From NCBI RefSeq assembly GCF_000738675.1, contig NZ_JPUX01000001.1, positions 806,001 to 870,000 of the forward strand: DNA of 64,000 nucleotides, in the 5' to 3' direction. Below the pieces are notes generated by a model. It saw only the letters and a list, made by a program, of their open reading frames with translations, had not been told where the DNA came from and did no database searches. Shown piece by piece: positions 1 through 64,000 of the stretch. This stretch comes from Serratia nematodiphila DZ0503SBS1 (GTDB lineage: Bacteria > Pseudomonadota > Gammaproteobacteria > Enterobacterales > Enterobacteriaceae). Position numbers and translations under genes: made by a program. Positions within the stretch are counted from its first letter, which is position 1. Each line of letters opens with the position of its first letter.

Positions 1-1
1 G

Positions 2-673
2 ACCGGCACCAGCGTGGCCTGCATCGCCGATACTTACCAGTTCGATTCGCAGCAGACCTTCACCCGTTGCTTCCGCAAGCAGTTCGGTCTGCCGCCGGCC
101 AGCTATCGTCGCAGCCAGGATTGGTCGAGCTATGGCCTGCAGCCGCCGCTGCGCCTGACCGAAGCGCCGTTGCCGCAGGCCGATATCGTGACGCTGCCCG
201 CCATGCAGTTGGTGGGCCATACCCAGCGCCGCAGTTTTACGCTGGGGCAACTGGCGGCCTCCAAGTGTGAGCTGCGCCGCCACGCCTGGCGGCAGTTGCT
301 GCAGCCGCAGGCGCTGCCGGAGGTGGTATACGGCCTCACCAGTCTGGAAGTTGACCGGCGCCGCCGGGGCAGCCCGCGCATGGCCTACACCGCCGCTCTG
401 CCGGACGAAGGGGCGCCGGGAGAGCGGGTGACTATCGAGCAGGGCGAGTATGCCCGTTTCACCTACCAGGGACAGGCGGAAGGGTTACAAAACTTTATTG
501 TCCGGCTGTATGACACCGCCATGCCGCAGATGAACGCCATTCGCCGGCCAGGGCAGGATATCGAGCGTTTCTACCCGGCGCAGGAGGGCAGTTGCCCGCT
601 CGGCGGCGCGGCGATCCGCTGTGAATATCTGATTCCGATACGGCGGGAAGAAGCGTTGGCCGCCGCCAGCTAG
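2..673 (+). CDS. Rob-like AraC/XylS-family regulator, 5' truncated by the window edge
   Basis: The reading frame is open from base 2, so the true start lies upstream. The visible part begins inside the second helix-turn-helix of an AraC-type DNA-binding domain (FDSQQTFTRCFRKQFG, then PASYRRS). A C-terminal GyrI-like effector domain of about 170 residues follows, ending in the Rob-type signature GQDIERFYPAQ and CEYLIPIRR. Order and motifs match E. coli Rob, which activates stress and multidrug-resistance genes. The sequence is divergent enough that it may be a Rob paralogue and not Rob itself. No terminator with a T-run is evident after the stop. The ligand is unknown. Confidence 0.8.
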   Translation, partial: TGTSVACIADTYQFDSQQTFTRCFRKQFGLPPASYRRSQDWSSYGLQPPLRLTEAPLPQADIVTLPAMQLVGHTQRRSFTLGQLAASKCELRRHAWRQLLQPQALPEVVYGLTSLEVDRRRRGSPRMAYTAALPDEGAPGERVTIEQGEYARFTYQGQAEGLQNFIVRLYDTAMPQMNAIRRPGQDIERFYPAQEGSCPLGGAAIRCEYLIPIRREEALAAAS

Positions 674-747
674 GCGGCGGTTCTCGCAAAAAATCGCCTT
701 CGTGGCGCGTCAGGTTACAAAAAATTGCGATATTACATCGGTAATGG

Positions 748-777
748 TTCACACTTTGATTGATGTGCACATATAAT
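748..777 (+). promoter_or_regulatory. Probable sigma-70 promoter of ldtB
   Basis: A -35 box TTCACA (748-753) and a perfect -10 box TATAAT (772-777) are separated by 18 bp. The predicted transcription start is near 784, which gives ldtB a leader of roughly 120 nt. No other good promoter is visible between 674 and 902. Confidence 0.6.
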
Positions 778-783
778 GCGCAT

Positions 784-902
784 CCGGTCCAATCCCCCTG
801 TTTTTCAGGCCGCAGCGCTTGGCTGCCGGCTGAAACTCATCGGGGTGAAGAGGCCGTAGAAACCGATATCCCTAATCGCCAGTGGCCTTGACCAACACGA
901 AG
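784..902 (+). other. Long, possibly structured 5' leader of ldtB
   Basis: This stretch between the predicted start and the ldtB ATG is GC-rich and can fold: GCAGC (near 812) pairs with GCTGC five bases on, and CCCCCTG and CAGG runs plus a later CGGGG could close an outer stem. I recognise no known riboswitch class and see no convincing small open reading frame. Post-transcriptional control is possible but unproven. Confidence 0.3.
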
Positions 903-1823
903 ATGAAAATGAGCATTCGCGCGTTATTAACCCTGTTTACGGCACTGGTTGCATTCAGCCAGGCTGCCTTCGCCGTCGTTTACCCGCTGCCGCCAAAAGA
1001 CAGCCGTTTGGTGGGCGAGAATATCCAAATCACCGTACCGGAAGACAGCAAACTGCCGCTGGAGAGCTTCGCCGCCCAGTATCAGATGGGGCTGAGCAAC
1101 ATGCTGGAGGCCAACCCGGGCGTGGATCCGTTCCTGCCGAAGGCCGGCAGCACCCTGACTATCCCGCAGCAGCTGATCCTGCCGGACGCGCCGCGTGAAG
1201 GCATCATCATCAACAGCGCCGAAATGCGTCTGTACTACTACCCGAAAGGTTCCAACACCGTGGTAGTGCTGCCGATCGGCATCGGCCAGCTGGGTAAAGA
1301 CACCCCGCTGAACTGGACCACCACCGTGCAGCGCAAGAAAGACGGCCCAACCTGGACGCCGACCGCCAAAATGCGCGCCGAATACGCGGCTGACGGCGAG
1401 ATCCTGCCGGCGGTGTTCCCGGCCGGCCCGGATAACCCGATGGGGCTGTATGCGCTGTATGTCGGCCGTTTGTATGCCATTCACGGCACCAACGCCAACT
1501 TCGGCATCGGCCTGCGTGTGAGCCACGGCTGCGTGCGTCTGCGCGCCGACGACATCAAGTACCTGTTCCAGAACGTGCCGGTCGGCACCCGCGTGCAGTT
1601 CATCAACGAACCGATGAAGGCCACAGTCGAACCGGACGGCTCGCGCTACGTAGAAGTGCACAACCCGCTGTCGGCCAACGAAGAACAGCTGCAATCCAAG
1701 GATCCGGTGCCGTTGACCATCTCTGCGCCGGTCGGCAAAGTGCTGATGGACGCCGGCGTCAACCAGAGCGAAGTGGACGCGGCGATCAAGGCCCGTTCCG
1801 GCATGCCGGTGAAAGTGAACTGA
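903..1823 (+). CDS. ldtB: L,D-transpeptidase LdtB (YbiS)
   Basis: This periplasmic L,D-transpeptidase attaches Braun lipoprotein to the meso-diaminopimelate residue of peptidoglycan. From the ATG at 903 the protein has 306 residues, the length of E. coli YbiS, and it aligns by eye over its whole length. It has a signal peptide (residues 1-24, ending AAFA), a LysM-like segment (about 36-90) and a YkuD catalytic domain (about 98-240) with the motif SHGCVR, Cys210 being the nucleophile. An upstream GTG at 882 is in frame but would place extra residues before the signal peptide. It is transcribed alone, between the promoter near 748-777 and a terminator at 1850-1878. Confidence 0.93.
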
Positions 1824-1849
1824 TTGCCCAGAGCTTCAGTGAACGCGAT

Positions 1850-1878
1850 AAAAAAGACGCCTGCGGGCGTCTTTTTTT
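1850..1878 (+). terminator. Rho-independent terminator of ldtB
   Basis: A hairpin with stem GACGCC/GGCGTC (1856-1861 and 1866-1871) and loop TGCG is preceded by six A and followed by seven T. It lies 27 nt after the ldtB stop. The A-run means it could also work for transcripts from the opposite strand, ending after the MarR-type gene. Confidence 0.9.
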
Positions 1879-1911
1879 ATGCTTTCAGCTTCCGCTGTTG
1901 GCGCAGTGAAT

Positions 1912-2328
1912 TTATTGCTTCCCTATCATCGTCTTTAAAACGAAAAGCGCCGACTCATGTTGGTCTTTATTGACTCGTTCGAGATACATATTATCAATCG
2001 CGTCGGCGATGGGGCGGCTGGCTTCGAACAGCGCTTGCCCAGCAGGCGTCAGGTAAATAAATCGGCGGCGCTTATCATGCTCGCCGGCTTCCCGTTTTAA
2101 TAAACCTTTTCCTTCCATGCGGCCTAGCAATTCGGCCAGCGCGGCTTTACTGCTGATCGCCGCTTCCATTAATTCGATTTGTTCAATGCCCGGCGTTTCT
2201 GAAACGGTGGCCAGAATGGAATATTGTTGTTTGCTGAGTTCAGGAAGCGATTTTTGCCATTGAGCACTATGATCCTGAAGCAGTTCGCGAATGAGGTGGA
2301 AAAAAGTATTGGCCAGCGTTCTGTTCAT
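1912..2328 (-). CDS. MarR-family regulator, probable controller of the adjacent decarboxylase operon
   Basis: This 138-residue winged-helix protein has the normal MarR length. The recognition region (about 62-84, with AALAELLGRMEGKGLL) is followed by the wing DKRRRFIYLTPAGQALF. It is divergent from the UbiX/UbiD operon. The 181-bp intergenic region holds two copies of a GTTCG-N4-CGAAC palindrome, which suit a dimeric MarR protein. By analogy with other phenolic-acid decarboxylase regulators, it probably represses until an aromatic acid binds. The ligand is inferred from the neighbours only. Confidence 0.75.
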   Translation of the reverse strand: MNRTLANTFFHLIRELLQDHSAQWQKSLPELSKQQYSILATVSETPGIEQIELMEAAISSKAALAELLGRMEGKGLLKREAGEHDKRRRFIYLTPAGQALFEASRPIADAIDNMYLERVNKDQHESALFVLKTMIGKQ

Positions 2329-2411
2329 ACATTATTCCCTGAAAGGAAAAAAGCTAACAATAATATCAATATAACAAAATAAGCCGATAAGGGATACCTG
2401 TCCGGAAAGTT

Positions 2412-2425
2412 GTTCGTTTACGAAC
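2412..2425. promoter_or_regulatory. Palindromic operator, copy 1
   Basis: Perfect inverted repeat GTTCG-TTTA-CGAAC in the gap between the MarR-type gene and the decarboxylase operon. An identical pair of half-sites recurs 69 bp downstream. The probable ligand is the divergent MarR-type regulator. Confidence 0.6.
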
Positions 2426-2480
2426 GGTTACATATTGCCCACTTGTTTTATCGTTATCTCGGGACTAGATTTGATAAATC

Positions 2481-2494
2481 GTTCGTATGCGAAC
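2481..2494. promoter_or_regulatory. Palindromic operator, copy 2
   Basis: Perfect inverted repeat GTTCG-TATG-CGAAC, ending 15 bp before the flavin prenyltransferase ATG. In this position a bound repressor would block transcription of the decarboxylase operon. Confidence 0.6.
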
Positions 2495-2509
2495 TTTGTG
2501 AGGTATTGC

Positions 2510-3109
2510 ATGAGATTAGTGATCGCGATGACGGGCGCGACCGGGGCGCCGCTGGGTACGGCGCTGCTTCAGGCGCTAAAAGACATGGAGGGCATAGAGA
2601 CGCATTTGATCTTGAGTAAGTGGGCCAAAACGACCATTGAACTCGAAACAAATTTCACCGTGCATGACGTGATGGCGATGGCCGACGTGACGCACAGTTC
2701 TGCCGATCAGGCCGCCACGATCTCTTCAGGTTCTTTTCATACGGACGGCATGATCATTATTCCCTGCAGTATGAAAACGTTGGCGGGTATTCGAGCCGGT
2801 TATGCTGAAGGGCTTATTGGCAGAGCGGCGGATGTGATTATCAAAGAAGGGCGGAAGTTGGTGTTGGTTCCCAGAGAAACGCCGTTGAGTACTATTCACT
2901 TGGAAAATATGCTCGCGCTCTCGAAATTGGGGGTGTCATTGGTTCCCCCCATGCCCGCTTATTATAACCACCCCACTCGTATCGATGACGTTACCGATCA
3001 TATTGTCGCACGCGTGCTGGATCAATTTGGTCTTGATCATCGCCGGGCAAAGCGCTGGGCAGGACTAAAAGAAAATAGCAAAAAAACCACTGACACCGAG
3101 GAAGGTTAA
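2510..3109 (+). CDS. bsdB: UbiX-family flavin prenyltransferase (hydroxyarylic acid decarboxylase subunit B)
   Basis: UbiX-type enzymes join a dimethylallyl group to FMN, making the prenylated-FMN cofactor of UbiD-type decarboxylases. The 199-residue protein starts with the flavin-binding segment RLVIAMTGATGAPLG and has the family motif ending IIPCSMKTLAGIRAGYA; LVPRETPLSTIHLENM follows. I chose the ATG at 2510 because GTGAGG lies just upstream and the extra 25 residues of the longer frame match nothing in the family. It is the first gene of a three-gene operon, ending 2 bp before subunit C. The pairing points to a degradative hydroxyarylic acid decarboxylase and not to ubiquinone synthesis. 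Confidence 0.9.
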   Translation: MRLVIAMTGATGAPLGTALLQALKDMEGIETHLILSKWAKTTIELETNFTVHDVMAMADVTHSSADQAATISSGSFHTDGMIIIPCSMKTLAGIRAGYAEGLIGRAADVIIKEGRKLVLVPRETPLSTIHLENMLALSKLGVSLVPPMPAYYNHPTRIDDVTDHIVARVLDQFGLDHRRAKRWAGLKENSKKTTDTEEG

Positions 3110-3111
3110 AT

Positions 3112-4539
3112 ATGGCTTATGACGATCTGCGAAGTTATTTAGCGGCGCTGGATGAGGCCGGACAATTACTCGATATTACCGAGGAGGTTCAGGCGGAACC
3201 GGATATCGCCGCGGCAGCCAACGCCACAGGCAGAATGGGTGAGGGTGCCCCCGCCATTGCATTCAGGAACATTAAAGGCTTTGAACACGCGCATGTGGTC
3301 ATGAACACCATCGGGTCATGGCAGAATCACGCCATAGCCCTGGGGCTCCCGCCGGCCACGCCGGTGAAGCAGCAAATCGATGAGTATATTCGCCGCTGGG
3401 ATCATTTTCCCGTCTCTGTGGAACGTCGCGATAATCCGCCGTGGGCCGAGAACGAGGTCAACGGTGAGGAGATTAATCTGTTTGAGATCCTGCCGCTGTT
3501 TCGCTTAAACGATGGCGACGGTGGATTCTACCTGGATAAGGCCTGCGTGGTTTCCCGCGATCCTGAAGATCCGACCCACTTCGGCAAGCAAAACGTCGGC
3601 ATTTATCGCATGGAGGTGAAGGGCAAGCGTAAGCTGGGCCTGCAGCCCGTGCCGATGCACGACATCGCGCTGCATCTGCATAAAGCAGAAGAGCGCGGCG
3701 AGGATCTGCCTATCGCCATTACGCTAGGCAATGACCCGATCATTACGCTGATGGGGGCGACGCCGCTCAAATACGATCAGTCGGAGTATGAAATGGCCGG
3801 CGCCCTGCGTGAAAGCCCGTACCCGATAGCGACGGCCCCCTTGACCGGCTTTGATGTGCCCTGGGGTTCCGAAGTCATCATTGAAGGAGTGATTGAAGGC
3901 CGCAAGCGCGAGATTGAAGGCCCGTTCGGCGAATTTACGGGGCACTATTCCGGCGGCCGTAACATGACGGTGGTGCGCATCGATAAGGTTTCTTACCGCT
4001 CGCGGCCGATTTTCGAATCCCTGTATCTGGGCATGCCCTGGACAGAAATCGACTACCTGATGGGGCCGGCCACCTGTGTGCCGCTGTATCAGCAGTTGAA
4101 AGCCGAGTTTCCGGAAGTGCAGGCGGTTAATGCGATGTATACCCACGGGTTGCTCGTCATCATTTCCACTAAAAAGCGTTATGGCGGTTTCGCGCGCGCG
4201 GTGGGGATGCGGGCGATGACCACGCCGCATGGGCTGGGCTATGTGAAAATGGTGATCATGATCGATGAGGATGTCGATCCCTTCAACCTGCCGCAGGTTA
4301 TGTGGGCGCTGTCCGCCAAGGTCAATCCGGCCGGCGATTTGGTGCAATTGCCGAATATGTCGGTGCTGGAGTTGGATCCCGGCTCCAGCCCGGCGGGGAT
4401 CACGGACAAACTCATCATTGACGCGACCACGCCGGTGGCTCCGGATACGCGCGGCCACTACAGCCAGCCGGTCAAGGATTTACCCGAAACTGCCCTGTGG
4501 GTGGATAAATTAACCGCCATGCTGGCTAACCGTCATTAA
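3112..4539 (+). CDS. bsdC: UbiD-family non-oxidative hydroxyarylic acid decarboxylase, subunit C
   Basis: This 475-residue prenyl-FMN-dependent enzyme removes CO2, reversibly in this family, from aromatic acids such as 4-hydroxybenzoate, vanillate or protocatechuate. The hallmark EGPFGEFTGHYS gives the catalytic glutamates Glu269 and Glu274, spaced as in characterised family members. Arg166 (in NVGIYRMEV) fits the conserved active-site arginine. It lies between its cofactor-making partner (subunit B) and the small subunit D. The B-C-D set matches bsdBCD and related clusters (vdc, shd, ecd); the true substrate cannot be read from sequence. Confidence 0.9.
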   Translation: MAYDDLRSYLAALDEAGQLLDITEEVQAEPDIAAAANATGRMGEGAPAIAFRNIKGFEHAHVVMNTIGSWQNHAIALGLPPATPVKQQIDEYIRRWDHFPVSVERRDNPPWAENEVNGEEINLFEILPLFRLNDGDGGFYLDKACVVSRDPEDPTHFGKQNVGIYRMEVKGKRKLGLQPVPMHDIALHLHKAEERGEDLPIAITLGNDPIITLMGATPLKYDQSEYEMAGALRESPYPIATAPLTGFDVPWGSEVIIEGVIEGRKREIEGPFGEFTGHYSGGRNMTVVRIDKVSYRSRPIFESLYLGMPWTEIDYLMGPATCVPLYQQLKAEFPEVQAVNAMYTHGLLVIISTKKRYGGFARAVGMRAMTTPHGLGYVKMVIMIDEDVDPFNLPQVMWALSAKVNPAGDLVQLPNMSVLELDPGSSPAGITDKLIIDATTPVAPDTRGHYSQPVKDLPETALWVDKLTAMLANRH

Positions 4540-4548
4540 GGAGTTCCT

Positions 4549-4776
4549 ATGATTTGTCCTCGTTGTGCCGATAAACAGATAGACGTCATGGCGCATTCAC
4601 CGGTCAAGGGCGTGTGGACGGTATACCAGTGTCAACACTGCCTTTATACCTGGCGTAATACCGAGCCTGCTCGCAGAACGGAACGGGAGCATTATCCGCC
4701 CGAGTTTCGCATGACTCAGCAGGATATCGATAATGCGCCGGAAGTGCCGACCATTCCTCCTCTTTTGAGGAAATGA
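4549..4776 (+). CDS. bsdD: Hydroxyarylic acid decarboxylase small subunit D
   Basis: A 75-residue protein carrying two CxxC pairs (Cys3/Cys6 and Cys28/Cys31) that look like a small zinc ribbon. The rest is the proline-rich tail PEVPTIPPLL typical of BsdD/VdcD/ShdD. In known systems the subunit is needed for, or supports, decarboxylase activity, though its role is poorly understood. AAGGAG stands before the ATG, 9 bp after subunit C ends. A hairpin follows directly. Confidence 0.88.
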   Translation: MICPRCADKQIDVMAHSPVKGVWTVYQCQHCLYTWRNTEPARRTEREHYPPEFRMTQQDIDNAPEVPTIPPLLRK

Positions 4777-4783
4777 AACCGCA

Positions 4784-4805
4784 GGCGGGGAAAGGCCCGC
4801 CTTTT
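4784..4805 (+). terminator. Hairpin between the decarboxylase operon and idi
   Basis: Stem GGCGGG (4784-4789) and CCCGCC (4796-4801) is followed by four T. It probably ends the decarboxylase operon, but the short T-run and the idi start codon only about 14 bp away suggest partial read-through into idi. Confidence 0.65.
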
Positions 4806-4818
4806 CATGGAAATAACA

Positions 4819-5418
4819 ATGATGAAAAATGAAGACGTCGTTCTGCTTGACGCCGCCTGGCAGCCCTGCGGGACGACGCCCAAAGATCAGGTCCACACGC
4901 GGCATACGCCGCTGCATCTGGCTTTTTCATGCTACCTGTTTACTGTCGAGGGTGCAGTGTTGGTCACCCGGCGCGCGTTGAGCAAAACCGCCTGGCCGGG
5001 GGTCTGGACCAATTCTTTTTGTGGGCATCCCCTGCCGCAAGAGGCGCTGGCGCAGGCCGTTATACGTCGCGCTCAGGTTGAATTGGGCACGGAAGTCGAG
5101 CAGATAACGCTGCTGAGCGACGCCTTCAGTTATCAGGCGACCGACGTGTCCGGCATCATGGAAAATGAGGTTTGCCCGGTATTTGCCGCGCATTGTAAAG
5201 GCGCTCTCTGCGCTAATCCGGATGAAGTGGCGGATTATGCGTGGGTCGATCTCAACAACTTAATGGCGGCGGTAAAATTAACGCCATTCGCTTTCAGCCC
5301 GTGGATGGTTTCTCAATTGAATACCGGTGCGATAACATCAGGTTTGAAAAAATACAGGGATGCCATAACCATAAAGAGCGCAGCGCGCGACATTAGGGAC
5401 GGTGCTGTAATAAAATAA
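4819..5418 (+). CDS. idi: Isopentenyl-diphosphate delta-isomerase, type I
   Basis: This Nudix-fold enzyme interconverts isopentenyl and dimethylallyl diphosphate. It aligns with E. coli Idi by eye: LHLAFS, then VTRRALSKTAWPGVWTNS, the catalytic-cysteine segment FCGHP and the catalytic-glutamate segment ENEVCPVFAA, ending near FAFSPWM. I place the start at 4819 because residues from there match the E. coli N-terminus; an in-frame ATG at 4807 is also possible. The gene sits immediately after a UbiX-type operon, whose product consumes dimethylallyl phosphate, so the placement may be functional. The C-terminal tail of about 20 residues is longer than in E. coli. Confidence 0.92.
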   Translation: MMKNEDVVLLDAAWQPCGTTPKDQVHTRHTPLHLAFSCYLFTVEGAVLVTRRALSKTAWPGVWTNSFCGHPLPQEALAQAVIRRAQVELGTEVEQITLLSDAFSYQATDVSGIMENEVCPVFAAHCKGALCANPDEVADYAWVDLNNLMAAVKLTPFAFSPWMVSQLNTGAITSGLKKYRDAITIKSAARDIRDGAVIK

Positions 5419-5446
5419 ATAGTCACCGCAAGGGTGACTATTTATT
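5414..5446. terminator. Bidirectional terminator between idi and the double-glycine peptide gene
   Basis: A 14-bp perfect stem (5414-5427 and 5433-5446) with loop GCAAG is AT-rich at its base and flanked by A and T on both sides. It serves two convergent genes and overlaps the last codons of idi. Confidence 0.85.
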
Positions 5447-5455
5447 CATTCATGT

Positions 5456-5758
5456 TTACAGGCTGCCGCCGACCGAGGTCGAGGTGGAGCCGATAGTCTC
5501 GCGGAAATGTTTCGCGTAGTCGGCCACTTCCTGCTGCGTATGCGTCAGGCCATAAAGACCCAGCCCCACACCGCCTGCAACGCCGCCGATGATGGTGCCG
5601 ACCAATTGGCCGACCGCACCGGCAATAAAGCCGCCTGCGCCTGCGGATTTACCTGCAATCAACGCGCCGGTCATGGCGCCGTCCAACAGCCCATCCCAGG
5701 CCGCGTTCAGATCGCCACCGCTAACGTACTGTTCTTCATATTGACTAAGTACTTTCAT
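5456..5758 (-). CDS. Bacteriocin-like small protein with a double-glycine leader
   Basis: The 100-residue product begins MKVLSQYEEQYVSGG, a leader of the type cut after Gly-Gly by peptidase-containing ABC exporters. The mature part is very rich in glycine and alanine, with GxxxG-like repeats (GAGGFIAGAVGQLVGTIIGG) that would form one or two membrane-spanning helices, as in class IIb bacteriocins and colicin-V-type microcins. The ATG at 5758 follows AAGGA by six bases and is preferred to an in-frame TTG six bases earlier. No immunity gene or exporter is adjacent. A conserved peptide with another role is possible. Confidence 0.65.
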   Translation of the reverse strand: MKVLSQYEEQYVSGGDLNAAWDGLLDGAMTGALIAGKSAGAGGFIAGAVGQLVGTIIGGVAGGVGLGLYGLTHTQQEVADYAKHFRETIGSTSTSVGGSL

Positions 5759-6249
5759 ATACAATCCTTATAAATAAAAGGGTGACTTAGTGGGTTTAAT
5801 TAAATTCTAAAATAACGCCGCAGCGCCATTTCACTTTAAAAATATAACGGATGCCATTTGATTGGCAATATTCCATTCAACGAAGGGTGTTATTTGGTTA
5901 AATATAGTCGCATTTATTTTTGGCGAGTGTTTTAAAGAGGGGGGTTGGGAATTTTCTTGGGAAAAATAGCAGATATCGCTGGGAGGTGAGAAGCAAAGCC
6001 GCCACCGGTTGGCGCAGTTTGTCACTATTTTCACATTTATTGTCTCGTCATTCGCATGGCGTTAGGCCCACATTGCAATTATTCCAATAAAAACTATCGC
6101 TAATTAATGAGTTATATCTCCGCATTTATTGCCCGCCATTGAAAAAATTCTCGCAAAAAATCTCCACTGTGAAAATAAGATCACACAAGCGTAACAAAAG
6201 GTAAACAAACCCCTCCTATATTGGCTGCTTCGCTTTTGGAGGGAGTGTC
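5759..6249. other. 491-bp AT-rich intergenic region without a recognisable gene
   Basis: The region lies between the divergent double-glycine peptide gene and the exbD-like gene and must hold both promoters. It is visibly more AT-rich than its surroundings. GGAGGGA precedes the exbD-like ATG, and a TATATT at 6217-6222 could be its -10 box. A 67-codon frame on the minus strand (5831-6034) has no ribosome site or family features. I saw no clear Fur box. Confidence 0.5.
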
Positions 6250-6657
6250 ATGCGTAACTGGAACGAACCGAAAAAGAACAAAGCGCACATCGAACTGATC
6301 CCGATGATCGACGTGATGATGTTTTTATTGGTGTTTTTCGTCTTGATCAGCCTGAACGTCATTCCGGCGCTCGGGCTGAAAACGCAGTTGCCGTCCGCCG
6401 GCAGCGCGCAACAGCTGAAACCGCAGAAGAAAGCGATCATCACGCTGGGGGCCGACGAACAGCTGCAGCTGGATGGCCAGCCGATCGCGCTCGACGCGTT
6501 GGTCAACACGCTGAAGCAACAGCAGCAGGCCAACCAGACCACCACCATCATCGTCAACAGCGATAAAGGCGTGGCGGTCGAGCGGCTGGTGGCGGTCATG
6601 GATAACCTGCGCCAGGGCGGCTTCTTCTCCGTCTCCATCGCGACACGGAAGCTGTGA
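6250..6657 (+). CDS. ExbD/TolR-family proton-channel protein
   Basis: A 135-residue inner-membrane protein with a short cytoplasmic N-terminus, one transmembrane helix (about 19-42, IDVMMFLLVFFVLISLNV) and a periplasmic domain. Asp21 in PMIDVMM matches the conserved aspartate through which ExbD/TolR couples the proton gradient to TonB. It is the first gene of an exbD-tonB-receptor-exbB-phospholipase D cluster; the next gene starts one base after its stop. The system is separate from the housekeeping ExbBD and probably dedicated to the receptor beside it. Confidence 0.85.
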   Translation: MRNWNEPKKNKAHIELIPMIDVMMFLLVFFVLISLNVIPALGLKTQLPSAGSAQQLKPQKKAIITLGADEQLQLDGQPIALDALVNTLKQQQQANQTTTIIVNSDKGVAVERLVAVMDNLRQGGFFSVSIATRKL

Positions 6658-6658
6658 C

Positions 6659-7393
6659 ATGTATCTGCTCTATCGCTCACGTCATCTTTTCAGCTGGTTG
6701 CCGGCGCTGATTGTCGCCGGCTGCCTGCTGTTCGCCAGCCAACAGGCGGCGCTGAAGATCCAGCCGCGCTACGACGAAACCGCCATTGAACTGGCGCTGG
6801 TGGAACCTGAACCGGCGCCGGAACCCCAACCGCAAACGCCGCCGGAGCCTCAGCCCGAACCGCCGCCGCCCGAGCCGGAGCCGATCCCCGAACCGGTGGT
6901 GCCGGCGCCGGAACCGATCGTGGAAGCCAAGCCGGCGCCGAAGCCCAAACCCAAACCGGTGAAAGAGAAAGCCAAACCGGTAGAGAAACCTAAACCGACG
7001 CCGGCACCCGCCGCACCGCGCGCGCTGGTCAGCAAGCCGGCGGCACAGCCTGCACCGGCCGCCCCCGCAGCGCCGAAGGTGAACGCGCAGGCGATAGAAA
7101 ACGGCTACCTGCTGGCCTTGCGCCGTGAGCTGGAACAGCGCAAGCGCTACCCGAGCGGGCGGCAGGCCTCGCTCGAACGCCCGCAGGGCAACGTCGAGGT
7201 GTGGCTGGAGGTCGATCGCAGCGGGCGGGTGCTCTCTTCCGGCATCGCCAACAAGGCCGCCAGCATGCTGCTGAACCGCGCGGCGATGAGCAGCCTGCAA
7301 AGCATCAGTTCAGTGAAGCCGTTCCCGAGCGAGGCGTTCGCCGGGCAAACAACCAAAAGATTTACCGCGACGTTCAATTATCAGGCGCCTTAG
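6659..7393 (+). CDS. TonB-family energy transducer
   Basis: The 244-residue protein has the classical TonB layout: an N-terminal signal anchor (about 10-31), a long periplasmic spacer rich in Pro-Glu then Pro-Lys (about 50-130, including PEPQPEPPPPEPEP and KPKPKPVKEKAK) and a C-terminal TonB domain (about 150-244) with YPSGRQASLERPQGNVEVWL. It would carry energy from the adjacent ExbB/ExbD-like pair to the outer-membrane receptor encoded next. The acidic-then-basic proline-rich spacer is like that of E. coli TonB. A dedicated TonB copy beside one receptor recalls HasB of the Serratia haem system, but the other Has proteins are absent. Confidence 0.88.
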   Translation: MYLLYRSRHLFSWLPALIVAGCLLFASQQAALKIQPRYDETAIELALVEPEPAPEPQPQTPPEPQPEPPPPEPEPIPEPVVPAPEPIVEAKPAPKPKPKPVKEKAKPVEKPKPTPAPAAPRALVSKPAAQPAPAAPAAPKVNAQAIENGYLLALRRELEQRKRYPSGRQASLERPQGNVEVWLEVDRSGRVLSSGIANKAASMLLNRAAMSSLQSISSVKPFPSEAFAGQTTKRFTATFNYQAP

Positions 7394-7423
7394 CGCAAGG
7401 GTTAATCGTTTGATTTTTATGGG

Positions 7424-9676
7424 ATGCACACAATGAAATCGTTTAATCGTTCTGGGATCTATCTGGCGGTGATGTCGGCGATGCTGCCGGGCGCCGCGCT
7501 GGCGGCCGACGCCACCGATGTCGGCACCATCAGCGTCAAGGGGCAGTCGCTCGGCGGCGGCATGATGGTGCAGGACGACAGCGCCAAGGCGCGCTCCACC
7601 GTCACCAAAGAGGCGATGGACAAAATGCCGTCGGCGGCCAACGCCATCGATAAACTGAAATACACGCCGGGCCTGAACGTCAACAGCAACGACGCCAGCG
7701 GCCTGAGCGGCGTGGACTACACCATGCGCGGCATGAACTCGGATCAGATCGGCCTGTCGATGGACGGCATCCCGATCAACGACTCCGGCAACTACGCGGT
7801 CTACCCGAACCTGCTGGGCGACGCGGAAAACCTGGAGGAGGTGTTCGTCACCCAGGGCTCCTCCGAAGCGGACGGCCCGCACATCGGCTCCAGCGGCGGC
7901 AACATCGGCCTGGTGACGCGCCGCCCGGCGAAAGACTTCGGCGGTTTCGTCAAGCAGACGCTGGGCAGCAACAGCCTGAGCAAAACCTTCGCCCGCCTGG
8001 AGACCGGCGAGTACAACGGCTTCAGCAACTGGCTCTCCTATTCGCACACCGAGGCGAAGAAATGGCGCGGCGAGGGGCGGCTGTACTCCGACAAGTTCGA
8101 GATGAATTCGCTGTATGAAGACGGCAACGGCAACAGCAGCAATCTGGTGATGAAGTACAACCGCCAGAACAACACCAACTACAACACCTTGAGCAAGGCG
8201 CAGTTCCAAAACGACGGCCGTGACACCGATTATGTCACCTCGCAGGAGTACAACAGCAAAGGGCAGTTGAACAAGTATTACAAGATTGAACGCAACCCGT
8301 TCGAGAATTTTACGCTGTCGTTCACCCAGAAACTGCAGCTGCGCGACAACCTGTCGCTGACCCTGCAGCCGTATTACTACTGGGGCAACGGCGGCAGCTT
8401 CAACGGCCAGACGGCGTCGGTATTGTCCAGCACGTCGGACAGAGCCGGGCAGTATGACCTCAGCAACCTGCAGTCCAACACCTATTACCGCCCGTCGTGG
8501 ACCCAGACCTGGCGACCGGGCATCACCACCAAGCTGAAGTGGGACATTAACGATCAGCACAGCCTGGATATCGGCTACTGGTATGAACGCGCGCGCCAAC
8601 TGCAGACTCAGCCGTTCATCAGCATCAAGGGCGACGGCAACCCGTCACAGATTTGGGGGAAACCCGGCGGTTCCGATCAGGTGAAGGACGCCAACGGCAA
8701 CACCGTGCAGGGGCGCAACCAGTACACCATCACCCCGGCGCAGAAAGTGTGGCTGCAGGACACCTGGTTTGCCACGCCGGACTGGACCTTCGTCGGCGGC
8801 CTGGCCTATCAGTATGTGGAGCGTAAAGGGGACAACCGCGGCAGCCTGTACAACGTGCCGGAGAAGCGCAAAGCCACCTATCACGAATTCCTGCCGAACT
8901 TCAGCGCCAGCTATAAGGTGAACCAGGAAAACCAGGTGTTCTACAACCTGACGCGCAACATGCGCACGCCGCCCAACTACGTGCTGTACAACGTCGGCGA
9001 CTCGCTCAGCACCAAGCCGGAGCTGAGCTGGAACCACGAACTGGGCTGGCGTTTCCAGCAAGAGGACATGCTGCTGAGCGCCACGCTGTTCTATATGCGC
9101 TACAGCGATCGCCAGATCTCCACCACCAACGCGGCCGGCGACTACGAGATGATGAACATCGGCAACGTGGAGAACAAAGGGCTGGAGCTGGAGTGGAGCG
9201 GCCAACTGCCGCATAACTTCAACTACTACACCTCTTATACCTATACCCAATCGAAGCAGAAGAGCGACATCGTCAGCAACGGCGGGCAGCCGCTGCCGAC
9301 CTCCGGCAAAGAGGTGCCGAACGTGCCGAAAAACCTGCTGAACATGACGTTGGGTTATGACGACGGCCTGTACTACGGCAGCGTCAGCGGCAAGTACGTC
9401 AGCGCGTTCTATGGCGATCTGACCAACGACGAGAAGATCGGCGGCCGCACGGTGTTCGATCTGGCGGCGGGGGTGCATCTGCCGGTGGACAAGAAAATCG
9501 TCAAAAGCGCCGCGCTGCGTTTTGGCATCAGCAACCTGTTTGACAAGGAATACCTGACCTCGGTGCGCACCACCACCTTCAACGCGGCGCCCTACGGCGG
9601 CGTGAAGGCCAGCACCCCGTATTACAACGTCGGCGAAGAACGTACCTTCAGCGTCTCGCTGGAAGCCACCTTTTAA
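7424..9676 (+). CDS. TonB-dependent outer-membrane receptor
   Basis: The 750-residue protein has a signal peptide (ending GAALAA), a possible TonB box GTISVKG near the mature N-terminus, a plug domain (to about residue 170, with DGIPINDSGNYAVYP and the motif ending GSSGGNIGLVTRRP) and a 22-strand barrel ending in phenylalanine (SLEATF). The plug resembles the FecA group. Aromatic and Gly/Asn-rich loops dominate the barrel. The start may be the ATG at 7433. Flanking exbD, tonB and exbB genes suggest its own energising complex. The substrate is unknown; a phosphodiester-containing compound is worth considering because of the phospholipase D-like gene downstream. Confidence 0.85.
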   Translation: MHTMKSFNRSGIYLAVMSAMLPGAALAADATDVGTISVKGQSLGGGMMVQDDSAKARSTVTKEAMDKMPSAANAIDKLKYTPGLNVNSNDASGLSGVDYTMRGMNSDQIGLSMDGIPINDSGNYAVYPNLLGDAENLEEVFVTQGSSEADGPHIGSSGGNIGLVTRRPAKDFGGFVKQTLGSNSLSKTFARLETGEYNGFSNWLSYSHTEAKKWRGEGRLYSDKFEMNSLYEDGNGNSSNLVMKYNRQNNTNYNTLSKAQFQNDGRDTDYVTSQEYNSKGQLNKYYKIERNPFENFTLSFTQKLQLRDNLSLTLQPYYYWGNGGSFNGQTASVLSSTSDRAGQYDLSNLQSNTYYRPSWTQTWRPGITTKLKWDINDQHSLDIGYWYERARQLQTQPFISIKGDGNPSQIWGKPGGSDQVKDANGNTVQGRNQYTITPAQKVWLQDTWFATPDWTFVGGLAYQYVERKGDNRGSLYNVPEKRKATYHEFLPNFSASYKVNQENQVFYNLTRNMRTPPNYVLYNVGDSLSTKPELSWNHELGWRFQQEDMLLSATLFYMRYSDRQISTTNAAGDYEMMNIGNVENKGLELEWSGQLPHNFNYYTSYTYTQSKQKSDIVSNGGQPLPTSGKEVPNVPKNLLNMTLGYDDGLYYGSVSGKYVSAFYGDLTNDEKIGGRTVFDLAAGVHLPVDKKIVKSAALRFGISNLFDKEYLTSVRTTTFNAAPYGGVKASTPYYNVGEERTFSVSLEATF

Positions 9677-9722
9677 CTGAATACCCCGCCGCCTGCCGGG
9701 CGGCGGGGAAGAGGAGCCCTGT

Positions 9723-10373
9723 ATGGACGCCAATCTGTTGCACGACATTATTTTCTACGTGATGTACGCCGCGCTGGCGATCGCGCTGGTGATCATCATC
9801 GAACGCACGCTGTACTTCGCCTATACCCAGCGCCAGGCGCGCCGGCTGGAGCAGGCTCTGACGCCGGAGGTGCGCCGCGCCGCCGATCTGCCGGACGCGC
9901 TGACCCAGCGCAACAGCCTGCCGATGGCGGTGATCGCGCCGGTGCTGGCGCAGAAACACCGCGCCGGCGATCGCGAGGCGATCGGCGATCTGATCGACGC
10001 CCAGTACTTGCTGAGCAAGCCACCGATGGCGCGCGGCCTGTGGCTGCTGGAAACCGTGGTCACCGCTGCGCCGTTGCTGGGGCTGCTGGGCACGGTGATG
10101 GGGATCATCGAAACCTTCAAGGCGCTGGCCGCTTCGGGCGTCTCCGAGCCGAGCCTGGTGTCGGCCGGGATGGGCACCGCGCTGTACGCTACTGGCCTCG
10201 GCATCGCCATCGCGCTGCTGTGCCTGGTGGCCAACAACTTCCTGCAGAGCCGCATGGAGCGCATCAACGAGCTGCTGAAGGTGCTGCTGATCCGCGCCGG
10301 TCAGCCGGCCAGCCGCCCGGAGAGCGGCAGCGGCGAACAATGGGTTGACAGCGGGGCGCCGCGCTATGCCTAA
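9723..10373 (+). CDS. ExbB/TolQ/MotA-family proton-channel protein
   Basis: A 216-residue inner-membrane protein with three predicted transmembrane helices: about 8-28, then about 108-130 (LLETVVTAAPLLGLLGTVMGIIE) and about 143-168. The GLLGTVMGIIETF segment is the ExbB/TolQ signature. It would form the proton channel with the ExbD-like protein of the same cluster. Placing exbB after the receptor, apart from exbD, is unusual; exbB and exbD are normally neighbours. Its stop overlaps the next gene by 8 bp, so the two are translationally coupled. Confidence 0.87.
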   Translation: MDANLLHDIIFYVMYAALAIALVIIIERTLYFAYTQRQARRLEQALTPEVRRAADLPDALTQRNSLPMAVIAPVLAQKHRAGDREAIGDLIDAQYLLSKPPMARGLWLLETVVTAAPLLGLLGTVMGIIETFKALAASGVSEPSLVSAGMGTALYATGLGIAIALLCLVANNFLQSRMERINELLKVLLIRAGQPASRPESGSGEQWVDSGAPRYA

Positions 10374-11616
10374 TGGCCATCCAACACGGCGGCCGTTCGG
10401 CCGCCTTTATACGGCATTGTGGAGCGGTTGTTTGTTGATGTTGAGCCAGAGCGCTGCGGCGCGTTTTGCGATTCCCGGTTACGAGCTGGTGTATACCGCG
10501 CCGGTGGAAACTGCGCTGCAGGCCGACGACCTGCGCAACACCGCCGAGGTGTGGCGCGAGATGTTCGACGCGGCGAAAACCCGCATCGATCTGGGGCAGT
10601 TCTACGTGGCGAATCAGGACGGCTCCTTGCTGGACGGCGTGCTGCAGCGCCTGAAGGCGGCCGGTGAGCGCGGGGTGAAAATCCGCTTCCTGATGGAGGA
10701 GAAAGGCATCCGCAACTCCACCGCCGAGACGCTGGAACAGCTGAAGGCGATCCCCAATCTGGAACTGCGCATCATTCCTTACCAGAAGCTGAGCGGCGGC
10801 ATCCTGCACGCCAAGTATCTGCTGGTGGACGGCGAACAGGCGTTTGTCGGCAGCCAGAACTTCGACTGGCGCGCGCTGGAGCATATTCACGAAACCGGGC
10901 TGCGCATCAGCGACGCCAGGGTGGTGGGGCAGATCCAGGCGATCTTCGAACAGGACTGGCAGGCGCAGGCGCTGCTGGCGCAGGATAAGCCGGTGCCGGC
11001 GCTGCCCGATGCGCCGCCGACCGCGCCCCCGCAGGGCAACTATCTGGTGGCCAGCCCGCGCGCCTACAATCCGGCGGGCGTGCTCGATTCGCAGGCCGAG
11101 CTGCCGCGTCTGCTGGCCGGCGCCAAACGGCGGGTGCGGGTGCAGGTGATGGACTACGCGCCGCTGTCGTTCGGCCCGGAGCGCAGTCGCCCCTTCTATG
11201 CGGTGATCGACAATGCGCTGCGCAGCGCAGCGGCGCGCGGCGTGCAGATCGAGCTGATGGTGGCCAACTGGAACACCAAAAAGCCGGATATCGCCTGGCT
11301 GAAGAGCCTGGCGCTGGTGCCGAACGTGCAGATCAAAGTGGTGACCATACCACCGGCCAGCAGCGGCTTCATTCCGTTTGCCCGCGTGATCCATAGCAAG
11401 CTGATGACCATCGACGATGAGATTGCCTGGGTGGGCACCAGCAACTGGACCGGCGGCTATCTGGACAACTCGCGCAATCTGGAGCTGGTGTTGCACAGCG
11501 CGACGATGAGCGGGCGGTTGGACCAGCTGTATCAACAGCTGTGGAACAGCGTCTATGCCGAGCCGTTGAAGCTGGATTACGACTATCCGACGCCCAAGCC
11601 GGGCGGCGAATCCTGA
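10366..11616 (+). CDS. Exported phospholipase D-family protein with two HKD motifs
   Basis: The 416-residue protein has an N-terminal hydrophobic export signal (LYTALWSGCLLMLSQSAAA) and two HKD catalytic motifs: HAKYLLVDGEQAFVGSQNFD in the first half and HSKLMTIDDEIAWVGTSNW in the second. Both keep the His, Lys and Asp needed for phosphodiester cleavage or transfer. I prefer the ATG at 10366, overlapping the exbB stop, over an upstream TTG. Its place as the last gene of a TonB-transport cluster suggests it processes what the receptor brings in, or releases the substrate from a lipid or nucleic acid. That link is inferred from gene order. Confidence 0.82.
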   Translation: MPNGHPTRRPFGRLYTALWSGCLLMLSQSAAARFAIPGYELVYTAPVETALQADDLRNTAEVWREMFDAAKTRIDLGQFYVANQDGSLLDGVLQRLKAAGERGVKIRFLMEEKGIRNSTAETLEQLKAIPNLELRIIPYQKLSGGILHAKYLLVDGEQAFVGSQNFDWRALEHIHETGLRISDARVVGQIQAIFEQDWQAQALLAQDKPVPALPDAPPTAPPQGNYLVASPRAYNPAGVLDSQAELPRLLAGAKRRVRVQVMDYAPLSFGPERSRPFYAVIDNALRSAAARGVQIELMVANWNTKKPDIAWLKSLALVPNVQIKVVTIPPASSGFIPFARVIHSKLMTIDDEIAWVGTSNWTGGYLDNSRNLELVLHSATMSGRLDQLYQQLWNSVYAEPLKLDYDYPTPKPGGES

Positions 11617-11652
11617 TTATCAGGGCGTGGCTACCCCCGCGCCCCGCGTTGT

Positions 11653-12762
11653 TTACCGCCGCCAGCCGGCCTTCTCCAACGCCGTCACCAGCTGCTCGGC
11701 GCTCAATCCTTCCGCCCGGTAGCCGTTGCCGCTGACGCTATTGGCCGCCAGCAGCGCATTGACGATCGCCTCTTCCACCGCTTCCGCCGCCGCCGCGAAC
11801 AGCGCCGAAATGTAGTCGTTGTTCACCATGCGCAGCGGCGTGGTGAAATCGCCTTTATTGGCGTAGTCGGCGGGCGGCAGGCCGTCGTTGCCGGTGGCGA
11901 AGGCGATAAAGATATCGCCGCTCGAATCCTCGGTGCCGCCGCCGGTGCGGGCGATGCCGATGCTGGCGCGCTGCGCCAGCCGCGCGCACTGGTGCGGCAG
12001 CAGCGGCGCGTCGGTGGCCAGCGCCACCACGATGGAGCCCATGCCGGGATGCGGCAACTGCGGCGTGAACGGCGAGGGGATATGCCCCAGGTGGCGGCCC
12101 ACCGGATAACCGCCGACCAGCAGCGACTCGCGCTTGCCGTGGTTGGCCTGCACGATGGCGCCCACCGTCCAGCCGCCCTGATCGGCGGGCAAGCGGCGCG
12201 ATGCGGTGCCGCTGCCGCCTTTGAATTCATGGCAGATCATGCCGCTGCCGCCGCCGACCGCGCCTTCCTGCGGCAAGCAGCCACGGGCCGCCTGCTGCGC
12301 CTGGCGCACGTGCTCGGCCTTGACGTGAAAGCCGTTGATGTCGTTGAGCAGGCCATCGAAGGTTTCCATCACCACCGGCATATTCCAGTACACCGCGTTG
12401 TCGCTCGCGGGCAGCGCTTCGCGTTCCAGCGCGATCAGCGCGTCGCGCACCACGCCCACGCTGTGGGTGTTGGTGAAGGCGATCGGGCTGGTCAGCAGCC
12501 CTGCTTCGCGCACCCATTCCAGGCCGGTGGCGTCGCCGTTGCCGTTCAGCACGTGCACGCCGGCAAAGCAGGGGGCGTGGCGGGCGGAGCCGGGGCGCGG
12601 TTCGATCACCGTCACGCCGGTGCGCACGCTGCGCCCGTCCGCCAAATCGGCATGAAGGCTGGCATGGCCGACGCGCACGCCGGGCACGTCGGTGATGGCG
12701 TTCAGCGGGCCGGGCGTGCCCTGGCCGATGATAATGCCCAGATCCTGAGCGCGCTGCGTCAT
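11653..12762 (-). CDS. P1-family (DmpA/BapA) aminopeptidase, probably cutting beta-aminoacyl peptides
   Basis: The 369-residue protein belongs to the self-processing N-terminal-nucleophile P1 family (L-aminopeptidase/D-esterase DmpA, beta-peptidyl aminopeptidase BapA). The N-terminus NAITDVPGVRVGH is diagnostic. Autocleavage would occur before Ser243 in HPGMGSIVV, followed by ATDAPLLPHQ, giving alpha and beta chains. BapA-type enzymes release N-terminal beta-amino acids such as beta-alanine from carnosine-like peptides. The gene lies two bases after the permease of a beta-alanine-type operon, which fits. The much longer frame continuing upstream is a shadow of the permease. Confidence 0.87.
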   Translation of the reverse strand: MTQRAQDLGIIIGQGTPGPLNAITDVPGVRVGHASLHADLADGRSVRTGVTVIEPRPGSARHAPCFAGVHVLNGNGDATGLEWVREAGLLTSPIAFTNTHSVGVVRDALIALEREALPASDNAVYWNMPVVMETFDGLLNDINGFHVKAEHVRQAQQAARGCLPQEGAVGGGSGMICHEFKGGSGTASRRLPADQGGWTVGAIVQANHGKRESLLVGGYPVGRHLGHIPSPFTPQLPHPGMGSIVVALATDAPLLPHQCARLAQRASIGIARTGGGTEDSSGDIFIAFATGNDGLPPADYANKGDFTTPLRMVNNDYISALFAAAAEAVEEAIVNALLAANSVSGNGYRAEGLSAEQLVTALEKAGWRR

Positions 12763-12764
12763 GG

Positions 12765-14141
12765 TTATTCTCCTTCTATTGAGGGGGCGGCGAGGGGCGC
12801 CGTCTGGCGGCCGCGCAGATGGTTCAGCGCCAGCCCGAAGCCGATGATGCCGGCAATGATAATAAAGTCTTTCAGGCTGCTGGCGATCAAAATCGTCCAC
12901 AGCACGTACAGGCAGCACAGCAGCGCCGCCAGCACCGGCAGCGGCCACAGCGGCATCAGGTACGGGTGATGGAAGTGGCGGCGACGGCGGCTGATCAGCG
13001 CCGCCACCGCCATGATGATGTACACCAGCAGCAGCAGGATCACGGTGAACGAGGTCAGCGATTCGAGATCGGAGCAAAACGCCAGCAGCGCCGAGGGCAC
13101 GCCGAACAACAGGGTGGCGATCCAGGGGGTGCCGAAGCGCGGATGGATGATTTTCAGCGCCCGGTTGAACGCCGGCAGCCAGAAACCGTCGCGCCCGCTG
13201 GCGAACATCATGCGGCTGAACTGCGCCACGATGGCGATAATGGCGTTGAATACCGACAGATAGATCGCGCCGCTCACCACCCGCGCCAGCGTCGGGCCGC
13301 CGAGCTGGGTGACCACATAGCCGACCGGATCGGCCTGTTTGGCCATCTCTGTCAGCGACGGCGAGCCGATCAGCAGGGCGGTGAACGGCACCAGCTCCAC
13401 CAACACCACGATGGCCAGCGTCAGCATGATCGCGATCGCCATCGGTCTGCCCTGTTCGCGCATGTCTTCCGCCATGTACACTGCCGCGCCGTAGCCGTTG
13501 TAGGAGAACAGCGCGACCCCGACCATGGCGACGATCAGCGGCAGCGACACCGGCGCCAGGCTGCCCTGCGCGTCCAGCATCACCGGCGCGGTGAGGATCT
13601 CCGCGCTTTGATGCGGATGGCTGAAACCGAGCCAGGCGATCAGCGCCAGCACCGCCACTTCCACCACCAGAAAGGCGCCGGTCAGCAGGGCATTGGCCTT
13701 GATGTTGAAAATGGCGCAGATACCGCCGACCAGCACGGTGAGCATGCCGGCGGTGGAGGCGTCGAATGAGGTGCCCAGTGCGGTATTCAGGTAGGGCACG
13801 GCGCCGGTGGCCAGCACCGCCGGCACGAACAGCGAGGCGCTGAGGATAAACAGGTAGGTCTGCAACCCGCACAGGGTGCCGAACAGGCGTTTGATGATGC
13901 TGTATTCGCCGCCGGCGCTGGGGTGCGCGGCGCCGAGCTCGGCATAGCACAGCGCGATGGTGGCGGCGACGCAGGCGGCGATCAGAAACGACAGAAAGGC
14001 GCCGCTGCCGGCGCTGGCGATCGCCAGCGGCGCGATGACGAAGATCGAACTGGCCGGCGTCACACCGGACGTGGTGATCATCACCACGTCGAGGACGCTG
14101 AGATTGCCTTTGAAGGTGTGTTCAGGGGCGGACTCTTTCAT
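12765..14141 (-). CDS. APC-superfamily amino-acid permease
   Basis: A 458-residue membrane protein with about 12 hydrophobic helices. The N-terminal DVVMITTSGVTPASSIFVIAP and the later ELGAAHPSAGGEYSIIKR are typical of the amino acid-polyamine-organocation superfamily. It lies between a semialdehyde dehydrogenase and a P1 aminopeptidase, all on the minus strand. The likely cargo is beta-alanine, a related omega-amino acid, or a short beta-aminoacyl peptide. The 126-bp gap upstream holds a strong hairpin that may lower expression of this half of the operon. Confidence 0.83.
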   Translation of the reverse strand: MKESAPEHTFKGNLSVLDVVMITTSGVTPASSIFVIAPLAIASAGSGAFLSFLIAACVAATIALCYAELGAAHPSAGGEYSIIKRLFGTLCGLQTYLFILSASLFVPAVLATGAVPYLNTALGTSFDASTAGMLTVLVGGICAIFNIKANALLTGAFLVVEVAVLALIAWLGFSHPHQSAEILTAPVMLDAQGSLAPVSLPLIVAMVGVALFSYNGYGAAVYMAEDMREQGRPMAIAIMLTLAIVVLVELVPFTALLIGSPSLTEMAKQADPVGYVVTQLGGPTLARVVSGAIYLSVFNAIIAIVAQFSRMMFASGRDGFWLPAFNRALKIIHPRFGTPWIATLLFGVPSALLAFCSDLESLTSFTVILLLLVYIIMAVAALISRRRRHFHHPYLMPLWPLPVLAALLCCLYVLWTILIASSLKDFIIIAGIIGFGLALNHLRGRQTAPLAAPSIEGE

Positions 14142-14226
14142 GGGATAACGACTCCATTAACGTGTGAGTGAATTATTGTTTTGCTGCACAGGCTGTACGC
14201 AGGAATCAAATGGAGCGCGCGAAATG

Positions 14227-14247
14227 CCGGGGAGCTTTGCTCCCCGG
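14227..14247. other. Strong hairpin inside the beta-alanine-type operon
   Basis: A 9-bp GC-rich stem (14227-14235 and 14239-14247, CCGGGGAGC/GCTCCCCGG) with a three-base loop lies after the dehydrogenase stop and before the permease. There is no T-run on the minus strand, so it may act as an mRNA-stability or attenuation element instead of a full terminator. Confidence 0.55.
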
Positions 14248-14267
14248 AAGTTTATTGTTCTTATGTG

Positions 14268-15776
14268 TTACCCCTGCCCCGACGGGAAGCTGAAGCTGGC
14301 GCGCCGGGCGTCGCCGGAGGCCGGCCAGCGCTGGGTCACGGTTTTGCGTTTGGTGTAGAACCTGACGGCGTCCGGGCCGTAGGCGTGCAGATCGCCAAAC
14401 AGTGAGCGCTTCCAGCCGCCGAACGAGTGGTAGGCCACCGGCACCGGCAGCGCCACGTTGATCCCCACCATGCCGACCTGAATGCGGCTGGAGAAGTAAC
14501 GCGCCGCTTCGCCGTCGCGGGTGAACAGGCAGGTGCCGTTGCCGTATTCGTGGGCGTCGATCAAGGCCATCGCCTCTTGCAGCGACGCCGCGCGCACCAC
14601 GCCAAGCACCGGGCCGAAGATCTCTTCCTTATAGATGCGCATGCCGGGCGTCACGCGGTCGAATAGCGTCGGGCCGAGGAAGTACCCCTGGCTGGGGCGG
14701 CCGTCGTCGCCGATCACGCTCAGCTCGCGGCCGTCCACCAGCAGCTCGGCGCCTTCGGCCACACCCTGATCGATATAGCCTTTCACCTTCTGATAATGCT
14801 GCCGGGTCACCAGCGGCCCCATGTCGTTGCGGTTATCGCTGCCGGGACCGACGCGCATGGCGGCCATCTGTTGCCGCAGCCCGGCGATCAGCGCGTCGGC
14901 GGTGCCGTCGCCCACCGCGACCACCAGCGGGATGGCCATGCAGCGCTGGCCGCAGGAGCCGAAGGCGGCGCCCATCAGCGCGCCGATCGCGCCGGGGATA
15001 TCGGCGTCCGGCAGCACCACCGCGTGGTTCTTGGCGCCGCCCAGCGCCTGCACCCGTTTGTTCTGCGCGCAGCCGGTGTGATAAATATGTTCCGCCACCG
15101 GCGTCGAACCGACGAAGCTGATTGCTTTGACGCGTCCGTCATGCAGCAGCGTCTCCACCGCTTCGCGATCGCCGTTGACCACGTTGAGCACCCCCGGCGG
15201 CAACCCGGCTTCCGCCGCCAGCCGCGCGATATACAGCGCGGCGGAAGGGACGCGCTCGGAAGGCTTGAGCACGAAGGTGTTGCCGCAGGCGACCGCCATC
15301 GGCCACATCCACAGCGGCACCATCGCCGGGAAGTTGAACGGCGTGATGCCCGCCACCACCCCCAGCGGCTGAAACTCGCTCCAGCTGTCGATGCCTGGGC
15401 CGGCCTCTTTGCTGTGTTCGCCCTTCAGCAGTTCCGGCACATAGCCGGCGTATTCGATATTCTCGATGCCGCGCTGCAGTTCGCCCAGGGCGTCGCTGAG
15501 CACCTTGCCGTGCTCGGCGGTGATCAACTGGCAGACGGCGTCGGCGTGCTGCTCCAGCAGATCCTTGAGCTTCATCATGATGCGCGCGCGTTTCAGCGGT
15601 GGGGTGTCGCGCCAGGCGGGATAGGCCTGTTCGGCGGCGGCGATGGCGCGCTCCACCGTGGCGCGGTCGGCCAGCTGCACCTCCTGCGCCGATTGGCCGG
15701 TGGCCGGGTCGTAAACCGGCTGGCTGCGTTCGCCGCCGGCGGCGGGCTCGCCGTTGATCCAATGGGTGATGGTCAT
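14268..15776 (-). CDS. mmsA: CoA-acylating malonate/methylmalonate-semialdehyde dehydrogenase
   Basis: The 502-residue enzyme oxidises malonate semialdehyde (or methylmalonate semialdehyde) with NAD and CoA to acetyl-CoA (or propionyl-CoA) and CO2. It starts MTITHWINGE, has the NAD-binding ITPFNFPAMVPLWM and the catalytic Cys279 in GQRCMA, all typical of MmsA/IolA/BauC. It is read directly after an omega-amino-acid transaminase (10-bp gap). That pair is the beta-alanine route: transamination to malonate semialdehyde, then oxidation. In Pseudomonas the same function is called bauC. Valine or inositol catabolism is less likely without their other genes. Confidence 0.9.
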   Translation of the reverse strand: MTITHWINGEPAAGGERSQPVYDPATGQSAQEVQLADRATVERAIAAAEQAYPAWRDTPPLKRARIMMKLKDLLEQHADAVCQLITAEHGKVLSDALGELQRGIENIEYAGYVPELLKGEHSKEAGPGIDSWSEFQPLGVVAGITPFNFPAMVPLWMWPMAVACGNTFVLKPSERVPSAALYIARLAAEAGLPPGVLNVVNGDREAVETLLHDGRVKAISFVGSTPVAEHIYHTGCAQNKRVQALGGAKNHAVVLPDADIPGAIGALMGAAFGSCGQRCMAIPLVVAVGDGTADALIAGLRQQMAAMRVGPGSDNRNDMGPLVTRQHYQKVKGYIDQGVAEGAELLVDGRELSVIGDDGRPSQGYFLGPTLFDRVTPGMRIYKEEIFGPVLGVVRAASLQEAMALIDAHEYGNGTCLFTRDGEAARYFSSRIQVGMVGINVALPVPVAYHSFGGWKRSLFGDLHAYGPDAVRFYTKRKTVTQRWPASGDARRASFSFPSGQG

Positions 15777-15786
15777 GATTCTCTCC

Positions 15787-17127
15787 TTATTCGGTGGCGT
15801 TGAGGGCGTCGCCGACGGCGTTGATCAGCGCGTCGATTTGCGCCTCGCTGCTGATGAACGGCGGCGCCAGCTGCAGGGTGTCGCCGCCGTAGCGCACGTA
15901 AAATCCGCTTTCCCAGCAGCGCATCGCCGCCTCGAAGGGGCGCCGCGCCGGTTCGCCGGGCCGCGCCGCCAGCGTGATGCCGGCCGCCAGGCCGATATTG
16001 CGAATGTCGGCGACGTGTTTGGCTCCTTGCAGGCTGTGCACCGCGCGTTCGAAATAGGGCGCAAGCGCCTGTACGCGCTCCACCATCTGTTCGCGCTGCA
16101 GGATGTCCAGCGTCGCCAGCGCGACCGCGCAGCTGACCGGATGGGCGGAGTAGGTGTAGCCGTGCGGGAATTCGAGCTGGTAGTCCGGCTCGCCGCCGTT
16201 CATGAAGGTGTGGTAGATCTCCGGCCGCACCACCACCGCGCCCATCGGCTGCGCGCCGTTGGTCACCTGTTTGGCGATGTTCATGATGTCCGGCGTGACG
16301 CCGAACGCCTCGGCGCCGGTCATCGCGCCGCAGCGGCCGAAGGCGGTGATCACTTCGTCGAAGATCAGCAGAATGTCATGCTGGGTGCAGATCTCGCGCA
16401 GGCGCTGCAGATAGCCGACCGGCGGCACGATCACGCCGGCGGAGCCGGAGAACGGTTCGACGATCACCGCGGCGATCGTCGAGGCGTCGCGCAGCGCGAT
16501 GATGCGGCTGAGCTCATCCGCCAGCTCCGCCCCCTGTTGCGGCATGCCGCGCGAAAAGGCGTTGCCGGCCAGCAGGGTGTGCGGCAGGTGATCCGCCTCG
16601 GCGCCGGCGCCGAACGTCTTGCGGTTGCCGGCGATGCCGCCGACTGAGATACCGCCGAAGTTAACGCCGTGGTAGCCCTTTTCCCGGCCGATAAAGCAGG
16701 TTTTTCCCGCCTGGCCTTTGGCGCGCCAGTAAGCGCGCGCCATTTTCAGCGAGGTGTCCGCCGCTTCCGAGCCGGAGCCGGTGAAGAACACGTAATCCAG
16801 CCCCGCCGGCGTCATCGCTTTGATTTTGTTGGCTAGCTCGAACGACAGCGGGTGGCCGAACTGAAACGCCGGCGAGTAATCCAGCGTCGCCAGTTGGCGC
16901 TGGGCGGCGTCGGTGATTTCCTGCCGGCCGTGCCCCAATCCGCAGCACCACAATCCGGACAGGCCGTCGAAAATCTTTCTGCCGTCGTGGCTGGTGTAAT
17001 ACGCCCCTGCGGCCTGAGTAATGATGCGCGGCTGCGCTTTAAAATTGCGGTTGCCGGTAAAAGGCATCCAATGGGCTTCTAACCCTGCGGCATCGAGACG
17101 ATTAAGCGAATAATTTTCAGCGGCCAT
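15787..17127 (-). CDS. bauA: Omega-amino acid (beta-alanine)-pyruvate transaminase
   Basis: This 446-residue class III PLP-dependent aminotransferase matches the omega-amino acid:pyruvate group: N-terminal HWMPFTGNRNFK, the glycine-rich FFTGSGSEAADTSLKMARAY, FDEVITAFGR and the PLP-lysine segment MNIAKQVTNGAQPMGAV. It would move the amino group of beta-alanine to pyruvate, giving malonate semialdehyde and alanine. It is the promoter-proximal gene of the minus-strand operon and divergent from a LysR-type gene, the same arrangement as bauA/bauR in Pseudomonas. A broader amine substrate range is possible. Confidence 0.87.
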   Translation of the reverse strand: MAAENYSLNRLDAAGLEAHWMPFTGNRNFKAQPRIITQAAGAYYTSHDGRKIFDGLSGLWCCGLGHGRQEITDAAQRQLATLDYSPAFQFGHPLSFELANKIKAMTPAGLDYVFFTGSGSEAADTSLKMARAYWRAKGQAGKTCFIGREKGYHGVNFGGISVGGIAGNRKTFGAGAEADHLPHTLLAGNAFSRGMPQQGAELADELSRIIALRDASTIAAVIVEPFSGSAGVIVPPVGYLQRLREICTQHDILLIFDEVITAFGRCGAMTGAEAFGVTPDIMNIAKQVTNGAQPMGAVVVRPEIYHTFMNGGEPDYQLEFPHGYTYSAHPVSCAVALATLDILQREQMVERVQALAPYFERAVHSLQGAKHVADIRNIGLAAGITLAARPGEPARRPFEAAMRCWESGFYVRYGGDTLQLAPPFISSEAQIDALINAVGDALNATE

Positions 17128-17262
17128 GTTTTCCTCCGGGCAGGAAAATAAGTGCGATTAATTAAATAAAAGGAGTTGTTAACGAATTGTTGTGCGAAAT
17201 TGACTATGTACCGCTTGTTCTCTACTGTGAATAATCATATGTCGAAACTTACTTAAGGTTTT

Positions 17263-18192
17263 ATGCAAGTAAAAAAGCGCGCGTTGCTGGGACAATTGTC
17301 GGATATGGATCTGCGTTTGCTGCGGGTATTCAAGGCCGTGGTCGACTGCGGCGGCATGAGCGCCGCCGAACTGGAGCTGAATATCAGCCTGTCGACCATC
17401 AGCAAGCACATCAAGGATCTGGAGCAGCGGCTGGGCCTGACGCTGTGCCAGCGCGGGCGCGAGGGCTTTGCGGTCACCGACGAGGGGCTGATTATCTACC
17501 AGGAAACCGTCAACCTGCTGGCGGCCACCGAGGCGTTCCGGCGCGGGGTGGACGAGGTGCACCAGCGCATGGGCGGGCAGCTGCACGTGGCGATATTCGA
17601 TCATACGGTCAGCAATCCGCAGGCGCAGATCGGCCGGGCCATCGCGTTATTCAGCGAGCGCGCGCCGGAGGTTTCTTTGCAAATGTATGTGGAGCCGATT
17701 AATACCATTGAACGCGGCGTTATTGACGGGCAATTTCAGGTTGGGGTTATTCCCATGCACCGCAGCGCGGAAAGTTTATCTTATCATTCGTTATTCAGTG
17801 AGAGGATGTTCTTATATTGCGGCGCGCAGCATGAATTATTTTCCGGCCCCCATGAAACATTAAATTGGGATCTGCTGCACAATTATGCCTTCGCCGGATT
17901 AGGCTATCATTCGCCGAATATGGAACTGAGCCTGCAGCAACATTTGCATCGCAAGGCGACGGGGTTTGCGCAGGAGTCGATAGCGACGTTAATTCTGTCC
18001 GGCAAATACGTCGGCTTTCTGCCGGATCACTACGCGGCGTTTTTTGTGGCGCAGAACCTGATGCGGGCGATCAAACCGGCGCTGTTCCGCTATCACTGCG
18101 AATACTCCAGCGTGCTGCGCCGCTCGCCGGTACCGCAGCGGGTGGTGAAGCTGTTCCATGAGTGCCTGCTGGCGGCCCACGGAACAGCGTGA
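17263..18192 (+). CDS. LysR-family regulator, BauR-like
   Basis: The 309-residue protein has an N-terminal LysR helix-turn-helix (about 10-70, DLRLLRVFKAVVDCGGMSAAE, then LSTISKHIKDLEQRLG) and an effector domain. It is divergent from the transaminase gene across 135 bp, so it probably activates the beta-alanine-type operon and controls itself. The second half of the gene uses more AT-rich codons than its neighbours. The effector is likely an omega-amino acid, but this is inferred from position. Confidence 0.8.
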   Translation: MQVKKRALLGQLSDMDLRLLRVFKAVVDCGGMSAAELELNISLSTISKHIKDLEQRLGLTLCQRGREGFAVTDEGLIIYQETVNLLAATEAFRRGVDEVHQRMGGQLHVAIFDHTVSNPQAQIGRAIALFSERAPEVSLQMYVEPINTIERGVIDGQFQVGVIPMHRSAESLSYHSLFSERMFLYCGAQHELFSGPHETLNWDLLHNYAFAGLGYHSPNMELSLQQHLHRKATGFAQESIATLILSGKYVGFLPDHYAAFFVAQNLMRAIKPALFRYHCEYSSVLRRSPVPQRVVKLFHECLLAAHGTA

Positions 18193-18195
18193 CGC

Positions 18196-18288
18196 TTACT
18201 GCTCTTTCTTCTTGCCGAAGATTCTGATCAGCGCGCCGACCAGGATGCCGACCGCGATGCCGGCGAAGATCCAGCCGATGATGCCCAT
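18196..18288 (-). CDS. 30-residue single-helix membrane peptide
   Basis: A short frame with a good ribosome site (AGGAGTAAGGA, five or more bases before the ATG) encodes MGIIGWIFAGIAVGILVGAL followed by IRIFGKKKEQ. One glycine-rich transmembrane helix is followed by a positively charged tail, the look of enterobacterial small membrane proteins. It is convergent with the LysR gene, ending 3 bp after that stop. Codon use is typical of the genome. I do not recognise the family and suggest no function. Confidence 0.65.
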   Translation of the reverse strand: MGIIGWIFAGIAVGILVGALIRIFGKKKEQ

Positions 18289-18318
18289 TTCCTTACTCCT
18301 GCTAGTGCGTTGATCTGA

Positions 18319-18446
18319 TTATACCCGTCATACTTGAAACTGCATCTGTGTTGGCTGCGAGTGCGTACGCCAGTCACTTACTTGAGTAAGCTCCTGGCGA
18401 GCCGCCTCTTGCCGCCGGGATGCAGCTCCAACTATTTAGGGTAGAT
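18319..18446. repeat. ERIC (intergenic repeat unit) element
   Basis: About 127 bp between two genes carry ERIC hallmarks in reverse orientation: an outer end ATACCCGTCAT, then TTGGCTGCGAGTGCG, and a central inverted repeat with CAGTCACTTACTTGAGTAAG and CTCCTGG (18368-18399). The far end, ACTATTTAGGGTA, is the imperfect inverted partner. ERIC elements are non-coding, imperfectly palindromic repeats of enterobacteria, found in transcribed intergenic regions. This copy separates the small peptide gene from the iron alcohol dehydrogenase. Confidence 0.85.
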
Positions 18447-18450
18447 ATCA

Positions 18451-19578
18451 TCATTCAACGCGAAACGCCTCTTCGATCATCCGTTGCCGCTGCGCCGGCG
18501 CATAGTCGATCCAGGAATTCTTACTGTTGGATTTCTCCAGCGCCACCGCCAATTCCTGGCCGGAAATCGGCAAATCATCCTGCCAGAACGGCGCGATGGC
18601 GTGGCGGGTGATGAAATCGGTCAGGTAGCTCTCCGGGCTGTCCTGCCAGTGCGGGTACAGGCGCGCGGCCAGCTCGGCCATCAGTGCGCGCTGCTGCGGC
18701 TGTTCGCTGCTTTCCAGCAGGGTGAGGAACGGCAGCAGCAGGCGGCCGCAGACCTGGCCGTGATGGTAGTCGCGCAGCGCGCCGATCTCGCCGGCGATGC
18801 CGTGAATGACCCCCAGCCCGGCGGCGCTCAGCGTCAGCCCCCCGAGGTACGAAGCTTGCATAATTGCTTCGCGCGCCGCGTCGCTGCGGTTGAGCGCCGG
18901 CCAGGCCGCAAGGAAGTGGCGGATGCCGCTCAGCGACATGTCGCGCGTCATGGCGCCGGCGGTTTTCGACAGATAGGCTTCGAACAGGTGGGTGAAGGCG
19001 TCGATGGCGCAGTAGGCCAGCACCTTGTCCGGGGCACCCGCCAGCAGCTGCGGATCGAGAATGGCGGTGTGCGGCACGAAGTTATTATGGCGCAGCGAGG
19101 CTTTCACTTTGCTGACCTGGGTATCGGTGATCACCGCGTTCTGCGTCACCTCGCTGCCGGTGCCGGCGGTGGTGGGAATGGCGATCAGCGGCAGGGTGGC
19201 GCCGCTGATTTTGCTGTCGCCCACCTTTTCCATATAGCGCAGCGTCGGCAGCGGGTGCTCCACCAGCGCGGAGAACGCCTTGGCGGCGTCCAGCACGCTG
19301 CCGCCGCCGATGGCCACCACGCGCCGCGCCTGGCCGCGCCAGCGCGCCACCCAGGCGTCGATTTCCTGCGGCGACGCCTCGTGGCTGACGATCTCGGTGC
19401 CGATGAACTGCGGCGTCAGCGACTCGCTCAGGCCGGCGTACACCGGGCCGTTGAGAAAAGAGCGGCAGCTGAACAGCAGCGTCGGCTGCGGATCGGCCAG
19501 CAGCAGCGGCGGCAGCTGTTGGATGCTGCCGTGGCCGAACCAGGTCTGGCGGTTGGCGATGATATGGCTGACGGACAT
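18451..19578 (-). CDS. Iron-containing alcohol dehydrogenase
   Basis: The 375-residue protein has the group III iron-dependent alcohol dehydrogenase fold: the dinucleotide motif AIGGGSVLDAAKA, then IPTTAGTGSEVT, and metal-binding histidines in the HLFEAY, GVIHGIAGEIG and DYHHGQVCG segments. The ATG at 19578 follows AAGGAG. It is divergent from a LuxR-type regulator gene with 228 bp between them. It would interconvert an alcohol and an aldehyde or ketone with NAD(P). The substrate is unknown; the adjoining amine-oxidase-like cluster suggests an aldehyde from an amine. Confidence 0.82.
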   Translation of the reverse strand: MSVSHIIANRQTWFGHGSIQQLPPLLLADPQPTLLFSCRSFLNGPVYAGLSESLTPQFIGTEIVSHEASPQEIDAWVARWRGQARRVVAIGGGSVLDAAKAFSALVEHPLPTLRYMEKVGDSKISGATLPLIAIPTTAGTGSEVTQNAVITDTQVSKVKASLRHNNFVPHTAILDPQLLAGAPDKVLAYCAIDAFTHLFEAYLSKTAGAMTRDMSLSGIRHFLAAWPALNRSDAAREAIMQASYLGGLTLSAAGLGVIHGIAGEIGALRDYHHGQVCGRLLLPFLTLLESSEQPQQRALMAELAARLYPHWQDSPESYLTDFITRHAIAPFWQDDLPISGQELAVALEKSNSKNSWIDYAPAQRQRMIEEAFRVE

Positions 19579-19806
19579 GAGGTCTCCTTGACGGCGTTGC
19601 GGGGCGCGATGCCACAGCATAAGCCAGCGGGCGCGGAGCGGCCACCGCTTTCCCCGCCGCGGCAACCTGTGAGTTGTTTAACATGTAAACGATCTCGTTC
19701 TTGCATTTCGGCGCGCCGGATGCTTTTTTAACAGTACCGGCCGTCGTGCGGCCAACCCCATCCGAAATCGGTAGATTGTTAATGTATTAATAATGGCGAG
19801 GCGGGT

Positions 19807-20565
19807 ATGGATATTCAGGTTGAACGCTTGTCTGCGGTGATCGATGCGGTGGCCAGCCCGCGTTTTTATCCCAGCCTGCTGAACTGGCTGGAAGGGTTTT
19901 TCGCCTTCGACAACGCCATCGTCTATGCCTTCGAACGCGGCCGGCCGCCGCGCTGCCTGATCAAAACCGAGCGGGAAAACAGCGACGCGGTCAACCAGAT
20001 CTACCAGCAGGGCGCCTACCTGCAGGATCCGTTTTACCGCGCGCTGAACGACGGCGGCGAAGGCGAGGTGCTCACGCTGCGCCAGTTGGCGCCCTGCGGG
20101 TTTTATCACAGCGACTATTACCGTAACTTTTATCGCAAGACCGGCTGGCACGACGAGGCCGGCGTGCTGCTGCAATTGACGCCGGAGCGCGGGCTGGGAG
20201 TGTTCTTTGGCTCGGCGCGCCGCACGGTGGCGGTGCGTTACCCACAGCGGGCGGATCTGCGCAGCGCGCTGACGCTGGTGAAAAGCGTGGCGCGGCTGCA
20301 CGGCGAAGTGGTGGCGGCACCGGCCGATGCCGACACGGTGAACGACGACGGCGCGCAGCCGCGTTATTTGCTGACGCCGCGCGAGCGCGAGATCGTCGAT
20401 CTGATCCTCGCCGGCTGCGGTTCGCAGCAGATCGCCGACCGGCTGTTCATCAGCCTCGGCACGGTAAAAAACCACCGCAAGAACATCTACGGCAAGCTGA
20501 ACATCGGCTCGCAGGCCGAACTGTTCAGCCTGCTGCTGACTGCCCCGCAGCGGCGCAGCGCGTGA
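19807..20565 (+). CDS. LuxR-family regulator
   Basis: The 252-residue protein ends in a LuxR/FixJ helix-turn-helix (about 182-244, LTPREREIVDLILAGCGSQQIADRLFISLGTVKNHRKNIYGKL, quoted in part: GTVKNHRKNIYGKLN). The N-terminal domain is not a receiver (no phospho-acceptor pattern) and does not clearly match autoinducer binders. The gene is 101 bp upstream of an FAD oxidoreductase, and an inverted repeat in that gap is placed like a LuxR-type activator site. It resembles the MoaR-like regulator at 25736-26383 in layout. The ligand is unknown. Confidence 0.8.
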   Translation: MDIQVERLSAVIDAVASPRFYPSLLNWLEGFFAFDNAIVYAFERGRPPRCLIKTERENSDAVNQIYQQGAYLQDPFYRALNDGGEGEVLTLRQLAPCGFYHSDYYRNFYRKTGWHDEAGVLLQLTPERGLGVFFGSARRTVAVRYPQRADLRSALTLVKSVARLHGEVVAAPADADTVNDDGAQPRYLLTPREREIVDLILAGCGSQQIADRLFISLGTVKNHRKNIYGKLNIGSQAELFSLLLTAPQRRSA

Positions 20566-20585
20566 ATGTTAATTTTTTGTAGCGA

Positions 20586-20631
20586 ATGTCCCTAAGGGGA
20601 CATAGCGGCACGGCTGCCGCCTCCCGATAAT
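20586..20631 (+). promoter_or_regulatory. Palindrome and -10 box before the FAD oxidoreductase
   Basis: Arms ATGTCCC (20586-20592) and GGGACAT (20597-20603) flank TAAG. A -10-like GATAAT lies at 20626-20631. The spacing from the palindrome core to the -10 (about 23 bp) is nearly the same as at two sites of the MoaR-like cluster. This fits a LuxR-type activator bound next to the -35 position. Confidence 0.55.
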
Positions 20632-20666
20632 CCGATGTCATGGCATAGGCAATCGGGAGTGCGGCA

Positions 20667-21968
20667 GTGAACAACGAAATCGAGTCCTTAACCTACTACG
20701 CGGCGACCAAAAAATACGATCTGCGCTTCCCGACGCTGGAAGAGGATCTGGACGTTGACGTGGTGATCATCGGCGGCGGCTTCTCCGGCATCAACACCGC
20801 GCTGGAGCTGGCGGAGAAGGGCATCACCAACATCGCCATCCTCGAAGGCCGCTATCTGGGCTACGGCGGCACCGGACGCAACGGCGGCCAGGTGATGGCC
20901 GGCATCGGCCACGATCTGGAGAAGATCAAACGCCACGTCGGCCCGGCCGGGCTGGAAACCATCTTCAAGATCAGCAACCTCGGCGCCGGCATTATCCGCG
21001 AGCGCATCAAGAAATATGACATCGACGCCGACTTCTGCTTCGGCTACGGCTATCTCGGCAGCAACGTGCGTCAGGAGAAGACCCTGCGCGGTTGGCTGAA
21101 GGAGTTCAGGGCGGTGGCGCCGGAGGAGGAGATCGAGCTTTACACCGGTGCGGAGGTGAAGCAGGTGGTGGGTTCCGACGCCTACACCTGCGCGCTGAAA
21201 CACATGGGCGGCGGCCACGTGCATTCGCTCAACCTGCTGCTGGGCGAGGCCAAGGCGCTGAGCGGCTACGGGGTGAAAATCTTCGAGAACAGCAGCGTGC
21301 TCAACGTGGAATACGGGCCGCGCATCACGGTGCGCACCGCCATGGGCTCGGTGCGCGCCAACAAGATGCTGTGGGCCTGCAACGGCTTCCTCAACGGCAT
21401 GGAACCGCAGATCTACCGCAAGACCATCAACACCTACGCCTTCCAGCTGGCCACCGAGCCGCTGTCTGACGATCTGATCCGTCAGATCAGCCCGATCCGC
21501 GGCGCCTACAGCGACATTCGCCCGGTGATCGACTATTACCGGGTGACCAACGAAAACCGGCTGCTGTTCGGCAGCGCTACCCGCCTGATCGAATATTTCC
21601 CGTCGGATCTCAAGGCCTGGAACCGCAACCTGATGCTGAAGGTGTTCCCGTACCTGAAAGACGTGAAGATCGATCTGGCCTGGGGCGGCCCGCTGTGCTG
21701 CAGCGCCAACCTGTTCCCGCAGATCGGCACGCTGCCGGATCGCGACAACGTGTTTTACGTGCAGGGCTACTCCGGCTTCGGCGTGACGCCGAGCCACATC
21801 GTGTGCAAGGTGCTGGCGGAGGGCATGAGCGAAGGATCCAATCGCTACGATCTGATGAGCTCGATCCCGCATGTCAACATCTTCGGCAAGGACAAGCTGC
21901 GGCGGGTGATGACCACCGCCGGTAAGGTTTGGCACCAGACATCCGGCTACTGGAAAGGCCGCCGTTAA
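20667..21968 (+). CDS. FAD-dependent amine oxidase-like oxidoreductase (PuuB/DadA group)
   Basis: The 433-residue protein carries a dinucleotide-binding motif (DVVIIGGGFSGINTALELAE, about 29-48), the GRYLGYGGTGRNGGQVMAGIG segment of gamma-glutamylputrescine oxidase-type enzymes and a C-terminal NVFYVQGYSGFGVTPSH that closes the FAD site. Such enzymes oxidise amines or amino acids to aldehydes or keto acids with release of ammonia and peroxide. The cupin gene follows after 18 bp and is probably co-transcribed. A polyamine, or a gamma-glutamylated or N-substituted amine, is the likely substrate class. Confidence 0.8.
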   Translation: MNNEIESLTYYAATKKYDLRFPTLEEDLDVDVVIIGGGFSGINTALELAEKGITNIAILEGRYLGYGGTGRNGGQVMAGIGHDLEKIKRHVGPAGLETIFKISNLGAGIIRERIKKYDIDADFCFGYGYLGSNVRQEKTLRGWLKEFRAVAPEEEIELYTGAEVKQVVGSDAYTCALKHMGGGHVHSLNLLLGEAKALSGYGVKIFENSSVLNVEYGPRITVRTAMGSVRANKMLWACNGFLNGMEPQIYRKTINTYAFQLATEPLSDDLIRQISPIRGAYSDIRPVIDYYRVTNENRLLFGSATRLIEYFPSDLKAWNRNLMLKVFPYLKDVKIDLAWGGPLCCSANLFPQIGTLPDRDNVFYVQGYSGFGVTPSHIVCKVLAEGMSEGSNRYDLMSSIPHVNIFGKDKLRRVMTTAGKVWHQTSGYWKGRR

Positions 21969-21986
21969 CCCTCAGAGGAGAATGAC

Positions 21987-22352
21987 ATGAAACCGTTACT
22001 GCTTAAACAACCGCTGCCGGAACTGCTGGAGATCGGCAGCGTCAGCAACCTGGGCGCCACGGTGATCGCCGGCACGCCAAACGTCGGCGTGGCCAGCATC
22101 TTCGGCGAACCGACCGACAACCTGAACTGCGGCGTGTTCAGCTGCACCCGCGGCAGCTTCGTGATGGAGTACCCGTTCGCCGAGCACGCCACGGTGTGGG
22201 AAGGCAGCGCCACCCTGACCAACGAACGCACCGGCGAGTCGGTGCACTATCAGGCCGGCGATTCCTGGTTCGTCGAGAAAGGCACTCCGGTGCGTTGGGA
22301 CATCACCTCGGATCGCTTCGTCAAACACTACCTCGCCATCGTCGAGGGCTGA
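21987..22352 (+). CDS. Cupin-domain protein (DUF861-like)
   Basis: A 121-residue single-domain cupin: FVMEYPFAEHATVWEGSATLTN, quoted in part as EYPFAEHATVWEGSATL, is followed by VHYQAGDSWFVEKGTPVRWDI. It fits the short DUF861 cupins often found next to FAD-dependent amine oxidases in catabolic clusters. AGAGGAG stands before the ATG, 18 bp after the oxidoreductase. It may bind a metal and a small product, or help remove an unstable intermediate; its role is not known. Confidence 0.75.
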   Translation: MKPLLLKQPLPELLEIGSVSNLGATVIAGTPNVGVASIFGEPTDNLNCGVFSCTRGSFVMEYPFAEHATVWEGSATLTNERTGESVHYQAGDSWFVEKGTPVRWDITSDRFVKHYLAIVEG

Positions 22353-22398
22353 CGCCGTCATGCCCCCCTCAGCAGGCTGAATGCCGAGGGGGAGCGCC

Positions 22399-23205
22399 TT
22401 AGCCTAATGCCCGCGCAATAAAGTCGGTTACCCGCTTGAGGATCTGATCCTTATTGGTTTCGTTAAAGCTCTCGTGCCGCCCGCCCGTGTTGATCATCCG
22501 TTCGAAATCGTCGCCCTGCAGACGATCGAGCGCGGTTTGCGTTTCGCTCATCAGTACCAGCCGATCGTCGTCGCCGTGGATCCACAGCGTAGGCAGCGCG
22601 CCGAACCCCGGCCCGGCGTTGATGGCGGCGAGGATCCGTTGCATGGCGCGCAGAGTGGGGCGTTTGAACGGCCCGTGCCACACCAGCGGATCTTCCTGAT
22701 ACGCCGCGCCAACCGCCGGATCGCGCGCCAGGGTGGCGGTATCCAGCGGCGCGTCGGGGATCGTCGGCAACTCGGCCAGATCGGAAATCGCCGTTCTGTC
22801 GCCGAGCAGCGGGCCGGACAGCACCAATGCGCGCACCTCCTCACCATAACGCTGCACGTAGCGGGTGGCGATCATGCCGCCCATCGAATGGCCGATCACC
22901 ACCAGCGGCAGCGTCGGATACTGTTGGCGAAGATGCTCGACCACGCGCTGAACGTCGTCGACCACGGCGTCATAATCCTCGATCAGCACGCGCTCGCCCT
23001 GCGACAGGCCGTGGCCCAGATGATCGGGGCCGAATACCCGCGCCCCCTGTGCCTGCAGCGTGCGCGCCACGTATTGATAGCGGCCGAGATGCTCGCCGTA
23101 GCCGTGCACCAGCAGCGCCAGATAGCGCGGCTTGTCGTTTCCCCAGTCGTGCACGGCGATGTCGCCGTGGCGGCCTTTGATAAAGCTGACGGTTTGTTCG
23201 GACAT
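22399..23205 (-). CDS. Alpha/beta hydrolase, monoacylglycerol lipase-like
   Basis: The 268-residue protein begins with the lipase-type oxyanion segment LLVHGYGEHLGRY and has the nucleophile elbow GHSMGG, an acid in WIHGDDDRLV and a late histidine in GGRHESFNE, a complete Ser-Asp-His triad. The pattern fits the Hydrolase_4 group (monoglyceride lipases and lysophospholipases). No signal peptide is seen, so it is cytoplasmic. It is convergent with the cupin gene and separately transcribed. A role in the neighbouring amine cluster is not evident. Confidence 0.8.
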   Translation of the reverse strand: MSEQTVSFIKGRHGDIAVHDWGNDKPRYLALLVHGYGEHLGRYQYVARTLQAQGARVFGPDHLGHGLSQGERVLIEDYDAVVDDVQRVVEHLRQQYPTLPLVVIGHSMGGMIATRYVQRYGEEVRALVLSGPLLGDRTAISDLAELPTIPDAPLDTATLARDPAVGAAYQEDPLVWHGPFKRPTLRAMQRILAAINAGPGFGALPTLWIHGDDDRLVLMSETQTALDRLQGDDFERMINTGGRHESFNETNKDQILKRVTDFIARALG

Positions 23206-23299
23206 GTTATTGTTCTCATGATGGTAGGGTTGCCCTTCAGCGTAGCGGCTGGCGGCGAGCTTGTCAGGGGCGCCGGATGCGGCGCCCGCAGAGAGGGGA

Positions 23300-24412
23300 T
23301 TACAGGCCGAACTGGCGCGCCAGTTCGTCGAGCGCTTCGCGCTGGAAGCGATTGAAGGCGTCGCGCGGCTGCTGTTGCTGGATGAACTCTAGCAGCGGAT
23401 CCTGCACTTCCGTGCGCACGCCGCTCAGTTGCTCCATCACCGCCAGCCCGCAGAACGGCACGTAGGATTCGGCGTAGCCGCCTTCATGCACCATCACCAG
23501 CTTGCCGCCGCACAGCCGGTCGGCGGCGTCTTGCACCAGCGCGGTCATGGCGCGGAAGCTGTCGCTGTGTAGCTGCATGCGCGCCAGCGGATCGAGCGCG
23601 TTGGCATCGTAGCCGCAGGCGACGATGATCAGCTCCGGCTCGAATTTTTCCAGCGACGGAATAATGATGCGCCGCATCGCGTGCAGGTAGCCGTCGTCGC
23701 CGGCGCCGGCCAGCATCGGCACGTTGACATTGCAGCCTGCCCCGGCGCCTTCACCGCGATCCTGTTCGCCGGAATAGCCCGCCGGGAAGCAGCCGTCCTG
23801 ATGCAGCGACAGCGTCAGCACGTCGCCGCGCTGCCAATAGATATGCTGGGTGCCGTTGCCGTGGTGCACGTCCCAGTCGATCACCGCCACCTTGCCCAGG
23901 CCGTAGCGGGCCTTGGCGCGCTCGATGGCGATGGGAATATTGGCCAGGAAGCAGAAGCCCATCGATTGATCCGGCAGGCAGTGATGGCCCGGCGGGCGCG
24001 ACAGCGCATAGGCGTTATCCAGCTCGCCCTGCAGCACCGCCTCCACCGCCGCGCAGGCCAGTCCGGCGGAGAGTTTGGCGATTTCATAGCTGCCCGGCCC
24101 CAGCGGCGCTTCCTCCCCCAGCAGGCCGCCGCCGCTGTCGCTCACCTGTTTGAAGCGCTGCAGGTAGTGGGCGGGATGGATGCGCAGCAGGTCTTCTTCC
24201 GTCGCCGGTTCGGCGCTCAGCAGGGTGAGTTGGCGCGACAGGCCGGACACGTCCATCAGATTCTTCATGCGCCGCTTGGTTTCCGGCGATTCGGCGTGGC
24301 CAGCGCCGGAAGGCGGTTGCACCCAGCCGCCGACCGGCAGGGTGGTGGCGTGCAGGCCGGTGCTGTGCCAGAAACAGCGTTCATCAAACAAGAAACCGGT
24401 TGTTCTTTTCAC
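23300..24412 (-). CDS. Class II histone deacetylase-like amidohydrolase (acetylpolyamine amidohydrolase group)
   Basis: The 370-residue protein has the zinc-deacetylase core: RPPGHHC, GFCFLANI, VIDWDVHHGNGTQ (zinc-binding Asp and His) and ACGYDANALDPLARM with the third zinc ligand, followed by MVHEGGYAE. Bacterial members deacetylate acetylpolyamines or similar amides. It starts with GTG, overlapping the MFS stop upstream by 4 bp, so the two are coupled. Beside an FAD amine-oxidase-like gene, the context suggests uptake, deacetylation and oxidation of an N-acetylated amine, though the two groups are separately transcribed. Confidence 0.85.
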   Translation of the reverse strand: MKRTTGFLFDERCFWHSTGLHATTLPVGGWVQPPSGAGHAESPETKRRMKNLMDVSGLSRQLTLLSAEPATEEDLLRIHPAHYLQRFKQVSDSGGGLLGEEAPLGPGSYEIAKLSAGLACAAVEAVLQGELDNAYALSRPPGHHCLPDQSMGFCFLANIPIAIERAKARYGLGKVAVIDWDVHHGNGTQHIYWQRGDVLTLSLHQDGCFPAGYSGEQDRGEGAGAGCNVNVPMLAGAGDDGYLHAMRRIIIPSLEKFEPELIIVACGYDANALDPLARMQLHSDSFRAMTALVQDAADRLCGGKLVMVHEGGYAESYVPFCGLAVMEQLSGVRTEVQDPLLEFIQQQQPRDAFNRFQREALDELARQFGL

Positions 24413-25596
24413 CTTTCTCCTCCTGTTATACGGCGCGGTGCGCGCGGTGAAGCCAGCGAAATCAACAGCAGCGACAACAGCGCGCAGCCCAGCGCGCCGA
24501 ACAGCAAGGCGTTGAAACCGCCGGAATATTCGATTAAAGAGCCGGCCAGCGTCGGGCCGATGGCCATGCCGCCGCCGATCACCAGGTTGATGCCGTTCAT
24601 CAGCTTGCCGTCGTTATCCAGCCCGGCGACCCGCGCCAGAATGAATGGCAGCACGAAGGTCCAGGTGAATTTGAACAGCAGGGCCGCCAGGGCGAAGCGC
24701 AGCAGCAGGGGTTGGCCTGTCAGCAGCGCCACGCTGGCCAGCAGCAGGGCGTACCCCAGCACGATCAGGCGCCCGCCGCTGAAGCGCGCGCCGATCAGCG
24801 CCGCGGCGCTGGCGCCGACGATGCCGAGCAAGGTGGCGACGGCCAGCACCTGGCCGCTGTGGGCCGGCGACAGCCCGGCGCCGGCGGCGATGCCGCCGAT
24901 AAAGGTCCAGACCGCACTCAGGCTGATGTAAAAGGTCAGCACCGCCAGCACGGCGCACAGCTTGCGCGCCAGCGAGGCGGCGGGGCCGCTGCGGGCGGCG
25001 CGGGCGGCGGTGAAACCGCTGGGAAACGCCGGGATGAGCGGCAGGCAGCACAGCATGATGGCCGCCAAAAGCAGGTAGACCGCCATCAGACCGAAGTGCG
25101 CGAACAGCGGCGGCAGCACCAGCAGCCCGACCGCGCCCAGCACCAGCTGGCCGAGCACCCAGAAGGCATACACCCGGCTGGGATTGGCGGTGCCGGCGGC
25201 GCAGGTGATGCACAGGATCATCAGGGTGCCGCCCGCCAGCGAGGCGATAAAGCGCAGCGGCAGCAGCAGGGTGAAATCCTGCGCCAGCGCCGAAGCCAGG
25301 TTGCCGGCGATAAACACCAGCGCCGACAGCGTAGCGACCCGCCGCCAGTTGATGCGCCCGATCCACCACCACGCCGGCAGCGTGGCCAGGCTCATGGCGC
25401 CGAGTTCGGTGGAGAACAGGTGGCCGATCTGCGCCGGGCCGAGCTGCCACTGAGTCGCGAGCTGGGCGGCCACGGCGGGGGCGGTCATCAGAATGCCCGG
25501 CGCGATGGCGGCGAAGACGATAATGGCGGTCAGCAGCCGCGGCGGGCAGGGGAGCGCCGCGCCGACGGCGGGCGCGGAAACCGAATCACTGGACAT
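24409..25596 (-). CDS. MFS transporter
   Basis: A 395-residue, 12-helix major facilitator protein. I chose the ATG at 25596 (MSSDSVSAP), preceded by GGGGAAAAGG; a longer TTG start lacks that spacing. The loop WWWIGRINWRR after the second helix is the usual MFS cytoplasmic loop region. It is coupled with the downstream deacetylase-like gene, so it probably imports that enzyme's amide substrate or exports a product. The cargo is unknown. Confidence 0.78.
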   Translation of the reverse strand: MSSDSVSAPAVGAALPCPPRLLTAIIVFAAIAPGILMTAPAVAAQLATQWQLGPAQIGHLFSTELGAMSLATLPAWWWIGRINWRRVATLSALVFIAGNLASALAQDFTLLLPLRFIASLAGGTLMILCITCAAGTANPSRVYAFWVLGQLVLGAVGLLVLPPLFAHFGLMAVYLLLAAIMLCCLPLIPAFPSGFTAARAARSGPAASLARKLCAVLAVLTFYISLSAVWTFIGGIAAGAGLSPAHSGQVLAVATLLGIVGASAAALIGARFSGGRLIVLGYALLLASVALLTGQPLLLRFALAALLFKFTWTFVLPFILARVAGLDNDGKLMNGINLVIGGGMAIGPTLAGSLIEYSGGFNALLFGALGCALLSLLLISLASPRAPRRITGGER

Positions 25597-25735
25597 AAAC
25601 CTTTTCCCCAAGCGTTGAGTGACGATGAAATATCCCGCCCGGCCCGATTGCGGGCAGGGGGAAGCCGCGCCATAAATGGCGAATATGTTCTGGCGTTATT
25701 TTCCGGCCGTCGGCAGCGGCGGCCGTTATCGGGCG

Positions 25736-26383
25736 TTAACCGTGAGCGAGAAAACCGCCGGCGACCAGTTCGGTGCGGTTCACCACGTCGGTTTTGGCGA
25801 AAATATTGCGCATATGGGTTTTCACCGTAGACAGCGAAATGCCCAGCTTCAGGGCGATGCGCTTATTGCTGGCGCCTTCGCGCACCATGTTGACGATCTC
25901 TTGTTCTTTGGCGGTCAGCAGCTGCGCCTCGCTGTCGGGCAGCAGATCGCGCGTCGCCAGCTCGATCAGCGGCAGCACCGCGCGCAGGCGGCCGCGCTCC
26001 ACTTCGGTAAACGGCGTATCGCGGATCAGCGACACCCCGGCAACGATGCGCTTACGCTGGCGAATAAAAATCTCCGTCATGTCGCGCATGTCGTTCGGCA
26101 GCATAAAGTCGTGGTAATAGCGGCGGTTGCCGGCGATCGCCGCCGGGCTCATGCCGACCATGGTGATGTCTTGCCGGTGGAAATTGGCCGGCTGCAGCGG
26201 GTCAATTTGCTGGAAGTGGTTCAGGTACTGCTGATGCGTTTTATCGGGCATGCCGTGCAGGATGTAGTGATCCGGCCGCAGGTCGCGATCGACCAGATAA
26301 AACACCCCGGCAGACACCGGGATTAGGTGCGTAATGGTCGCCAAACAGCTGTTGATAAAGGCATCGGATGCGGTGCTGTGCAT
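25736..26383 (-). CDS. moaR: LuxR-family activator, probable MoaR of the monoamine regulon
   Basis: The 215-residue protein ends in a LuxR-type helix-turn-helix (about 150-208; LTAKEQEIVNMVREGASNKR then GISLSTVKTHMRNIFAK). The N-terminal domain has no receiver signature. It is divergent from atsA-atsB across 483 bp, and the cluster downstream contains moaF. In Klebsiella, MoaR positively controls arylsulfatase, tyramine oxidase and moaEF, so context suggests the orthologue. Two matching palindromes, before atsA and before the permease, are its probable sites. Identification rests on context more than on sequence. Confidence 0.65.
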   Translation of the reverse strand: MHSTASDAFINSCLATITHLIPVSAGVFYLVDRDLRPDHYILHGMPDKTHQQYLNHFQQIDPLQPANFHRQDITMVGMSPAAIAGNRRYYHDFMLPNDMRDMTEIFIRQRKRIVAGVSLIRDTPFTEVERGRLRAVLPLIELATRDLLPDSEAQLLTAKEQEIVNMVREGASNKRIALKLGISLSTVKTHMRNIFAKTDVVNRTELVAGGFLAHG

Positions 26384-26866
26384 GATTCGTGTTCCTCCCT
26401 TTATCGTTCAATCTGGAGAAGGTTGGCGGTCAATATATGAACGATACAAGCATAGTTGTAGCAATTTGGCAACACAATAAAAACATATTAACAACGTGAG
26501 GCCGATTGCAATAAAACACATAAATAACAAGATGACACTGCGTTAATTAGGGCTTTTTCATTCGGATTTATCGCGATTTTCATTAATAGGTTAATGAAAT
26601 AATTCACCGCTTTTCCCGCTGAATTTACAGCGCTTTTCAATGCTTGCTCGGGTGAAGCTTTCGCCGCCCTGCGCGTGCTACAGCCGCCGCTGCCGGCCGC
26701 CGTCCCTCGTTCTTAAGAACGATAGCCAGGCTTTTCCGCCGCTTCCTACACTGCGAATTGAAGATAGCGCCAGGCGGCGCCAAACGTATAAGACGAAAAA
26801 ATGATGACCTTTATCGGGCTGAGGCGTCGGGTTGTTCAGTCCGCATGACCATACAGGGGACGGACG
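26384..26866. promoter_or_regulatory. 483-bp divergent control region of moaR and atsAB
   Basis: The moaR-proximal part (to about 26640) is AT-rich and has no recognisable gene. Near atsA it holds the perfect 16-bp palindrome TCGTTCTTAAGAACGA (26707-26722) and, 24 bp later, a -10-like TACACT (26747-26752). The atsA ATG follows after about 115 bp of leader, with AGGGGACGG just upstream. Confidence 0.6.
26707..26722. promoter_or_regulatory. 16-bp palindromic operator before atsA
   Basis: Perfect palindrome TCGTTCTTAAGAACGA. Ten of the 16 positions (TCGT, TTAA, ACGA with neighbours) recur in the palindrome before the permease (29774-29789), and the next bases ATAG-CAG also match. Its centre falls near -43 of the predicted start, the usual place for a LuxR-type activator dimer. 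Confidence 0.65.
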
Positions 26867-28585
26867 ATGCAGAAAAAAACGTTGGCGGTGGCGTTGAGCG
26901 GCGCCTTATCGGGCCTGGCTCAGGGGGCGGACGCCGATCGCCCCAATGTGCTGATCATTCTGGTGGACGACATGGGCTACTCCGACATCAGCCCGTTCGG
27001 CGGCGAGATACCGACGCCCAACCTGCAGGCGCTGGCCGAACGGGGCGTGCGCATGAGCCAGTACTACACCTCGCCGATGTCGGCGCCGGCGCGGTCGATG
27101 TTGATGACCGGCAACACCAACCAGCAGGCCGGCATGGGCGGCATGTGGTGGTATGAGAGCACCGCCGCGCAGCCGGGGTATGAAATGCGCCTGACCGACC
27201 GCGTGATCACGCTGCCGGAGCGTTTTCGCGACGCGGGTTACGCCACCATGATGGCGGGCAAATGGCACCTGGGCTATGTTGATGGTGCCAAACCGACCGA
27301 TCGCGGCTTCGAGCGCGCCTTCGCCTTTATGGGCGGCGGCACCAGCCATTTCGACGACGCGAAACCGCTGGGCACCGTGGAGGCGTTCCATACCTTCTAC
27401 ACCCTGAATGGCAAGCGCGTGTCGCTGCCCAAAGATTTTTATTCCAGCAAGGCCTATGCCGACCAGCTGGAACAGTGGATCCGTGATACTCCGCAGAATA
27501 AACCCGTCTTCGCCTATCTGGCGTTTACCGCGCCGCACGATCCGCTGCAGGCGCCGGATGACTGGATCGCCAAATTCGACGGCAAATACGACGCCGGCTA
27601 TCAGCAGGCCTATCAGCAGCGCATTCAGCGCCTGAAAGCGCTGGGATTGATTTCCGATCGCACGCCGATGCCGATGCCGACGCTGGCGCTGGATAAGGCT
27701 TGGAACGCGCTGACGCCGGAACAGCAAAAATATGAAGCCAAGACCATGCAGGTGTACGCGGCGATGATCGCTTACATGGACGATCAGGTCGGCGCGGTGT
27801 TGAACACCCTGAAGCAGACCGGCCGCGACCAAAATACGGTGATCGTGTTCGCCACCGACAACGGCGCCAACCCGGCCAGCGGCTTCTACTACGGCTCGAA
27901 GCCGGAGTATTGGCGGCAGTTCGACAACAGCTACGCCAACCTCGGCCGCAAGGGATCGTTCATCTCCTACGGGCCGCACTGGGCCAACGTCAGCAACGCG
28001 CCATACGCCAACTACCACAAAACCACCAGCGCGCAGGGCGGTATCAACACCGATTTTATCATCTCCGCGCCGGGGTTGAAGGGCCGCGGCGGTATCGATC
28101 GCACGCCGATGGCGGTGTATGACATCGCGCCGACGCTGTATGACTATGCCGGCATCGACGCCAGCAAACCGCTGAAGGCCAAACCGACGCTGCCGATGGT
28201 CGGCGTCAGCTTCAAGCGCTATTTCAGCGGCGAGGCCGACGGTGTGCCGCGCGCGACCTACGGCGTGGAGCTGCATAACCAGGCCGCCTATGTAGACGGC
28301 ATCTGGAAGCTGCGGCGGTTGGTGAAGGCCGGGCCGACGGCGCAGATGGCGCCGTGGGGGCTGTTCAACCTGCATGACGATCCGCTGGAAACGCGCGATC
28401 TGGCCGCCGCCGACCCGGAACGGGTCAAACGGCTGAGCGAGGCGTATCGCCGCTTTGCGCAGCAGAGCATGGTTATTGAAGCCAAAGGCGCAGCGATCGA
28501 CTATCTCGGCGTCGACGCCAGCACCGGCGACTACACCGGCCTGGATCCACAGACCCACAAACCGTTGCCGCAGGCGGCGCCATGA
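26867..28585 (+). CDS. atsA: Serine-type periplasmic arylsulfatase
   Basis: The 572-residue sulfatase has an export signal (residues 1-20, ending LAQG) and metal-binding [13 protein letters not shown]. The modification motif [11 protein letters not shown] has serine at position 72, which a maturase converts to formylglycine; this is the Klebsiella AtsA type and not the cysteine type. KWHLGY and later ATDNGAN complete the active site. It cleaves aryl sulfate esters such as tyramine O-sulfate, giving sulfate and a phenol. It overlaps atsB by 4 bp, so enzyme and maturase are made together. Confidence 0.9.
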
Positions 28586-29766
28586 ACCTGGCCCAGCTGC
28601 GCGCGCAGCAGATCCCGGTAGAGAGCGAACCGCGCGCGGCGGCGCCTTTTCATTTGCTGGTGAAGCCGATCGGCGCCGGTTGCAACCTGGGGTGCCGCTA
28701 CTGCTACTATCCGCAGCGCCAGCAAGAGCGGACGCGCAAGATGGACGACGACCTGCTGGCGGAGTTTATCCGCGGCTACATCGCCGCCCAGCCGCGCTAC
28801 AGCCGCGAGATCAACTTCGTCTGGCAGGGTGGAGAGCCGCTGTTGGCGGGGATCGGTTTTTACAAGCGGGCGCTGGCGTTGCAGCGCCGCTTTGCGCCGC
28901 CGGGCGTGCGGATCAGCAACAGCCTGCAGACCAACGGCACCCTGCTGAACGACGCCTGGTGCCGGCTGTTCCGGCAGCATCAATTCATCATCGGCGTCAG
29001 CCTGGACGGCGATCGCGAGGTGCAGGACGCCCATCGGCCGGACAAGCGCGGCGGCGCCAGCTATGACGCCGCGCTGCGCGGCATCGCGCTGCTGCAGCGC
29101 CATCAGATCGACTTCAACCTGCTGATGGTGGTGCACGACGGCGTCGCGGATCGCGCCGAGGCGATCTACGATCATGCGGTGGCGATCGGGGCGCGCTATC
29201 TGCAGTTTCAGCCGCTGATGCTGGAAGGGGATGCGCCCGCCGCCGGCTATGGGCTGAGCGCCGCCAACTGGGGGCGTTTCATGCTGGCGGTGTACCGCCG
29301 CTGGCGCAGCCGCGGGCACGTCGGTCAGGTGTTTGTGATGAACATCGAACAGGTCTACGCGCAGTATTTCACCCACGTCAGCCCCAGCTGCGTGCACGCC
29401 GAACGCTGCGGCGGCAATCTGGTGATGGAGCCGGACGGTCGCCTCTACGCCTGCGATCATCTGATCAACGCGCAGCACCTGCTCGGCCATGCCGATCGGC
29501 AGACGCCGCTCGCCACCCTGGCGGCAAGGGCGGCGGAGATGCCGTTCGGCAGGAACAAAAGCCTGCGTCGCGAGTGCCAACGCTGCAGCGTGAAAAGCGT
29601 CTGCCAGGGCGGCTGCCCGGCGCATGTGGGCGAAGATCGCTACAACCGGTTGTGCGCCGGCTATTACGCCTTCTTTTCCGCGCTGTTGGCGCCGCTGCTC
29701 GCCTACCCGCGCAGCCCGCAGGGAGCGATGCAGTGGCGCGCCGCCGTGAGCGCCGCCGCAGGTTGA
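28582..29766 (+). CDS. atsB: Radical-SAM anaerobic sulfatase-maturating enzyme
   Basis: The 394-residue enzyme has the radical S-adenosylmethionine motif CNLGCRYC (Cys34, Cys38, Cys41) for one iron-sulfur cluster and a C-terminal SPASM-type region with further cysteine groups ([30 protein letters not shown]) for two more. It oxidises the active-site serine of AtsA to formylglycine before export. Klebsiella has the same pair in the order atsB-atsA; here it is atsA-atsB with ATGA overlap. The next gene lies 130 bp on, with its own operator. Confidence 0.9.
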
Positions 29767-29773
29767 AAGCGTC

Positions 29774-29819
29774 TCGTCCTTAAGGACGATAGTCAGCATT
29801 TTCCTTTCCTCTCTATAGT
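29774..29819 (+). promoter_or_regulatory. 16-bp palindromic operator and -10 box before the permease
   Basis: Perfect palindrome TCGTCCTTAAGGACGA (29774-29789) followed 24 bp later by TATAGT (29814-29819). The core, the following ATAG and CAG bases and the 24-bp spacing repeat the arrangement before atsA. The permease operon therefore has its own promoter under, probably, the same MoaR-like activator. Confidence 0.65.
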
Positions 29820-29895
29820 GAGATGACCGCCGCTGGCGGTGAAAAACCTGCAAGCACCTGCATGCATCAGGCCAAAACTATAAGAGGAAATAACC

Positions 29896-31389
29896 ATGAA
29901 CCTGTCGTCGCGGTTGCACGCCCACCTGGCTCGAGGCAAGGTCGGCTTTCCCACCACCCTGGCCAGTTCGGTCGGGGTGATCATGGCCAGCCCGGTGATC
30001 CTGACGGTCACCAGCGGCTTTGGCATCGGCGGCGACACCTTTGCGCTGGCGATGCTGATCGCCTTCATCATGATGCAGGCGCAGCTCACCACCTTCTCCG
30101 AAGCGGCGGCGCTGTTGCCGACCTCCGGTTCGGTTTACGACTACATCTCCTGCGGCATGGGGCGCTTTTTCGCCATCACCGGCGCGCTGTCGGCCTACCT
30201 GATCGTGCACATCTTCGCCGGCACCGCCGAGACCATTCTCTCCGGCATCATGGCGCTGGTGAACTTCGAACACCTCAACACCCTGATGGAAAGCCACAAC
30301 GCCTCCTGGATGGTTGGCGTCGGGCTGGTCGTCGTGTTCGGCCTGCTCAACGCGTTCGGCATCGAGGCCTTCGGCAAGGCGGAGATCGTGCTGACCTTCG
30401 CCATGTGGAGCACGCTGGTGATTTTCGGCATCGTCGGGCTGCTGTCGCCGCATGCGGTGCCGCTCGAGGGCTGGTTCGGCAGCACGCTCGATCTGAACGA
30501 TCCCTTCGCGGTATTCAGCCTGATCGGTATGGCGATGTTCATGTTCGTCGGCTGTGAGCTGGTGACGCCGATGGCGCCGGAGATCAAACGCTGCGATCGG
30601 GTGATCCCGCGCGCCATGGCGCTCGGGCTGTGCGGCGTAGCGGTGTGCATGGCGCTGTACGGCGCGGCGCTCAGCCACCAGGTGGAAAACGTGGTGATCG
30701 ACGCCGCCAGCGGCACGCGTCTGCTGGAAACGCCGATGGCCATCCCGGCGTTCGCCGGCCAGGTGATGGGCCAGTTCGGCAAATACTGGCTGGGCGTCGG
30801 CCTGCTGCTGGCGGGCGCGGCGACCATCAACACGCTGATGGCGGCGGTGCCGCGCATTCTGTACGGCATGGCGCTGGATGGCGCGCTGCCGCGCATGTTT
30901 GCCTATCTGCATCCGCGCTTTAAGACGCCGGTGGTCGGCATTCTGGTGGCGGTCTTGATCCCCTGCGTACATGCCTTCGCCATTCAGGGCAACCTCGACA
31001 GGATCATTCCGCTGGTGCTGGCGGCGGTGTGCGCCTGGGGCGTGGCCTACCTGCTGGTGACCTGCTCGGTGGTGATCCTGCGCCTGCGCCGCCCCGATCT
31101 GCCGCGCGCCTATAAATCGCCGTGGTTCCCGCTGCCGCAGATCGTCTCCAGCGTCGGCATCGTGCTGGCCATCGTCTACATCACGCCGCCGGGGATGAAC
31201 CCGCGCGACGTCTACATTCCCTTCGGCTGGATGATCGGCCTGACCGCCGCCTATGCGCTGTTCTGGACGCTGTGCGTGCAGAAAGTGAATCCGTTCAAGC
31301 CGGTGCCGGTCGAGCAGGTGCTGGAGAACGCGTTCGCCAAGGGTGAAAACGAGGAGGCGCAGTTTGATCGGCTTACTTCCCTCACTTAA
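29896..31389 (+). CDS. APC-superfamily amino-acid/amine permease
   Basis: The 497-residue membrane protein has about 12 helices. Early conserved parts include GVIMASPVILTVTSGFGIGG and SEAAALLPTSGSVYDY, and the middle contains GCELVTPMAPEI, typical of the amino acid-polyamine-organocation superfamily. It heads an operon with a DUF3156 gene, two short-chain dehydrogenases and moaF. Placed between the arylsulfatase and the hpa genes, it probably carries an aromatic amine or amino acid released in the periplasm. The substrate is inferred from context. Confidence 0.82.
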   Translation: MNLSSRLHAHLARGKVGFPTTLASSVGVIMASPVILTVTSGFGIGGDTFALAMLIAFIMMQAQLTTFSEAAALLPTSGSVYDYISCGMGRFFAITGALSAYLIVHIFAGTAETILSGIMALVNFEHLNTLMESHNASWMVGVGLVVVFGLLNAFGIEAFGKAEIVLTFAMWSTLVIFGIVGLLSPHAVPLEGWFGSTLDLNDPFAVFSLIGMAMFMFVGCELVTPMAPEIKRCDRVIPRAMALGLCGVAVCMALYGAALSHQVENVVIDAASGTRLLETPMAIPAFAGQVMGQFGKYWLGVGLLLAGAATINTLMAAVPRILYGMALDGALPRMFAYLHPRFKTPVVGILVAVLIPCVHAFAIQGNLDRIIPLVLAAVCAWGVAYLLVTCSVVILRLRRPDLPRAYKSPWFPLPQIVSSVGIVLAIVYITPPGMNPRDVYIPFGWMIGLTAAYALFWTLCVQKVNPFKPVPVEQVLENAFAKGENEEAQFDRLTSLT

Positions 31390-31954
31390 TCGCGCCTGGC
31401 GGCGAGCGCCGTCGGGCTATCGGCCGGGCGCCGCGCTGGATCGTCTGGCGCGCAACCTGGAACCCTACGCGTGCGAACGCCTGGCGCCGGGCCTGCTGCG
31501 GCTGACGCTGCCGCAGGGGCCGCAGATCGAGGTCAGCGAACAGGTGCAGGGGCTGTTTATGGCGCATATCGTCAGCCACCGCTTTCGGTTACAGGGCGCG
31601 TGCGCAGCGCAGCCCCCGCTGACGCTGGACGTGGTGACCGGCGGCTGGCTGCGGCGGCGCGGCGTGCGCTATCTGCTGCGCCAGCGCCATGCGGCCGCGC
31701 AGCGGGTGCTGGCTGGCCTGCTGCGCTACCCGCAGATCGGCGAGACGCTGGCGCAGCTGGATTTTCGCCGCGTGCGGCTGACGGTGAACGACGGGCGCTG
31801 GCAGGTGGATATCGAGCATTTCGCCGCGTCGGAGGTGGTCAGCCGTTTGCCGGCCGGCCGCCGCTATCTGCGGCTGGACGCCGAACAGCGGCGGCTGCTG
31901 TTGAGCAGCCTGCTGATGATCGGCCAACTGATGGAGAAGCTGAATCATGAATAG
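31364..31954 (+). CDS. DUF3156-family protein
   Basis: The product of about 196 residues appears to belong to DUF3156, a family without assigned function. It is basic and rich in Arg and Leu, with no membrane segment or known catalytic motif. The TTG at 31364 is 7 bp after GAGGAGG and inside the end of the permease gene; an in-frame GTG at 31343 is possible but lies upstream of that site. The gene overlaps the next SDR by 8 bp. Coupled translation with the permease and SDR suggests a shared pathway role. Confidence 0.7.
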   Translation: MIGLLPSLNRAWRRAPSGYRPGAALDRLARNLEPYACERLAPGLLRLTLPQGPQIEVSEQVQGLFMAHIVSHRFRLQGACAAQPPLTLDVVTGGWLRRRGVRYLLRQRHAAAQRVLAGLLRYPQIGETLAQLDFRRVRLTVNDGRWQVDIEHFAASEVVSRLPAGRRYLRLDAEQRRLLLSSLLMIGQLMEKLNHE

Positions 31955-32729
31955 AGTGGTTGTGATTACCGGCGGCGGCACCGGCGTCGGCGCCGCCTGC
32001 GCCCGTCTGCTGGCGGCGCAGGGCGATCGGGTGTTCATCATCGGCCGCCGCCCGGAACCGCTGGCGGCGCTGGCGCATGAGATCGGCGCGCAGGCGCTGG
32101 TGGGCGACGCCGCCAGCGGCGAGAGCTGGGCCCACACGTTGCTGCCGGCCATTCTGCGCGACGCCGGGCGCATCGACTGCCTGATCGGCAGCGCCGGTGG
32201 CATGGGCTTCAAGCGCATTACCGAGATGACCGACGAGCAGTGGCAAGGGGCGATGGACAGCAACCTCAACAGCGCTTTCGCCAGCGCACGCGCCTGCCTG
32301 CCGGAGCTGATCAAGAGCGGCGGCAATCTGCTGTTCGTCGCCTCGATCGCCTCGCTGGCCGCCGGGCCGGAGGTCTGCGGTTATGTCACTGCCAAACACG
32401 CGCTGATCGGGCTGATGCGCTCCATCGCCCGCGACTATGGCCCGCTGGGCGTGCGCGCCAACGCGGTGTGCCCCGGCTGGGTGACCACGCCGATGGCGGA
32501 CGAAGAGATGCAGCTGCTGATGGACGCCCATCAGATCTCGCTGGAGCAGGCCTACCAGATGGTCTGCCGTGACGTGCCGCTGCGGCGGCCGGCCAGCGCC
32601 GAGGAAATCGCCCGTATCTGTCGTTTCCTCTGTTCCAGCGAGGCTTCAATCATTACCGGCGCTGCGCTGGTGGCCGACGGCGGCTCTACCATCGTCGATG
32701 TGCCGACATTGGCTTTCACTTCCCTGTAA
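31947..32729 (+). CDS. Short-chain dehydrogenase/reductase
   Basis: A 260-residue classical SDR with cofactor motif ITGGGTGVGAACARL, the central SAGG (in IGSAGGMGF) and the active-site YVTAK. The proton-relay Asn and the catalytic Ser (in LLFVASIAS) are present. It would oxidise a hydroxyl group or reduce a carbonyl with NAD(P). It is coupled to the DUF3156 gene and precedes moaF by 11 bp. In a monoamine-type operon the substrate may be an aromatic alcohol or a beta-hydroxylated aromatic amine; this is inference. Confidence 0.82.
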   Translation: MNRVVVITGGGTGVGAACARLLAAQGDRVFIIGRRPEPLAALAHEIGAQALVGDAASGESWAHTLLPAILRDAGRIDCLIGSAGGMGFKRITEMTDEQWQGAMDSNLNSAFASARACLPELIKSGGNLLFVASIASLAAGPEVCGYVTAKHALIGLMRSIARDYGPLGVRANAVCPGWVTTPMADEEMQLLMDAHQISLEQAYQMVCRDVPLRRPASAEEIARICRFLCSSEASIITGAALVADGGSTIVDVPTLAFTSL

Positions 32730-32740
32730 GGAGCATTTCC

Positions 32741-33538
32741 ATGAGTTCAGAAGCGGTATTCATTCAGGTTGGCGCGCTGGCGGAAGGCTTTGCGCCGCAC
32801 AGCAATACGCTGGAACGCCAGCACGGCCTGGCGGGCACCACGCTGACGCTGCGTTTCAGCGACGGCGCGACGCAGCGTTGCCGGTTCAGCGACGCGCAGA
32901 CGCTGGAGTGGGGGGAGCGGCGCGGTATCGCCTATCGCGCCACCAGCATTCGCCCCGGCGTGCTGTTCATCGATTTTCTCGATCCCGCCCGCGCCAACGC
33001 CAGCATTACGCTGGTGTGCGACCGCAATCAGGGCAACTTCACCGCGGTGTACGGCCAACTGCCGGACGAAGCGCAGACGCGGCTCGACGCCTTCAGCCGG
33101 GTTGAGCAGGGGCTGCCGCTGACCGCGGTCGAGGCCGAATTCCGCTTCGGCACGCTGGATGACGCCGACGCGGCGCCGCCGGGCTTTACCGATGAGCTGA
33201 TCGGCATGCGCAACATGTACACCTACAGCCCGACCGAGCGCTACGAGCACATCTACCTGAACGACAACTTCTACGCCTGGCAGTGTCTGGACGGGGTGGA
33301 GAAGGGGTTGGCGGACGTCGATCGCTGCCACTACGTGAAGGTGGCGGAGCAGCTTTATCTGTTCGTCTGGCGCGAGAAGATCATTCCGACGCTGGGCGTG
33401 GTGATGATCGATCTGCAGGGAATGCGCACCGACGGCAAGATCCTCGGTTATCAGGGCAGCGATTTCAGCGCGCTGAGCAACTTTGCGGTGGGCGCCCACG
33501 CGCAGGTGCTGAACACCACGCGCCACCCGCGAGGATAG
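32741..33538 (+). CDS. moaF: MoaF-family protein of the monoamine regulon
   Basis: The 265-residue protein has the look of two related beta-barrel halves (MoaF N and C domains), with VFIQVGALAEGFAPHSNTL at the start and NMYTYSPTERYEHIYLND in the middle. Despite the name, MoaF was described in the Klebsiella monoamine operon and is not an established molybdenum-cofactor enzyme. Its action is unknown; the fold suggests binding or isomerising a small aromatic molecule. AAGGAG before the ATG and flanking SDR genes place it in the operon led by the permease. Confidence 0.8.
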   Translation: MSSEAVFIQVGALAEGFAPHSNTLERQHGLAGTTLTLRFSDGATQRCRFSDAQTLEWGERRGIAYRATSIRPGVLFIDFLDPARANASITLVCDRNQGNFTAVYGQLPDEAQTRLDAFSRVEQGLPLTAVEAEFRFGTLDDADAAPPGFTDELIGMRNMYTYSPTERYEHIYLNDNFYAWQCLDGVEKGLADVDRCHYVKVAEQLYLFVWREKIIPTLGVVMIDLQGMRTDGKILGYQGSDFSALSNFAVGAHAQVLNTTRHPRG

Positions 33539-33542
33539 GCCG

Positions 33543-34334
33543 ATGAGCGCAACCTATGCGGCCGACGCCTTCGCCGGGCAGGCGGTGCTGGTGACCGGCG
33601 GCGCGCAGGGCATCGGGCTGGCGATCGTCAGCGCCTTCGCCCGGCTGGGCGCCGAGGTGACGATCGCGGACGTGCAGCTGCCGCAGGCGCAGGCGGCGGC
33701 GCAAATGCTGCGGGACGAAGGGCTGAGCGTGCAGGCGCTAGCTTGCGATCTGGCCGAGCCGGGGCCGGTCGCCGAGTTGGTGGCGATGGTGGGTGAGCGG
33801 CATCAACGGCTGGACGTGGTGATCCACAACGCCGCTTACTTTCCGCTGACGCCGTTCGCCGCCATCGACGCGGCCCTGCTGCAACGCACGCTGAGCGTCA
33901 ATCTGATGGCGCCGTTCTTTCTGGCGCAGGCGGCGCTGCCGTGGATGCGCCGCGCCGGCGGCGGCAGTCTGCTGGTGACCTCGTCGGTGACCGGCCCGCG
34001 GGTGGCCTACCCGGGGCTGGCGCACTACGCCGCTTCCAAGGCCGGGGTGAACGGGTTTATTCGTGCGGCGGCGCTGGAGCTGGCGGCGGAGAACATTCGC
34101 GTCAACGGCGTGGAGCCGGGGATGATCCGCACGCCGGCGATGGCCAACCTGGGCGACGCGCAGGTGAATCAGGCGATCGCCGCCGCGGTGCCGCTCGGGC
34201 GGCTGGGGGAACCGGAAGACATCGCCGCGGCGATGGTGTTTCTCGCCTCGCCGGCGGCGGCCTATATCACCGGCCAGACGCTGGTGGTGGACGGCGGCGC
34301 GCTGTTGCCGGAAACGAATGCTCCGCTTGCTTGA
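33543..34334 (+). CDS. Short-chain dehydrogenase/reductase
   Basis: The 263-residue classical SDR has VTGGAQGIGLAIV for cofactor binding, HNAAYFP in the nucleotide region, catalytic Ser (VTSSV) and the YAASK motif. It differs clearly from the SDR at 31947, so the operon holds two distinct dehydrogenases acting perhaps on successive intermediates. It follows moaF after 4 bp and ends the operon; an ERIC-type hairpin lies just beyond. Confidence 0.82.
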   Translation: MSATYAADAFAGQAVLVTGGAQGIGLAIVSAFARLGAEVTIADVQLPQAQAAAQMLRDEGLSVQALACDLAEPGPVAELVAMVGERHQRLDVVIHNAAYFPLTPFAAIDAALLQRTLSVNLMAPFFLAQAALPWMRRAGGGSLLVTSSVTGPRVAYPGLAHYAASKAGVNGFIRAAALELAAENIRVNGVEPGMIRTPAMANLGDAQVNQAIAAAVPLGRLGEPEDIAAAMVFLASPAAAYITGQTLVVDGGALLPETNAPLA

Positions 34335-34438
34335 TGCAGCCACGCACCCCAGTCGCTTACTTGAGTAAGCGACTGGGGATTTACGCCTTGGTCGCCTGGC
34401 TGCAACGCCAATTAATGTGAGAATTCCGGTGGGTTAAA
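34335..34438. repeat. ERIC-like element with a strong hairpin, between convergent genes
   Basis: The core is a 15-bp perfect inverted repeat, CCCCAGTCGCTTACT and its complement at 34347-34361 and 34364-34378, with only TG between. The sequence CTTACTTGAGTAAGC and flanking CAGTC match the centre of the ERIC element at 18319-18446, and GGCTGCAACGCCAA beyond it fits the ERIC arm. It probably ends transcription of the SDR and hpaR genes, which converge here. Confidence 0.7.
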
Positions 34439-34891
34439 TCACTGCTTGGCGGGATGCGCGGTGACGTTGGCGGGCAGGCTGTCGCCCAGGGTGATCAGCT
34501 CGTCCAGCAACGTCATCAGCTGGTCCATTTTCTGCCGCGAGAAAGCGGCTTCAATCTCGGCGTAGCCCTGTTCCACCTGGTGGCGCGCCACTTCATACAG
34601 ATCCTGACCCTGCTGGGTCAGCGACACGTACAGCTTGCGCTGATCGTTGACCGGCTTGAGGCGGAAGATCAGCTTATCACGCTCCATGCGCGACAGAATG
34701 CCGGTCAGGCTGGGGCGCAGGATACAGGTTTCCGCCGCCAGCTCGTGGAATTCGATCGAGCGGTTGTTGGCCAGCACGCGAATGATGCGCCACTGCTGTT
34801 CGGTCAGGTTGTGGCTTTTCAGGATCGGGCGGAAGAACCCCATGGCGGTTTCACGCGCCTGCAGTAGGGCGATGGTTAACGATTCATGCAT
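34439..34891 (-). CDS. hpaR: Homoprotocatechuate operon repressor HpaR
   Basis: This MarR-family repressor of 150 residues aligns with E. coli HpaR, beginning MHESLTIALLQARETAM and containing FFRPILKSHNLTEQQWRI, ILRPSLTGILSRMERD and the wing NDQRKLYVSLT. I start it at the ATG at 34891, where homology begins; 16 further in-frame residues upstream are not conserved. It is divergent from hpaG1 and should release DNA on binding 4-hydroxyphenylacetate or its hydroxylated derivatives, derepressing the meta-cleavage operon. Confidence 0.92.
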   Translation of the reverse strand: MHESLTIALLQARETAMGFFRPILKSHNLTEQQWRIIRVLANNRSIEFHELAAETCILRPSLTGILSRMERDKLIFRLKPVNDQRKLYVSLTQQGQDLYEVARHQVEQGYAEIEAAFSRQKMDQLMTLLDELITLGDSLPANVTAHPAKQ

Positions 34892-35098
34892 AAGTTTGGC
34901 CTTAGCTATCAAGGTGTTCGCTGTTACGGCGCTCGTCATGGGGGCGCCTGCCCCGCAAAGCCCGATTTGTTAATAACTTAATAGTAGCCAAAGTTACCCG
35001 CAGGGATAAAGCAAAAATGCGTGGCGCAGCGAAAAATGGCGAGAAAAATGATTAATGCGTTGAATAATCACGTCAATGTTTGTTGTTTGTGAATATTT

Positions 35099-35114
35099 TG
35101 TTATCACGATCACA
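35099..35114. promoter_or_regulatory. Probable CRP site of the hpa operon
   Basis: TGTTA-TCACGA-TCACA matches the CRP consensus TGTGA-N6-TCACA at nine of ten positions, with A/T-rich flanks. E. coli hpa meta-cleavage promoter is under CRP/cAMP control, which fits. Confidence 0.6.
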
Positions 35115-35162
35115 AATCATTCCAAGCGCGTTGCGTAAAAGCTGCGCAGCGTATAAAAGTAA

Positions 35163-35180
35163 TCATTAATATATTAATGA
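35163..35180. promoter_or_regulatory. Probable HpaR operator
   Basis: Perfect 18-bp palindrome TCATTAATATATTAATGA, 37 bp before the hpaG1 ATG and downstream of the CRP site. It is the only long palindrome in the hpaR-hpaG1 gap, so it is the best candidate for repressor binding. Confidence 0.6.
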
Positions 35181-35217
35181 ATGCCGGTTGTCATGTTTTG
35201 CCATTGGAGGAGTTCGC

Positions 35218-35850
35218 ATGAAAGGCACCGTATTTTCCGTTGCGCTGAACCACCGCAGCCAACTGGACGCCTGGGATCAGGCGTTTCACCAGCCGCCGTA
35301 CCAGACCCCGCCCAAAACCCCGGTGTGGTTTATCAAACCGCGCAACACCCACCTCGCCAACGGCGGGGCGATCCCGTTTCCGGCCGGTGAAACCGTGCAG
35401 AGCGGCGGCACGCTGGCGGTGATCATCGGCGACACCGCGCGCAAGGTGCCGGCGGCGCAGGTGAGCCGTTATCTGGCCGGTTACGCGTTGGCCAACGACG
35501 TCAGCCTGCCGGAGAGCAGCTTCTATCGCCCGGCGATCAAGGCCAAATGCCGCGACGGCTTCTGCCCGCTGGGAGAGATGGGCCAACTGGAGAATGCCGA
35601 TCGGCTGGAGATCGTCACCGAGATCAACGGCGTGGAGCAGGATCGCTGGTCCACCGCCGATCTGGTGCGCTCGGTGCCGGAGCTGATCGCCGCCATCAGC
35701 GATTTCATCACCCTGCAGCCGGGCGATGCGGTGCTGATCGGCACCCCGCACCAGCGGGTGGAGATCAAACCGGGGGATGAGGTGACGGTGCGCGCCGCCG
35801 GCCTGCCCACTCTGAGCAACCGCGTCACCCAGGCAGGAGCCGCATCATGA
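35218..35850 (+). CDS. hpaG1: 4-hydroxyphenylacetate degradation isomerase/decarboxylase, N-terminal subunit
   Basis: The 210-residue fumarylacetoacetate hydrolase-fold protein corresponds to the N-terminal half of E. coli HpaG, which decarboxylates 5-oxopent-3-ene-1,2,5-tricarboxylate. Features include LAGYALANDVSLPE, KAKCRDGFCPLGEM and LQPGDAVLIGTP. I start it at 35218 because GGAGGAG precedes this ATG and the longer version has an unrelated leader. It overlaps the second subunit gene by 4 bp. In E. coli both halves are one protein; here they are two separate, coupled genes. Confidence 0.9.
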   Translation: MKGTVFSVALNHRSQLDAWDQAFHQPPYQTPPKTPVWFIKPRNTHLANGGAIPFPAGETVQSGGTLAVIIGDTARKVPAAQVSRYLAGYALANDVSLPESSFYRPAIKAKCRDGFCPLGEMGQLENADRLEIVTEINGVEQDRWSTADLVRSVPELIAAISDFITLQPGDAVLIGTPHQRVEIKPGDEVTVRAAGLPTLSNRVTQAGAAS

Positions 35851-36611
35851 AACATGCCCGTATTCGCCATCATGGCCAGATCGTCAACGTTCAGGTGGAC
35901 GACCAGCTGCGCGTCACGTTGCCGAACGGCGAGGTGCTGCAGGAGCGCGAAGTGGAATGGCTGCCGCCGGCGCAGGGCACGGTGTTCGCCCTGGGGCTGA
36001 ACTATGCCGACCACGCCAGCGAGCTGGAATTCAAGGCGCCGGAAGAGCCGCTGGTGTTCCTCAAGGCGCCGAACACTCTGACCGGCCATCGTCAGGTATC
36101 GGTGCGTCCGGCCGACGTGGAGTACATGCATTACGAAGCCGAGCTGGTGGCGGTGATCGGCAAGACCGCACGCAACGTCAGCCGTGAGCGCGCCATGGAG
36201 TATGTGGCGGGTTACACCCTGTGCAACGACTACGCCATCCGCGACTACCTGGAAAACTACTACCGGCCGAATCTGCGGGTGAAGAGCCGAGATACCCTGA
36301 CGCCGATCGGGCCGTATATCGTCGATCGCGACGACGTCGCCGATCCGCACCGGCTGGCGCTCAGCACCTACGTCAACGGTGAGCTGCGCCAGCGTGGCAG
36401 CACCGCCGACATGATTTTCGACATTCCGTTCCTGATCGCCTACCTGAGCGAATTCATGACGCTGCAGCCGGGCGACATGATCGCCACCGGCACGCCGAAA
36501 GGGCTGGCCGACGTGCGGCCGGGCGACGAAGTGGTGGTGGAGATCGAAGGCATCGGCCGTTTGGTTAACCACATTATCAGTGAAAAAGATTACGAGGAGA
36601 GCCTGCGATGA
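35847..36611 (+). CDS. hpaG2: 4-hydroxyphenylacetate degradation isomerase/decarboxylase, C-terminal subunit
   Basis: The 254-residue FAH-fold protein carries the full metal-binding core: FALGLNYADHASELE, EAELVAVIGK (acidic ligands), NDYAIRD and MTLQPGDMIATGTPKGL. It corresponds to the C-terminal half of HpaG and isomerises or decarboxylates the open-chain product after HpaE. It overlaps both hpaG1 and hpaE by 4 bp (ATGA), forming a tightly coupled start to the operon. Two FAH domains, one partly degenerate, are normal for this enzyme. Confidence 0.9.
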   Translation: MKHARIRHHGQIVNVQVDDQLRVTLPNGEVLQEREVEWLPPAQGTVFALGLNYADHASELEFKAPEEPLVFLKAPNTLTGHRQVSVRPADVEYMHYEAELVAVIGKTARNVSRERAMEYVAGYTLCNDYAIRDYLENYYRPNLRVKSRDTLTPIGPYIVDRDDVADPHRLALSTYVNGELRQRGSTADMIFDIPFLIAYLSEFMTLQPGDMIATGTPKGLADVRPGDEVVVEIEGIGRLVNHIISEKDYEESLR

Positions 36612-38062
36612 AAACCATCAACCACTGGATCAACGGCAAGAACGTCGCCAGCAAAGAGTATTTCACCACCACCAACCCGGCGAACGGCGAGGTGCTGGCG
36701 GAGGTGGCCTCTGGCGGCCAGCTGGAGATCGACCAGGCGGTAGCGGCCGCGAAAGAGGCTTTCCCCAAATGGGCCAACACGCCGATGAAAGAGCGCGCGC
36801 GTCTGATGCGCCGTTTGGGTGAACTGATCGACCAGAACGTGCCGCAGATCGCCGAAATGGAAACCGCCGACACCGGTCTGCCGATCCATCAGACCAAAAA
36901 CGTGCTGATCCCGCGCGCCTCGCACAACTTCGAATTCTTCGCCGAGGTGTGCCAGCAGATGAACGGCAAGACCTACCCGGTGGACGACAAGATGCTCAAC
37001 TACACGCTGGTGCAGCCGGTGGGGGTCTGCGCGCTGGTGTCGCCGTGGAACGTGCCGTTCATGACCGCCACCTGGAAAACTGCGCCTTGCCTGGCGCTGG
37101 GCAACACGGCGGTGCTGAAGATGTCCGAACTGTCGCCGCTGAGCGCCGATCGCCTGGGCGAGCTGGCGCTGGAGGCTGGCATTCCGGCCGGGGTGCTGAA
37201 CGTGGTGCAGGGCTACGGCGCCACCGCCGGCGACGCATTGGTGCGCCATAAAGACGTGCGCGCGGTCTCTTTCACCGGCGGCACCGCCACCGGCCGGCGC
37301 ATCATCGAAAGCGCCGGGCTGAAGAAATTCTCCATGGAGCTCGGCGGCAAGTCGCCGGTGCTGATCTTTGAAGACGCCGACATCGAGCGGGCGCTCGACG
37401 CCGCGCTGTTCACCATCTTCTCGATCAACGGCGAACGCTGCACCGCCGGTTCGCGCATCTTCATTCAGGAGAGCATCTACCCGGAATTCGTCAAACGTTT
37501 CGCCGAGCGCGCCAACCGTCTGCGCGTCGGCGATCCGCAAGATCCCAACACCCAGGTAGGGGCGCTGATCAGCCCGCAGCACTGGGAAAAAGTCTCCGGC
37601 TATATCCGCCTCGGGGTGGAGGAAGGGGCGACCCTGTTGGCCGGCGGCCCGGATAAACCGGCCGGCTTGAGCCACGGCAACTTCCTGCGCCCGACGGTGC
37701 TGGCGGATGTCGACAACCGGATGCGCGTGGCGCAGGAGGAGATCTTCGGGCCGGTGGCCTGCCTGCTGCCGTTCAAATCAGAAGAAGACGGCCTGCGCAT
37801 GGCCAACGACGTGGAGTACGGCCTGGCGTCGTACATCTGGACGCAGGATGTGAGCAAGGTTCTGCGCCTGGCCCGCGGCATCGAAGCGGGCATGGTTTTC
37901 GTCAACACCCAAAACGTGCGCGATCTGCGCCAACCGTTCGGCGGCGTGAAAGCCTCTGGCACCGGCCGCGAAGGCGGGGAATACAGCTTCGAAGTGTTCG
38001 CCGAAATGAAGAACGTGTGCATTTCCATGGGCGACCACCCGATCCCGAAATGGGGCGTCTGA
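36608..38062 (+). CDS. hpaE: 5-carboxymethyl-2-hydroxymuconate semialdehyde dehydrogenase
   Basis: The 484-residue aldehyde dehydrogenase has the NAD region VSPWNVPFMTATWK, the catalytic glutamate in MELGGKSP and the catalytic cysteine in INGERCTAGSR. It oxidises the ring-cleavage semialdehyde made by HpaD to 5-carboxymethyl-2-hydroxymuconate. Position (after hpaG2, before hpaD) and sequence match E. coli HpaE. An intact start and a 4-bp overlap with hpaG2 support the ATG at 36608. Confidence 0.93.
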   Translation: MKTINHWINGKNVASKEYFTTTNPANGEVLAEVASGGQLEIDQAVAAAKEAFPKWANTPMKERARLMRRLGELIDQNVPQIAEMETADTGLPIHQTKNVLIPRASHNFEFFAEVCQQMNGKTYPVDDKMLNYTLVQPVGVCALVSPWNVPFMTATWKTAPCLALGNTAVLKMSELSPLSADRLGELALEAGIPAGVLNVVQGYGATAGDALVRHKDVRAVSFTGGTATGRRIIESAGLKKFSMELGGKSPVLIFEDADIERALDAALFTIFSINGERCTAGSRIFIQESIYPEFVKRFAERANRLRVGDPQDPNTQVGALISPQHWEKVSGYIRLGVEEGATLLAGGPDKPAGLSHGNFLRPTVLADVDNRMRVAQEEIFGPVACLLPFKSEEDGLRMANDVEYGLASYIWTQDVSKVLRLARGIEAGMVFVNTQNVRDLRQPFGGVKASGTGREGGEYSFEVFAEMKNVCISMGDHPIPKWGV

Positions 38063-38099
38063 GCCTCAGGCCACAATAATAACGAAAGAGATGAGAACA

Positions 38100-39173
38100 A
38101 TGACGACAAAACTGACCACTAATGCTGTCCCTGCTCCCGACGTCGTGCGCTGTGCCTACATGGAGATTCAGGTCACGAACCTTAAAGCCGCACGCGAATT
38201 TTACGTCGATATCCTCGGCCTGGTCGTGACCGCCGAAGATGACAAAACCCTCTACCTGCGTTCGATGGAGGAGTTCATTCACCATAACCTGGTGCTGCGC
38301 GAAGGCCCGGTCGCCGCCGTGGCGGCGTTTGCTTTCCGCGTGCGCACGCCGGAAGACGTCGATCGCGCCGAAGCGTATTTCAAGGCGCTTGGCTGCCGCA
38401 CCGAGCGGCGGGTGAACGGGTTCGCCAAAGGCATCGGCGATGCGGTGCGGGTAGAAGATCCACTCGGTTTCCCGTATGAGTTTTTCTACGATGTGCAGCA
38501 CGTCGAGCGTCTGGCCTGGCGTTACGATCTGTATACGCCGGGCGCGCTGGTGCGCCTCGACCACTTTAACCAAATCACCCCTGATGTGCCGCGCGCCGTG
38601 GAATATATCCAGGGGCTGGGTTTCCGCGTGACGGAAGACATCCGCGATGAAGACGGCGTGGTTTACGCCGCCTGGATGCGCCGCAAGGCGACGGTGCACG
38701 ATACCGCGATGACCGGCGGCGCCGGGCCGCGCATGCACCACATCGCCTTCGCCACCCATGAAAAACACAATATTTTGGCCATCTGCGACAAGCTCGGCGC
38801 GCTGCGCAAATCCGATGTGATCGAACGCGGCCCTGGCCGTCACGGCGTCTCCAACGCGTTCTATCTCTACTTGCGCGATCCCGATGGCCACCGGGTGGAA
38901 ATCTACACGCAGGATTACTACACCGGCGATCCGGACAACCCGACCGTGACCTGGGACGTGCATGACAACCAGCGCCGCGACTGGTGGGGCAATCCGGTGG
39001 TGCCGAGCTGGTACACCGAAGGATCGCTGGTGTTGGATCTCGATGGGCAGCCGCAGCCGGTGATCGAACGCAGCGCGCCCAGCGAAATGGCCGTCACCAT
39101 CGGCGCAGACGGTTTTTCCTATACCCGCGAGGGCGATACGGAAAAAGGTTTCAAACTTGGCAATACGCTGTAA
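38100..39173 (+). CDS. hpaD: 3,4-dihydroxyphenylacetate 2,3-dioxygenase, single-chain vicinal-oxygen-chelate type
   Basis: This 357-residue extradiol dioxygenase opens the homoprotocatechuate ring. It is not the LigB-type HpaD of E. coli but the glyoxalase-like type of Brevibacterium HPCD and Arthrobacter MndD. From the ATG at 38100, residue numbering coincides with that family: metal ligands His155, His214 and Glu267 and second-sphere His200, Arg243 and Tyr257 all fall at the same numbers. Segments EFIHHNLVLREGP, GPRMHHIAFATHEKHN and QDYYTGDPDNPT are near-identical by memory. That match favours 38100 over the ATG nine bases earlier. Confidence 0.92.
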   Translation: MTTKLTTNAVPAPDVVRCAYMEIQVTNLKAAREFYVDILGLVVTAEDDKTLYLRSMEEFIHHNLVLREGPVAAVAAFAFRVRTPEDVDRAEAYFKALGCRTERRVNGFAKGIGDAVRVEDPLGFPYEFFYDVQHVERLAWRYDLYTPGALVRLDHFNQITPDVPRAVEYIQGLGFRVTEDIRDEDGVVYAAWMRRKATVHDTAMTGGAGPRMHHIAFATHEKHNILAICDKLGALRKSDVIERGPGRHGVSNAFYLYLRDPDGHRVEIYTQDYYTGDPDNPTVTWDVHDNQRRDWWGNPVVPSWYTEGSLVLDLDGQPQPVIERSAPSEMAVTIGADGFSYTREGDTEKGFKLGNTL

Positions 39174-39181
39174 ATGCCGCT

Positions 39182-39200
39182 GCGCGGGCCTCGCCCGCGC
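39182..39200. other. Intercistronic hairpin between hpaD and hpaF
   Basis: Perfect 8-bp stem GCGCGGGC/GCCCGCGC with loop CTC, directly after hpaD and without a T-run. It probably stabilises or tunes the upstream mRNA and does not end transcription. Confidence 0.55.
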
Positions 39201-39223
39201 CTATGCGCCGTCTGGAGAACGCT

Positions 39224-39610
39224 ATGCCCCATTTTTACGCTGAATGTACCGACAACATCCGCCGCGAGGCGGATTTGCCCACCCTGTTCGCCAAGGTCAA
39301 CGAGGCGCTGGCGGCGACCGGCATCTTCCCGCTGGCCGGCGTGCGCAGCCGCGCCATCTGGCTTGATACCTGGCAAATGGCCGACGGCAAGCAGGATTAC
39401 GCCTTCGTGCACATGACGCTGAAGATCGGCCACGGCCGCAGTCTGGAAAGCCGTCAGCAGGTGGGCGAGATGCTGTTTGCGCTGATCAAGGAACACTTCG
39501 CCGCGCTGATGGCGCAGCGTTACCTGGCGCTCTCTTTCACCATGGAAGAGCTGGATCCGGTGCTGAATTACAAACAGAACAATGTCCACGCGCTGTTCAA
39601 CAAGGCGTGA
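39224..39610 (+). CDS. hpaF: 5-carboxymethyl-2-hydroxymuconate delta-isomerase
   Basis: The 128-residue tautomerase-fold enzyme begins MPHFYAECTDNIRREADLP; Pro2, after removal of Met, is the catalytic base. LAGVRSRAIWLDTWQMADG and NVHALF also match E. coli HpaF along the full length. It isomerises 5-carboxymethyl-2-hydroxymuconate for decarboxylation by HpaG. Homology begins exactly at the ATG at 39224, and upstream codons in this frame belong to the hpaD shadow. Confidence 0.93.
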   Translation: MPHFYAECTDNIRREADLPTLFAKVNEALAATGIFPLAGVRSRAIWLDTWQMADGKQDYAFVHMTLKIGHGRSLESRQQVGEMLFALIKEHFAALMAQRYLALSFTMEELDPVLNYKQNNVHALFNKA

Positions 39611-39624
39611 ATAAGGGGTCGTAA

Positions 39625-40428
39625 ATGCTGGATAAAGAGCAGGTTAACCGCGCCGTGCAGCGTCTGCATCAGGCGGAAAAGAGCCGTGAGCAGATCCGCG
39701 CGCTGTCGCTCGATCATCCCGAGATCACCATTGAAGACGCCTATGCCATTCAGCGGCAGTGGGTAGAACTGAAGATCGCCGAGGGGCGCACGCTCAAAGG
39801 CCACAAGATCGGCCTGACCTCGCGCGCCATGCAGGTGAGCTCGCAGATCACCGAGCCGGATTACGGCGCGCTGCTGGACGACATGTTCTTCAACGACGGC
39901 AGCGACATTCCGATCGATCGTTTTATCGTGCCGCGGGTGGAAGTGGAGCTGGCGTTCGTGCTGGCCAAGCCGCTGCGCGGGCCTAACTGTACGCTGTTCG
40001 ACGTCTACAACGCCACCGACTACGTCATTCCGGCGCTGGAGATCATCGACGCGCGCAGCCACAACGTCGATCCCGAGACGCAGCGGCCGCGCAAGGTGTT
40101 CGACACCATCTCCGACAACGCCGCCAACGCCGGGGTGGTGATGGGCGGGCGGCCGATCAAGCCGGATGCGCTGGATCTGCGCTGGATCTCTGCGCTGCTG
40201 TACCGCAACGGCGTGATTGAAGAGTCCGGCGTGGCGGCGGCGGTGCTCAACCACCCGGCCAACGGCGTGGCCTGGCTGGCCAACAAGCTGGCGCCGTATG
40301 AGGTGGAGCTGGAAGCGGGGCAGGTGATCCTCGGCGGTTCCTTCACCCGGCCGGTGCCGGCGCGGCGCGGCGATACCTTCCACGTCGACTACGGCCCGAT
40401 GGGCTGCATCAGCTGCCGCTTCGTCTAA
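39625..40428 (+). CDS. hpaH: 2-oxo-hepta-3-ene-1,7-dioate hydratase
   Basis: The 267-residue enzyme adds water to 2-oxo-hept-3-ene-1,7-dioate. It has the hydratase/decarboxylase-type features of Hpa[21 protein letters not shown], quoted in part as [12 protein letters not shown], then [16 protein letters not shown] with metal-binding glutamates and [17 protein letters not shown] near the end. It is the eighth step-specific gene of the operon counted from hpaG1, 14 bp after hpaF. It is related to MhpD and hydratases of other meta-cleavage pathways, but the neighbourhood fixes the identity. Confidence 0.92.
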
Positions 40429-40434
40429 TAAGCA

Positions 40435-40452
40435 GGCTCGGCGAACCGAGCC
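40435..40452. other. Intercistronic hairpin between hpaH and hpaI
   Basis: Perfect 7-bp stem GGCTCGG/CCGAGCC with loop CGAA, then a second GC-rich inverted repeat around 40461-40485. No T-run follows. This is the only spacer of more than 70 bp inside the operon's pathway part and may set expression of the last genes. Confidence 0.55.
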
Positions 40453-40504
40453 GCAATAACCGGGCGGGGGCCACGCGCCGCGCCCGCTTGTCAGGGAGAA
40501 TGCG

Positions 40505-41299
40505 ATGTTAACCAACCACTTCAAGCGGGCGCTGCAGGAAAAACGCCCGCAGATCGGGCTGTGGCTCGGGCTGTGCAGCAGCTACAGCGCCGAGCTGCTG
40601 GCCGGCGCCGGTTTCGACTGGCTGTTGATCGACGGCGAACATGCGCCCAACAACGTGCAGACGGTGCTGGGGCAGCTGCAGGCGGTCGCCCCTTACCCCA
40701 GCCAGCCGGTGGTGCGGCCGCCGTGGAACGACGCGGTGATCATCAAGCAACTGCTGGACGTCGGCGCGCAAACCTTATTGATCCCGATGATTCAGAACGC
40801 CGAACAGGCGCGCGACGCGGTGCGCGCCACGCGCTATCCGCCGCACGGCGTGCGCGGCGTCGGCAGCGCCCTGGCGCGCGCTTCGCGCTGGAACCGGGTG
40901 CCCGATTACCTGCAGCAGGCCGACGAGCAGATGTGCGTGCTGGTGCAGATTGAAACCCGCGAGGCGGTGAAAAACCTCGACGCCATTCTGCAGGTGGAAG
41001 GGGTGGACGGCGTGTTCATCGGCCCGGCGGATCTCAGCGCCGACATGGGCTTCGCCGGCAATCCGCAGCACCCGGAGGTGCAGCGCACCATCGATGACGC
41101 CATCGCGCGCATCCGCGCCGCCGGCAAGGCGCCGGGCATTTTGATGGCCAACAAGGCGCTGGCGCAGCGCTATCTGGAAGCCGGCGCGCTGTTCGTCGCG
41201 GTAGGGGTGGATACCACCCTGCTGGCGCGGGCGGCGGAAGCCCTGGCGGACGAGTTCAAACAGGGCGGGGCGCAAGCGCCTTCATCGGGAGTCTACTGA
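40505..41299 (+). CDS. hpaI: 4-hydroxy-2-oxo-heptane-1,7-dioate aldolase
   Basis: The 264-residue class II aldolase splits its substrate into pyruvate and succinate semialdehyde, the last pathway step. Core features are [20 protein letters not shown], the catalytic-base region [20 protein letters not shown] [10 protein letters not shown] and metal ligands in [23 protein letters not shown] stands before the ATG. The protein closely resembles HpcH/HpaI of E. coli and not the broader GarL group, as the gene lies inside the hpa cluster. Confidence 0.92.
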
Positions 41300-41302
41300 A
41301 CC

Positions 41303-42673
41303 ATGAACCACGTCGATTCGCTGCCGCCGGCCAACCCGGCGCAGCAACATAAAGCGTTAACCGCCGCCGAGCAATCGGTGATTAAAAAGTTGTTTCGGCG
41401 CCTGATTATTTTCCTGTTCGTGCTGTTTGTTTTCTCTTTCCTCGACCGCATCAACATCGGCTTCGCCGGGCTGACGATGGGCAAAGATCTCGGCCTCAGC
41501 TCGACCATGTTCGGGCTGGCGGCGACGTTGTTCTATGTCACCTACGTGATCTTCGGCATTCCCAGCAACATGATGCTGAGCCGGGTCGGCGCGCGGCGCT
41601 GGATCGCCACCATCATGGTGCTGTGGGGCATCGCCTCCACCTGCACCATGTTTGCCACCGGACCCACCAGCCTGTACGTGCTGCGCATGATCGTCGGCAT
41701 CACCGAGGCCGGCTTTCTGCCGGGCATTCTGGTGTACCTCACCTACTGGTTCCCGGCGTTCTACCGCGCCCGCGCCAACGCCTTGTTCATGATTGCCATG
41801 CCGGTGACCATGGCGATCGGTTCGCTGGTCTCCGGCTATATTCTGGCGCTGGACGGGGTGATGAACCTGAAGGGCTGGCAGTGGCTGTTCCTGCTGGAAG
41901 GCATTCCGTCGGTGCTGCTGGGCGTGGTGGTGTGGTTCTATCTCGACGATACGCCGGCCAAGGCCAAGTGGCTGACCGACGAGGAAAAAGCCAGCCTGAA
42001 GGCGATGATGGAGGCCGACAAGCTGCAGCTGGTGCAACCCAACGGGCCGAGCAGCCACCGCGCGCTGCAGCAGCGTAGCCTGTGGCGCGAGATTTTCACG
42101 CCGATCGTGCTGATGTACACGCTGGCCTATTTCTGCCTGACCAACACCCTGAGCGCGATCAATATCTGGACGCCGCAGATCCTGCAGAGCTTCAACCAGG
42201 GCAGCAGCAACGTGACGATCGGCATTCTGGCGGCGATCCCGCAGATCTGCACCATCGCCGGCATGGTGTGGTGGAGCAAACGATCCGACAGGCTGCAGGA
42301 GCGCAAGCATCACACCGCGCTGCCGTACCTGTTCGCCGCCGCCGGCTGGCTGCTGGCGTCCGCCACCGATCACAGCCTGATCCAGCTGCTGGGGATCGTG
42401 ATGGCGTCGGTCGGTTCCTTTACCGCCATGGCGATCTTCTGGACCACGCCGGATCAGTCGATCAGTCTGGAAGCGCGAGCGGTGGGGATCGCGGTGATCA
42501 ACGCCACCGGCAACATCGGATCGGCGCTCAGCCCGCTGCTGATCGGCTGGTTCAAGGATCTGACCGGCAGCTTCAACTCCGGGCTGTATTTCGTCTCGGC
42601 GCTGTTGATCGTCGGCGCCGTGCTGGTGTGGCGCATCCCGATGAAGGATTCGCGCCCGAGAGCGACGCCTTGA
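41303..42673 (+). CDS. hpaX: 4-hydroxyphenylacetate permease
   Basis: The 456-residue MFS protein of the anion:cation symporter group has about 12 helices and the N-terminal signature LFVFSFLDRINIGFAGLTMG, quoted in part as SFLDRINIGFAGLTM. It starts 3 bp after hpaI and precedes hpaA, as in E. coli, and should import 4-hydroxyphenylacetate. The long central loop (about 215-250) lies between helices six and seven, typical of MFS carriers. Confidence 0.9.
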   Translation: MNHVDSLPPANPAQQHKALTAAEQSVIKKLFRRLIIFLFVLFVFSFLDRINIGFAGLTMGKDLGLSSTMFGLAATLFYVTYVIFGIPSNMMLSRVGARRWIATIMVLWGIASTCTMFATGPTSLYVLRMIVGITEAGFLPGILVYLTYWFPAFYRARANALFMIAMPVTMAIGSLVSGYILALDGVMNLKGWQWLFLLEGIPSVLLGVVVWFYLDDTPAKAKWLTDEEKASLKAMMEADKLQLVQPNGPSSHRALQQRSLWREIFTPIVLMYTLAYFCLTNTLSAINIWTPQILQSFNQGSSNVTIGILAAIPQICTIAGMVWWSKRSDRLQERKHHTALPYLFAAAGWLLASATDHSLIQLLGIVMASVGSFTAMAIFWTTPDQSISLEARAVGIAVINATGNIGSALSPLLIGWFKDLTGSFNSGLYFVSALLIVGAVLVWRIPMKDSRPRATP

Positions 42674-42707
42674 TACGCAGACAGGCAGGATTGCAGGAGG
42701 TAATGAG

Positions 42708-43604
42708 GTGCGGAAAAGTACCGGTTTTATCGCCAACATCGATATTTGCAAAGAGTATGACGCGCGCTACGCCGCCGACGAGGTGCATTACGAAACCTTC
42801 GCCGGGCTGGCTGCGTTCTTCGGCCGCGACATGCAGGTGCACTGGCACGACTGCTTCTTCCAGGTGCATTTTCTGGAGACCGGCAAGATAGAGCTGCAGC
42901 TCGACGATCAGCACTATTCGGTGCAGGCGCCGCTGTTCATCCTCACGCCGCCGTCGGTGCCGCATGCGTTCTTCACTGAACCGGACAGCGACGGCCACGT
43001 GCTGACGGTGCGTCAGGAGTTGATTTGGCCGCTGCTGGAGCGCCTGTACCCCGGCAGCAACCTGGCGCTGGACATGCCGGGCATCTGTCTGTCGCTGGCC
43101 GACGCGCCGCAGGAGCTGACGGCGCTCAGCCACTATTGGGCGCTGATCCGCCGCGAGTTCGCGCAGAACCTGGCCGGGCGCGAACAGACGCTGGCGCTGC
43201 TGGCGCAGGCGGTGTTCACGCTGCTGCTGCGCAACACCGCGCTGGAAGACAGCGCCAACAGCGGCGTGCGTGGCGAACTGCAGCTGTTCCAGCGCTTCAA
43301 CAAGATGGTGGACGAGCGTTTTCGCGAGCACCTGCCGGTGCCGGAGTATGCGCAGGCGTTGGGGGTGACCGAATCGCGGCTCAACGACCTGTGTCGGCGC
43401 TTCGCCAATCGGCCGCCCAAGCGGCTGATCTTCGATCGGCTGCTGCGCGAGGCCAAACGCATGCTGCTGTTCAGCGCCTGCACGGTGCATGAAACCGCCT
43501 ACAGCCTCGGCTTCAAGGATCCGGCCTATTTCGCCCGGTTTTTCAATCGGCTGGAAGGCTGTTCCCCTTCGACCTACCGCGCGGCGCAACACGCCCTTTC
43601 GTAA
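42708..43604 (+). CDS. hpaA: 4-hydroxyphenylacetate catabolism regulator HpaA (AraC/XylS family)
   Basis: The 298-residue protein has an N-terminal cupin-like ligand domain (VHYETFAGLAAFFGRDMQVH, then SVQAPLFILTPPSVPHAF) and a C-terminal pair of helix-turn-helices ending KDPAYFARFFNRLEGCSPS. It matches E. coli HpaA, which binds 4-hydroxyphenylacetate and activates the hydroxylase genes hpaBC. It starts with GTG after GGAGGTAATGAG. Its gene is followed by hpaBC after 178 bp. Confidence 0.92.
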   Translation: MRKSTGFIANIDICKEYDARYAADEVHYETFAGLAAFFGRDMQVHWHDCFFQVHFLETGKIELQLDDQHYSVQAPLFILTPPSVPHAFFTEPDSDGHVLTVRQELIWPLLERLYPGSNLALDMPGICLSLADAPQELTALSHYWALIRREFAQNLAGREQTLALLAQAVFTLLLRNTALEDSANSGVRGELQLFQRFNKMVDERFREHLPVPEYAQALGVTESRLNDLCRRFANRPPKRLIFDRLLREAKRMLLFSACTVHETAYSLGFKDPAYFARFFNRLEGCSPSTYRAAQHALS

Positions 43605-43613
43605 CCGCGATCA

Positions 43614-43639
43614 CAGTTTGCCGCGAAAGCGGCAAACTG
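43614..43639. promoter_or_regulatory. Perfect hairpin or operator between hpaA and hpaB
   Basis: Arms of 11 bp (CAGTTTGCCGC, 43614-43624, and its complement, 43629-43639) enclose GAAA. There is no T-run. It lies 9 bp after the hpaA stop and about 143 bp before hpaB, so it may protect the hpaA transcript end through a GNRA tetraloop or serve as a protein-binding site at the hpaBC promoter. Confidence 0.5.
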
Positions 43640-43782
43640 ACCTGAAAAGTACCGGCGATTGCCGCAAAAGTCTCTTCTCGAAACCGGCTTTGGCAGCTTC
43701 AATTAAGCAACCAAAAGAAAACATTATTTTAACAAATGGCCGACTCCACGGCCTGAAAAATGCCGATGACGAGGAAGACCCG

Positions 43783-45345
43783 ATGAAACCAGAAGACTTT
43801 CGTGCCGACAGCAAACGCCCGTTCACCGGCGCCGAATACCTGAAAAGTTTGCAGGACAGCCGCGAAATTTACATTTACGGCGAGCGCGTGAAAGACGTCA
43901 CCACCCACCCGGCGTTCCGCAACGCGGCGGCGTCTGTCGGCCAGCTGTATGACGCGCTGCACGATCCGGCCAGCCAGGATCGCCTGTGCTGGAATACCGA
44001 CACCGGCAACGGCGGCTACACCCACAAATTCTTCCGCTATGCCCGCAGCCCGGAAGAGATGCGTCAGCAGCGCGACGCCATCGCCGACTGGTCGCGCCAA
44101 AGCTATGGCTGGATGGGGCGTACGCCGGACTACAAGGCGGCCTTCGGCTGCGCGCTGGGCGCTTATCCGGAGTTCTACGGCCAGTTCGCCGACAACGCGC
44201 GCCACTGGTACAAACGCATTCAGGAAACCGGGCTCTATTTCAACCACGCCATCGTCAATCCGCCGATCGACCGCCATAAGCCGGTCAACGAGGTGAAGGA
44301 CGTCTACATTCAGGTGGAGAAAGAGACCGACGCCGGCATCATCGTCAGCGGCGCCAAAGTGGTGGCCACCAACTCGGCGTTGACCCACTACAACTTCATC
44401 GGCTTCGGTTCGGCGCAGGTGATGGGCGATAACCCGGACTTCGCGCTGATGTTCGTGGCGCCGATGGACGCCGAAGGGGTGAAGCTGATTTCGCGCGCCT
44501 CCTACGAGCTGGTGGCCGGCGCGACCGGTTCGCCGTTCGACTACCCGCTGACCAGCCGCTTCGACGAGAACGACGCGATCCTGATCATGGATCATGTGCT
44601 GATCCCGTGGGAAAACGTGCTGATCTACCGCGATTTCGACCGCTGTCGCCGCTGGAGCACCCAGGGCGGTTTCGCCCGGCTGTTCCCGCTGCAGGCCTGC
44701 GTGCGCCTGGCGGTGAAGATGGACTTCATCACCGCGCTGCTGCAAAAGAGCCTCTCGTGCACCGGCGTGCTGGAGTTCCGCGGCGTGCAGGCCGATCTGG
44801 GCGAAGTGGTGGCCTGGCGCAACCTGTTCTGGTCGCTGAGCGACGCAATGTGCGCCGAAGCCACGCAATGGGAAAACGGCGCCTACCTGCCGGATTCCGC
44901 CGCGCTGCAGACCTACCGCGTGATGGCGCCGATGGCCTACACCAAGGTGAAACACATCATCGAGAAGAACGTCACCAGCGGCCTGATCTACCTGCCGTCC
45001 AGCGTGCGCGACATGAACAACCCGGAGATCGACAAGTACCTGGCGCGCTACGTGCGCGGATCGGACGGCATGGATCACGTCGAACGCATCAAGATCCTCA
45101 AGCTGATGTGGGATGCGATCGGCAGCGAATTCGGCGGCCGTCACGAGCTGTATGAGATCAACTACGCCGGCAGCCAGGATGAGATCCGCCTGCAGTGCCT
45201 GCGCCACGCGCAGGGATCCGGCAACATGGATCGCATGATGCAGATGGTCGACAAGTGCCTGGCCGATTACGATCAGCACGGCTGGAAGGTGCCGCACCTG
45301 CGGAACAATGACGATATTAATCAGTTGGATAATCTGCTGAAGTAA
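43783..45345 (+). CDS. hpaB: 4-hydroxyphenylacetate 3-monooxygenase, oxygenase subunit
   Basis: The 520-residue reduced-flavin-dependent hydroxylase converts 4-hydroxyphenylacetate to 3,4-dihydroxyphenylacetate, the first pathway step. Length equals E. coli HpaB. Conserved parts include MKPEDFRADSKRPFTGAEYL at the N-terminus, RTPDYKAAFGCALG, AGATGSPFDYPLTSRFDEND and YLPSSVRDMNNPEI. The ATG at 43783 follows GAGGAAGA; a longer in-frame extension crosses the promoter region and is not conserved. HpaC, encoded 16 bp downstream, supplies FADH2. Confidence 0.95.
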   Translation: MKPEDFRADSKRPFTGAEYLKSLQDSREIYIYGERVKDVTTHPAFRNAAASVGQLYDALHDPASQDRLCWNTDTGNGGYTHKFFRYARSPEEMRQQRDAIADWSRQSYGWMGRTPDYKAAFGCALGAYPEFYGQFADNARHWYKRIQETGLYFNHAIVNPPIDRHKPVNEVKDVYIQVEKETDAGIIVSGAKVVATNSALTHYNFIGFGSAQVMGDNPDFALMFVAPMDAEGVKLISRASYELVAGATGSPFDYPLTSRFDENDAILIMDHVLIPWENVLIYRDFDRCRRWSTQGGFARLFPLQACVRLAVKMDFITALLQKSLSCTGVLEFRGVQADLGEVVAWRNLFWSLSDAMCAEATQWENGAYLPDSAALQTYRVMAPMAYTKVKHIIEKNVTSGLIYLPSSVRDMNNPEIDKYLARYVRGSDGMDHVERIKILKLMWDAIGSEFGGRHELYEINYAGSQDEIRLQCLRHAQGSGNMDRMMQMVDKCLADYDQHGWKVPHLRNNDDINQLDNLLK

Positions 45346-45361
45346 TTCAGGAGGAGGTTGT

Positions 45362-45877
45362 ATGTCTCAGGAAAATGAACAGCGGTTGCGCTTTCGCGAC
45401 GCGATGGCCAGCCTGTCGGCGGCGGTGAATATCGTCACCACCGACGGCCCGGCGGGGCGCTGCGGCATCACCGCCACGGCGGTGTGCTCGGTAACCGATA
45501 CGCCGCCGACGCTGCTGGTGTGCATCAACCGCAACAGCGCGATGAACCCGGTATTTCAGGAAAATCGCAGGCTGTGCGTCAACGTGCTCAACCACGAACA
45601 GGAACTGATGGCGCGCCACTTCGCCGGCATGACCGGCGTCAGCATGGAAGATCGTTTCCGGTTGGAAGAGTGGCAGCTTGGCGCGCTGGGGCAGCCTGTA
45701 TTGCGCAATACCCTGGCCAGCCTGGAAGGGGAGATCGAGCAGATCCAGAGCATCGGCACCCACCAGATGTACCTGGTGCAGATCAAGCAGATCGCGCTGA
45801 GCGAAGCCGGCAACGGCCTGATCTACTTCAAGCGCAACTTCCATTCGGTGATCCACCAGATGGCGGTGCCGGCCTGA
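45362..45877 (+). CDS. hpaC: 4-hydroxyphenylacetate 3-monooxygenase, flavin reductase subunit
   Basis: The 171-residue NAD(P)H:flavin oxidoreductase has the flavin-binding fold of HpaC: FRDAMASLSAAVNIVTTDGP, GRCGITATAVCSVTDTPPTLL and CVNVLNHEQELMARHFAG. It supplies reduced flavin to HpaB by diffusion. AGGAGGTTGT precedes the ATG. It closes the hpa cluster; the convergent ampH gene ends 33 bp beyond its stop. Confidence 0.93.
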   Translation: MSQENEQRLRFRDAMASLSAAVNIVTTDGPAGRCGITATAVCSVTDTPPTLLVCINRNSAMNPVFQENRRLCVNVLNHEQELMARHFAGMTGVSMEDRFRLEEWQLGALGQPVLRNTLASLEGEIEQIQSIGTHQMYLVQIKQIALSEAGNGLIYFKRNFHSVIHQMAVPA

Positions 45878-45910
45878 GGCGTGGGGGGGCCGTTGGCTGC
45901 GCCCCTCATC

Positions 45911-47053
45911 TCAACTCTTGTTGGCCGCCAGATCGCTCACCAGACGGTTGACCGGATCGCTCATGTTGGTGAACTTGCTCAGCTCCGAGCGGGTCACCAC
46001 CACGAACACCCCGACGTTTTTCGCCGGGATCATCGCCATGTAGGTAATGAATCCGCCGCCGCCGCCGGTCTTCTGAATGATGCCCGGCAGCCCGTCCTTC
46101 GGCGCCATATACACCCAGCCCAATCCCAATGCATCCGCTTGCCCCGGCACGTCCATGCCCTTCAGCGACACCAGATCGTGGCGCTGGAAGTACATGGTTT
46201 GCTCGCTGGCGGCGGTGGCTTTGCGCGGGCCGCTGGCGCTGGAGGAGAGGAACTGCTGCATCCAGCGCTGCATGTCGCGCGGGGTGGAGTAGACGCCGCC
46301 GCTGCCGGCCGCGGCGGTGGTGTCGCGACAGGCGCTCGGGCCGGCCGCCGCCACCATCAGGCGCGAGCATTGTTCGGGGCTCGGCGTCAACGTGGTGTCG
46401 ACCATGCCGAGCGGCGCGGTGATTTTCTCTTTCAGCAGCGCGCTGTAAGGCTTGCCCGCGGCGCGCGACAGCGCGTCGGCCAGCAGATCGTACGCCAGGT
46501 TGGAATACGCGGCGCGCACGCCCGGCGGCACCGTGACGTTGGCATGCGCCAGCCACTGCCAGCGCTGAGCCTTGGTCGGCCAGGTGAACACCGGCGTTTT
46601 CGGCGGCTTCTTGCCCGGCTGCTCGCGCGGCAGCGCGCTGGTGTGGGTGGCCAGGTTCAATAACGTGATCGGCTGGCCGGCGTTGTAAGACGGCACATAG
46701 GCGCCCTTGGGAGCGTACTTGCGCAGCGGGTCGGTCAGCTTGACCTGGCCTGCCGCCGCCATTTTCACCATCACTTCGCTGGTCATCAGCTTGGTGATCG
46801 AGGCGATGCGGATCAGCGAATCCGGGCGCGGGCGCAGGTTGTTGCCGGGCTTGGTGTCGCCGAAGCTGCGGTTAACCACCTGATTGCCGTCGATCACCAC
46901 CAGCGCCATGCCGGTGGCGCCGCTGTTGTAGAAAATATGTTCGGCATACTGGTCGACGATTTGCGAAGCCAGCTGCGGGGGCGCGGCCTGCACGGCCAGC
47001 GGCGCGGCGCACAGGCCCAGCGCCAGCAATAAAGCGGAGACAGAGTTCTTCAA
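45911..47053 (-). CDS. ampH: D-alanyl-D-alanine carboxypeptidase/endopeptidase AmpH
   Basis: This 380-residue class C beta-lactamase-fold enzyme acts on peptidoglycan cross-links in the periplasm. It has a signal peptide ending AVQAA, the nucleophile motif SITK (Ser85, Lys88), YSN in RAAYSNLAYD and KTGGGGGF. The segment HIFYNSGATGMALVVIDGNQ and TSALPREQPG are AmpH-specific by eye, not those of chromosomal AmpC. The only available start in frame is the TTG at 47053. It is not expected to give cephalosporinase resistance, though AmpH proteins bind beta-lactams. Confidence 0.88.
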   Translation of the reverse strand: MKNSVSALLLALGLCAAPLAVQAAPPQLASQIVDQYAEHIFYNSGATGMALVVIDGNQVVNRSFGDTKPGNNLRPRPDSLIRIASITKLMTSEVMVKMAAAGQVKLTDPLRKYAPKGAYVPSYNAGQPITLLNLATHTSALPREQPGKKPPKTPVFTWPTKAQRWQWLAHANVTVPPGVRAAYSNLAYDLLADALSRAAGKPYSALLKEKITAPLGMVDTTLTPSPEQCSRLMVAAAGPSACRDTTAAAGSGGVYSTPRDMQRWMQQFLSSSASGPRKATAASEQTMYFQRHDLVSLKGMDVPGQADALGLGWVYMAPKDGLPGIIQKTGGGGGFITYMAMIPAKNVGVFVVVTRSELSKFTNMSDPVNRLVSDLAANKS

Positions 47054-47179
47054 CGGTCGTTATCCATTTAACAATGCAGCGGGAAAGGGCGTAATCCATC
47101 GCCCAGTGTAATGCGCCCGCCCCCCCGCTGCATGTAGAAAAAAGAGCGGTGGCGATAAAATTTTTTAACCGCCGGCGGC

Positions 47180-47938
47180 TTACTGCGCGCGGGCGAAAAT
47201 GGCGATCACTTCATCCAGGTGCGCCTTCATCGCTTTGCGGGCGCCGCGCACGTCGCGCGCTTCGATCGCCGCCAGGATCGCCCGGTGTTCCAGCTCGGAG
47301 CGGTGCGGCATGTCGTCCGGCGTATAGTGGCGCTGCAGCACGCGGAACATGCTGCCGTAGCGGTGGCCGAGCAGATGGCCGATGATGAACGCGTAAGCCG
47401 GGTTGCCGCTGGCTTGGGCGATGCGGATGTGGAACAGCCGATCGCCGGGGTGGGTGGCGGAGCCGGCGCGGTTATCGCGGCAGTTCTGCTCATAGGCGGC
47501 GCGGATGCCTGCCAGCTCCTCGTCGGTGGCGTGGCGCGCGGCCAGCGCGGCGGTCTCCGGTTCAATCAGCAGGCGGGTTTGCAGCAGTGAAAACGGCGGC
47601 AGCTCGGCGTTGAAATCCAGCTCGATATTCAGTTCGTCGTCGATCTCCGCCCACTGGTTGCGGCCGGCCTGGGCCATCACCGATTCCTGCGACGTTGGCG
47701 GCGGCGTTTGCGAACGCACGATCACCCCGTTGCCCACCTTGACGTCCACCAGGCCGATCACTTCCAACGCGATCAGCGCCTCGCGCACCGACGCGCGGCT
47801 GACCTGCAACTGCTGGGCAAGATCGCGCTCCGAGGGCAGGCGGCTGCCAGGCGGAAATTCGTTATTCTCGATAAGACGTTTGAGCTGGTCGGCTATCTGT
47901 CTGTAAATCCTTGGGTTTTCCAGTCGGGTAATCGGCAT
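47180..47938 (-). CDS. FadR-subfamily GntR regulator, probable L-fucose pathway repressor
   Basis: The 252-residue protein starts with a winged helix (about 10-72: YRQIADQLKRLIENNEFPPG, RLPSERDLAQQLQVSRASVREALIAL in part) and has an FCD-type all-alpha effector domain with metal-binding histidines (RLFHIRIAQASGN, RSELEHRAILAAI). It is divergent from the L-fucose pathway genes across 235 bp. That gap holds two TGGCCTGACC-like sites, which suit FadR-type operators. It probably represses until a pathway intermediate binds. Confidence 0.83.
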   Translation of the reverse strand: MPITRLENPRIYRQIADQLKRLIENNEFPPGSRLPSERDLAQQLQVSRASVREALIALEVIGLVDVKVGNGVIVRSQTPPPTSQESVMAQAGRNQWAEIDDELNIELDFNAELPPFSLLQTRLLIEPETAALAARHATDEELAGIRAAYEQNCRDNRAGSATHPGDRLFHIRIAQASGNPAYAFIIGHLLGHRYGSMFRVLQRHYTPDDMPHRSELEHRAILAAIEARDVRGARKAMKAHLDEVIAIFARAQ

Positions 47939-48111
47939 TTTTGACCTTTGACGATTCGGCGTTCAGTGATTTGGCGCACAATTATGCGACAAGGCGCTTG
48001 AGTAATCGTTATTCAAGTGTAAAAAAATGGTTAATTGAAATGTGGTTTCAAGGCTGTTTTATTAACTTCTTCCCCCAACGATAACGCGTAAAGCGTCTTT
48101 TGTCATGTTAG

Positions 48112-48147
48112 AGGCCTGACCTTTAATCGCCTTTAGTGGCCTGACCA
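48112..48147. promoter_or_regulatory. Twin GntR-type operators before the L-fucose operon
   Basis: AGGCCTGACCT (48112-48122) and TGGCCTGACCA (48137-48147) share GGCCTGACC and lie 25 bp apart; the second fits the FadR-type TGGTC-N-GACCA-like symmetry. They stand 26-62 bp upstream of the first structural gene, opposite the GntR-type gene. Confidence 0.6.
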
Positions 48148-48173
48148 TTAGACCTTTAGGCCGAGGAGTCAAG

Positions 48174-48914
48174 ATGGATTTAACCGGGAAACGCGTACTG
48201 ATCACCGCCGCCGGGCAAGGGATCGGTTTTACCACCGCCAGGCTGTTCGCCGCCGCCGGTGCCGAGGTGATCGCCAGCGACATCAACCTCGAGCGCCTGC
48301 AGGGCTGCGCCGGGATCCGCGCGCTGGCGCTGAGCGTCACCGATCCGGCCGCCATCGCGGCGGCGGCGGAGGCGATCGGCCCGATCGATGTGCTGTTCAA
48401 CTGCGCAGGCGTGGTGCACAGCGGATCGATCCTCGATTGCAGCGAAGATCAGTGGGCGTTCGCGCTCGATCTCAACGTGACCGCGATGTTCCGCATGATC
48501 CGCGCTTTCCTGCCGGGCATGTTGGCGCGCGGCAAAGGCTCGATCATCAACATGTCCTCGGTGGCTTCGAGCGTGAAAGGGGTGCCGAACCGCTTCGCCT
48601 ACGGCGCCAGCAAAGCGGCGGTGATTGGCCTGACGCGCTCGGTGGCGGCGGATTACGTCACCCAGGGCATCCGCTGCAACGCCATCTGCCCCGGCACGGT
48701 GGAATCGCCGTCGCTGCGCCAGCGCATCAATGAGCAGGCGCGCGAACAGGGGCGCAGCGAGCAAGAGGTGTATCAGGCGTTCGTCGCCCGTCAGCCGATC
48801 GGGCGCATCGGCACCACCGAGGAGATCGCCCAATTGGCGCTGTATCTGGCCTCCGACGCCAGTTCGTACACCACCGGCACGGTGCAGATCATCGACGGCG
48901 GCTGGAGCAACTGA
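48174..48914 (+). CDS. SDR dehydrogenase, probable 2-keto-3-deoxy-L-fuconate dehydrogenase
   Basis: The 246-residue classical SDR has GKRVLITAAGQGIGFTTARL, NCAGVVHSG, catalytic Ser in NMSSVASS and YGASK. The segment CNAICPGTVESPSLRQRI resembles known 2-keto-3-deoxy-L-fuconate dehydrogenases. It would make 2,4-diketo-3-deoxy-L-fuconate, which the next gene product hydrolyses. It begins the operon, read divergently from the GntR-type gene. The pathway, complete in the next six genes, supports the assignment. Confidence 0.83.
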   Translation: MDLTGKRVLITAAGQGIGFTTARLFAAAGAEVIASDINLERLQGCAGIRALALSVTDPAAIAAAAEAIGPIDVLFNCAGVVHSGSILDCSEDQWAFALDLNVTAMFRMIRAFLPGMLARGKGSIINMSSVASSVKGVPNRFAYGASKAAVIGLTRSVAADYVTQGIRCNAICPGTVESPSLRQRINEQAREQGRSEQEVYQAFVARQPIGRIGTTEEIAQLALYLASDASSYTTGTVQIIDGGWSN

Positions 48915-48939
48915 TCCGTCATTTTTGAGAGAGGAAGGC

Positions 48940-49785
48940 ATGAAACTTTTACGTTATGGGGAACCCGGGCAAGAGCGCCCCGGCATGTTGGATGCGCAAG
49001 GTCGCCTGCGCGATCTGTCGCAGCATATCGCCGACGTGGGCGGCGCCGCGTTATCGCCGGCGTCGCTCGCCAAACTGCGCGCGCTGGACAGCACCGCGCT
49101 GCCGCTGGTCGAAGGGCAGCCGCGCCTCGGCGCCTGCGTCGGCGGCATCGGCAAGTTCATCTGCATCGGCCTGAATTACGCCGATCACGCGGCGGAAACC
49201 GGCGCAGCCATTCCTGAAGAACCGGTGGTGTTCAACAAATGGACCAGCGCGGTGGTCGGCCCCTACGACCGGGTAGAGATCCCGCGCGGCTCGCAGAAAA
49301 CCGACTGGGAAGTGGAGCTGGGCGTGGTGATCGGCCTGGGCGGGCGCTACATCAGCGAAGCGGATGCGATGCGCCACGTCGCCGGTTATTGCGTGATCAA
49401 CGACGTCTCAGAACGCGAATATCAAATTGAGCGCGGCGGCACCTGGGACAAGGGCAAAGGCTGCGACACCTTCGGGCCGATCGGGCCCTGGCTGGTGACC
49501 GCCGACGAGATCGCCGATCCGCATAGCCTGAATTTGTGGCTGGAGGTGGACGGCAAGCGCTATCAGGACGGCAACACCAGCACCATGATCTTCCGCATTC
49601 CGCAGATCGTCAGCTACCTCAGCCGCTTTATGAGCCTGCAGCCGGGCGACGTGATCTCCACCGGCACGCCGCCGGGCGTCGGCATGGGGCAGAAACCGCA
49701 GCCCATCTACCTGCGGGCGGGCCAGACGATGCGTCTGGGTATCGAAGGGCTGGGCGAACAGCGCCAGCAAACCGTACAGGCTTAA
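48940..49785 (+). CDS. FAH-family hydrolase, probable 2,4-diketo-3-deoxy-L-fuconate hydrolase
   Basis: The 281-residue fumarylacetoacetate hydrolase-like protein has FICIGLNYADHAAETGA, the metal-binding DWEVELGVVIG, NDVSEREYQ and LQPGDVISTGTPPGVG. In the non-phosphorylative fucose route it splits 2,4-diketo-3-deoxy-L-fuconate into pyruvate and L-lactate. I start at 48940, after GAGGAAGG; a longer frame reads back into the SDR in another phase. It follows the dehydrogenase after 25 bp. Confidence 0.85.
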   Translation: MKLLRYGEPGQERPGMLDAQGRLRDLSQHIADVGGAALSPASLAKLRALDSTALPLVEGQPRLGACVGGIGKFICIGLNYADHAAETGAAIPEEPVVFNKWTSAVVGPYDRVEIPRGSQKTDWEVELGVVIGLGGRYISEADAMRHVAGYCVINDVSEREYQIERGGTWDKGKGCDTFGPIGPWLVTADEIADPHSLNLWLEVDGKRYQDGNTSTMIFRIPQIVSYLSRFMSLQPGDVISTGTPPGVGMGQKPQPIYLRAGQTMRLGIEGLGEQRQQTVQA

Positions 49786-49799
49786 CCGGGAGCGCCGCC

Positions 49800-51077
49800 A
49801 TGACCACCATTACCGCACTGCGGGTTGAAGACATTCGTTTCCCCACGTCGCTGGGGCTGGACGGATCCGACGCCATGAATCCGGATCCCGACTATTCCGC
49901 CGCCTACGTGATCCTGGAGACCGATCGCGCGGATCTCAGCGGCCACGGGCTGACGTTCACCATCGGGCGCGGCAACGAGATCTGCTGCGCGGCGATCCGC
50001 GCGCTGGAGCATCAGATCGTCGGCGAGCGGCTGGAGGATATCGCCGCTGACATGGGCGCCTTCTGGCGGCGCTTCACCAGCGACAGCCAGCTGCGCTGGA
50101 TCGGGCCGGACAAGGGCGCCATTCACCTGGCGACCGGCGCGGTGGTCAACGCGGTGTGGGATCTGTGGGCCAAATCGGTCGGCAAACCGGTGTGGCGGCT
50201 GGTGGCAGAGATGACGCCGGAGGAGCTGGTGCGCTGCATCGACTTCCGTTACATCACCGACTGCATCACGCCGCAGGAAGCGCTGGCGCTGCTGAAACAG
50301 CGGGCCGAGGGCAAAGAACGCCGCCTGGAGCGGTTGCTGCAGGAAGGGTATCCCTGCTACACCACCTCGGCAGGGTGGCTGGGTTATCCGGACGACAAGC
50401 TGCGCCGCCTGTGCCAGGAGGCGGTCGACGCCGGTTTCTCCTACCTGAAGCTGAAGGTTGGGCGCGATCTGGAAGACGACATTCGCCGGGTGCGCATCGC
50501 GCGTGAGGTGATCGGCCCGGATCGCCGGCTGATGATCGACGCCAACCAGGTGTGGGAAGTCGATGAAGCCATTCCGTGGGTGAAGCATCTGGCGTTCGCC
50601 AAACCCTGGTTTATCGAAGAGCCGACCAGCCCGGACGACGTGGAAGGGCATCGCCGCATCCGCGAAGGGGTAGCGCCGGTCAAGGTGGCTACCGGCGAGA
50701 TGTGCCAGAACCGCATCATGTTCAAACAGTTCATCATGCGCGGCGCGGTGGACGTGGTGCAGATCGACGCCTGTCGCCTCGGTGGCGTCAACGAAGTGTT
50801 GGCGGTGATGCTGATGGCGGCCAAATACCAGTTGCCGGTCTGCCCGCACGCCGGCGGCGTCGGGCTGTGCGAATACGTGCAGCACCTGTCGATGATCGAC
50901 TTCCTGTGCATTGCCGGCACCCACGAGGGCCGGGTGATCGAGTACGTCGATCATTTGCATGAACACTTTGTCGATCCCTGCGTGATCAAGGGCGCGGCCT
51001 ACATGCCGCCGAGCCGGCCCGGTTACTCGATCGAGATGCATCCGTCGTCGATCGAGCAATATCGGTTCCGCGGGTGA
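49800..51077 (+). CDS. L-fuconate dehydratase
   Basis: The 425-residue enolase-superfamily enzyme dehydrates L-fuconate to 2-keto-3-deoxy-L-fuconate. It has the base motif KLKVGRDL, metal ligands in MIDANQVW, FIEEPTSPDD and ATGEMCQNR and the partner-base region CPHAGGVGLCEYVQH. The start MTTITALRVEDIRFPTSLGL with DGSDAMNPDPDYSAAYV is characteristic of fuconate dehydratase. GGAGCG precedes the ATG at 49800. It is the core enzyme that identifies this cluster as L-fucose catabolism. Confidence 0.92.
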   Translation: MTTITALRVEDIRFPTSLGLDGSDAMNPDPDYSAAYVILETDRADLSGHGLTFTIGRGNEICCAAIRALEHQIVGERLEDIAADMGAFWRRFTSDSQLRWIGPDKGAIHLATGAVVNAVWDLWAKSVGKPVWRLVAEMTPEELVRCIDFRYITDCITPQEALALLKQRAEGKERRLERLLQEGYPCYTTSAGWLGYPDDKLRRLCQEAVDAGFSYLKLKVGRDLEDDIRRVRIAREVIGPDRRLMIDANQVWEVDEAIPWVKHLAFAKPWFIEEPTSPDDVEGHRRIREGVAPVKVATGEMCQNRIMFKQFIMRGAVDVVQIDACRLGGVNEVLAVMLMAAKYQLPVCPHAGGVGLCEYVQHLSMIDFLCIAGTHEGRVIEYVDHLHEHFVDPCVIKGAAYMPPSRPGYSIEMHPSSIEQYRFRG

Positions 51078-51091
51078 AGCGGGAGGATCGC

Positions 51092-53065
<1,974 letters not shown>

Positions 53066-53105
53066 CGCCAACATCATCATCGCCAGACGATACGAGGGTA
53101 TCACC

Positions 53106-54335
53106 ATGCTTGCTGAAAAAAGTGCGGCCTCCGCGCAGCCGGGCGTCCCCGTGACCGCCAATCTGCGCTGGGCCTTTATCCTGGTCACCAGCCTGTTCTT
53201 CATGTGGGGGCTGTCCTACGGCCTGCTGGACGTATTGAACAAACATTTTCAGGAGACGTTGCACGTCACCAAGGCGCAGTCGGGGTTGCTGCAGGCGGCC
53301 TACTTCGGCGCCTATTTCCTGGTGGCGCTGCCCGCCGGGTACTTTATGGATCGCAAGGGTTATAAGGCGGGGATTCTGGTCGGGCTGTGCCTGTACGCGC
53401 TGGGGGCGCTGCTGTTCGTGCCGGCGGCGTCGGCCAACAGCTTCGGCGTATTCCTGTTTGCGCTGTTCGTTATCGCCAGCGGCCTGGGGTGCCTGGAAAC
53501 GGCGGCCAACCCGTACGCCACGGTGCTGGGCGACGCGCAGGGCGCCGAACGGCGGCTCAACCTGGCGCAGTCGTTCAACGGCCTCGGGCAGTTTATCGGC
53601 CCGCTGATCGGCGGCACGCTGTTCTTCTCCGCCGGCCAGTCCGCCGGCGACGGCGATCAGAGCGCGGTGAAGATGACCTATGTGGCGATCGCCGCGCTGG
53701 TACTGCTGATCGCGCTGTTGTTCAGCCGCACCCGGCTGCCGGCGATCCGCGAAGAGGAAAAACCGGTGCAAGGCGTGATAGCGCAGGGATTGTGGCAGCA
53801 TCCGCATTTCGTCGGCGGGGTTATCACACAGTTCTTCTACGTGGCGGCGCAGGTGGGCGTCGGGGCGTTCTTCATCAACTACGCCACCGAGCACTGGCGC
53901 GAGGTGTCTAACCAGAACGCCTCTTACCTGCTGTCGATCGCCATGATCTGCTTTATGGTCGGGCGCTTCTTCAGCACCTGGCTGATGGGGCGGGTCAAAC
54001 CGGCGACGCTGCTGGCGGCCTATGCGCTGATCAACATCGCGCTGTGCGGCGTGGTGATGCTGAGCGTCGACGGGGTGTCGGTAGTGGCGCTGATCGCAGT
54101 GTTCTTCTTTATGTCGATCATGTTCCCGACCATTTTCGCCCTGGGGGTGAAAAATCTGGGCAAGCACACCAAGCGCGCCAGCTCGTTCATGATCATGGCG
54201 ATCGTCGGCGGCGCCATCATGCCGTACTTTATGGGGGCGCTGGCCGACCGCTACAGCACCGCGTTCTCTTATCTGCTGCCGCTGCTGTGCTTCGCGGTGG
54301 TGCTGGTTTATGGCCTGCGGCAGCGCCGCGGCTGA
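53106..54335 (+). CDS. fucP: L-fucose permease (FucP-like MFS transporter)
   Basis: The 409-residue MFS protein belongs to the FucP subgroup: LFFMWGLSYGLLDVLNKHFQ, in part WGLSYGLLDVLNKHFQE, then QAAYFGAYFLVALPAGYFMD and CLETAANPYATVLG. FucP brings in L-fucose with protons. I start it at the ATG at 53106; upstream residues in frame do not match. It is the last gene of the operon, giving a pathway from uptake to pyruvate and lactate. Confidence 0.87.
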   Translation: MLAEKSAASAQPGVPVTANLRWAFILVTSLFFMWGLSYGLLDVLNKHFQETLHVTKAQSGLLQAAYFGAYFLVALPAGYFMDRKGYKAGILVGLCLYALGALLFVPAASANSFGVFLFALFVIASGLGCLETAANPYATVLGDAQGAERRLNLAQSFNGLGQFIGPLIGGTLFFSAGQSAGDGDQSAVKMTYVAIAALVLLIALLFSRTRLPAIREEEKPVQGVIAQGLWQHPHFVGGVITQFFYVAAQVGVGAFFINYATEHWREVSNQNASYLLSIAMICFMVGRFFSTWLMGRVKPATLLAAYALINIALCGVVMLSVDGVSVVALIAVFFFMSIMFPTIFALGVKNLGKHTKRASSFMIMAIVGGAIMPYFMGALADRYSTAFSYLLPLLCFAVVLVYGLRQRRG

Positions 54336-54336
54336 T

Positions 54337-55539
54337 TCAACCCGGCGGCGAATCGGGCTTCGCCGCCGTTGTCAGCGCCTGCGGGCGGGTTCGCATCAGG
54401 ATGGCCAACGCCAGCAGCAGCACCATGCCGGACAGCGCGCCGTTTATCGTCAAGCCTCCGGCGTCCACCACCAGCCCGCCCGCCAGCGAACCGCAGGAAA
54501 TCGCCAGATTAAACAGCGCGATATACAGCGAAGAGGCGACCTCGACCACATCGGGCGCCGCCTTGAGCATCCACGCCATCAGCGCAACGGAAACGCCGCC
54601 GTAGGCGATGCCCCACAGCAGGAGGAAGGCGCCGCCGCTCAGCGGCGCGTGGCCCAGCAGCGGCAGCAGCAGGACGGCGAGCGCCAGCCCGAGGGCGATC
54701 AGCGCCAGGGTGCGGCGCAGCCGTTTGGCGGCGGCCTGGCCGGCGATGAAATTCCCGACGAGGCCGGTGACGCCGTAGGCGAACAGCAGCGGCCCCACCC
54801 AGCGGCTCTCGATGCCGGAGACCGTCTGCAGCAGCGGACGGACAAAGGTGTAAGCCATAAAGTGACCGGCGACCAGCAAAAACGTCAGCAGCAGCCCGGT
54901 CAGCAGCCGGCGATTCGCGCGCTGCGCGGTGAACGACCGCCAGCTTATCGCCTGCGTGACCGGCAGCGGCGGCAGCACGCACACCAGCAGCAGCAGGGTC
55001 AGCGCCGCCAGAACGGCGACCGCCAGAAACGCCATGCGCCAGCCCAGCGCTTCGCCGAGGAATACCCCGAGCGGCACGCCGAACACCGAGGCCGCCGCTA
55101 CGCCGCCGAAGATGATGGACAGCGCCAATCCGACGGAGACCGGCGGCACCAGGCGTTCCGCCAGCCCGCCGGCGATGGCCCAGATACCGCCGATGCAAAA
55201 GCCCAGCAGAATGCGCGCAGCGAACAGCAGCGCCAGGGAGGTGGCGGCGGCGGCCAGCAGGTTAGCGGCGATCAGCAGCAGCAGAAAGCCTGCCAACAGA
55301 CTGCGGCGGTCCGTGCGCCGGGCGCCCAGCACCACCAGCGGGGCGAACAGCGCGGCGAACAGGGCCGGCAGGGAAATCAGCAGCCCGGCGCGGCCGATCG
55401 TCGCGTTCAGGGTATTGACGATCGGGGTCAGCAGCCCGACGGGCAGCATTTCTGCGGTGACGACGGTAAAGGTGGACAGGCCGACCGTGAGGGTCGCCAG
55501 CCACGCTTTTGCGCCGCCGTCGGCGTGTAAGGCACTCAT
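54337..55539 (-). CDS. MFS transporter of the sugar-efflux/AraJ-like group
   Basis: A 400-residue, 12-helix MFS protein with the segment TFTVVTAEMLPVGLLTPIV and GARRTDRRSLLAG loop typical of the DHA1/AraJ-SotB efflux group. It is divergent from the LysR-type gene at 55630 (90-bp gap), which probably regulates it, and convergent with fucP, ending one base past its stop. The cargo is unknown; efflux of sugars or drugs is typical. Confidence 0.8.
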   Translation of the reverse strand: MSALHADGGAKAWLATLTVGLSTFTVVTAEMLPVGLLTPIVNTLNATIGRAGLLISLPALFAALFAPLVVLGARRTDRRSLLAGFLLLLIAANLLAAAATSLALLFAARILLGFCIGGIWAIAGGLAERLVPPVSVGLALSIIFGGVAAASVFGVPLGVFLGEALGWRMAFLAVAVLAALTLLLLVCVLPPLPVTQAISWRSFTAQRANRRLLTGLLLTFLLVAGHFMAYTFVRPLLQTVSGIESRWVGPLLFAYGVTGLVGNFIAGQAAAKRLRRTLALIALGLALAVLLLPLLGHAPLSGGAFLLLWGIAYGGVSVALMAWMLKAAPDVVEVASSLYIALFNLAISCGSLAGGLVVDAGGLTINGALSGMVLLLALAILMRTRPQALTTAAKPDSPPG

Positions 55540-55629
55540 AATGACTCTCCCAACAGATGAAGAACCTCAGTGTATCCGCGCCAAAATGGCTGATAAACTG
55601 GCCTGAATGCGCAACATTGGGGACAAATC

Positions 55630-56559
55630 GTGGCTAATTTACCGTCTATGCCGTTGGATAACCTGACCGACCTGCTGGTATTCATTCGCGTCGCCGATGC
55701 CTGCAGCTTCACGCTGGCGGCCGAGAGGCTGGGCATCTCCCGATCGGCGGCGGGCAAATGCGTGACCCGATTGGAGGCGCGATTGGCGACCCGGCTGCTG
55801 CAGCGCACCACGCGCAGCGTCAGCCTGACCGAAGACGGCGCGGTATTTTACGAGTATGCGCAGCGCATCCTGTCGCAGGCCGAAGAGGCGGAAACGGCGC
55901 TCAATACGCGGCGGCAAACCCCGCGCGGGCGGCTGCGGCTGGATGTGCCGGTCTCGTTGGGGCGGTTGCATATTTTGCCGATTCTGCGGGAATTTTTGAC
56001 GCAGTGGCCGGAGGTGGACGCCGACGTCAGCTTCTCCGACGATTACAGCGATTTGGTGCGCGACGGCATCGACGTGGCGATCCGCGTCGGCGGCAGCGAC
56101 GACAGCCGACTGGTGCGGCGGGTGCTCGCGCCGCATCGCCTGATCACCTGCGCGGCGCCGGACTATCTGGCGCGGCACGGTACGCCTGCGAAACCGGAGG
56201 CGTTGGGCGATCACGAGACGCTGGTCTTCAGCCACCAGGGATTGCCGGCGCCCTGGCGCTATCGGGTTAACGGTCAACTGCACGAACAGCCGGTGCGCGG
56301 CCGGATGCGTTTCAACAACGTCGAGGCATTGCGGGATGCGGCCGTCGCCGGGGCCGGTCTGTGTCAGGTAGGGGCGTTTCTGGTCGGTGAGCAGATTGCG
56401 GCCGGCACGCTGCTGCCGATACTGGAGCGCTATTGTCGCCCGGGGCCGCCGATCTGCGCCGTCTATCCCAGCCGGCGCCACCTTTCCCCCAAGGTGAAAC
56501 TGTTTCTGGCGGCGATCGAACGGCGCTGGCAGGGCAAGGCGATTTGGGAAAGCGCCTAG
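55630..56559 (+). CDS. LysR-family regulator
   Basis: The 309-residue protein has the LysR N-terminal helix-turn-helix (about 8-66, DLLVFIRVADACSFTLAAERLGISRSAAGKCVTRLEARLATRLL in part) and an effector domain of the CrgA/aaeR-like type. It is divergent from the MFS transporter gene at 54337 and convergent with the next MFS gene. Control of the first transporter is likely by position. The ligand is unknown. Confidence 0.82.
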   Translation: MANLPSMPLDNLTDLLVFIRVADACSFTLAAERLGISRSAAGKCVTRLEARLATRLLQRTTRSVSLTEDGAVFYEYAQRILSQAEEAETALNTRRQTPRGRLRLDVPVSLGRLHILPILREFLTQWPEVDADVSFSDDYSDLVRDGIDVAIRVGGSDDSRLVRRVLAPHRLITCAAPDYLARHGTPAKPEALGDHETLVFSHQGLPAPWRYRVNGQLHEQPVRGRMRFNNVEALRDAAVAGAGLCQVGAFLVGEQIAAGTLLPILERYCRPGPPICAVYPSRRHLSPKVKLFLAAIERRWQGKAIWESA

Positions 56560-56569
56560 CGCGAGCGGT

Positions 56570-57766
56570 TCATGCCGCTTGCACGGCCAGCGTTCGCCGC
56601 ATTAAGCGATAGCCGCCGGCCGCCACCAGCAGTACGACCAGGCCAGCCGTGAGCGTGACGCCAAAGCCGGCCTTGATACCCAGCGCATCGATCGCCAGCC
56701 CCGCCAAGGCGGCGCCGAGCGCCACGCCAACCCCCAGGCCGGTCACCATCCAGGTCAATCCTTCCGTCAAACGTGAAGGCGGCACGAGGCGTTCAACCAA
56801 CCCCATGGCGACGATCATGGTCGGCGCGAAAAACAATCCGGCGACAAACATCGCCGCCGCCAGCGTTAAGACATTGTGCACCCACAGCAGCGGCAGAGTG
56901 GTGAGTGCGGTGGCGAAGGCGGCGTATAAGAACTGCCGAGGCAATGGGGACGGCAGCTTTATTGCGCCGAAAATCAGCCCGGCGAGGCAGGAGCCGCCTG
57001 CGTAAACCGACAGCACGATGCTGGCGGCGGCCGGCTGCCCCTGCTGCTCGGCGAAGGCCACGCTGATGACGTCCACGGTGCCGACGATGGTGCCCAGCGC
57101 GATCAGCGCCAGCACCAGGATCTGCATCGACGGCATGGCCAGGATGGCGCGCTGCCGCTGGTTATTGCGGGGATAAACCGGGGGCTGAGTGCTTTTTTGC
57201 CAGGCGAATGCCGAAACGCCCGCCACCAGAAGCAGCGCGGCCGCCAGAGGGCCGGCTTCAGGGAAGAGCGCAACGCTGAGCCCCACGGCGATCGGCGGGC
57301 CGACGATAAAGGCGACCTCATCCAGTACGGACTCGAATGAATACGCCGTGTGCAGCTGCGGCGTGCCGCGATAGATTTCGCTCCAGCGGGCTCTGACCAT
57401 CGCGGAGATGCTGGGCATGCCGCCCGCGAGCGCGGCGAAGACGAACAGCGTCCAGTCCGGCGCCCGATAGTGGGTGCAGATCAGCAGCAGCAACAGGGCG
57501 AGTGCGCTGACCCCGGTGGCGTAGGGCAGCACGCGGTTTTGGCCGTAGCGGTCCGCCGCGCGTGCGATTTGCGGCGCGAGCAGCGCCATGGAAAAGGCGA
57601 ATGTCGCCGCCACCGCACCCGCCAGCCAATAGGAGCCGCGTACCTGCGAAAGCATGGTGATGATGCCGATACCGGTCATTGAGATCGGCAGGCGCGCGAT
57701 CAACCCGGCAGAGGAAAACGCCTTGCTGCCCGGTGCGCTGAACAGTGTGAAATAAGGATTAGCCAT
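56570..57766 (-). CDS. MFS transporter under probable TetR control
   Basis: The 398-residue protein has about 12 helices, starting MANPYFTLFSAPGSKAF with an N-terminal substrate-binding part like those of DHA1-type efflux carriers. I use the ATG at 57766, which follows AGGAG; 19 extra in-frame residues upstream cross the operators. It is divergent from the TetR-family gene at 57904 across 137 bp with two operators. Drug or small-molecule efflux is the usual role. Confidence 0.8.
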   Translation of the reverse strand: MANPYFTLFSAPGSKAFSSAGLIARLPISMTGIGIITMLSQVRGSYWLAGAVAATFAFSMALLAPQIARAADRYGQNRVLPYATGVSALALLLLLICTHYRAPDWTLFVFAALAGGMPSISAMVRARWSEIYRGTPQLHTAYSFESVLDEVAFIVGPPIAVGLSVALFPEAGPLAAALLLVAGVSAFAWQKSTQPPVYPRNNQRQRAILAMPSMQILVLALIALGTIVGTVDVISVAFAEQQGQPAAASIVLSVYAGGSCLAGLIFGAIKLPSPLPRQFLYAAFATALTTLPLLWVHNVLTLAAAMFVAGLFFAPTMIVAMGLVERLVPPSRLTEGLTWMVTGLGVGVALGAALAGLAIDALGIKAGFGVTLTAGLVVLLVAAGGYRLMRRTLAVQAA

Positions 57767-57816
57767 GAATAGGGCTCCTGAATGTTGGCGGCTCGGTATT
57801 CGCGCAATGCCCATCA

Positions 57817-57867
57817 TTGACATACGCCACGTATGTTACGTTAATTGACATACATAGCGTATGTCAA
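57817..57867. promoter_or_regulatory. Twin TetR-type operators
   Basis: Site B, TTGACATAC-ATAGC-GTATGTCAA (57845-57867), is a perfect 9-bp inverted repeat. Site A, beginning TTGACATAC at 57817 and continuing GCCAC and GTATGTTAC, matches in 16 of 18 arm positions and starts 28 bp earlier. Both lie in the gap between the MFS transporter and TetR genes and can regulate both. Confidence 0.75.
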
Positions 57868-57903
57868 TTATAACGTCATCAATGGCGAGACGGGAGTGAA
57901 TCC

Positions 57904-58500
57904 ATGGCACGTAAAGCGCGCACAGAAATGATTGAAGAAACCCGGCGTAAGCTGGTGGCGGCCGCCCGTCAGCAGTTCGGCGGCGTGGGGTATGCCGAGA
58001 CGGTGATGGATGAGCTTACTGCGCAAGCCGGTATGACGCGCGGTGCGCTCTATCACCATTTTGGCGACAAGAAGGGATTGTTTTTGGCCGTCGTGCAGGA
58101 AATCGACGCCGAAATGGATGCGCACCTCGCCGACATTACCGCCAGCACGCCAGATGACTGGGAGGCCTTCGCGGGGCGTTGCCGCGGTTATCTGATCATG
58201 ATGACGGAGCCGCAATCGCAGCGCATTCTGTTACGCGATTCGCCCTCGGTGCTGGGAGCCGACTATCTGCAGGCCAGCAAGCTGGGTTGCATCACCTGGA
58301 TGACGGGGGCCTTACAGGCGTTGATGGCGCAGCGGCGTATCGCTACCGCCGAACCGGAAGCGCTGGCGCATTTAATCAATGGCGGCCTGATGGATGCTGC
58401 GCTGTGGGTCGCCCATCAGCCGGAAAAAGACGTGGCGCTGGAGCAGGCCTTGGCCAGTTTGAACCTGTTGTTGAACGGGCTGCGTTCCACCTCTGCTTAA
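57904..58500 (+). CDS. TetR-family repressor
   Basis: The 198-residue protein has an N-terminal TetR helix-turn-helix (about 8-55: RRKLVAAARQQFGGVGYAETVMDE then AGMTRGALYHHFGDKKGLFLAVV in part) and an alpha-helical ligand domain. Two strong operators in the gap to the MFS transporter suggest that it represses the transporter and itself. The inducer is probably a transported compound. Confidence 0.88.
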   Translation: MARKARTEMIEETRRKLVAAARQQFGGVGYAETVMDELTAQAGMTRGALYHHFGDKKGLFLAVVQEIDAEMDAHLADITASTPDDWEAFAGRCRGYLIMMTEPQSQRILLRDSPSVLGADYLQASKLGCITWMTGALQALMAQRRIATAEPEALAHLINGGLMDAALWVAHQPEKDVALEQALASLNLLLNGLRSTSA

Positions 58501-58537
58501 GTTTTACTGACGGCCGCCGCGCCGTTTCGGCGGCGGC

Positions 58538-59617
58538 TTAAGGGTGAATGACGACGGGCTGGACGTTTTGCGCCAGCTGGATATTGTTGCGGCCGCTGTG
58601 TTTCGCCAGATAGAGCGCGGCGTCGGCTGCGCCTATCGCCGATTCGATGTCCAGTTTTTCCAGCGCGGAGATGCCGGCGCTAAGCGTCAGCGTGCCGCTG
58701 TGCTGCGGGCTGGCGCCGTGCGGGATGTTCAGTTCCGCCACGCGTTGGCGCACCCGCTCGGCCAGCTGCGCCGCGTAGCCTTCGTGCACGTTGGTCAGCA
58801 GCACCAAAAACTCTTCCCCGCCGTAACGCACCACGATATCGCGCGAACGCACCGCATCGCGGATGGCGACCGCCACCTGCACCAAAGCCCGATCGCCCAT
58901 GGCGTGGCCGTAGCTGTCGTTGTAGACCTTGAAGTGGTCGATATCCAGCAATAGCACGTAATGGTGGCCGGTTTGCGGTTCCAGCAGCATAGTGATCTTA
59001 TTCTCCAGCCCACGTCGGTTATAAAGGCCGGTCAGGGGATCGAGCATGCTCAAATTATTGAATTTGTCCCGCTCGTTATACAGGTTGGCCACCAGCGCGT
59101 GGGTAAAGATTTCACTGCGTTTCAACATCAGGTGATGAATGGAGAAAGCGATAATAGGTAATAGCGTGGTGAATAATATCCGCAGGGTATTATGCATGCC
59201 GTCTAAAGCCAGGATCATCATTGCGGAAGGTACGGCGTGTAAACAAAAGGCGGTAAAGTTATCCGTCAGAGAAATAGCGCTGATAAAAAAGATGCTAAAC
59301 AAACTAATTAATAAAAAATCTTGGTTATTCGGTAGGCAATATTGACTTTTAACGTAAATATGTGCGGCCCAGAGCAGGCCGAGTACGCTGGCGAACAGGT
59401 TGAGTTTGCACAAATAGTTACGTGGTGTTTGCAGGGAAAATAGCGCCGCTACCAGACAAAATAGCGGTATACATAATAAAGGTAGGGTAAATGCGGGCGT
59501 ATCCCTAAAAGGGAACAATAATGTAAATACGGAAGAGGCGGCATTCATTATCAGAAAAAGAAATAATGCCAGGCGCTGCTTGCTGTTCAGTAATTCCTGA
59601 TAAGAACGGGCGTTCAT
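58538..59617 (-). CDS. Membrane-bound GGDEF diguanylate cyclase
   Basis: From the ATG at 59617 the protein has 359 residues with an N-terminal region of about five to six hydrophobic helices (residues 15-165) and a GGDEF domain (about 195-350). The active site reads YGGEEFLVLL, a functional GGEEF form, and the I-site RSRD lies five residues before it, so product inhibition by cyclic di-GMP is likely. The membrane part may sense an unknown signal. No clear Shine-Dalgarno site supports either possible start (59617 or 59704). AT-rich codons mark the membrane half. Confidence 0.87.
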   Translation of the reverse strand: MNARSYQELLNSKQRLALFLFLIMNAASSVFTLLFPFRDTPAFTLPLLCIPLFCLVAALFSLQTPRNYLCKLNLFASVLGLLWAAHIYVKSQYCLPNNQDFLLISLFSIFFISAISLTDNFTAFCLHAVPSAMMILALDGMHNTLRILFTTLLPIIAFSIHHLMLKRSEIFTHALVANLYNERDKFNNLSMLDPLTGLYNRRGLENKITMLLEPQTGHHYVLLLDIDHFKVYNDSYGHAMGDRALVQVAVAIRDAVRSRDIVVRYGGEEFLVLLTNVHEGYAAQLAERVRQRVAELNIPHGASPQHSGTLTLSAGISALEKLDIESAIGAADAALYLAKHSGRNNIQLAQNVQPVVIHP

Positions 59618-59875
59618 ACGGAGGTCACTCTTTGCAAAGTCGTTCTGTCGAATAATTAAGGTTGAGAAGCATTCCTTTGGCGCGAATATCCACTTGAATT
59701 GCATGGTTGAGGATTGTGATTATTATCATGCAAACAGGACTAGGAATTTTCTTATGTCAAATTATCATTTTTTCCTGCTGGTGTCATCTGAGTTTGGTCA
59801 GCGCAGTGAAAATGATGCAGCGGCCAAAAAAGTGTTATATGATATTGGTTATCATTATCACTTAAGGAGGGGGTC

Positions 59876-60160
59876 ATGCTCACTGCCATGATTGCCGCGT
59901 GCGGGCTGTGGGGCGTCAGTTGGTGCCTCGGGGATCGCCTGGCCAGCGCCTGGGGCGTTTTGCTACCTTGTGCGTTGATGCCGCTGCTGGCCTTGATCAA
60001 CCTGGATATGCTGCAGTTGCGCACCCTGATCGTGATAGCGATGTTGGCCACGCTGGTGATGCTGTTCAATAGCCGGCTGCGCCACTATCTGCTGCTGCCT
60101 TCCTGCATGGCGCTGGCGGGCGGCCTGGCGGCAGTCAGCCTCAACTTCAGCTTTGGGTGA
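59876..60160 (+). CDS. DUF1435-family small membrane protein
   Basis: The 94-residue protein is almost entirely hydrophobic, with three probable transmembrane segments (about 2-30, 33-57 and 70-88). It resembles the DUF1435 proteins that enterobacteria encode near rsmC. AAGGAGGGG precedes the ATG. It is followed by a terminator shared with the tRNA genes. Function is unknown. Confidence 0.7.
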   Translation: MLTAMIAACGLWGVSWCLGDRLASAWGVLLPCALMPLLALINLDMLQLRTLIVIAMLATLVMLFNSRLRHYLLLPSCMALAGGLAAVSLNFSFG

Positions 60161-60175
60161 AACGCCAGAAACGGC

Positions 60176-60198
60176 AAAACCACGCTTAAGCGTGTTTA
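60176..60198. terminator. Bidirectional terminator between the DUF1435 gene and the tRNA-Leu operon
   Basis: CACGC-TTAA-GCGTG (60181-60194) with AAAAC before and TTTATC after. Read on the minus strand, the stem is followed by GTTTTG, so it can end the tRNA transcript as well as the DUF1435 transcript. Confidence 0.65.
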
Positions 60199-60249
60199 TC
60201 ATCAATGCGTTGGGATTTTTTCGAAGGAACTACCGGAGAGATCATCAAT

Positions 60250-60336
60250 TGGTGCGAAGAGAGGGACTTGAACCCTCACGTCCGTAAGGACACTAACACC
60301 TGAAGCTAGCGCGTCTACCAATTCCGCCACCTTCGC
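60250..60336 (-). tRNA. tRNA-Leu (CAG), copy 3 of 3
   Basis: 87 nt including encoded CCA. It starts GCGAAGGTGGCGGAATTGG on the minus strand, has the anticodon loop with CAG and a long variable arm (GTCC-TTAC-GGAC) typical of class II leucine tRNAs. It matches E. coli leuV/P/Q except in the acceptor-proximal T-arm region. Confidence 0.96.
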
Positions 60337-60375
60337 ACAGTCGATGTTGCTTTGATTTATATTACGTCGCCAGCT

Positions 60376-60462
60376 TGGTGCGAAGAGAGGGACTTGAACC
60401 CTCACGTCCGTAAGAACACTAACACCTGAAGCTAGCGCGTCTACCAATTCCGCCACCTTCGC
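60376..60462 (-). tRNA. tRNA-Leu (CAG), copy 2 of 3
   Basis: 87 nt with CCA, 39 bp before copy 3 in transcription order. It differs from the other two copies by one base in the variable arm (GTTC instead of GTCC), which changes one G-C pair to a G-U wobble. Confidence 0.96.
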
Positions 60463-60498
60463 ATCGATGCTGAGTGCAATATAAATCATGTGGTTATT

Positions 60499-60585
60499 TG
60501 GTGCGAAGAGAGGGACTTGAACCCTCACGTCCGTAAGGACACTAACACCTGAAGCTAGCGCGTCTACCAATTCCGCCACCTTCGC
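60499..60585 (-). tRNA. tRNA-Leu (CAG), copy 1 of 3
   Basis: 87 nt with CCA and identical to copy 3. It is the promoter-proximal copy, 36 bp before copy 2. The array arrangement matches the E. coli leuVPQ operon. Confidence 0.96.
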
Positions 60586-60626
60586 GTACCAGAAACATTA
60601 CCGGAGTAACGTTACCACGGAGGCGA

Positions 60627-60654
60627 ATTCTAGAGATTTTGGCGGGCACGTCAA
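60627..60654 (-). promoter_or_regulatory. Promoter of the tRNA-Leu operon
   Basis: On the minus strand TTGACG (60654-60649) and TAGAAT (60632-60627) are 16 bp apart, about 42 bp before the first tRNA. The GC-rich bases after the -10 box (TCGCCTCCG) fit a growth-rate-controlled discriminator. Confidence 0.7.
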
Positions 60655-60657
60655 CAG

Positions 60658-61602
60658 TTATTTCCCCGCTTTGCGGGCGTTTGCTGGAAAAACAGCCATA
60701 TCGCCGCTTTTCTGCTGGTCAAACAGCCAAATCAGCCAATCAATCAACACCCTGACCCGCGGCGCCAGGAAACGGCCGGGCGGATACATGATGTAAATCG
60801 GCATCGGCGGGGGCGGCGTGTCCGCCAACACTTCCACCAGCTCTCCCTGTTTCAGCCAGGGCGCCAGCGAATAGCGCGCCGCCTGAATCAATCCCATGCC
60901 GGCGCGTGCGCCGGCGATGTAGGCGTCGGCGCCGCTGACGCTGAGCCGGGCGGGCAGCTCGCGCAGTTCCAGCTTGCCGCCGCGGCAGAATTCCAGCGGG
61001 TAATCGCGGTTGCTGGCCAGTGAAAAATACCCCACCGCGCGATGCGGCTCCAGGCTATCGATGTCAAGCGGCGTACCGTGGGCCTGCAGATAAGCGGGGG
61101 AAGCGCAGGTGACCTGCGGCAGCTGGGCGATGCGCCGCGCCGCCAGGCCGTCGTCTTCGGTTTCCCAGGCGCGCAGCACGCAGTCCACGCCTTCGCGCAA
61201 CAGATCGACGTGGGTGTCGTTGGCGCCCAGCGCCAGCGTGATGTCGGGATACCGCCGATAAAAGTCGTCCAGCGCCGGAATCACCACCTCGCGCGCCAGC
61301 GAATGGGGCATATCGATGCGCACCTTGCCGGACGGCTGCAGCTTATGCTGGCTGAACAGCGTGTCCGCCTCTTCCAGCGCCCCCAGCAGCTGCACGCAGC
61401 GCTGGTAATAGAGGCTGCCTTCGCTGGTCACCTGCACCTGGCGGGTGGTGCGGATCAGCAGGCGCACACCCAGCCGCTGTTCCAGCCGTTTCAGCGCGTT
61501 GCTGACCGTGGCGCGCGGCAGCTGCAGACGTTCGGCCGCCCGGCTGAAGCTGCCCAGTTCGACGATGCGGGTAAAAATGCGCATGGCTTGAACCTGATCC
61601 AT
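60658..61602 (-). CDS. LysR-family regulator
   Basis: The 314-residue protein starts at the ATG at 61602, after GGAGT, with a LysR helix-turn-helix (MDQVQAMRIFTRIVELGSFS, RAAERLQLPRATVSNALKRL) and a C-terminal effector domain of the CrgA-like type. A 62-residue upstream extension has no domain and lacks a ribosome site. It is divergent from an aldo-keto reductase gene by 118 bp and probably regulates it. Confidence 0.85.
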   Translation of the reverse strand: MDQVQAMRIFTRIVELGSFSRAAERLQLPRATVSNALKRLEQRLGVRLLIRTTRQVQVTSEGSLYYQRCVQLLGALEEADTLFSQHKLQPSGKVRIDMPHSLAREVVIPALDDFYRRYPDITLALGANDTHVDLLREGVDCVLRAWETEDDGLAARRIAQLPQVTCASPAYLQAHGTPLDIDSLEPHRAVGYFSLASNRDYPLEFCRGGKLELRELPARLSVSGADAYIAGARAGMGLIQAARYSLAPWLKQGELVEVLADTPPPPMPIYIMYPPGRFLAPRVRVLIDWLIWLFDQQKSGDMAVFPANARKAGK

Positions 61603-61720
61603 GTCCACTCCGGATTGTTGGTGATTTTTGAACAGTGATGTGCAATCTGCATTATTTATCTTTGTCGTGTAAACAACCAGACTTTGCTGCGTTATCCATT
61701 CACCGCATGAGGGCAGCACA

Positions 61721-62713
61721 ATGCAACAACGTAAACTCGGCTCCAACGGTCCCGTCGTCTCCGCCCTGGGGCTGGGATGCATGGGCATGAGCGACTTCTA
61801 TTCCACCGGCGCCGATCGGCAGGAAGCCATCGCCACGCTGCACCGGGCGCTGGAGTTGGGCGTCACGCTGCTCGACACCGCCGACATGTACGGGCCGCAC
61901 ACCAACGAAGAGCTGGTGGGGGAGGCGATCAGGGGCAAGCGGCAACAGGTGTTCCTGGCCACCAAGTTCGGCATCCTGCGCGATCCGGCGGATCCTTCGG
62001 CGCGCGGCGTCAGCAGCCGGCCCGAGTATATCCGGCGCTCCGTAGAGGGGAGCCTGCGGCGCTTGGGCGTGGAGGAGATCGATCTCTATTATCAGCACCG
62101 GGTCGATCCGCAAGTGCCGATCGAAGACGTCGTGGGTACGATGGCGGATCTGATCCGAGAAGGCAAGATCCGCCACATCGGCCTGAGCGAGGCGTCGGTC
62201 GCCACGCTGGAGCGGGCGCACAAGGTGCATCCGATCACCGCGCTGCAGACCGAGTATTCGCTGTGGACGCGCGACGCCGAGCAGGGCGTGCTGGCGGCCT
62301 GCGAGCGCCTGGGCATCGGTTTTGTGCCCTACAGCCCGTTAGGGCGCGGTTTCCTCACCGGCGCTATCCGGCGGCCGGAGGATCTGGCCGAGGACGATTT
62401 CCGCCGCAGTAACCCGCGTTTCCAGGGGGAAAACTTCGCCCGCAACCTGGCGCTGGTGGCGAAGGTGAGCGAGCTGGCGGCGCAGAAGGGCGTCAAGCCT
62501 TCTCAGTTGGCGCTGGCCTGGGTATTGGCGCAGGGCGAACACATTGTGCCGATCCCCGGCACCAAACGCCGTCGCTATCTGGAAGAGAACGTCGCCGCGG
62601 CGGAGATCGCGCTGAGCGCGGCTGAACTGGCGGCGATAGAAGCGGTGTTTCCGCTGAGCGCGGCGGCCGGCGATCGCTACGGCGCGGAGTCGATGACCTA
62701 TATCAACGGCTAA
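61721..62713 (+). CDS. Aldo/keto reductase
   Basis: The 330-residue protein is an AKR with the catalytic tetrad in [15 protein letters not shown] (Asp and Tyr), TKFGI (Lys) and YYQHRVDP (His), and [14 protein letters not shown] near the N-terminus. The cofactor region ends [14 protein letters not shown]. It resembles YajO/PLR-type NADPH reductases for aldehydes. It is divergent from a LysR-type gene that probably controls it and convergent with rsmC across a strong terminator. Confidence 0.88.
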
Positions 62714-62739
62714 AAAAAAGCGCGGCCTCGGGCCGCGCT
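62712..62739. terminator. Bidirectional terminator between the aldo/keto reductase gene and rsmC
   Basis: A perfect 9-bp GC-rich stem (AGCGCGGCC/GGCCGCGCT, 62719-62727 and 62731-62739) with loop TCG. A run of eight A at its left becomes a T-run for the minus-strand rsmC transcript. On the plus strand the following CTGTCGTTTT is weaker. Confidence 0.85.
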
Positions 62740-62763
62740 CTGTCGTTTTCCGCCAACGGAAAC

Positions 62764-63804
62764 TTATTTTTTCTTCGGCGCGCGCGGCGGGCGGCCGACG
62801 GTCGCCTGGTACACCTTGAAGCGGCCGTTTTGCGCCAGCACTTCGTGGCTGCCGAAGGTGGCGTCCAGAATGTCCGGGTAGGGCAGGAAGGCGTTGGCGA
62901 CGATGCGCAACTGGCCGCCGATCGGCAGGTGCTTCACCGCGCCGCGGATCAGCGTTTCGGCAGCGGTCAGGCTGGTCTGCAGCCCGTCGTGGAACGGCGG
63001 GTTGGAGATGATCATGTCGAAACGGCCGGTGATATCGGAGTAAACGTTGCTGACGATCACTTCGCCTTCGATGCCGTTGGCGGCCAGCGTTGCGCGGCTG
63101 GATTCCACCGCGGCGGCATTGACGTCGCTGAGGGTCAGTTTCACCTTCGGCGACAGCTTGGCCATCACCGAGGCCATGACGCCGGCGCCGCAGCCGATGT
63201 CCAGCACCTTGCCTTTCATGTGTTTTTCCAGCGTCGACAGCAGCAGCGAGCTGCCGACGTCCAGGCCGTCGCGGCTGAACACGCCCGGCAGCGTTTTCAC
63301 TTCCAGATCGTGCAGCTGATAGCTGTCCCACCACTCGTTCAGGTCGAACTCGGTCTGCGCGTCCAGGCGGCCGTGATACAGGCCGCAGCGGCGCGCGCTG
63401 TCGATTTTCACCAGCGTGACGTGGCCTTCCAGCGTTGGCTCGGCGCTGCGCACGCCGCTGCGGTTTTCACCGACCACGAACACGTCCGCGCCCACCGGCA
63501 GCAGCGCCAGCAGGTTGCACAGCTGGAATTGCGCTTCCTGCTTGCTCTTCGGCCAGTAGTAAACCAGCGTGTCGCAGTCGGCGACGAAAGCGGGATCGAC
63601 GGTCAAACCGAACTGCACGTTATCGCCCATCGTCCGGTTCAGTAACTGCCAGTGATGGTATTGCTGAGTGTGGACGCGCACGTCCGCGGCCTCGAATTGG
63701 GCCGGCAGGCTGTCCTGCAGGTCGCCGGCAAACAGCACGCGGCGTTCGATAAATTCATCACTGTGGCGCAGCATGACTTCACTGGCGGGGGTTAATGCAG
63801 ACAT
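62764..63804 (-). CDS. rsmC: 16S rRNA m2G1207 methyltransferase RsmC
   Basis: The 346-residue protein methylates guanine 1207 of 16S rRNA in the small subunit. The N-terminal half is the degenerate methyltransferase domain; the C-terminal domain has the SAM-binding [12 protein letters not shown] and the catalytic ISNPPFHDG. It aligns with E. coli RsmC (343 residues). I use the ATG at 63804, preceded by AGGAG. It is divergent from holD, the E. coli arrangement. Confidence 0.93.
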
Positions 63805-63950
63805 CAGATATTGGCTCCTGGAAATGAGACCGGGGATTATAGAGCTTTGTGGCGATATGTTCGACGGGTTTGTTGGCGCGGGCTGCGCGGGTTTGTTAGC
63901 ATAGCGCGGCGCATGGCAGGCATGGCGCACCACAACGGGTAGGAATCGGC

Positions 63951-64000
63951 ATGGCATCAAAACGCGACTGGCTGTTACAACAACTGGGTATTACGCAGTG
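63951..64000 (+). CDS. holD: DNA polymerase III psi subunit (start only)
   Basis: The first 16 residues, [16 protein letters not shown], match the N-terminus of E. coli HolD, which links the clamp loader to single-strand-binding protein. The rest lies beyond the window. Position next to a divergent rsmC is the E. coli order. GGTAGGAATC provides the ribosome site. Confidence 0.9.

Follow-up and report, generated by a model that had tools for sequence, protein, structure and literature searches.

A candidate gene module for aromatic monoamines beside the hpa pathway of Serratia nematodiphila

Known monoamine systems and the Serratia locus

The monoamine regulon of Klebsiella includes a copper amine oxidase gene (tynA/maoA), and the name MoaF dates from that work. 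MoaF is said to be required there for a monoamine-inducible 30-kDa protein. A paper of 1992 reportedly deals with maoA of Klebsiella, and one of 1987 with octopamine in Pseudomonas. Octopamine dehydratase (EC 4.2.1.87) and synephrine dehydratase (EC 4.2.1.88) would catalyze the reaction that we propose below for MoaF; to our knowledge they are described by activity only, with no sequence. In the papers checked, octopamine dehydratase, synephrine dehydratase, synephrinase, hydrolyase spellings and the EC number were not mentioned, and our literature search found no reaction assigned to MoaF.

The window analyzed here is a stretch of 64,000 nucleotides from S. nematodiphila DZ0503SBS1. It contains a MoaR-type LuxR regulator gene (25736..26383, minus strand; PF00196) and, on the plus strand, genes for an arylsulfatase of the AtsA type (26867..28585; PF00884), the anaerobic sulfatase maturase AtsB (28582..29766; TIGR03942, 392 bits against a cut-off of 349), an APC-family permease that may import amines (29896..31389; PF13520), a DUF3156 protein (31343..31954; PF11354), a MoaE-type short-chain dehydrogenase, SDR1 (31947..32729; PF13561), MoaF (32741..33538; PF10703 and PF17409) and a second such enzyme, SDR2 (33543..34334; PF13561). 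The DUF3156 gene overlaps the permease gene by 47 bp, and lies directly 3' of a permease of the window type in L017-L020, L022, L025, L033 and L034; we propose that its product is a permease partner. SDR1 carries an NADP-type motif, GRR, which all 22 aligned relatives with ≥44% identity share; SDR2 has an NAD-type motif, Asp after beta-2, shared by 13 of 16. Then follow the MarR-type repressor gene hpaR (34439..34939, minus strand; TIGR02337 above cut-off) and the hpa pathway genes, from hpaG1 to hpaX, hpaA, hpaB and hpaC (35188..45877, plus strand). HpaX matches TIGR02332 above cut-off; the other hpa names are taken from the open reading frames and from the annotation of L105 and L035. Pfam and NCBIfam thus bear out the placement given in the earlier note, from the regulator to SDR2 and then HpaR and hpa from 35188.

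The limits that the note had set, 25736..34334, hold for the genes inside them but leave out two pairs. One consists of an HDAC-like Zn amidohydrolase (23300..24412, minus strand; PF00850), proposed to deacetylate N-acetyl amines, and an MFS transporter (24409..25611, minus strand; PF07690). The amidohydrolase matches the PDB entry 9glb, 'Deacetylase', with E 4e-215, as well as 9gku and 9gkw, which are small-molecule amide hydrolases. This pair also occurs in Klebsiella-group loci, and in K. aerogenes it is part of the same gene run. The other pair, an oxidoreductase and a cupin (20667-22352), adjoins the gene for a second LuxR-type regulator, LuxR2 (19807..20565, plus strand; PF00196), which has the same position in L001, L003, L005, L012, L015 and L070.

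The K. aerogenes monoamine regulon has orthologues of the regulator, the sulfatase pair, SDR1/MoaE, MoaF, the permease, the DUF3156 protein, the HDAC-like protein and the MFS protein (59-83% identity for the compared genes, 34% for DUF3156), and the same candidate regulator box. A MoaR-type regulator, atsBA and moaEF are found together, with identities of 58-74%, in L033 and L017-L020. In L033 the annotation reads moaF, MoaE and 'monoamine regulon transcriptional regulator'; this last protein is 61% identical to the window regulator, in line with the note's MoaR-like assignment. This annotation supports the note's reading of a monoamine-type cluster, which is a Serratia version of the monoamine set of Klebsiella; by position and HpaR-type operator it is linked to hpa. 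In contrast to the Klebsiella regulon, there is no copper amine oxidase in its own genome or in 30 genus genomes, the order of atsA and atsB is swapped, a second SDR is added, and the set is joined to hpa. The sulfatase is optional, being present in 8 of 18 Serratia loci.

The amine oxidase and aldehyde steps

A genome-wide search found no tynA/maoA-type copper amine oxidase in the strain's own genome (0/1), and none in the 30 genus genomes; the search works, because it matched 11 of 394 order genomes. A cluster without an amine oxidase, as first described, is therefore correct for the copper type only: about 5 kb upstream lies a flavin-type candidate for the supposedly missing step. It is a DAO-family FAD-dependent oxidoreductase, a candidate monoamine oxidase (20667..21968, plus strand; PF01266, 170 bits), whose gene is followed by that of a EutQ-like cupin partner (21987..22352, plus strand; PF05899). 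The oxidoreductase and MoaF occur in the same 25 of the 30 genus genomes. Among the 20 MoaF lineages defined in this analysis, the oxidoreductase was found in 8, with relatives in MoaF clusters 63-73% identical and the cupin gene directly after it in every such locus; the stretches examined around moaF gave no match in the other 12. It is likely, from these comparisons, that the gene set encodes an amine oxidase candidate of another (flavin, DAO) type, and family membership makes the window protein a candidate for oxidizing aromatic monoamines.

The lineage count leaves aside L023 (a 6-kb contig) and L041-L049 and L075-L084 (duplicates of longer stretches). Of 42 plasmid records matching MoaF, 8 were taken in, and 27 from Rhizobium and several others left out. 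In the order sample 8 of 394 genomes matched MoaF_C, 5 of them at full strength and 3 with weak, partial matches, G080 being the only genome with both MoaF_C and a copper amine oxidase. The weak MoaF_C matches L094-L097 contained none of the query genes and were dropped.

We rejected the possibility that the oxidoreductase is PuuB. Both belong to the DAO family, but the window protein has only 36% identity to the PuuB of E. coli (its L104 relative) and 36% to that of its own genome, where a puuC-puuB pair (L098; 70% and 79% identical to E. coli) is found elsewhere. It forms a separate lineage, and the closest NCBIfam models score far below cut-off. Its two further matches in the genome are one of 36% and one 52-residue fragment. 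MAO-type flavin enzymes (PF01593) gave three matches in the genome, in two places far from the cluster; one, a 646-aa Amino_oxidase protein on contig 2 (L064), is another candidate for the oxidase step. Near MoaF in other loci we found a copper amine oxidase (L035) and a class III aminotransferase (L037, L092 and L093).

As in the tynA-feaB-feaR set of E. coli, feaB and feaR lie side by side (75% and 52% identical to their E. coli counterparts), but tynA is missing and the pair is on contig 2. The reported absence of feaB is thus true of the cluster and not of the genome, for which tynA and feaB are now placed: none, and contig 2. Only one of 19 aldehyde dehydrogenase matches to FeaB in the strain's own genome exceeded 42%. 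About 5 kb separate feaB from an ipdC-type gene, and FeaB may therefore serve IpdC-derived aldehydes rather than amines. Phenylacetaldehyde-dehydrogenase-like genes (44-55% identical to FeaB) are present in MoaF loci of 4 of the 20 lineages. The L104 aldehyde dehydrogenase was not counted as FeaB-like, because its 43% identity to FeaB is barely above the 42% of the strain's own PuuC-type enzyme.

MoaF and its relation to phenolic acid decarboxylase

MoaF scores 84.8 bits against PF10703 (cut-off 23.3) and 164.4 bits against PF17409 (cut-off 22.1), and the Pfam search gave no match to PF05870 (PA_decarbox), the family of phenolic acid decarboxylase (PAD, PadC), at E 0.001. Profile comparison with six PADs, however, aligned the N half with a score of 39.9 (E 8e-6, probability 84%). 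The C half matches more weakly, at 25% identity across 84 columns and an hhalign probability of 5% (E 0.0077); its score of 22.1 exceeds the maximum of 18.9 in 60 column shuffles, made for this half only, and against PDB profiles its PAD matches have E values of 0.0099 to 0.29. When whole proteins were compared, the N half alone aligned. Both halves thus look like PAD at the profile level, the C half weakly, and MoaF is probably made of two tandem PAD-like barrels.

In PAD, the p-hydroxyl is bound with Tyr11 and Tyr13 and the carboxylate with Arg41, together with Glu64 (PMC10915792); the residue numbering was checked against this source and against PAD alignments. Counting over 40 MoaF sequences (L031 was omitted from the alignments because its frame stops 34 residues after the expected start), the equivalent residues in the C half are Y160 (39/40), Y162 (40/40) and E212 (40/40), whereas the position of Arg41 holds L190 in 39 and His in one. 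D192 and D194 are each present in 40/40. As judged from these alignments, MoaF would retain the tyrosines that bind the phenol, along with the catalytic Glu, and have the carboxylate-binding Arg replaced. The C half, which bears the residues needed for the dehydratase reading, is also the one with the weaker PAD match.

A dehydratase acting on octopamine or noradrenaline through a p-quinone methide is a tentative assignment for MoaF. Slightly more tentative is the full structural form of this idea, in which MoaF would be a fused pseudo-dimer of PAD-like barrels with an invariant-Asp pocket instead of the Arg, dehydrating octopamine/noradrenaline-like amines. The suggestion that the SDRs and MoaF could handle beta-hydroxylated amines fits the relation to PAD. 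A second MoaF paralogue in the genome (C1:1915796), whose neighbors are an MFS gene, an FMN-dependent dehydrogenase gene and a lactate permease gene, was rejected as part of this system.

Regulatory sites, proposed route and rival explanations

A palindrome scan located an HpaR-type operator in the moaR-atsA intergenic region (26578..26599; TTTCATTAA-N4-TTAATGAAA) and another immediately upstream of hpaG1 (35161..35182), which has an E. coli counterpart in L105. With up to 3 mismatches these are the two matches in the window (0.01 expected; none of 100 shuffles had two), and with up to 4 the operator is found in 17 of 17 Serratia loci that have moaR. Both match TTAA-N4-TTAA, the HpaR site type footprinted in Yersinia (PMC7180172). 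The scan also gave a candidate MoaR box, a perfect 16-bp palindrome at 26707..26722, and a second one with 2 mismatches upstream of the permease gene (29774..29789); at up to 3 mismatches 0.08 matches were expected, and 1 of 100 shuffles had two. The box recurs in Klebsiella-group loci, in Prodigiosinella and on a K. variicola plasmid. G080 has one (2 mismatches) between the FAD oxidoreductase and a divergent aldehyde dehydrogenase, and further ones ahead of atsB and SDR1-moaF. With up to 3 mismatches none was found at the strain's own feaB (L062), at tynA-feaB of G080 (L068), or ahead of the window's own oxidoreductase. Two palindromes, the likely MoaR box and the HpaR-type operator, tie the cluster together.

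In S. plymuthica, an RNA-seq study of an ipdc mutant lists genes that fall together with hpa and that fit this stretch (PMC10364317). By tag spacing RS12455 fits LuxR2. Of the 12 genes that precede hpaR, 7 are absent from the table, including MoaF according to our mapping; in the same study HpaR bound neither 4HPA nor 3,4HPA by ITC. The effect on the cluster genes can be indirect. The link to hpa is supported by position, the common HpaR-type operator and this co-expression (PMC10364317) of genes that fit the cluster.

We propose that the genes of 19807-34334 form a catabolic module that breaks down aromatic monoamines and feeds the hpa pathway. The sulfatase would open O-sulfates and the HDAC-like amidohydrolase N-acetyl amines; import would fall to the permease, together with DUF3156, and to the MFS protein. 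Tyramine and dopamine would be deaminated by the oxidoreductase/cupin pair, replacing TynA. Octopamine and noradrenaline would be dehydrated by MoaF, through the p-quinone methide, to an enamine that yields the arylacetaldehyde and ammonia, with SDR2 and SDR1 (NAD and NADP type) setting the carbinol configuration by oxidation and re-reduction. From the contig-2 gene feaB would come the enzyme to convert the aldehyde to 4-hydroxyphenylacetate or homoprotocatechuate for degradation by hpa; MoaR would sense the amine and HpaR couple the gene set to the acid. Gene content, conservation, palindromic sites, the lack of a copper enzyme, feaB and the MoaF-PAD profile relation are observed; from them we infer every substrate and reaction, and which regulator uses which site. 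A monoamine module with a flavin-type oxidase is probable, and the explanation as a whole, MoaF dehydratase included, is plausible but falls somewhat short of probable.

A purely oxidative module, without a dehydratase, is rather unlikely. The oxidoreductase, deaminating tyramine and dopamine, would by itself complete a path that leads via FeaB into hpa. MoaF and the SDRs would then be accessory, as a binding protein or assembly factor and in aldehyde or alcohol detoxification; the need for MoaF by the Klebsiella 30-kDa protein would agree with this, as does the label 'uncharacterized' of a solved MoaF orthologue, 4q51. However, SDR1 and moaF occur without the oxidoreductase in nine of the stretches examined (L024, L026, L034, L036, L038, L090 and L091-L093), and the PAD-like residue set is kept across the 40 MoaF sequences.

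Among the partners of moaF, SDR1 is the most constant (13 of 20 lineages), and a 2,4'-dihydroxyacetophenone dioxygenase-family gene lies about 6.7 kb from moaF in L037. Both would suit a route in which an SDR oxidizes the octopamine-type carbinol to an aryl aminoketone that MoaF isomerizes or cleaves, possibly to a product other than 4-hydroxyphenylacetate. We regard this as distinctly improbable: several MoaF loci contain FeaB-like and hpa genes, which speaks for an arylacetaldehyde product, and the NADP-type motif of SDR1 fits reduction better than catabolic oxidation. Finally, the cluster may serve other phenolics or IpdC-made aldehydes, being co-expressed with hpa merely through the common HpaR. 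It was an ipdc mutant that showed the co-expression (PMC10364317), an ipdC-type gene lies near feaB, and the neighbors of the strain's own MoaF paralogue and of the Providencia MoaF (L026, where a putative cyclase and a CitMHS-family transporter flank or adjoin SDR1-moaF) show no obvious connection to amines. Nevertheless, the K. aerogenes orthologues are annotated as monoamine regulon, and in G080, a Klebsiella-like genome, a second box precedes atsB, SDR1-moaF and the oxidoreductase-cupin-permease run, in stretches where no hpa genes were found; we find this reading improbable.

For the proposed monoamine module, the relation to PAD offers a concrete residue-level hypothesis for MoaF; if true, the sequence-less octopamine and synephrine dehydratases would gain a gene. 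The module would also suggest what a bacterial 'histone deacetylase' may do: the product of the HDAC-like gene is probably orthologous to HdaH of K. pneumoniae, whose deletion gave only slightly better growth in one medium (PMC11532494). If the proposal is true, gut- and insect-associated bacteria would remove noradrenaline and octopamine, sulfated and acetylated forms included, without an amine oxidase.

The monoamine-type cluster and its candidate oxidase

The genes that an earlier note had named in the interval 25736-34334 are all present by ORF, Pfam and NCBIfam checks, and that gene observation is sound. Upstream of the interval lie genes for a second LuxR-type regulator (LuxR2, 19807-20565), a DAO-family FAD oxidoreductase (20667-21968), a cupin (21987-22352) and, on the minus strand, an alpha/beta hydrolase (22399-23205), an HDAC-like amidohydrolase (23300-24412) and an MFS protein (24409-25611). 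In K. aerogenes NCTC10006 (L033), a single run holds the FAD oxidoreductase, cupin, APC permease, DUF3156, HDAC-like and MFS genes, a regulator annotated 'monoamine regulon transcriptional regulator', atsB, atsA, MoaE and MoaF, at 59-83% identity to the window except for DUF3156 (34%). Because this run includes the oxidoreductase, cupin, HDAC-like and MFS genes found on the LuxR2 side, these genes belong to the unit, and the cluster (19807-34334) is the Klebsiella monoamine set in its Serratia form. The window spans C1:806001-870000; among named loci, those closest to it come from Serratia, with MoaF at 98% identity in L001-L003 and L011.

The cluster had been described as lacking an amine oxidase. 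This stands for the copper type only, which was found neither in the own genome (5.22 Mb) nor among 30 genus genomes. The FAD oxidoreductase, with an inferred substrate, is the likely stand-in for the missing copper enzyme. Its nearest NCBIfam models score far under their cut-off (168.8 bits versus 600). PuuB (gamma-glutamylputrescine oxidase) was ruled out as its identity; a puuC-puuB pair of its own is encoded at another place in the genome (L098; 70% and 79% to E. coli). The oxidoreductase and MoaF occur in the same 25 of 30 genus genomes and are missing from the same five, four of which measure 1.5-3.6 Mb; since the two genes lie close together, this co-occurrence reflects joint inheritance and not independent pairing. 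Contig 2 encodes another oxidase candidate, a 646-aa protein of the Amino_oxidase family that is unlinked to the cluster.

In wider taxa, loci with a full MoaF on long stretches were sorted into 20 lineages: Serratia, the Klebsiella group, Pseudogulbenkiania, Leeia, Prodigiosinella, Providencia, Paraburkholderia, a K. variicola plasmid, Paenarthrobacter, two P. aeruginosa plasmids, Azoarcus, Arthrobacter, Burkholderia (L040, with which L087 of G682 was placed by likeness), the own paralogue, G125, G569, G682-C3, G702 and G641/G576/G573. The sample took in 8 of 42 plasmid records with a MoaF match. The oxidoreductase is present in eight lineages (Serratia, Klebsiella group, L022, L025, L027, L067, L088, L089), at 63-73% identity outside Serratia, and its absences are soft because the stretches end about 10-12 kb from MoaF. 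Five lineages carry hpa-type genes at the MoaF locus (Serratia, L027, L035, L037 and, at 36-43% only, L067), and four carry FeaB-like genes (44-55%; L022, L027, L089, L091-L093). The actinobacterial plasmid Paenarthrobacter pTC2 (L035) assembles the same functions separately: within 20 kb it has MoaF (53%), a copper amine oxidase, hpa-type genes and both an APC permease and an MFS protein.

The aldehyde dehydrogenase gene feaB and the copper amine oxidase gene tynA had not been seen at the cluster. In the rest of the genome, feaB (75%) and its regulator gene feaR (52%) are adjacent on contig 2, and tynA was not found. Among the genus genomes feaB occurs in 25 of 30, a set that differs from that of MoaF (G755 has feaB alone and G752 MoaF alone). 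About 5 kb from feaB is an ipdC-type gene (TIGR03393, 494 bits, short of the 946-bit cut-off), and FeaB may therefore serve IpdC as well, or chiefly.

The HDAC-like protein is 83% identical to its K. pneumoniae counterpart (L020), which is probably the HdaH of PMC11532494. That source describes HdaH as active on acyl-lysine peptides and groups it with dimethoate and propanil hydrolases in one sub-cluster; its deletion slightly improved growth in one minimal medium, no other effect being reported. N-acetylated amines are proposed as substrates of the Serratia enzyme. The DUF3156 gene (31343-31954) overlaps the permease gene by 47 bp in the window and also comes immediately after a window-type APC permease gene in L017-L020, L022, L025, L033 and L034. 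A 2026 paper assigns DUF3156 a T3SS-chaperone-like fold and predicts a VapD partner for it (PMC13092808); gene context points to a permease partner instead.

A neighbouring minus-strand run (11653-19665) encodes a 369-aa protein without an NCBIfam match, which we take to be peptidase-like, a second APC permease, an MMSDH-type aldehyde dehydrogenase and an omega-aminotransferase AptA (both over the NCBIfam cut-off), and an Fe-ADH; it looks like a set for beta-amino-acid catabolism.

Candidate regulatory sites and the link to the hpa pathway

A perfect 16-bp palindrome lies at 26707-26722, between moaR (25736-26383) and the genes that follow, with a two-mismatch copy at 29774-29789. These are the window's only sites within 3 mismatches (0.08 expected), and two sites arose in 1 of 100 shuffles. 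At least one copy occurs in all 18 Serratia loci examined (L001-L016, L021, L031). In the Klebsiella group, 6/6 loci (L017-L020, L033, L066) have it upstream of atsB, and L019 and L066 have it, with 3 mismatches, upstream of SDR1-moaF too. Further copies separate moaR from the permease gene in L025 and L034, and the FAD oxidoreductase from a divergent aldehyde dehydrogenase in L104. Three-mismatch sites occur in Providencia upstream of SDR1 (L028, not L026) and, of this type, once inside the cupin gene of L027. No copy turned up at feaB (L062), at tynA-feaB of the Klebsiella-like G080 (L068), or in L022, L024, L036-L038, L063, L067 and L087-L092. We take the palindrome to be the MoaR box. Eight of the 18 Serratia loci have the atsA-atsB pair, and in six of these two such boxes flank it; of the 10 loci that lack the pair, 8 still have both boxes. 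By eye, an inverted repeat in the LuxR2-oxidoreductase gap (20566-20666), ATGTCCC-N4-GGGACAT, resembles a variant of this box and is a possible LuxR2 site.

The proposed link of the cluster to hpa is supported, more strongly than could have been known earlier, by a putative HpaR-type operator at both and by published co-expression of genes that fit the cluster. The palindrome CATTAA-N4-TTAATG occurs at 26578-26599 and at 35161-35182, directly before hpaG1 (0.01 expected). A like site precedes hpaG in E. coli, and in Y. pseudotuberculosis HpaR was footprinted at TTAA-N4-TTAA, 'similar to E. coli W' (PMC7180172). Within 4 mismatches, the gap between moaR and the ats or permease genes has the site in 17/17 Serratia loci with moaR, arm changes being symmetric in L005 and L015 and one-sided in some other loci; L016, with no moaR in the stretch examined, has it only before hpaG1. 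None was found in the Klebsiella-group loci L017 and L020. The hpaR-hpaG1 gap of L007, L012-L014 and L031 has a second, weaker site (4 mismatches) 196 bp before the hpaG1-proximal one, an arrangement like the two footprinted HpaR sites of Yersinia.

In an ipdc mutant of S. plymuthica A153, transcripts were lower for twelve listed hpa genes and for RS12455 (LuxR), RS12465 (hypothetical), RS12475 (class II histone deacetylase), RS12485 (LuxR) and RS12500 (SDR) (PMC10364317). Another S. plymuthica (L012) has the order LuxR2, FAD enzyme, cupin, hydrolase, HDAC, MFS, MoaR, permease, DUF3156, SDR1, MoaF, SDR2, HpaR, hpaG1, onto which we infer, by tag spacing, that the A153 tags map. By this mapping 5 of the 12 genes before hpaR pass the two-fold cut, and the other seven, MoaF included, are absent from the published table. 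RS13985, an aldehyde dehydrogenase gene (-6.30) eight tags from ipdc, may be feaB. The same source reports no binding of 4HPA or 3,4HPA to HpaR by ITC. A B. thailandensis proteome table lists a 'MoaF protein' and 3,4-dihydroxyphenylacetate 2,3-dioxygenase together as up about two-fold, on a scale that may be logarithmic (PMC12322963).

MoaF and a proposed fate of beta-hydroxylated amines

A solved orthologue of MoaF (32741-33538), 4q51 (E 1.5e-94), is labelled 'uncharacterized'. In the same search the C half gave weak matches to phenolic acid decarboxylases (PADs; E 0.22-1.2), with the unrelated 5ubu in that range (0.72). A profile search improved the best PAD match to E 0.0099, matched the N half to PADs as well (E 0.34-0.48), and gave no other family within E 1. 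Profile-profile comparison with six PADs scored 39.9 for the N half (probability 84%, E 8e-6) and 22.1 for the C half (probability 5%, E 0.0077, 25% identity over 84 columns); controls, which cover the C half only, reached at best 18.9 in 60 column shuffles and 12.2 when reversed. The two halves also match one another (probability 70%, E 4e-5). A tandem pair of PAD-like barrels is therefore the best reading of MoaF. A second MoaF match occurs in 17/30 genus genomes; the own paralogue (32%; L063, G000:C1:1915796-1916116) is accompanied by an MFS gene and neighbours genes for an FMN-dependent dehydrogenase and a lactate permease.

For PAD two residue sets are postulated; in the proposed productive mode Tyr11/Tyr13 hold the p-hydroxyl and Arg41 the carboxylate, and Glu64, Thr66, Thr68 and Tyr31 are also involved (PMC10915792). 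Alignments put Y160, Y162 and E212 of the MoaF C half at the Tyr11, Tyr13 and Glu64 positions, L190 at Arg41 and W180 at Tyr31. Among 40 distinct MoaF sequences, nearly half from Serratia, Y162, E212, W180, D192 and D194 are kept in all, Y160 and L190 in 39 and T217 in 38. Such a phenol-end pocket, with invariant acids and no carboxylate clamp, would fit a p-hydroxyphenyl amine.

In short-chain dehydrogenases, GRR after the second strand marks the NADP type and Asp the NAD type. Among relatives of at least 44% identity from 24 chosen loci and the window, SDR1 (MoaE type, 31947-32729) has GRR in 22/22 and SDR2 (33543-34334) Asp in 13/16, L037, L092 and L093 differing. The pair could oxidise and then reduce a carbinol, an inversion that would suit a stereospecific dehydratase; this idea does not readily account for Providencia, the Klebsiella group and Azoarcus, which have SDR1-moaF without SDR2.

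The earlier suggestion that these enzymes handle beta-hydroxylated amines is plausible and gains a concrete enzyme hypothesis: MoaF would dehydrate octopamine or noradrenaline via a p-quinone methide to the arylacetaldehyde, a form that would let a beta-hydroxylated amine enter the hpa pathway (from 35188) without side-chain reduction.
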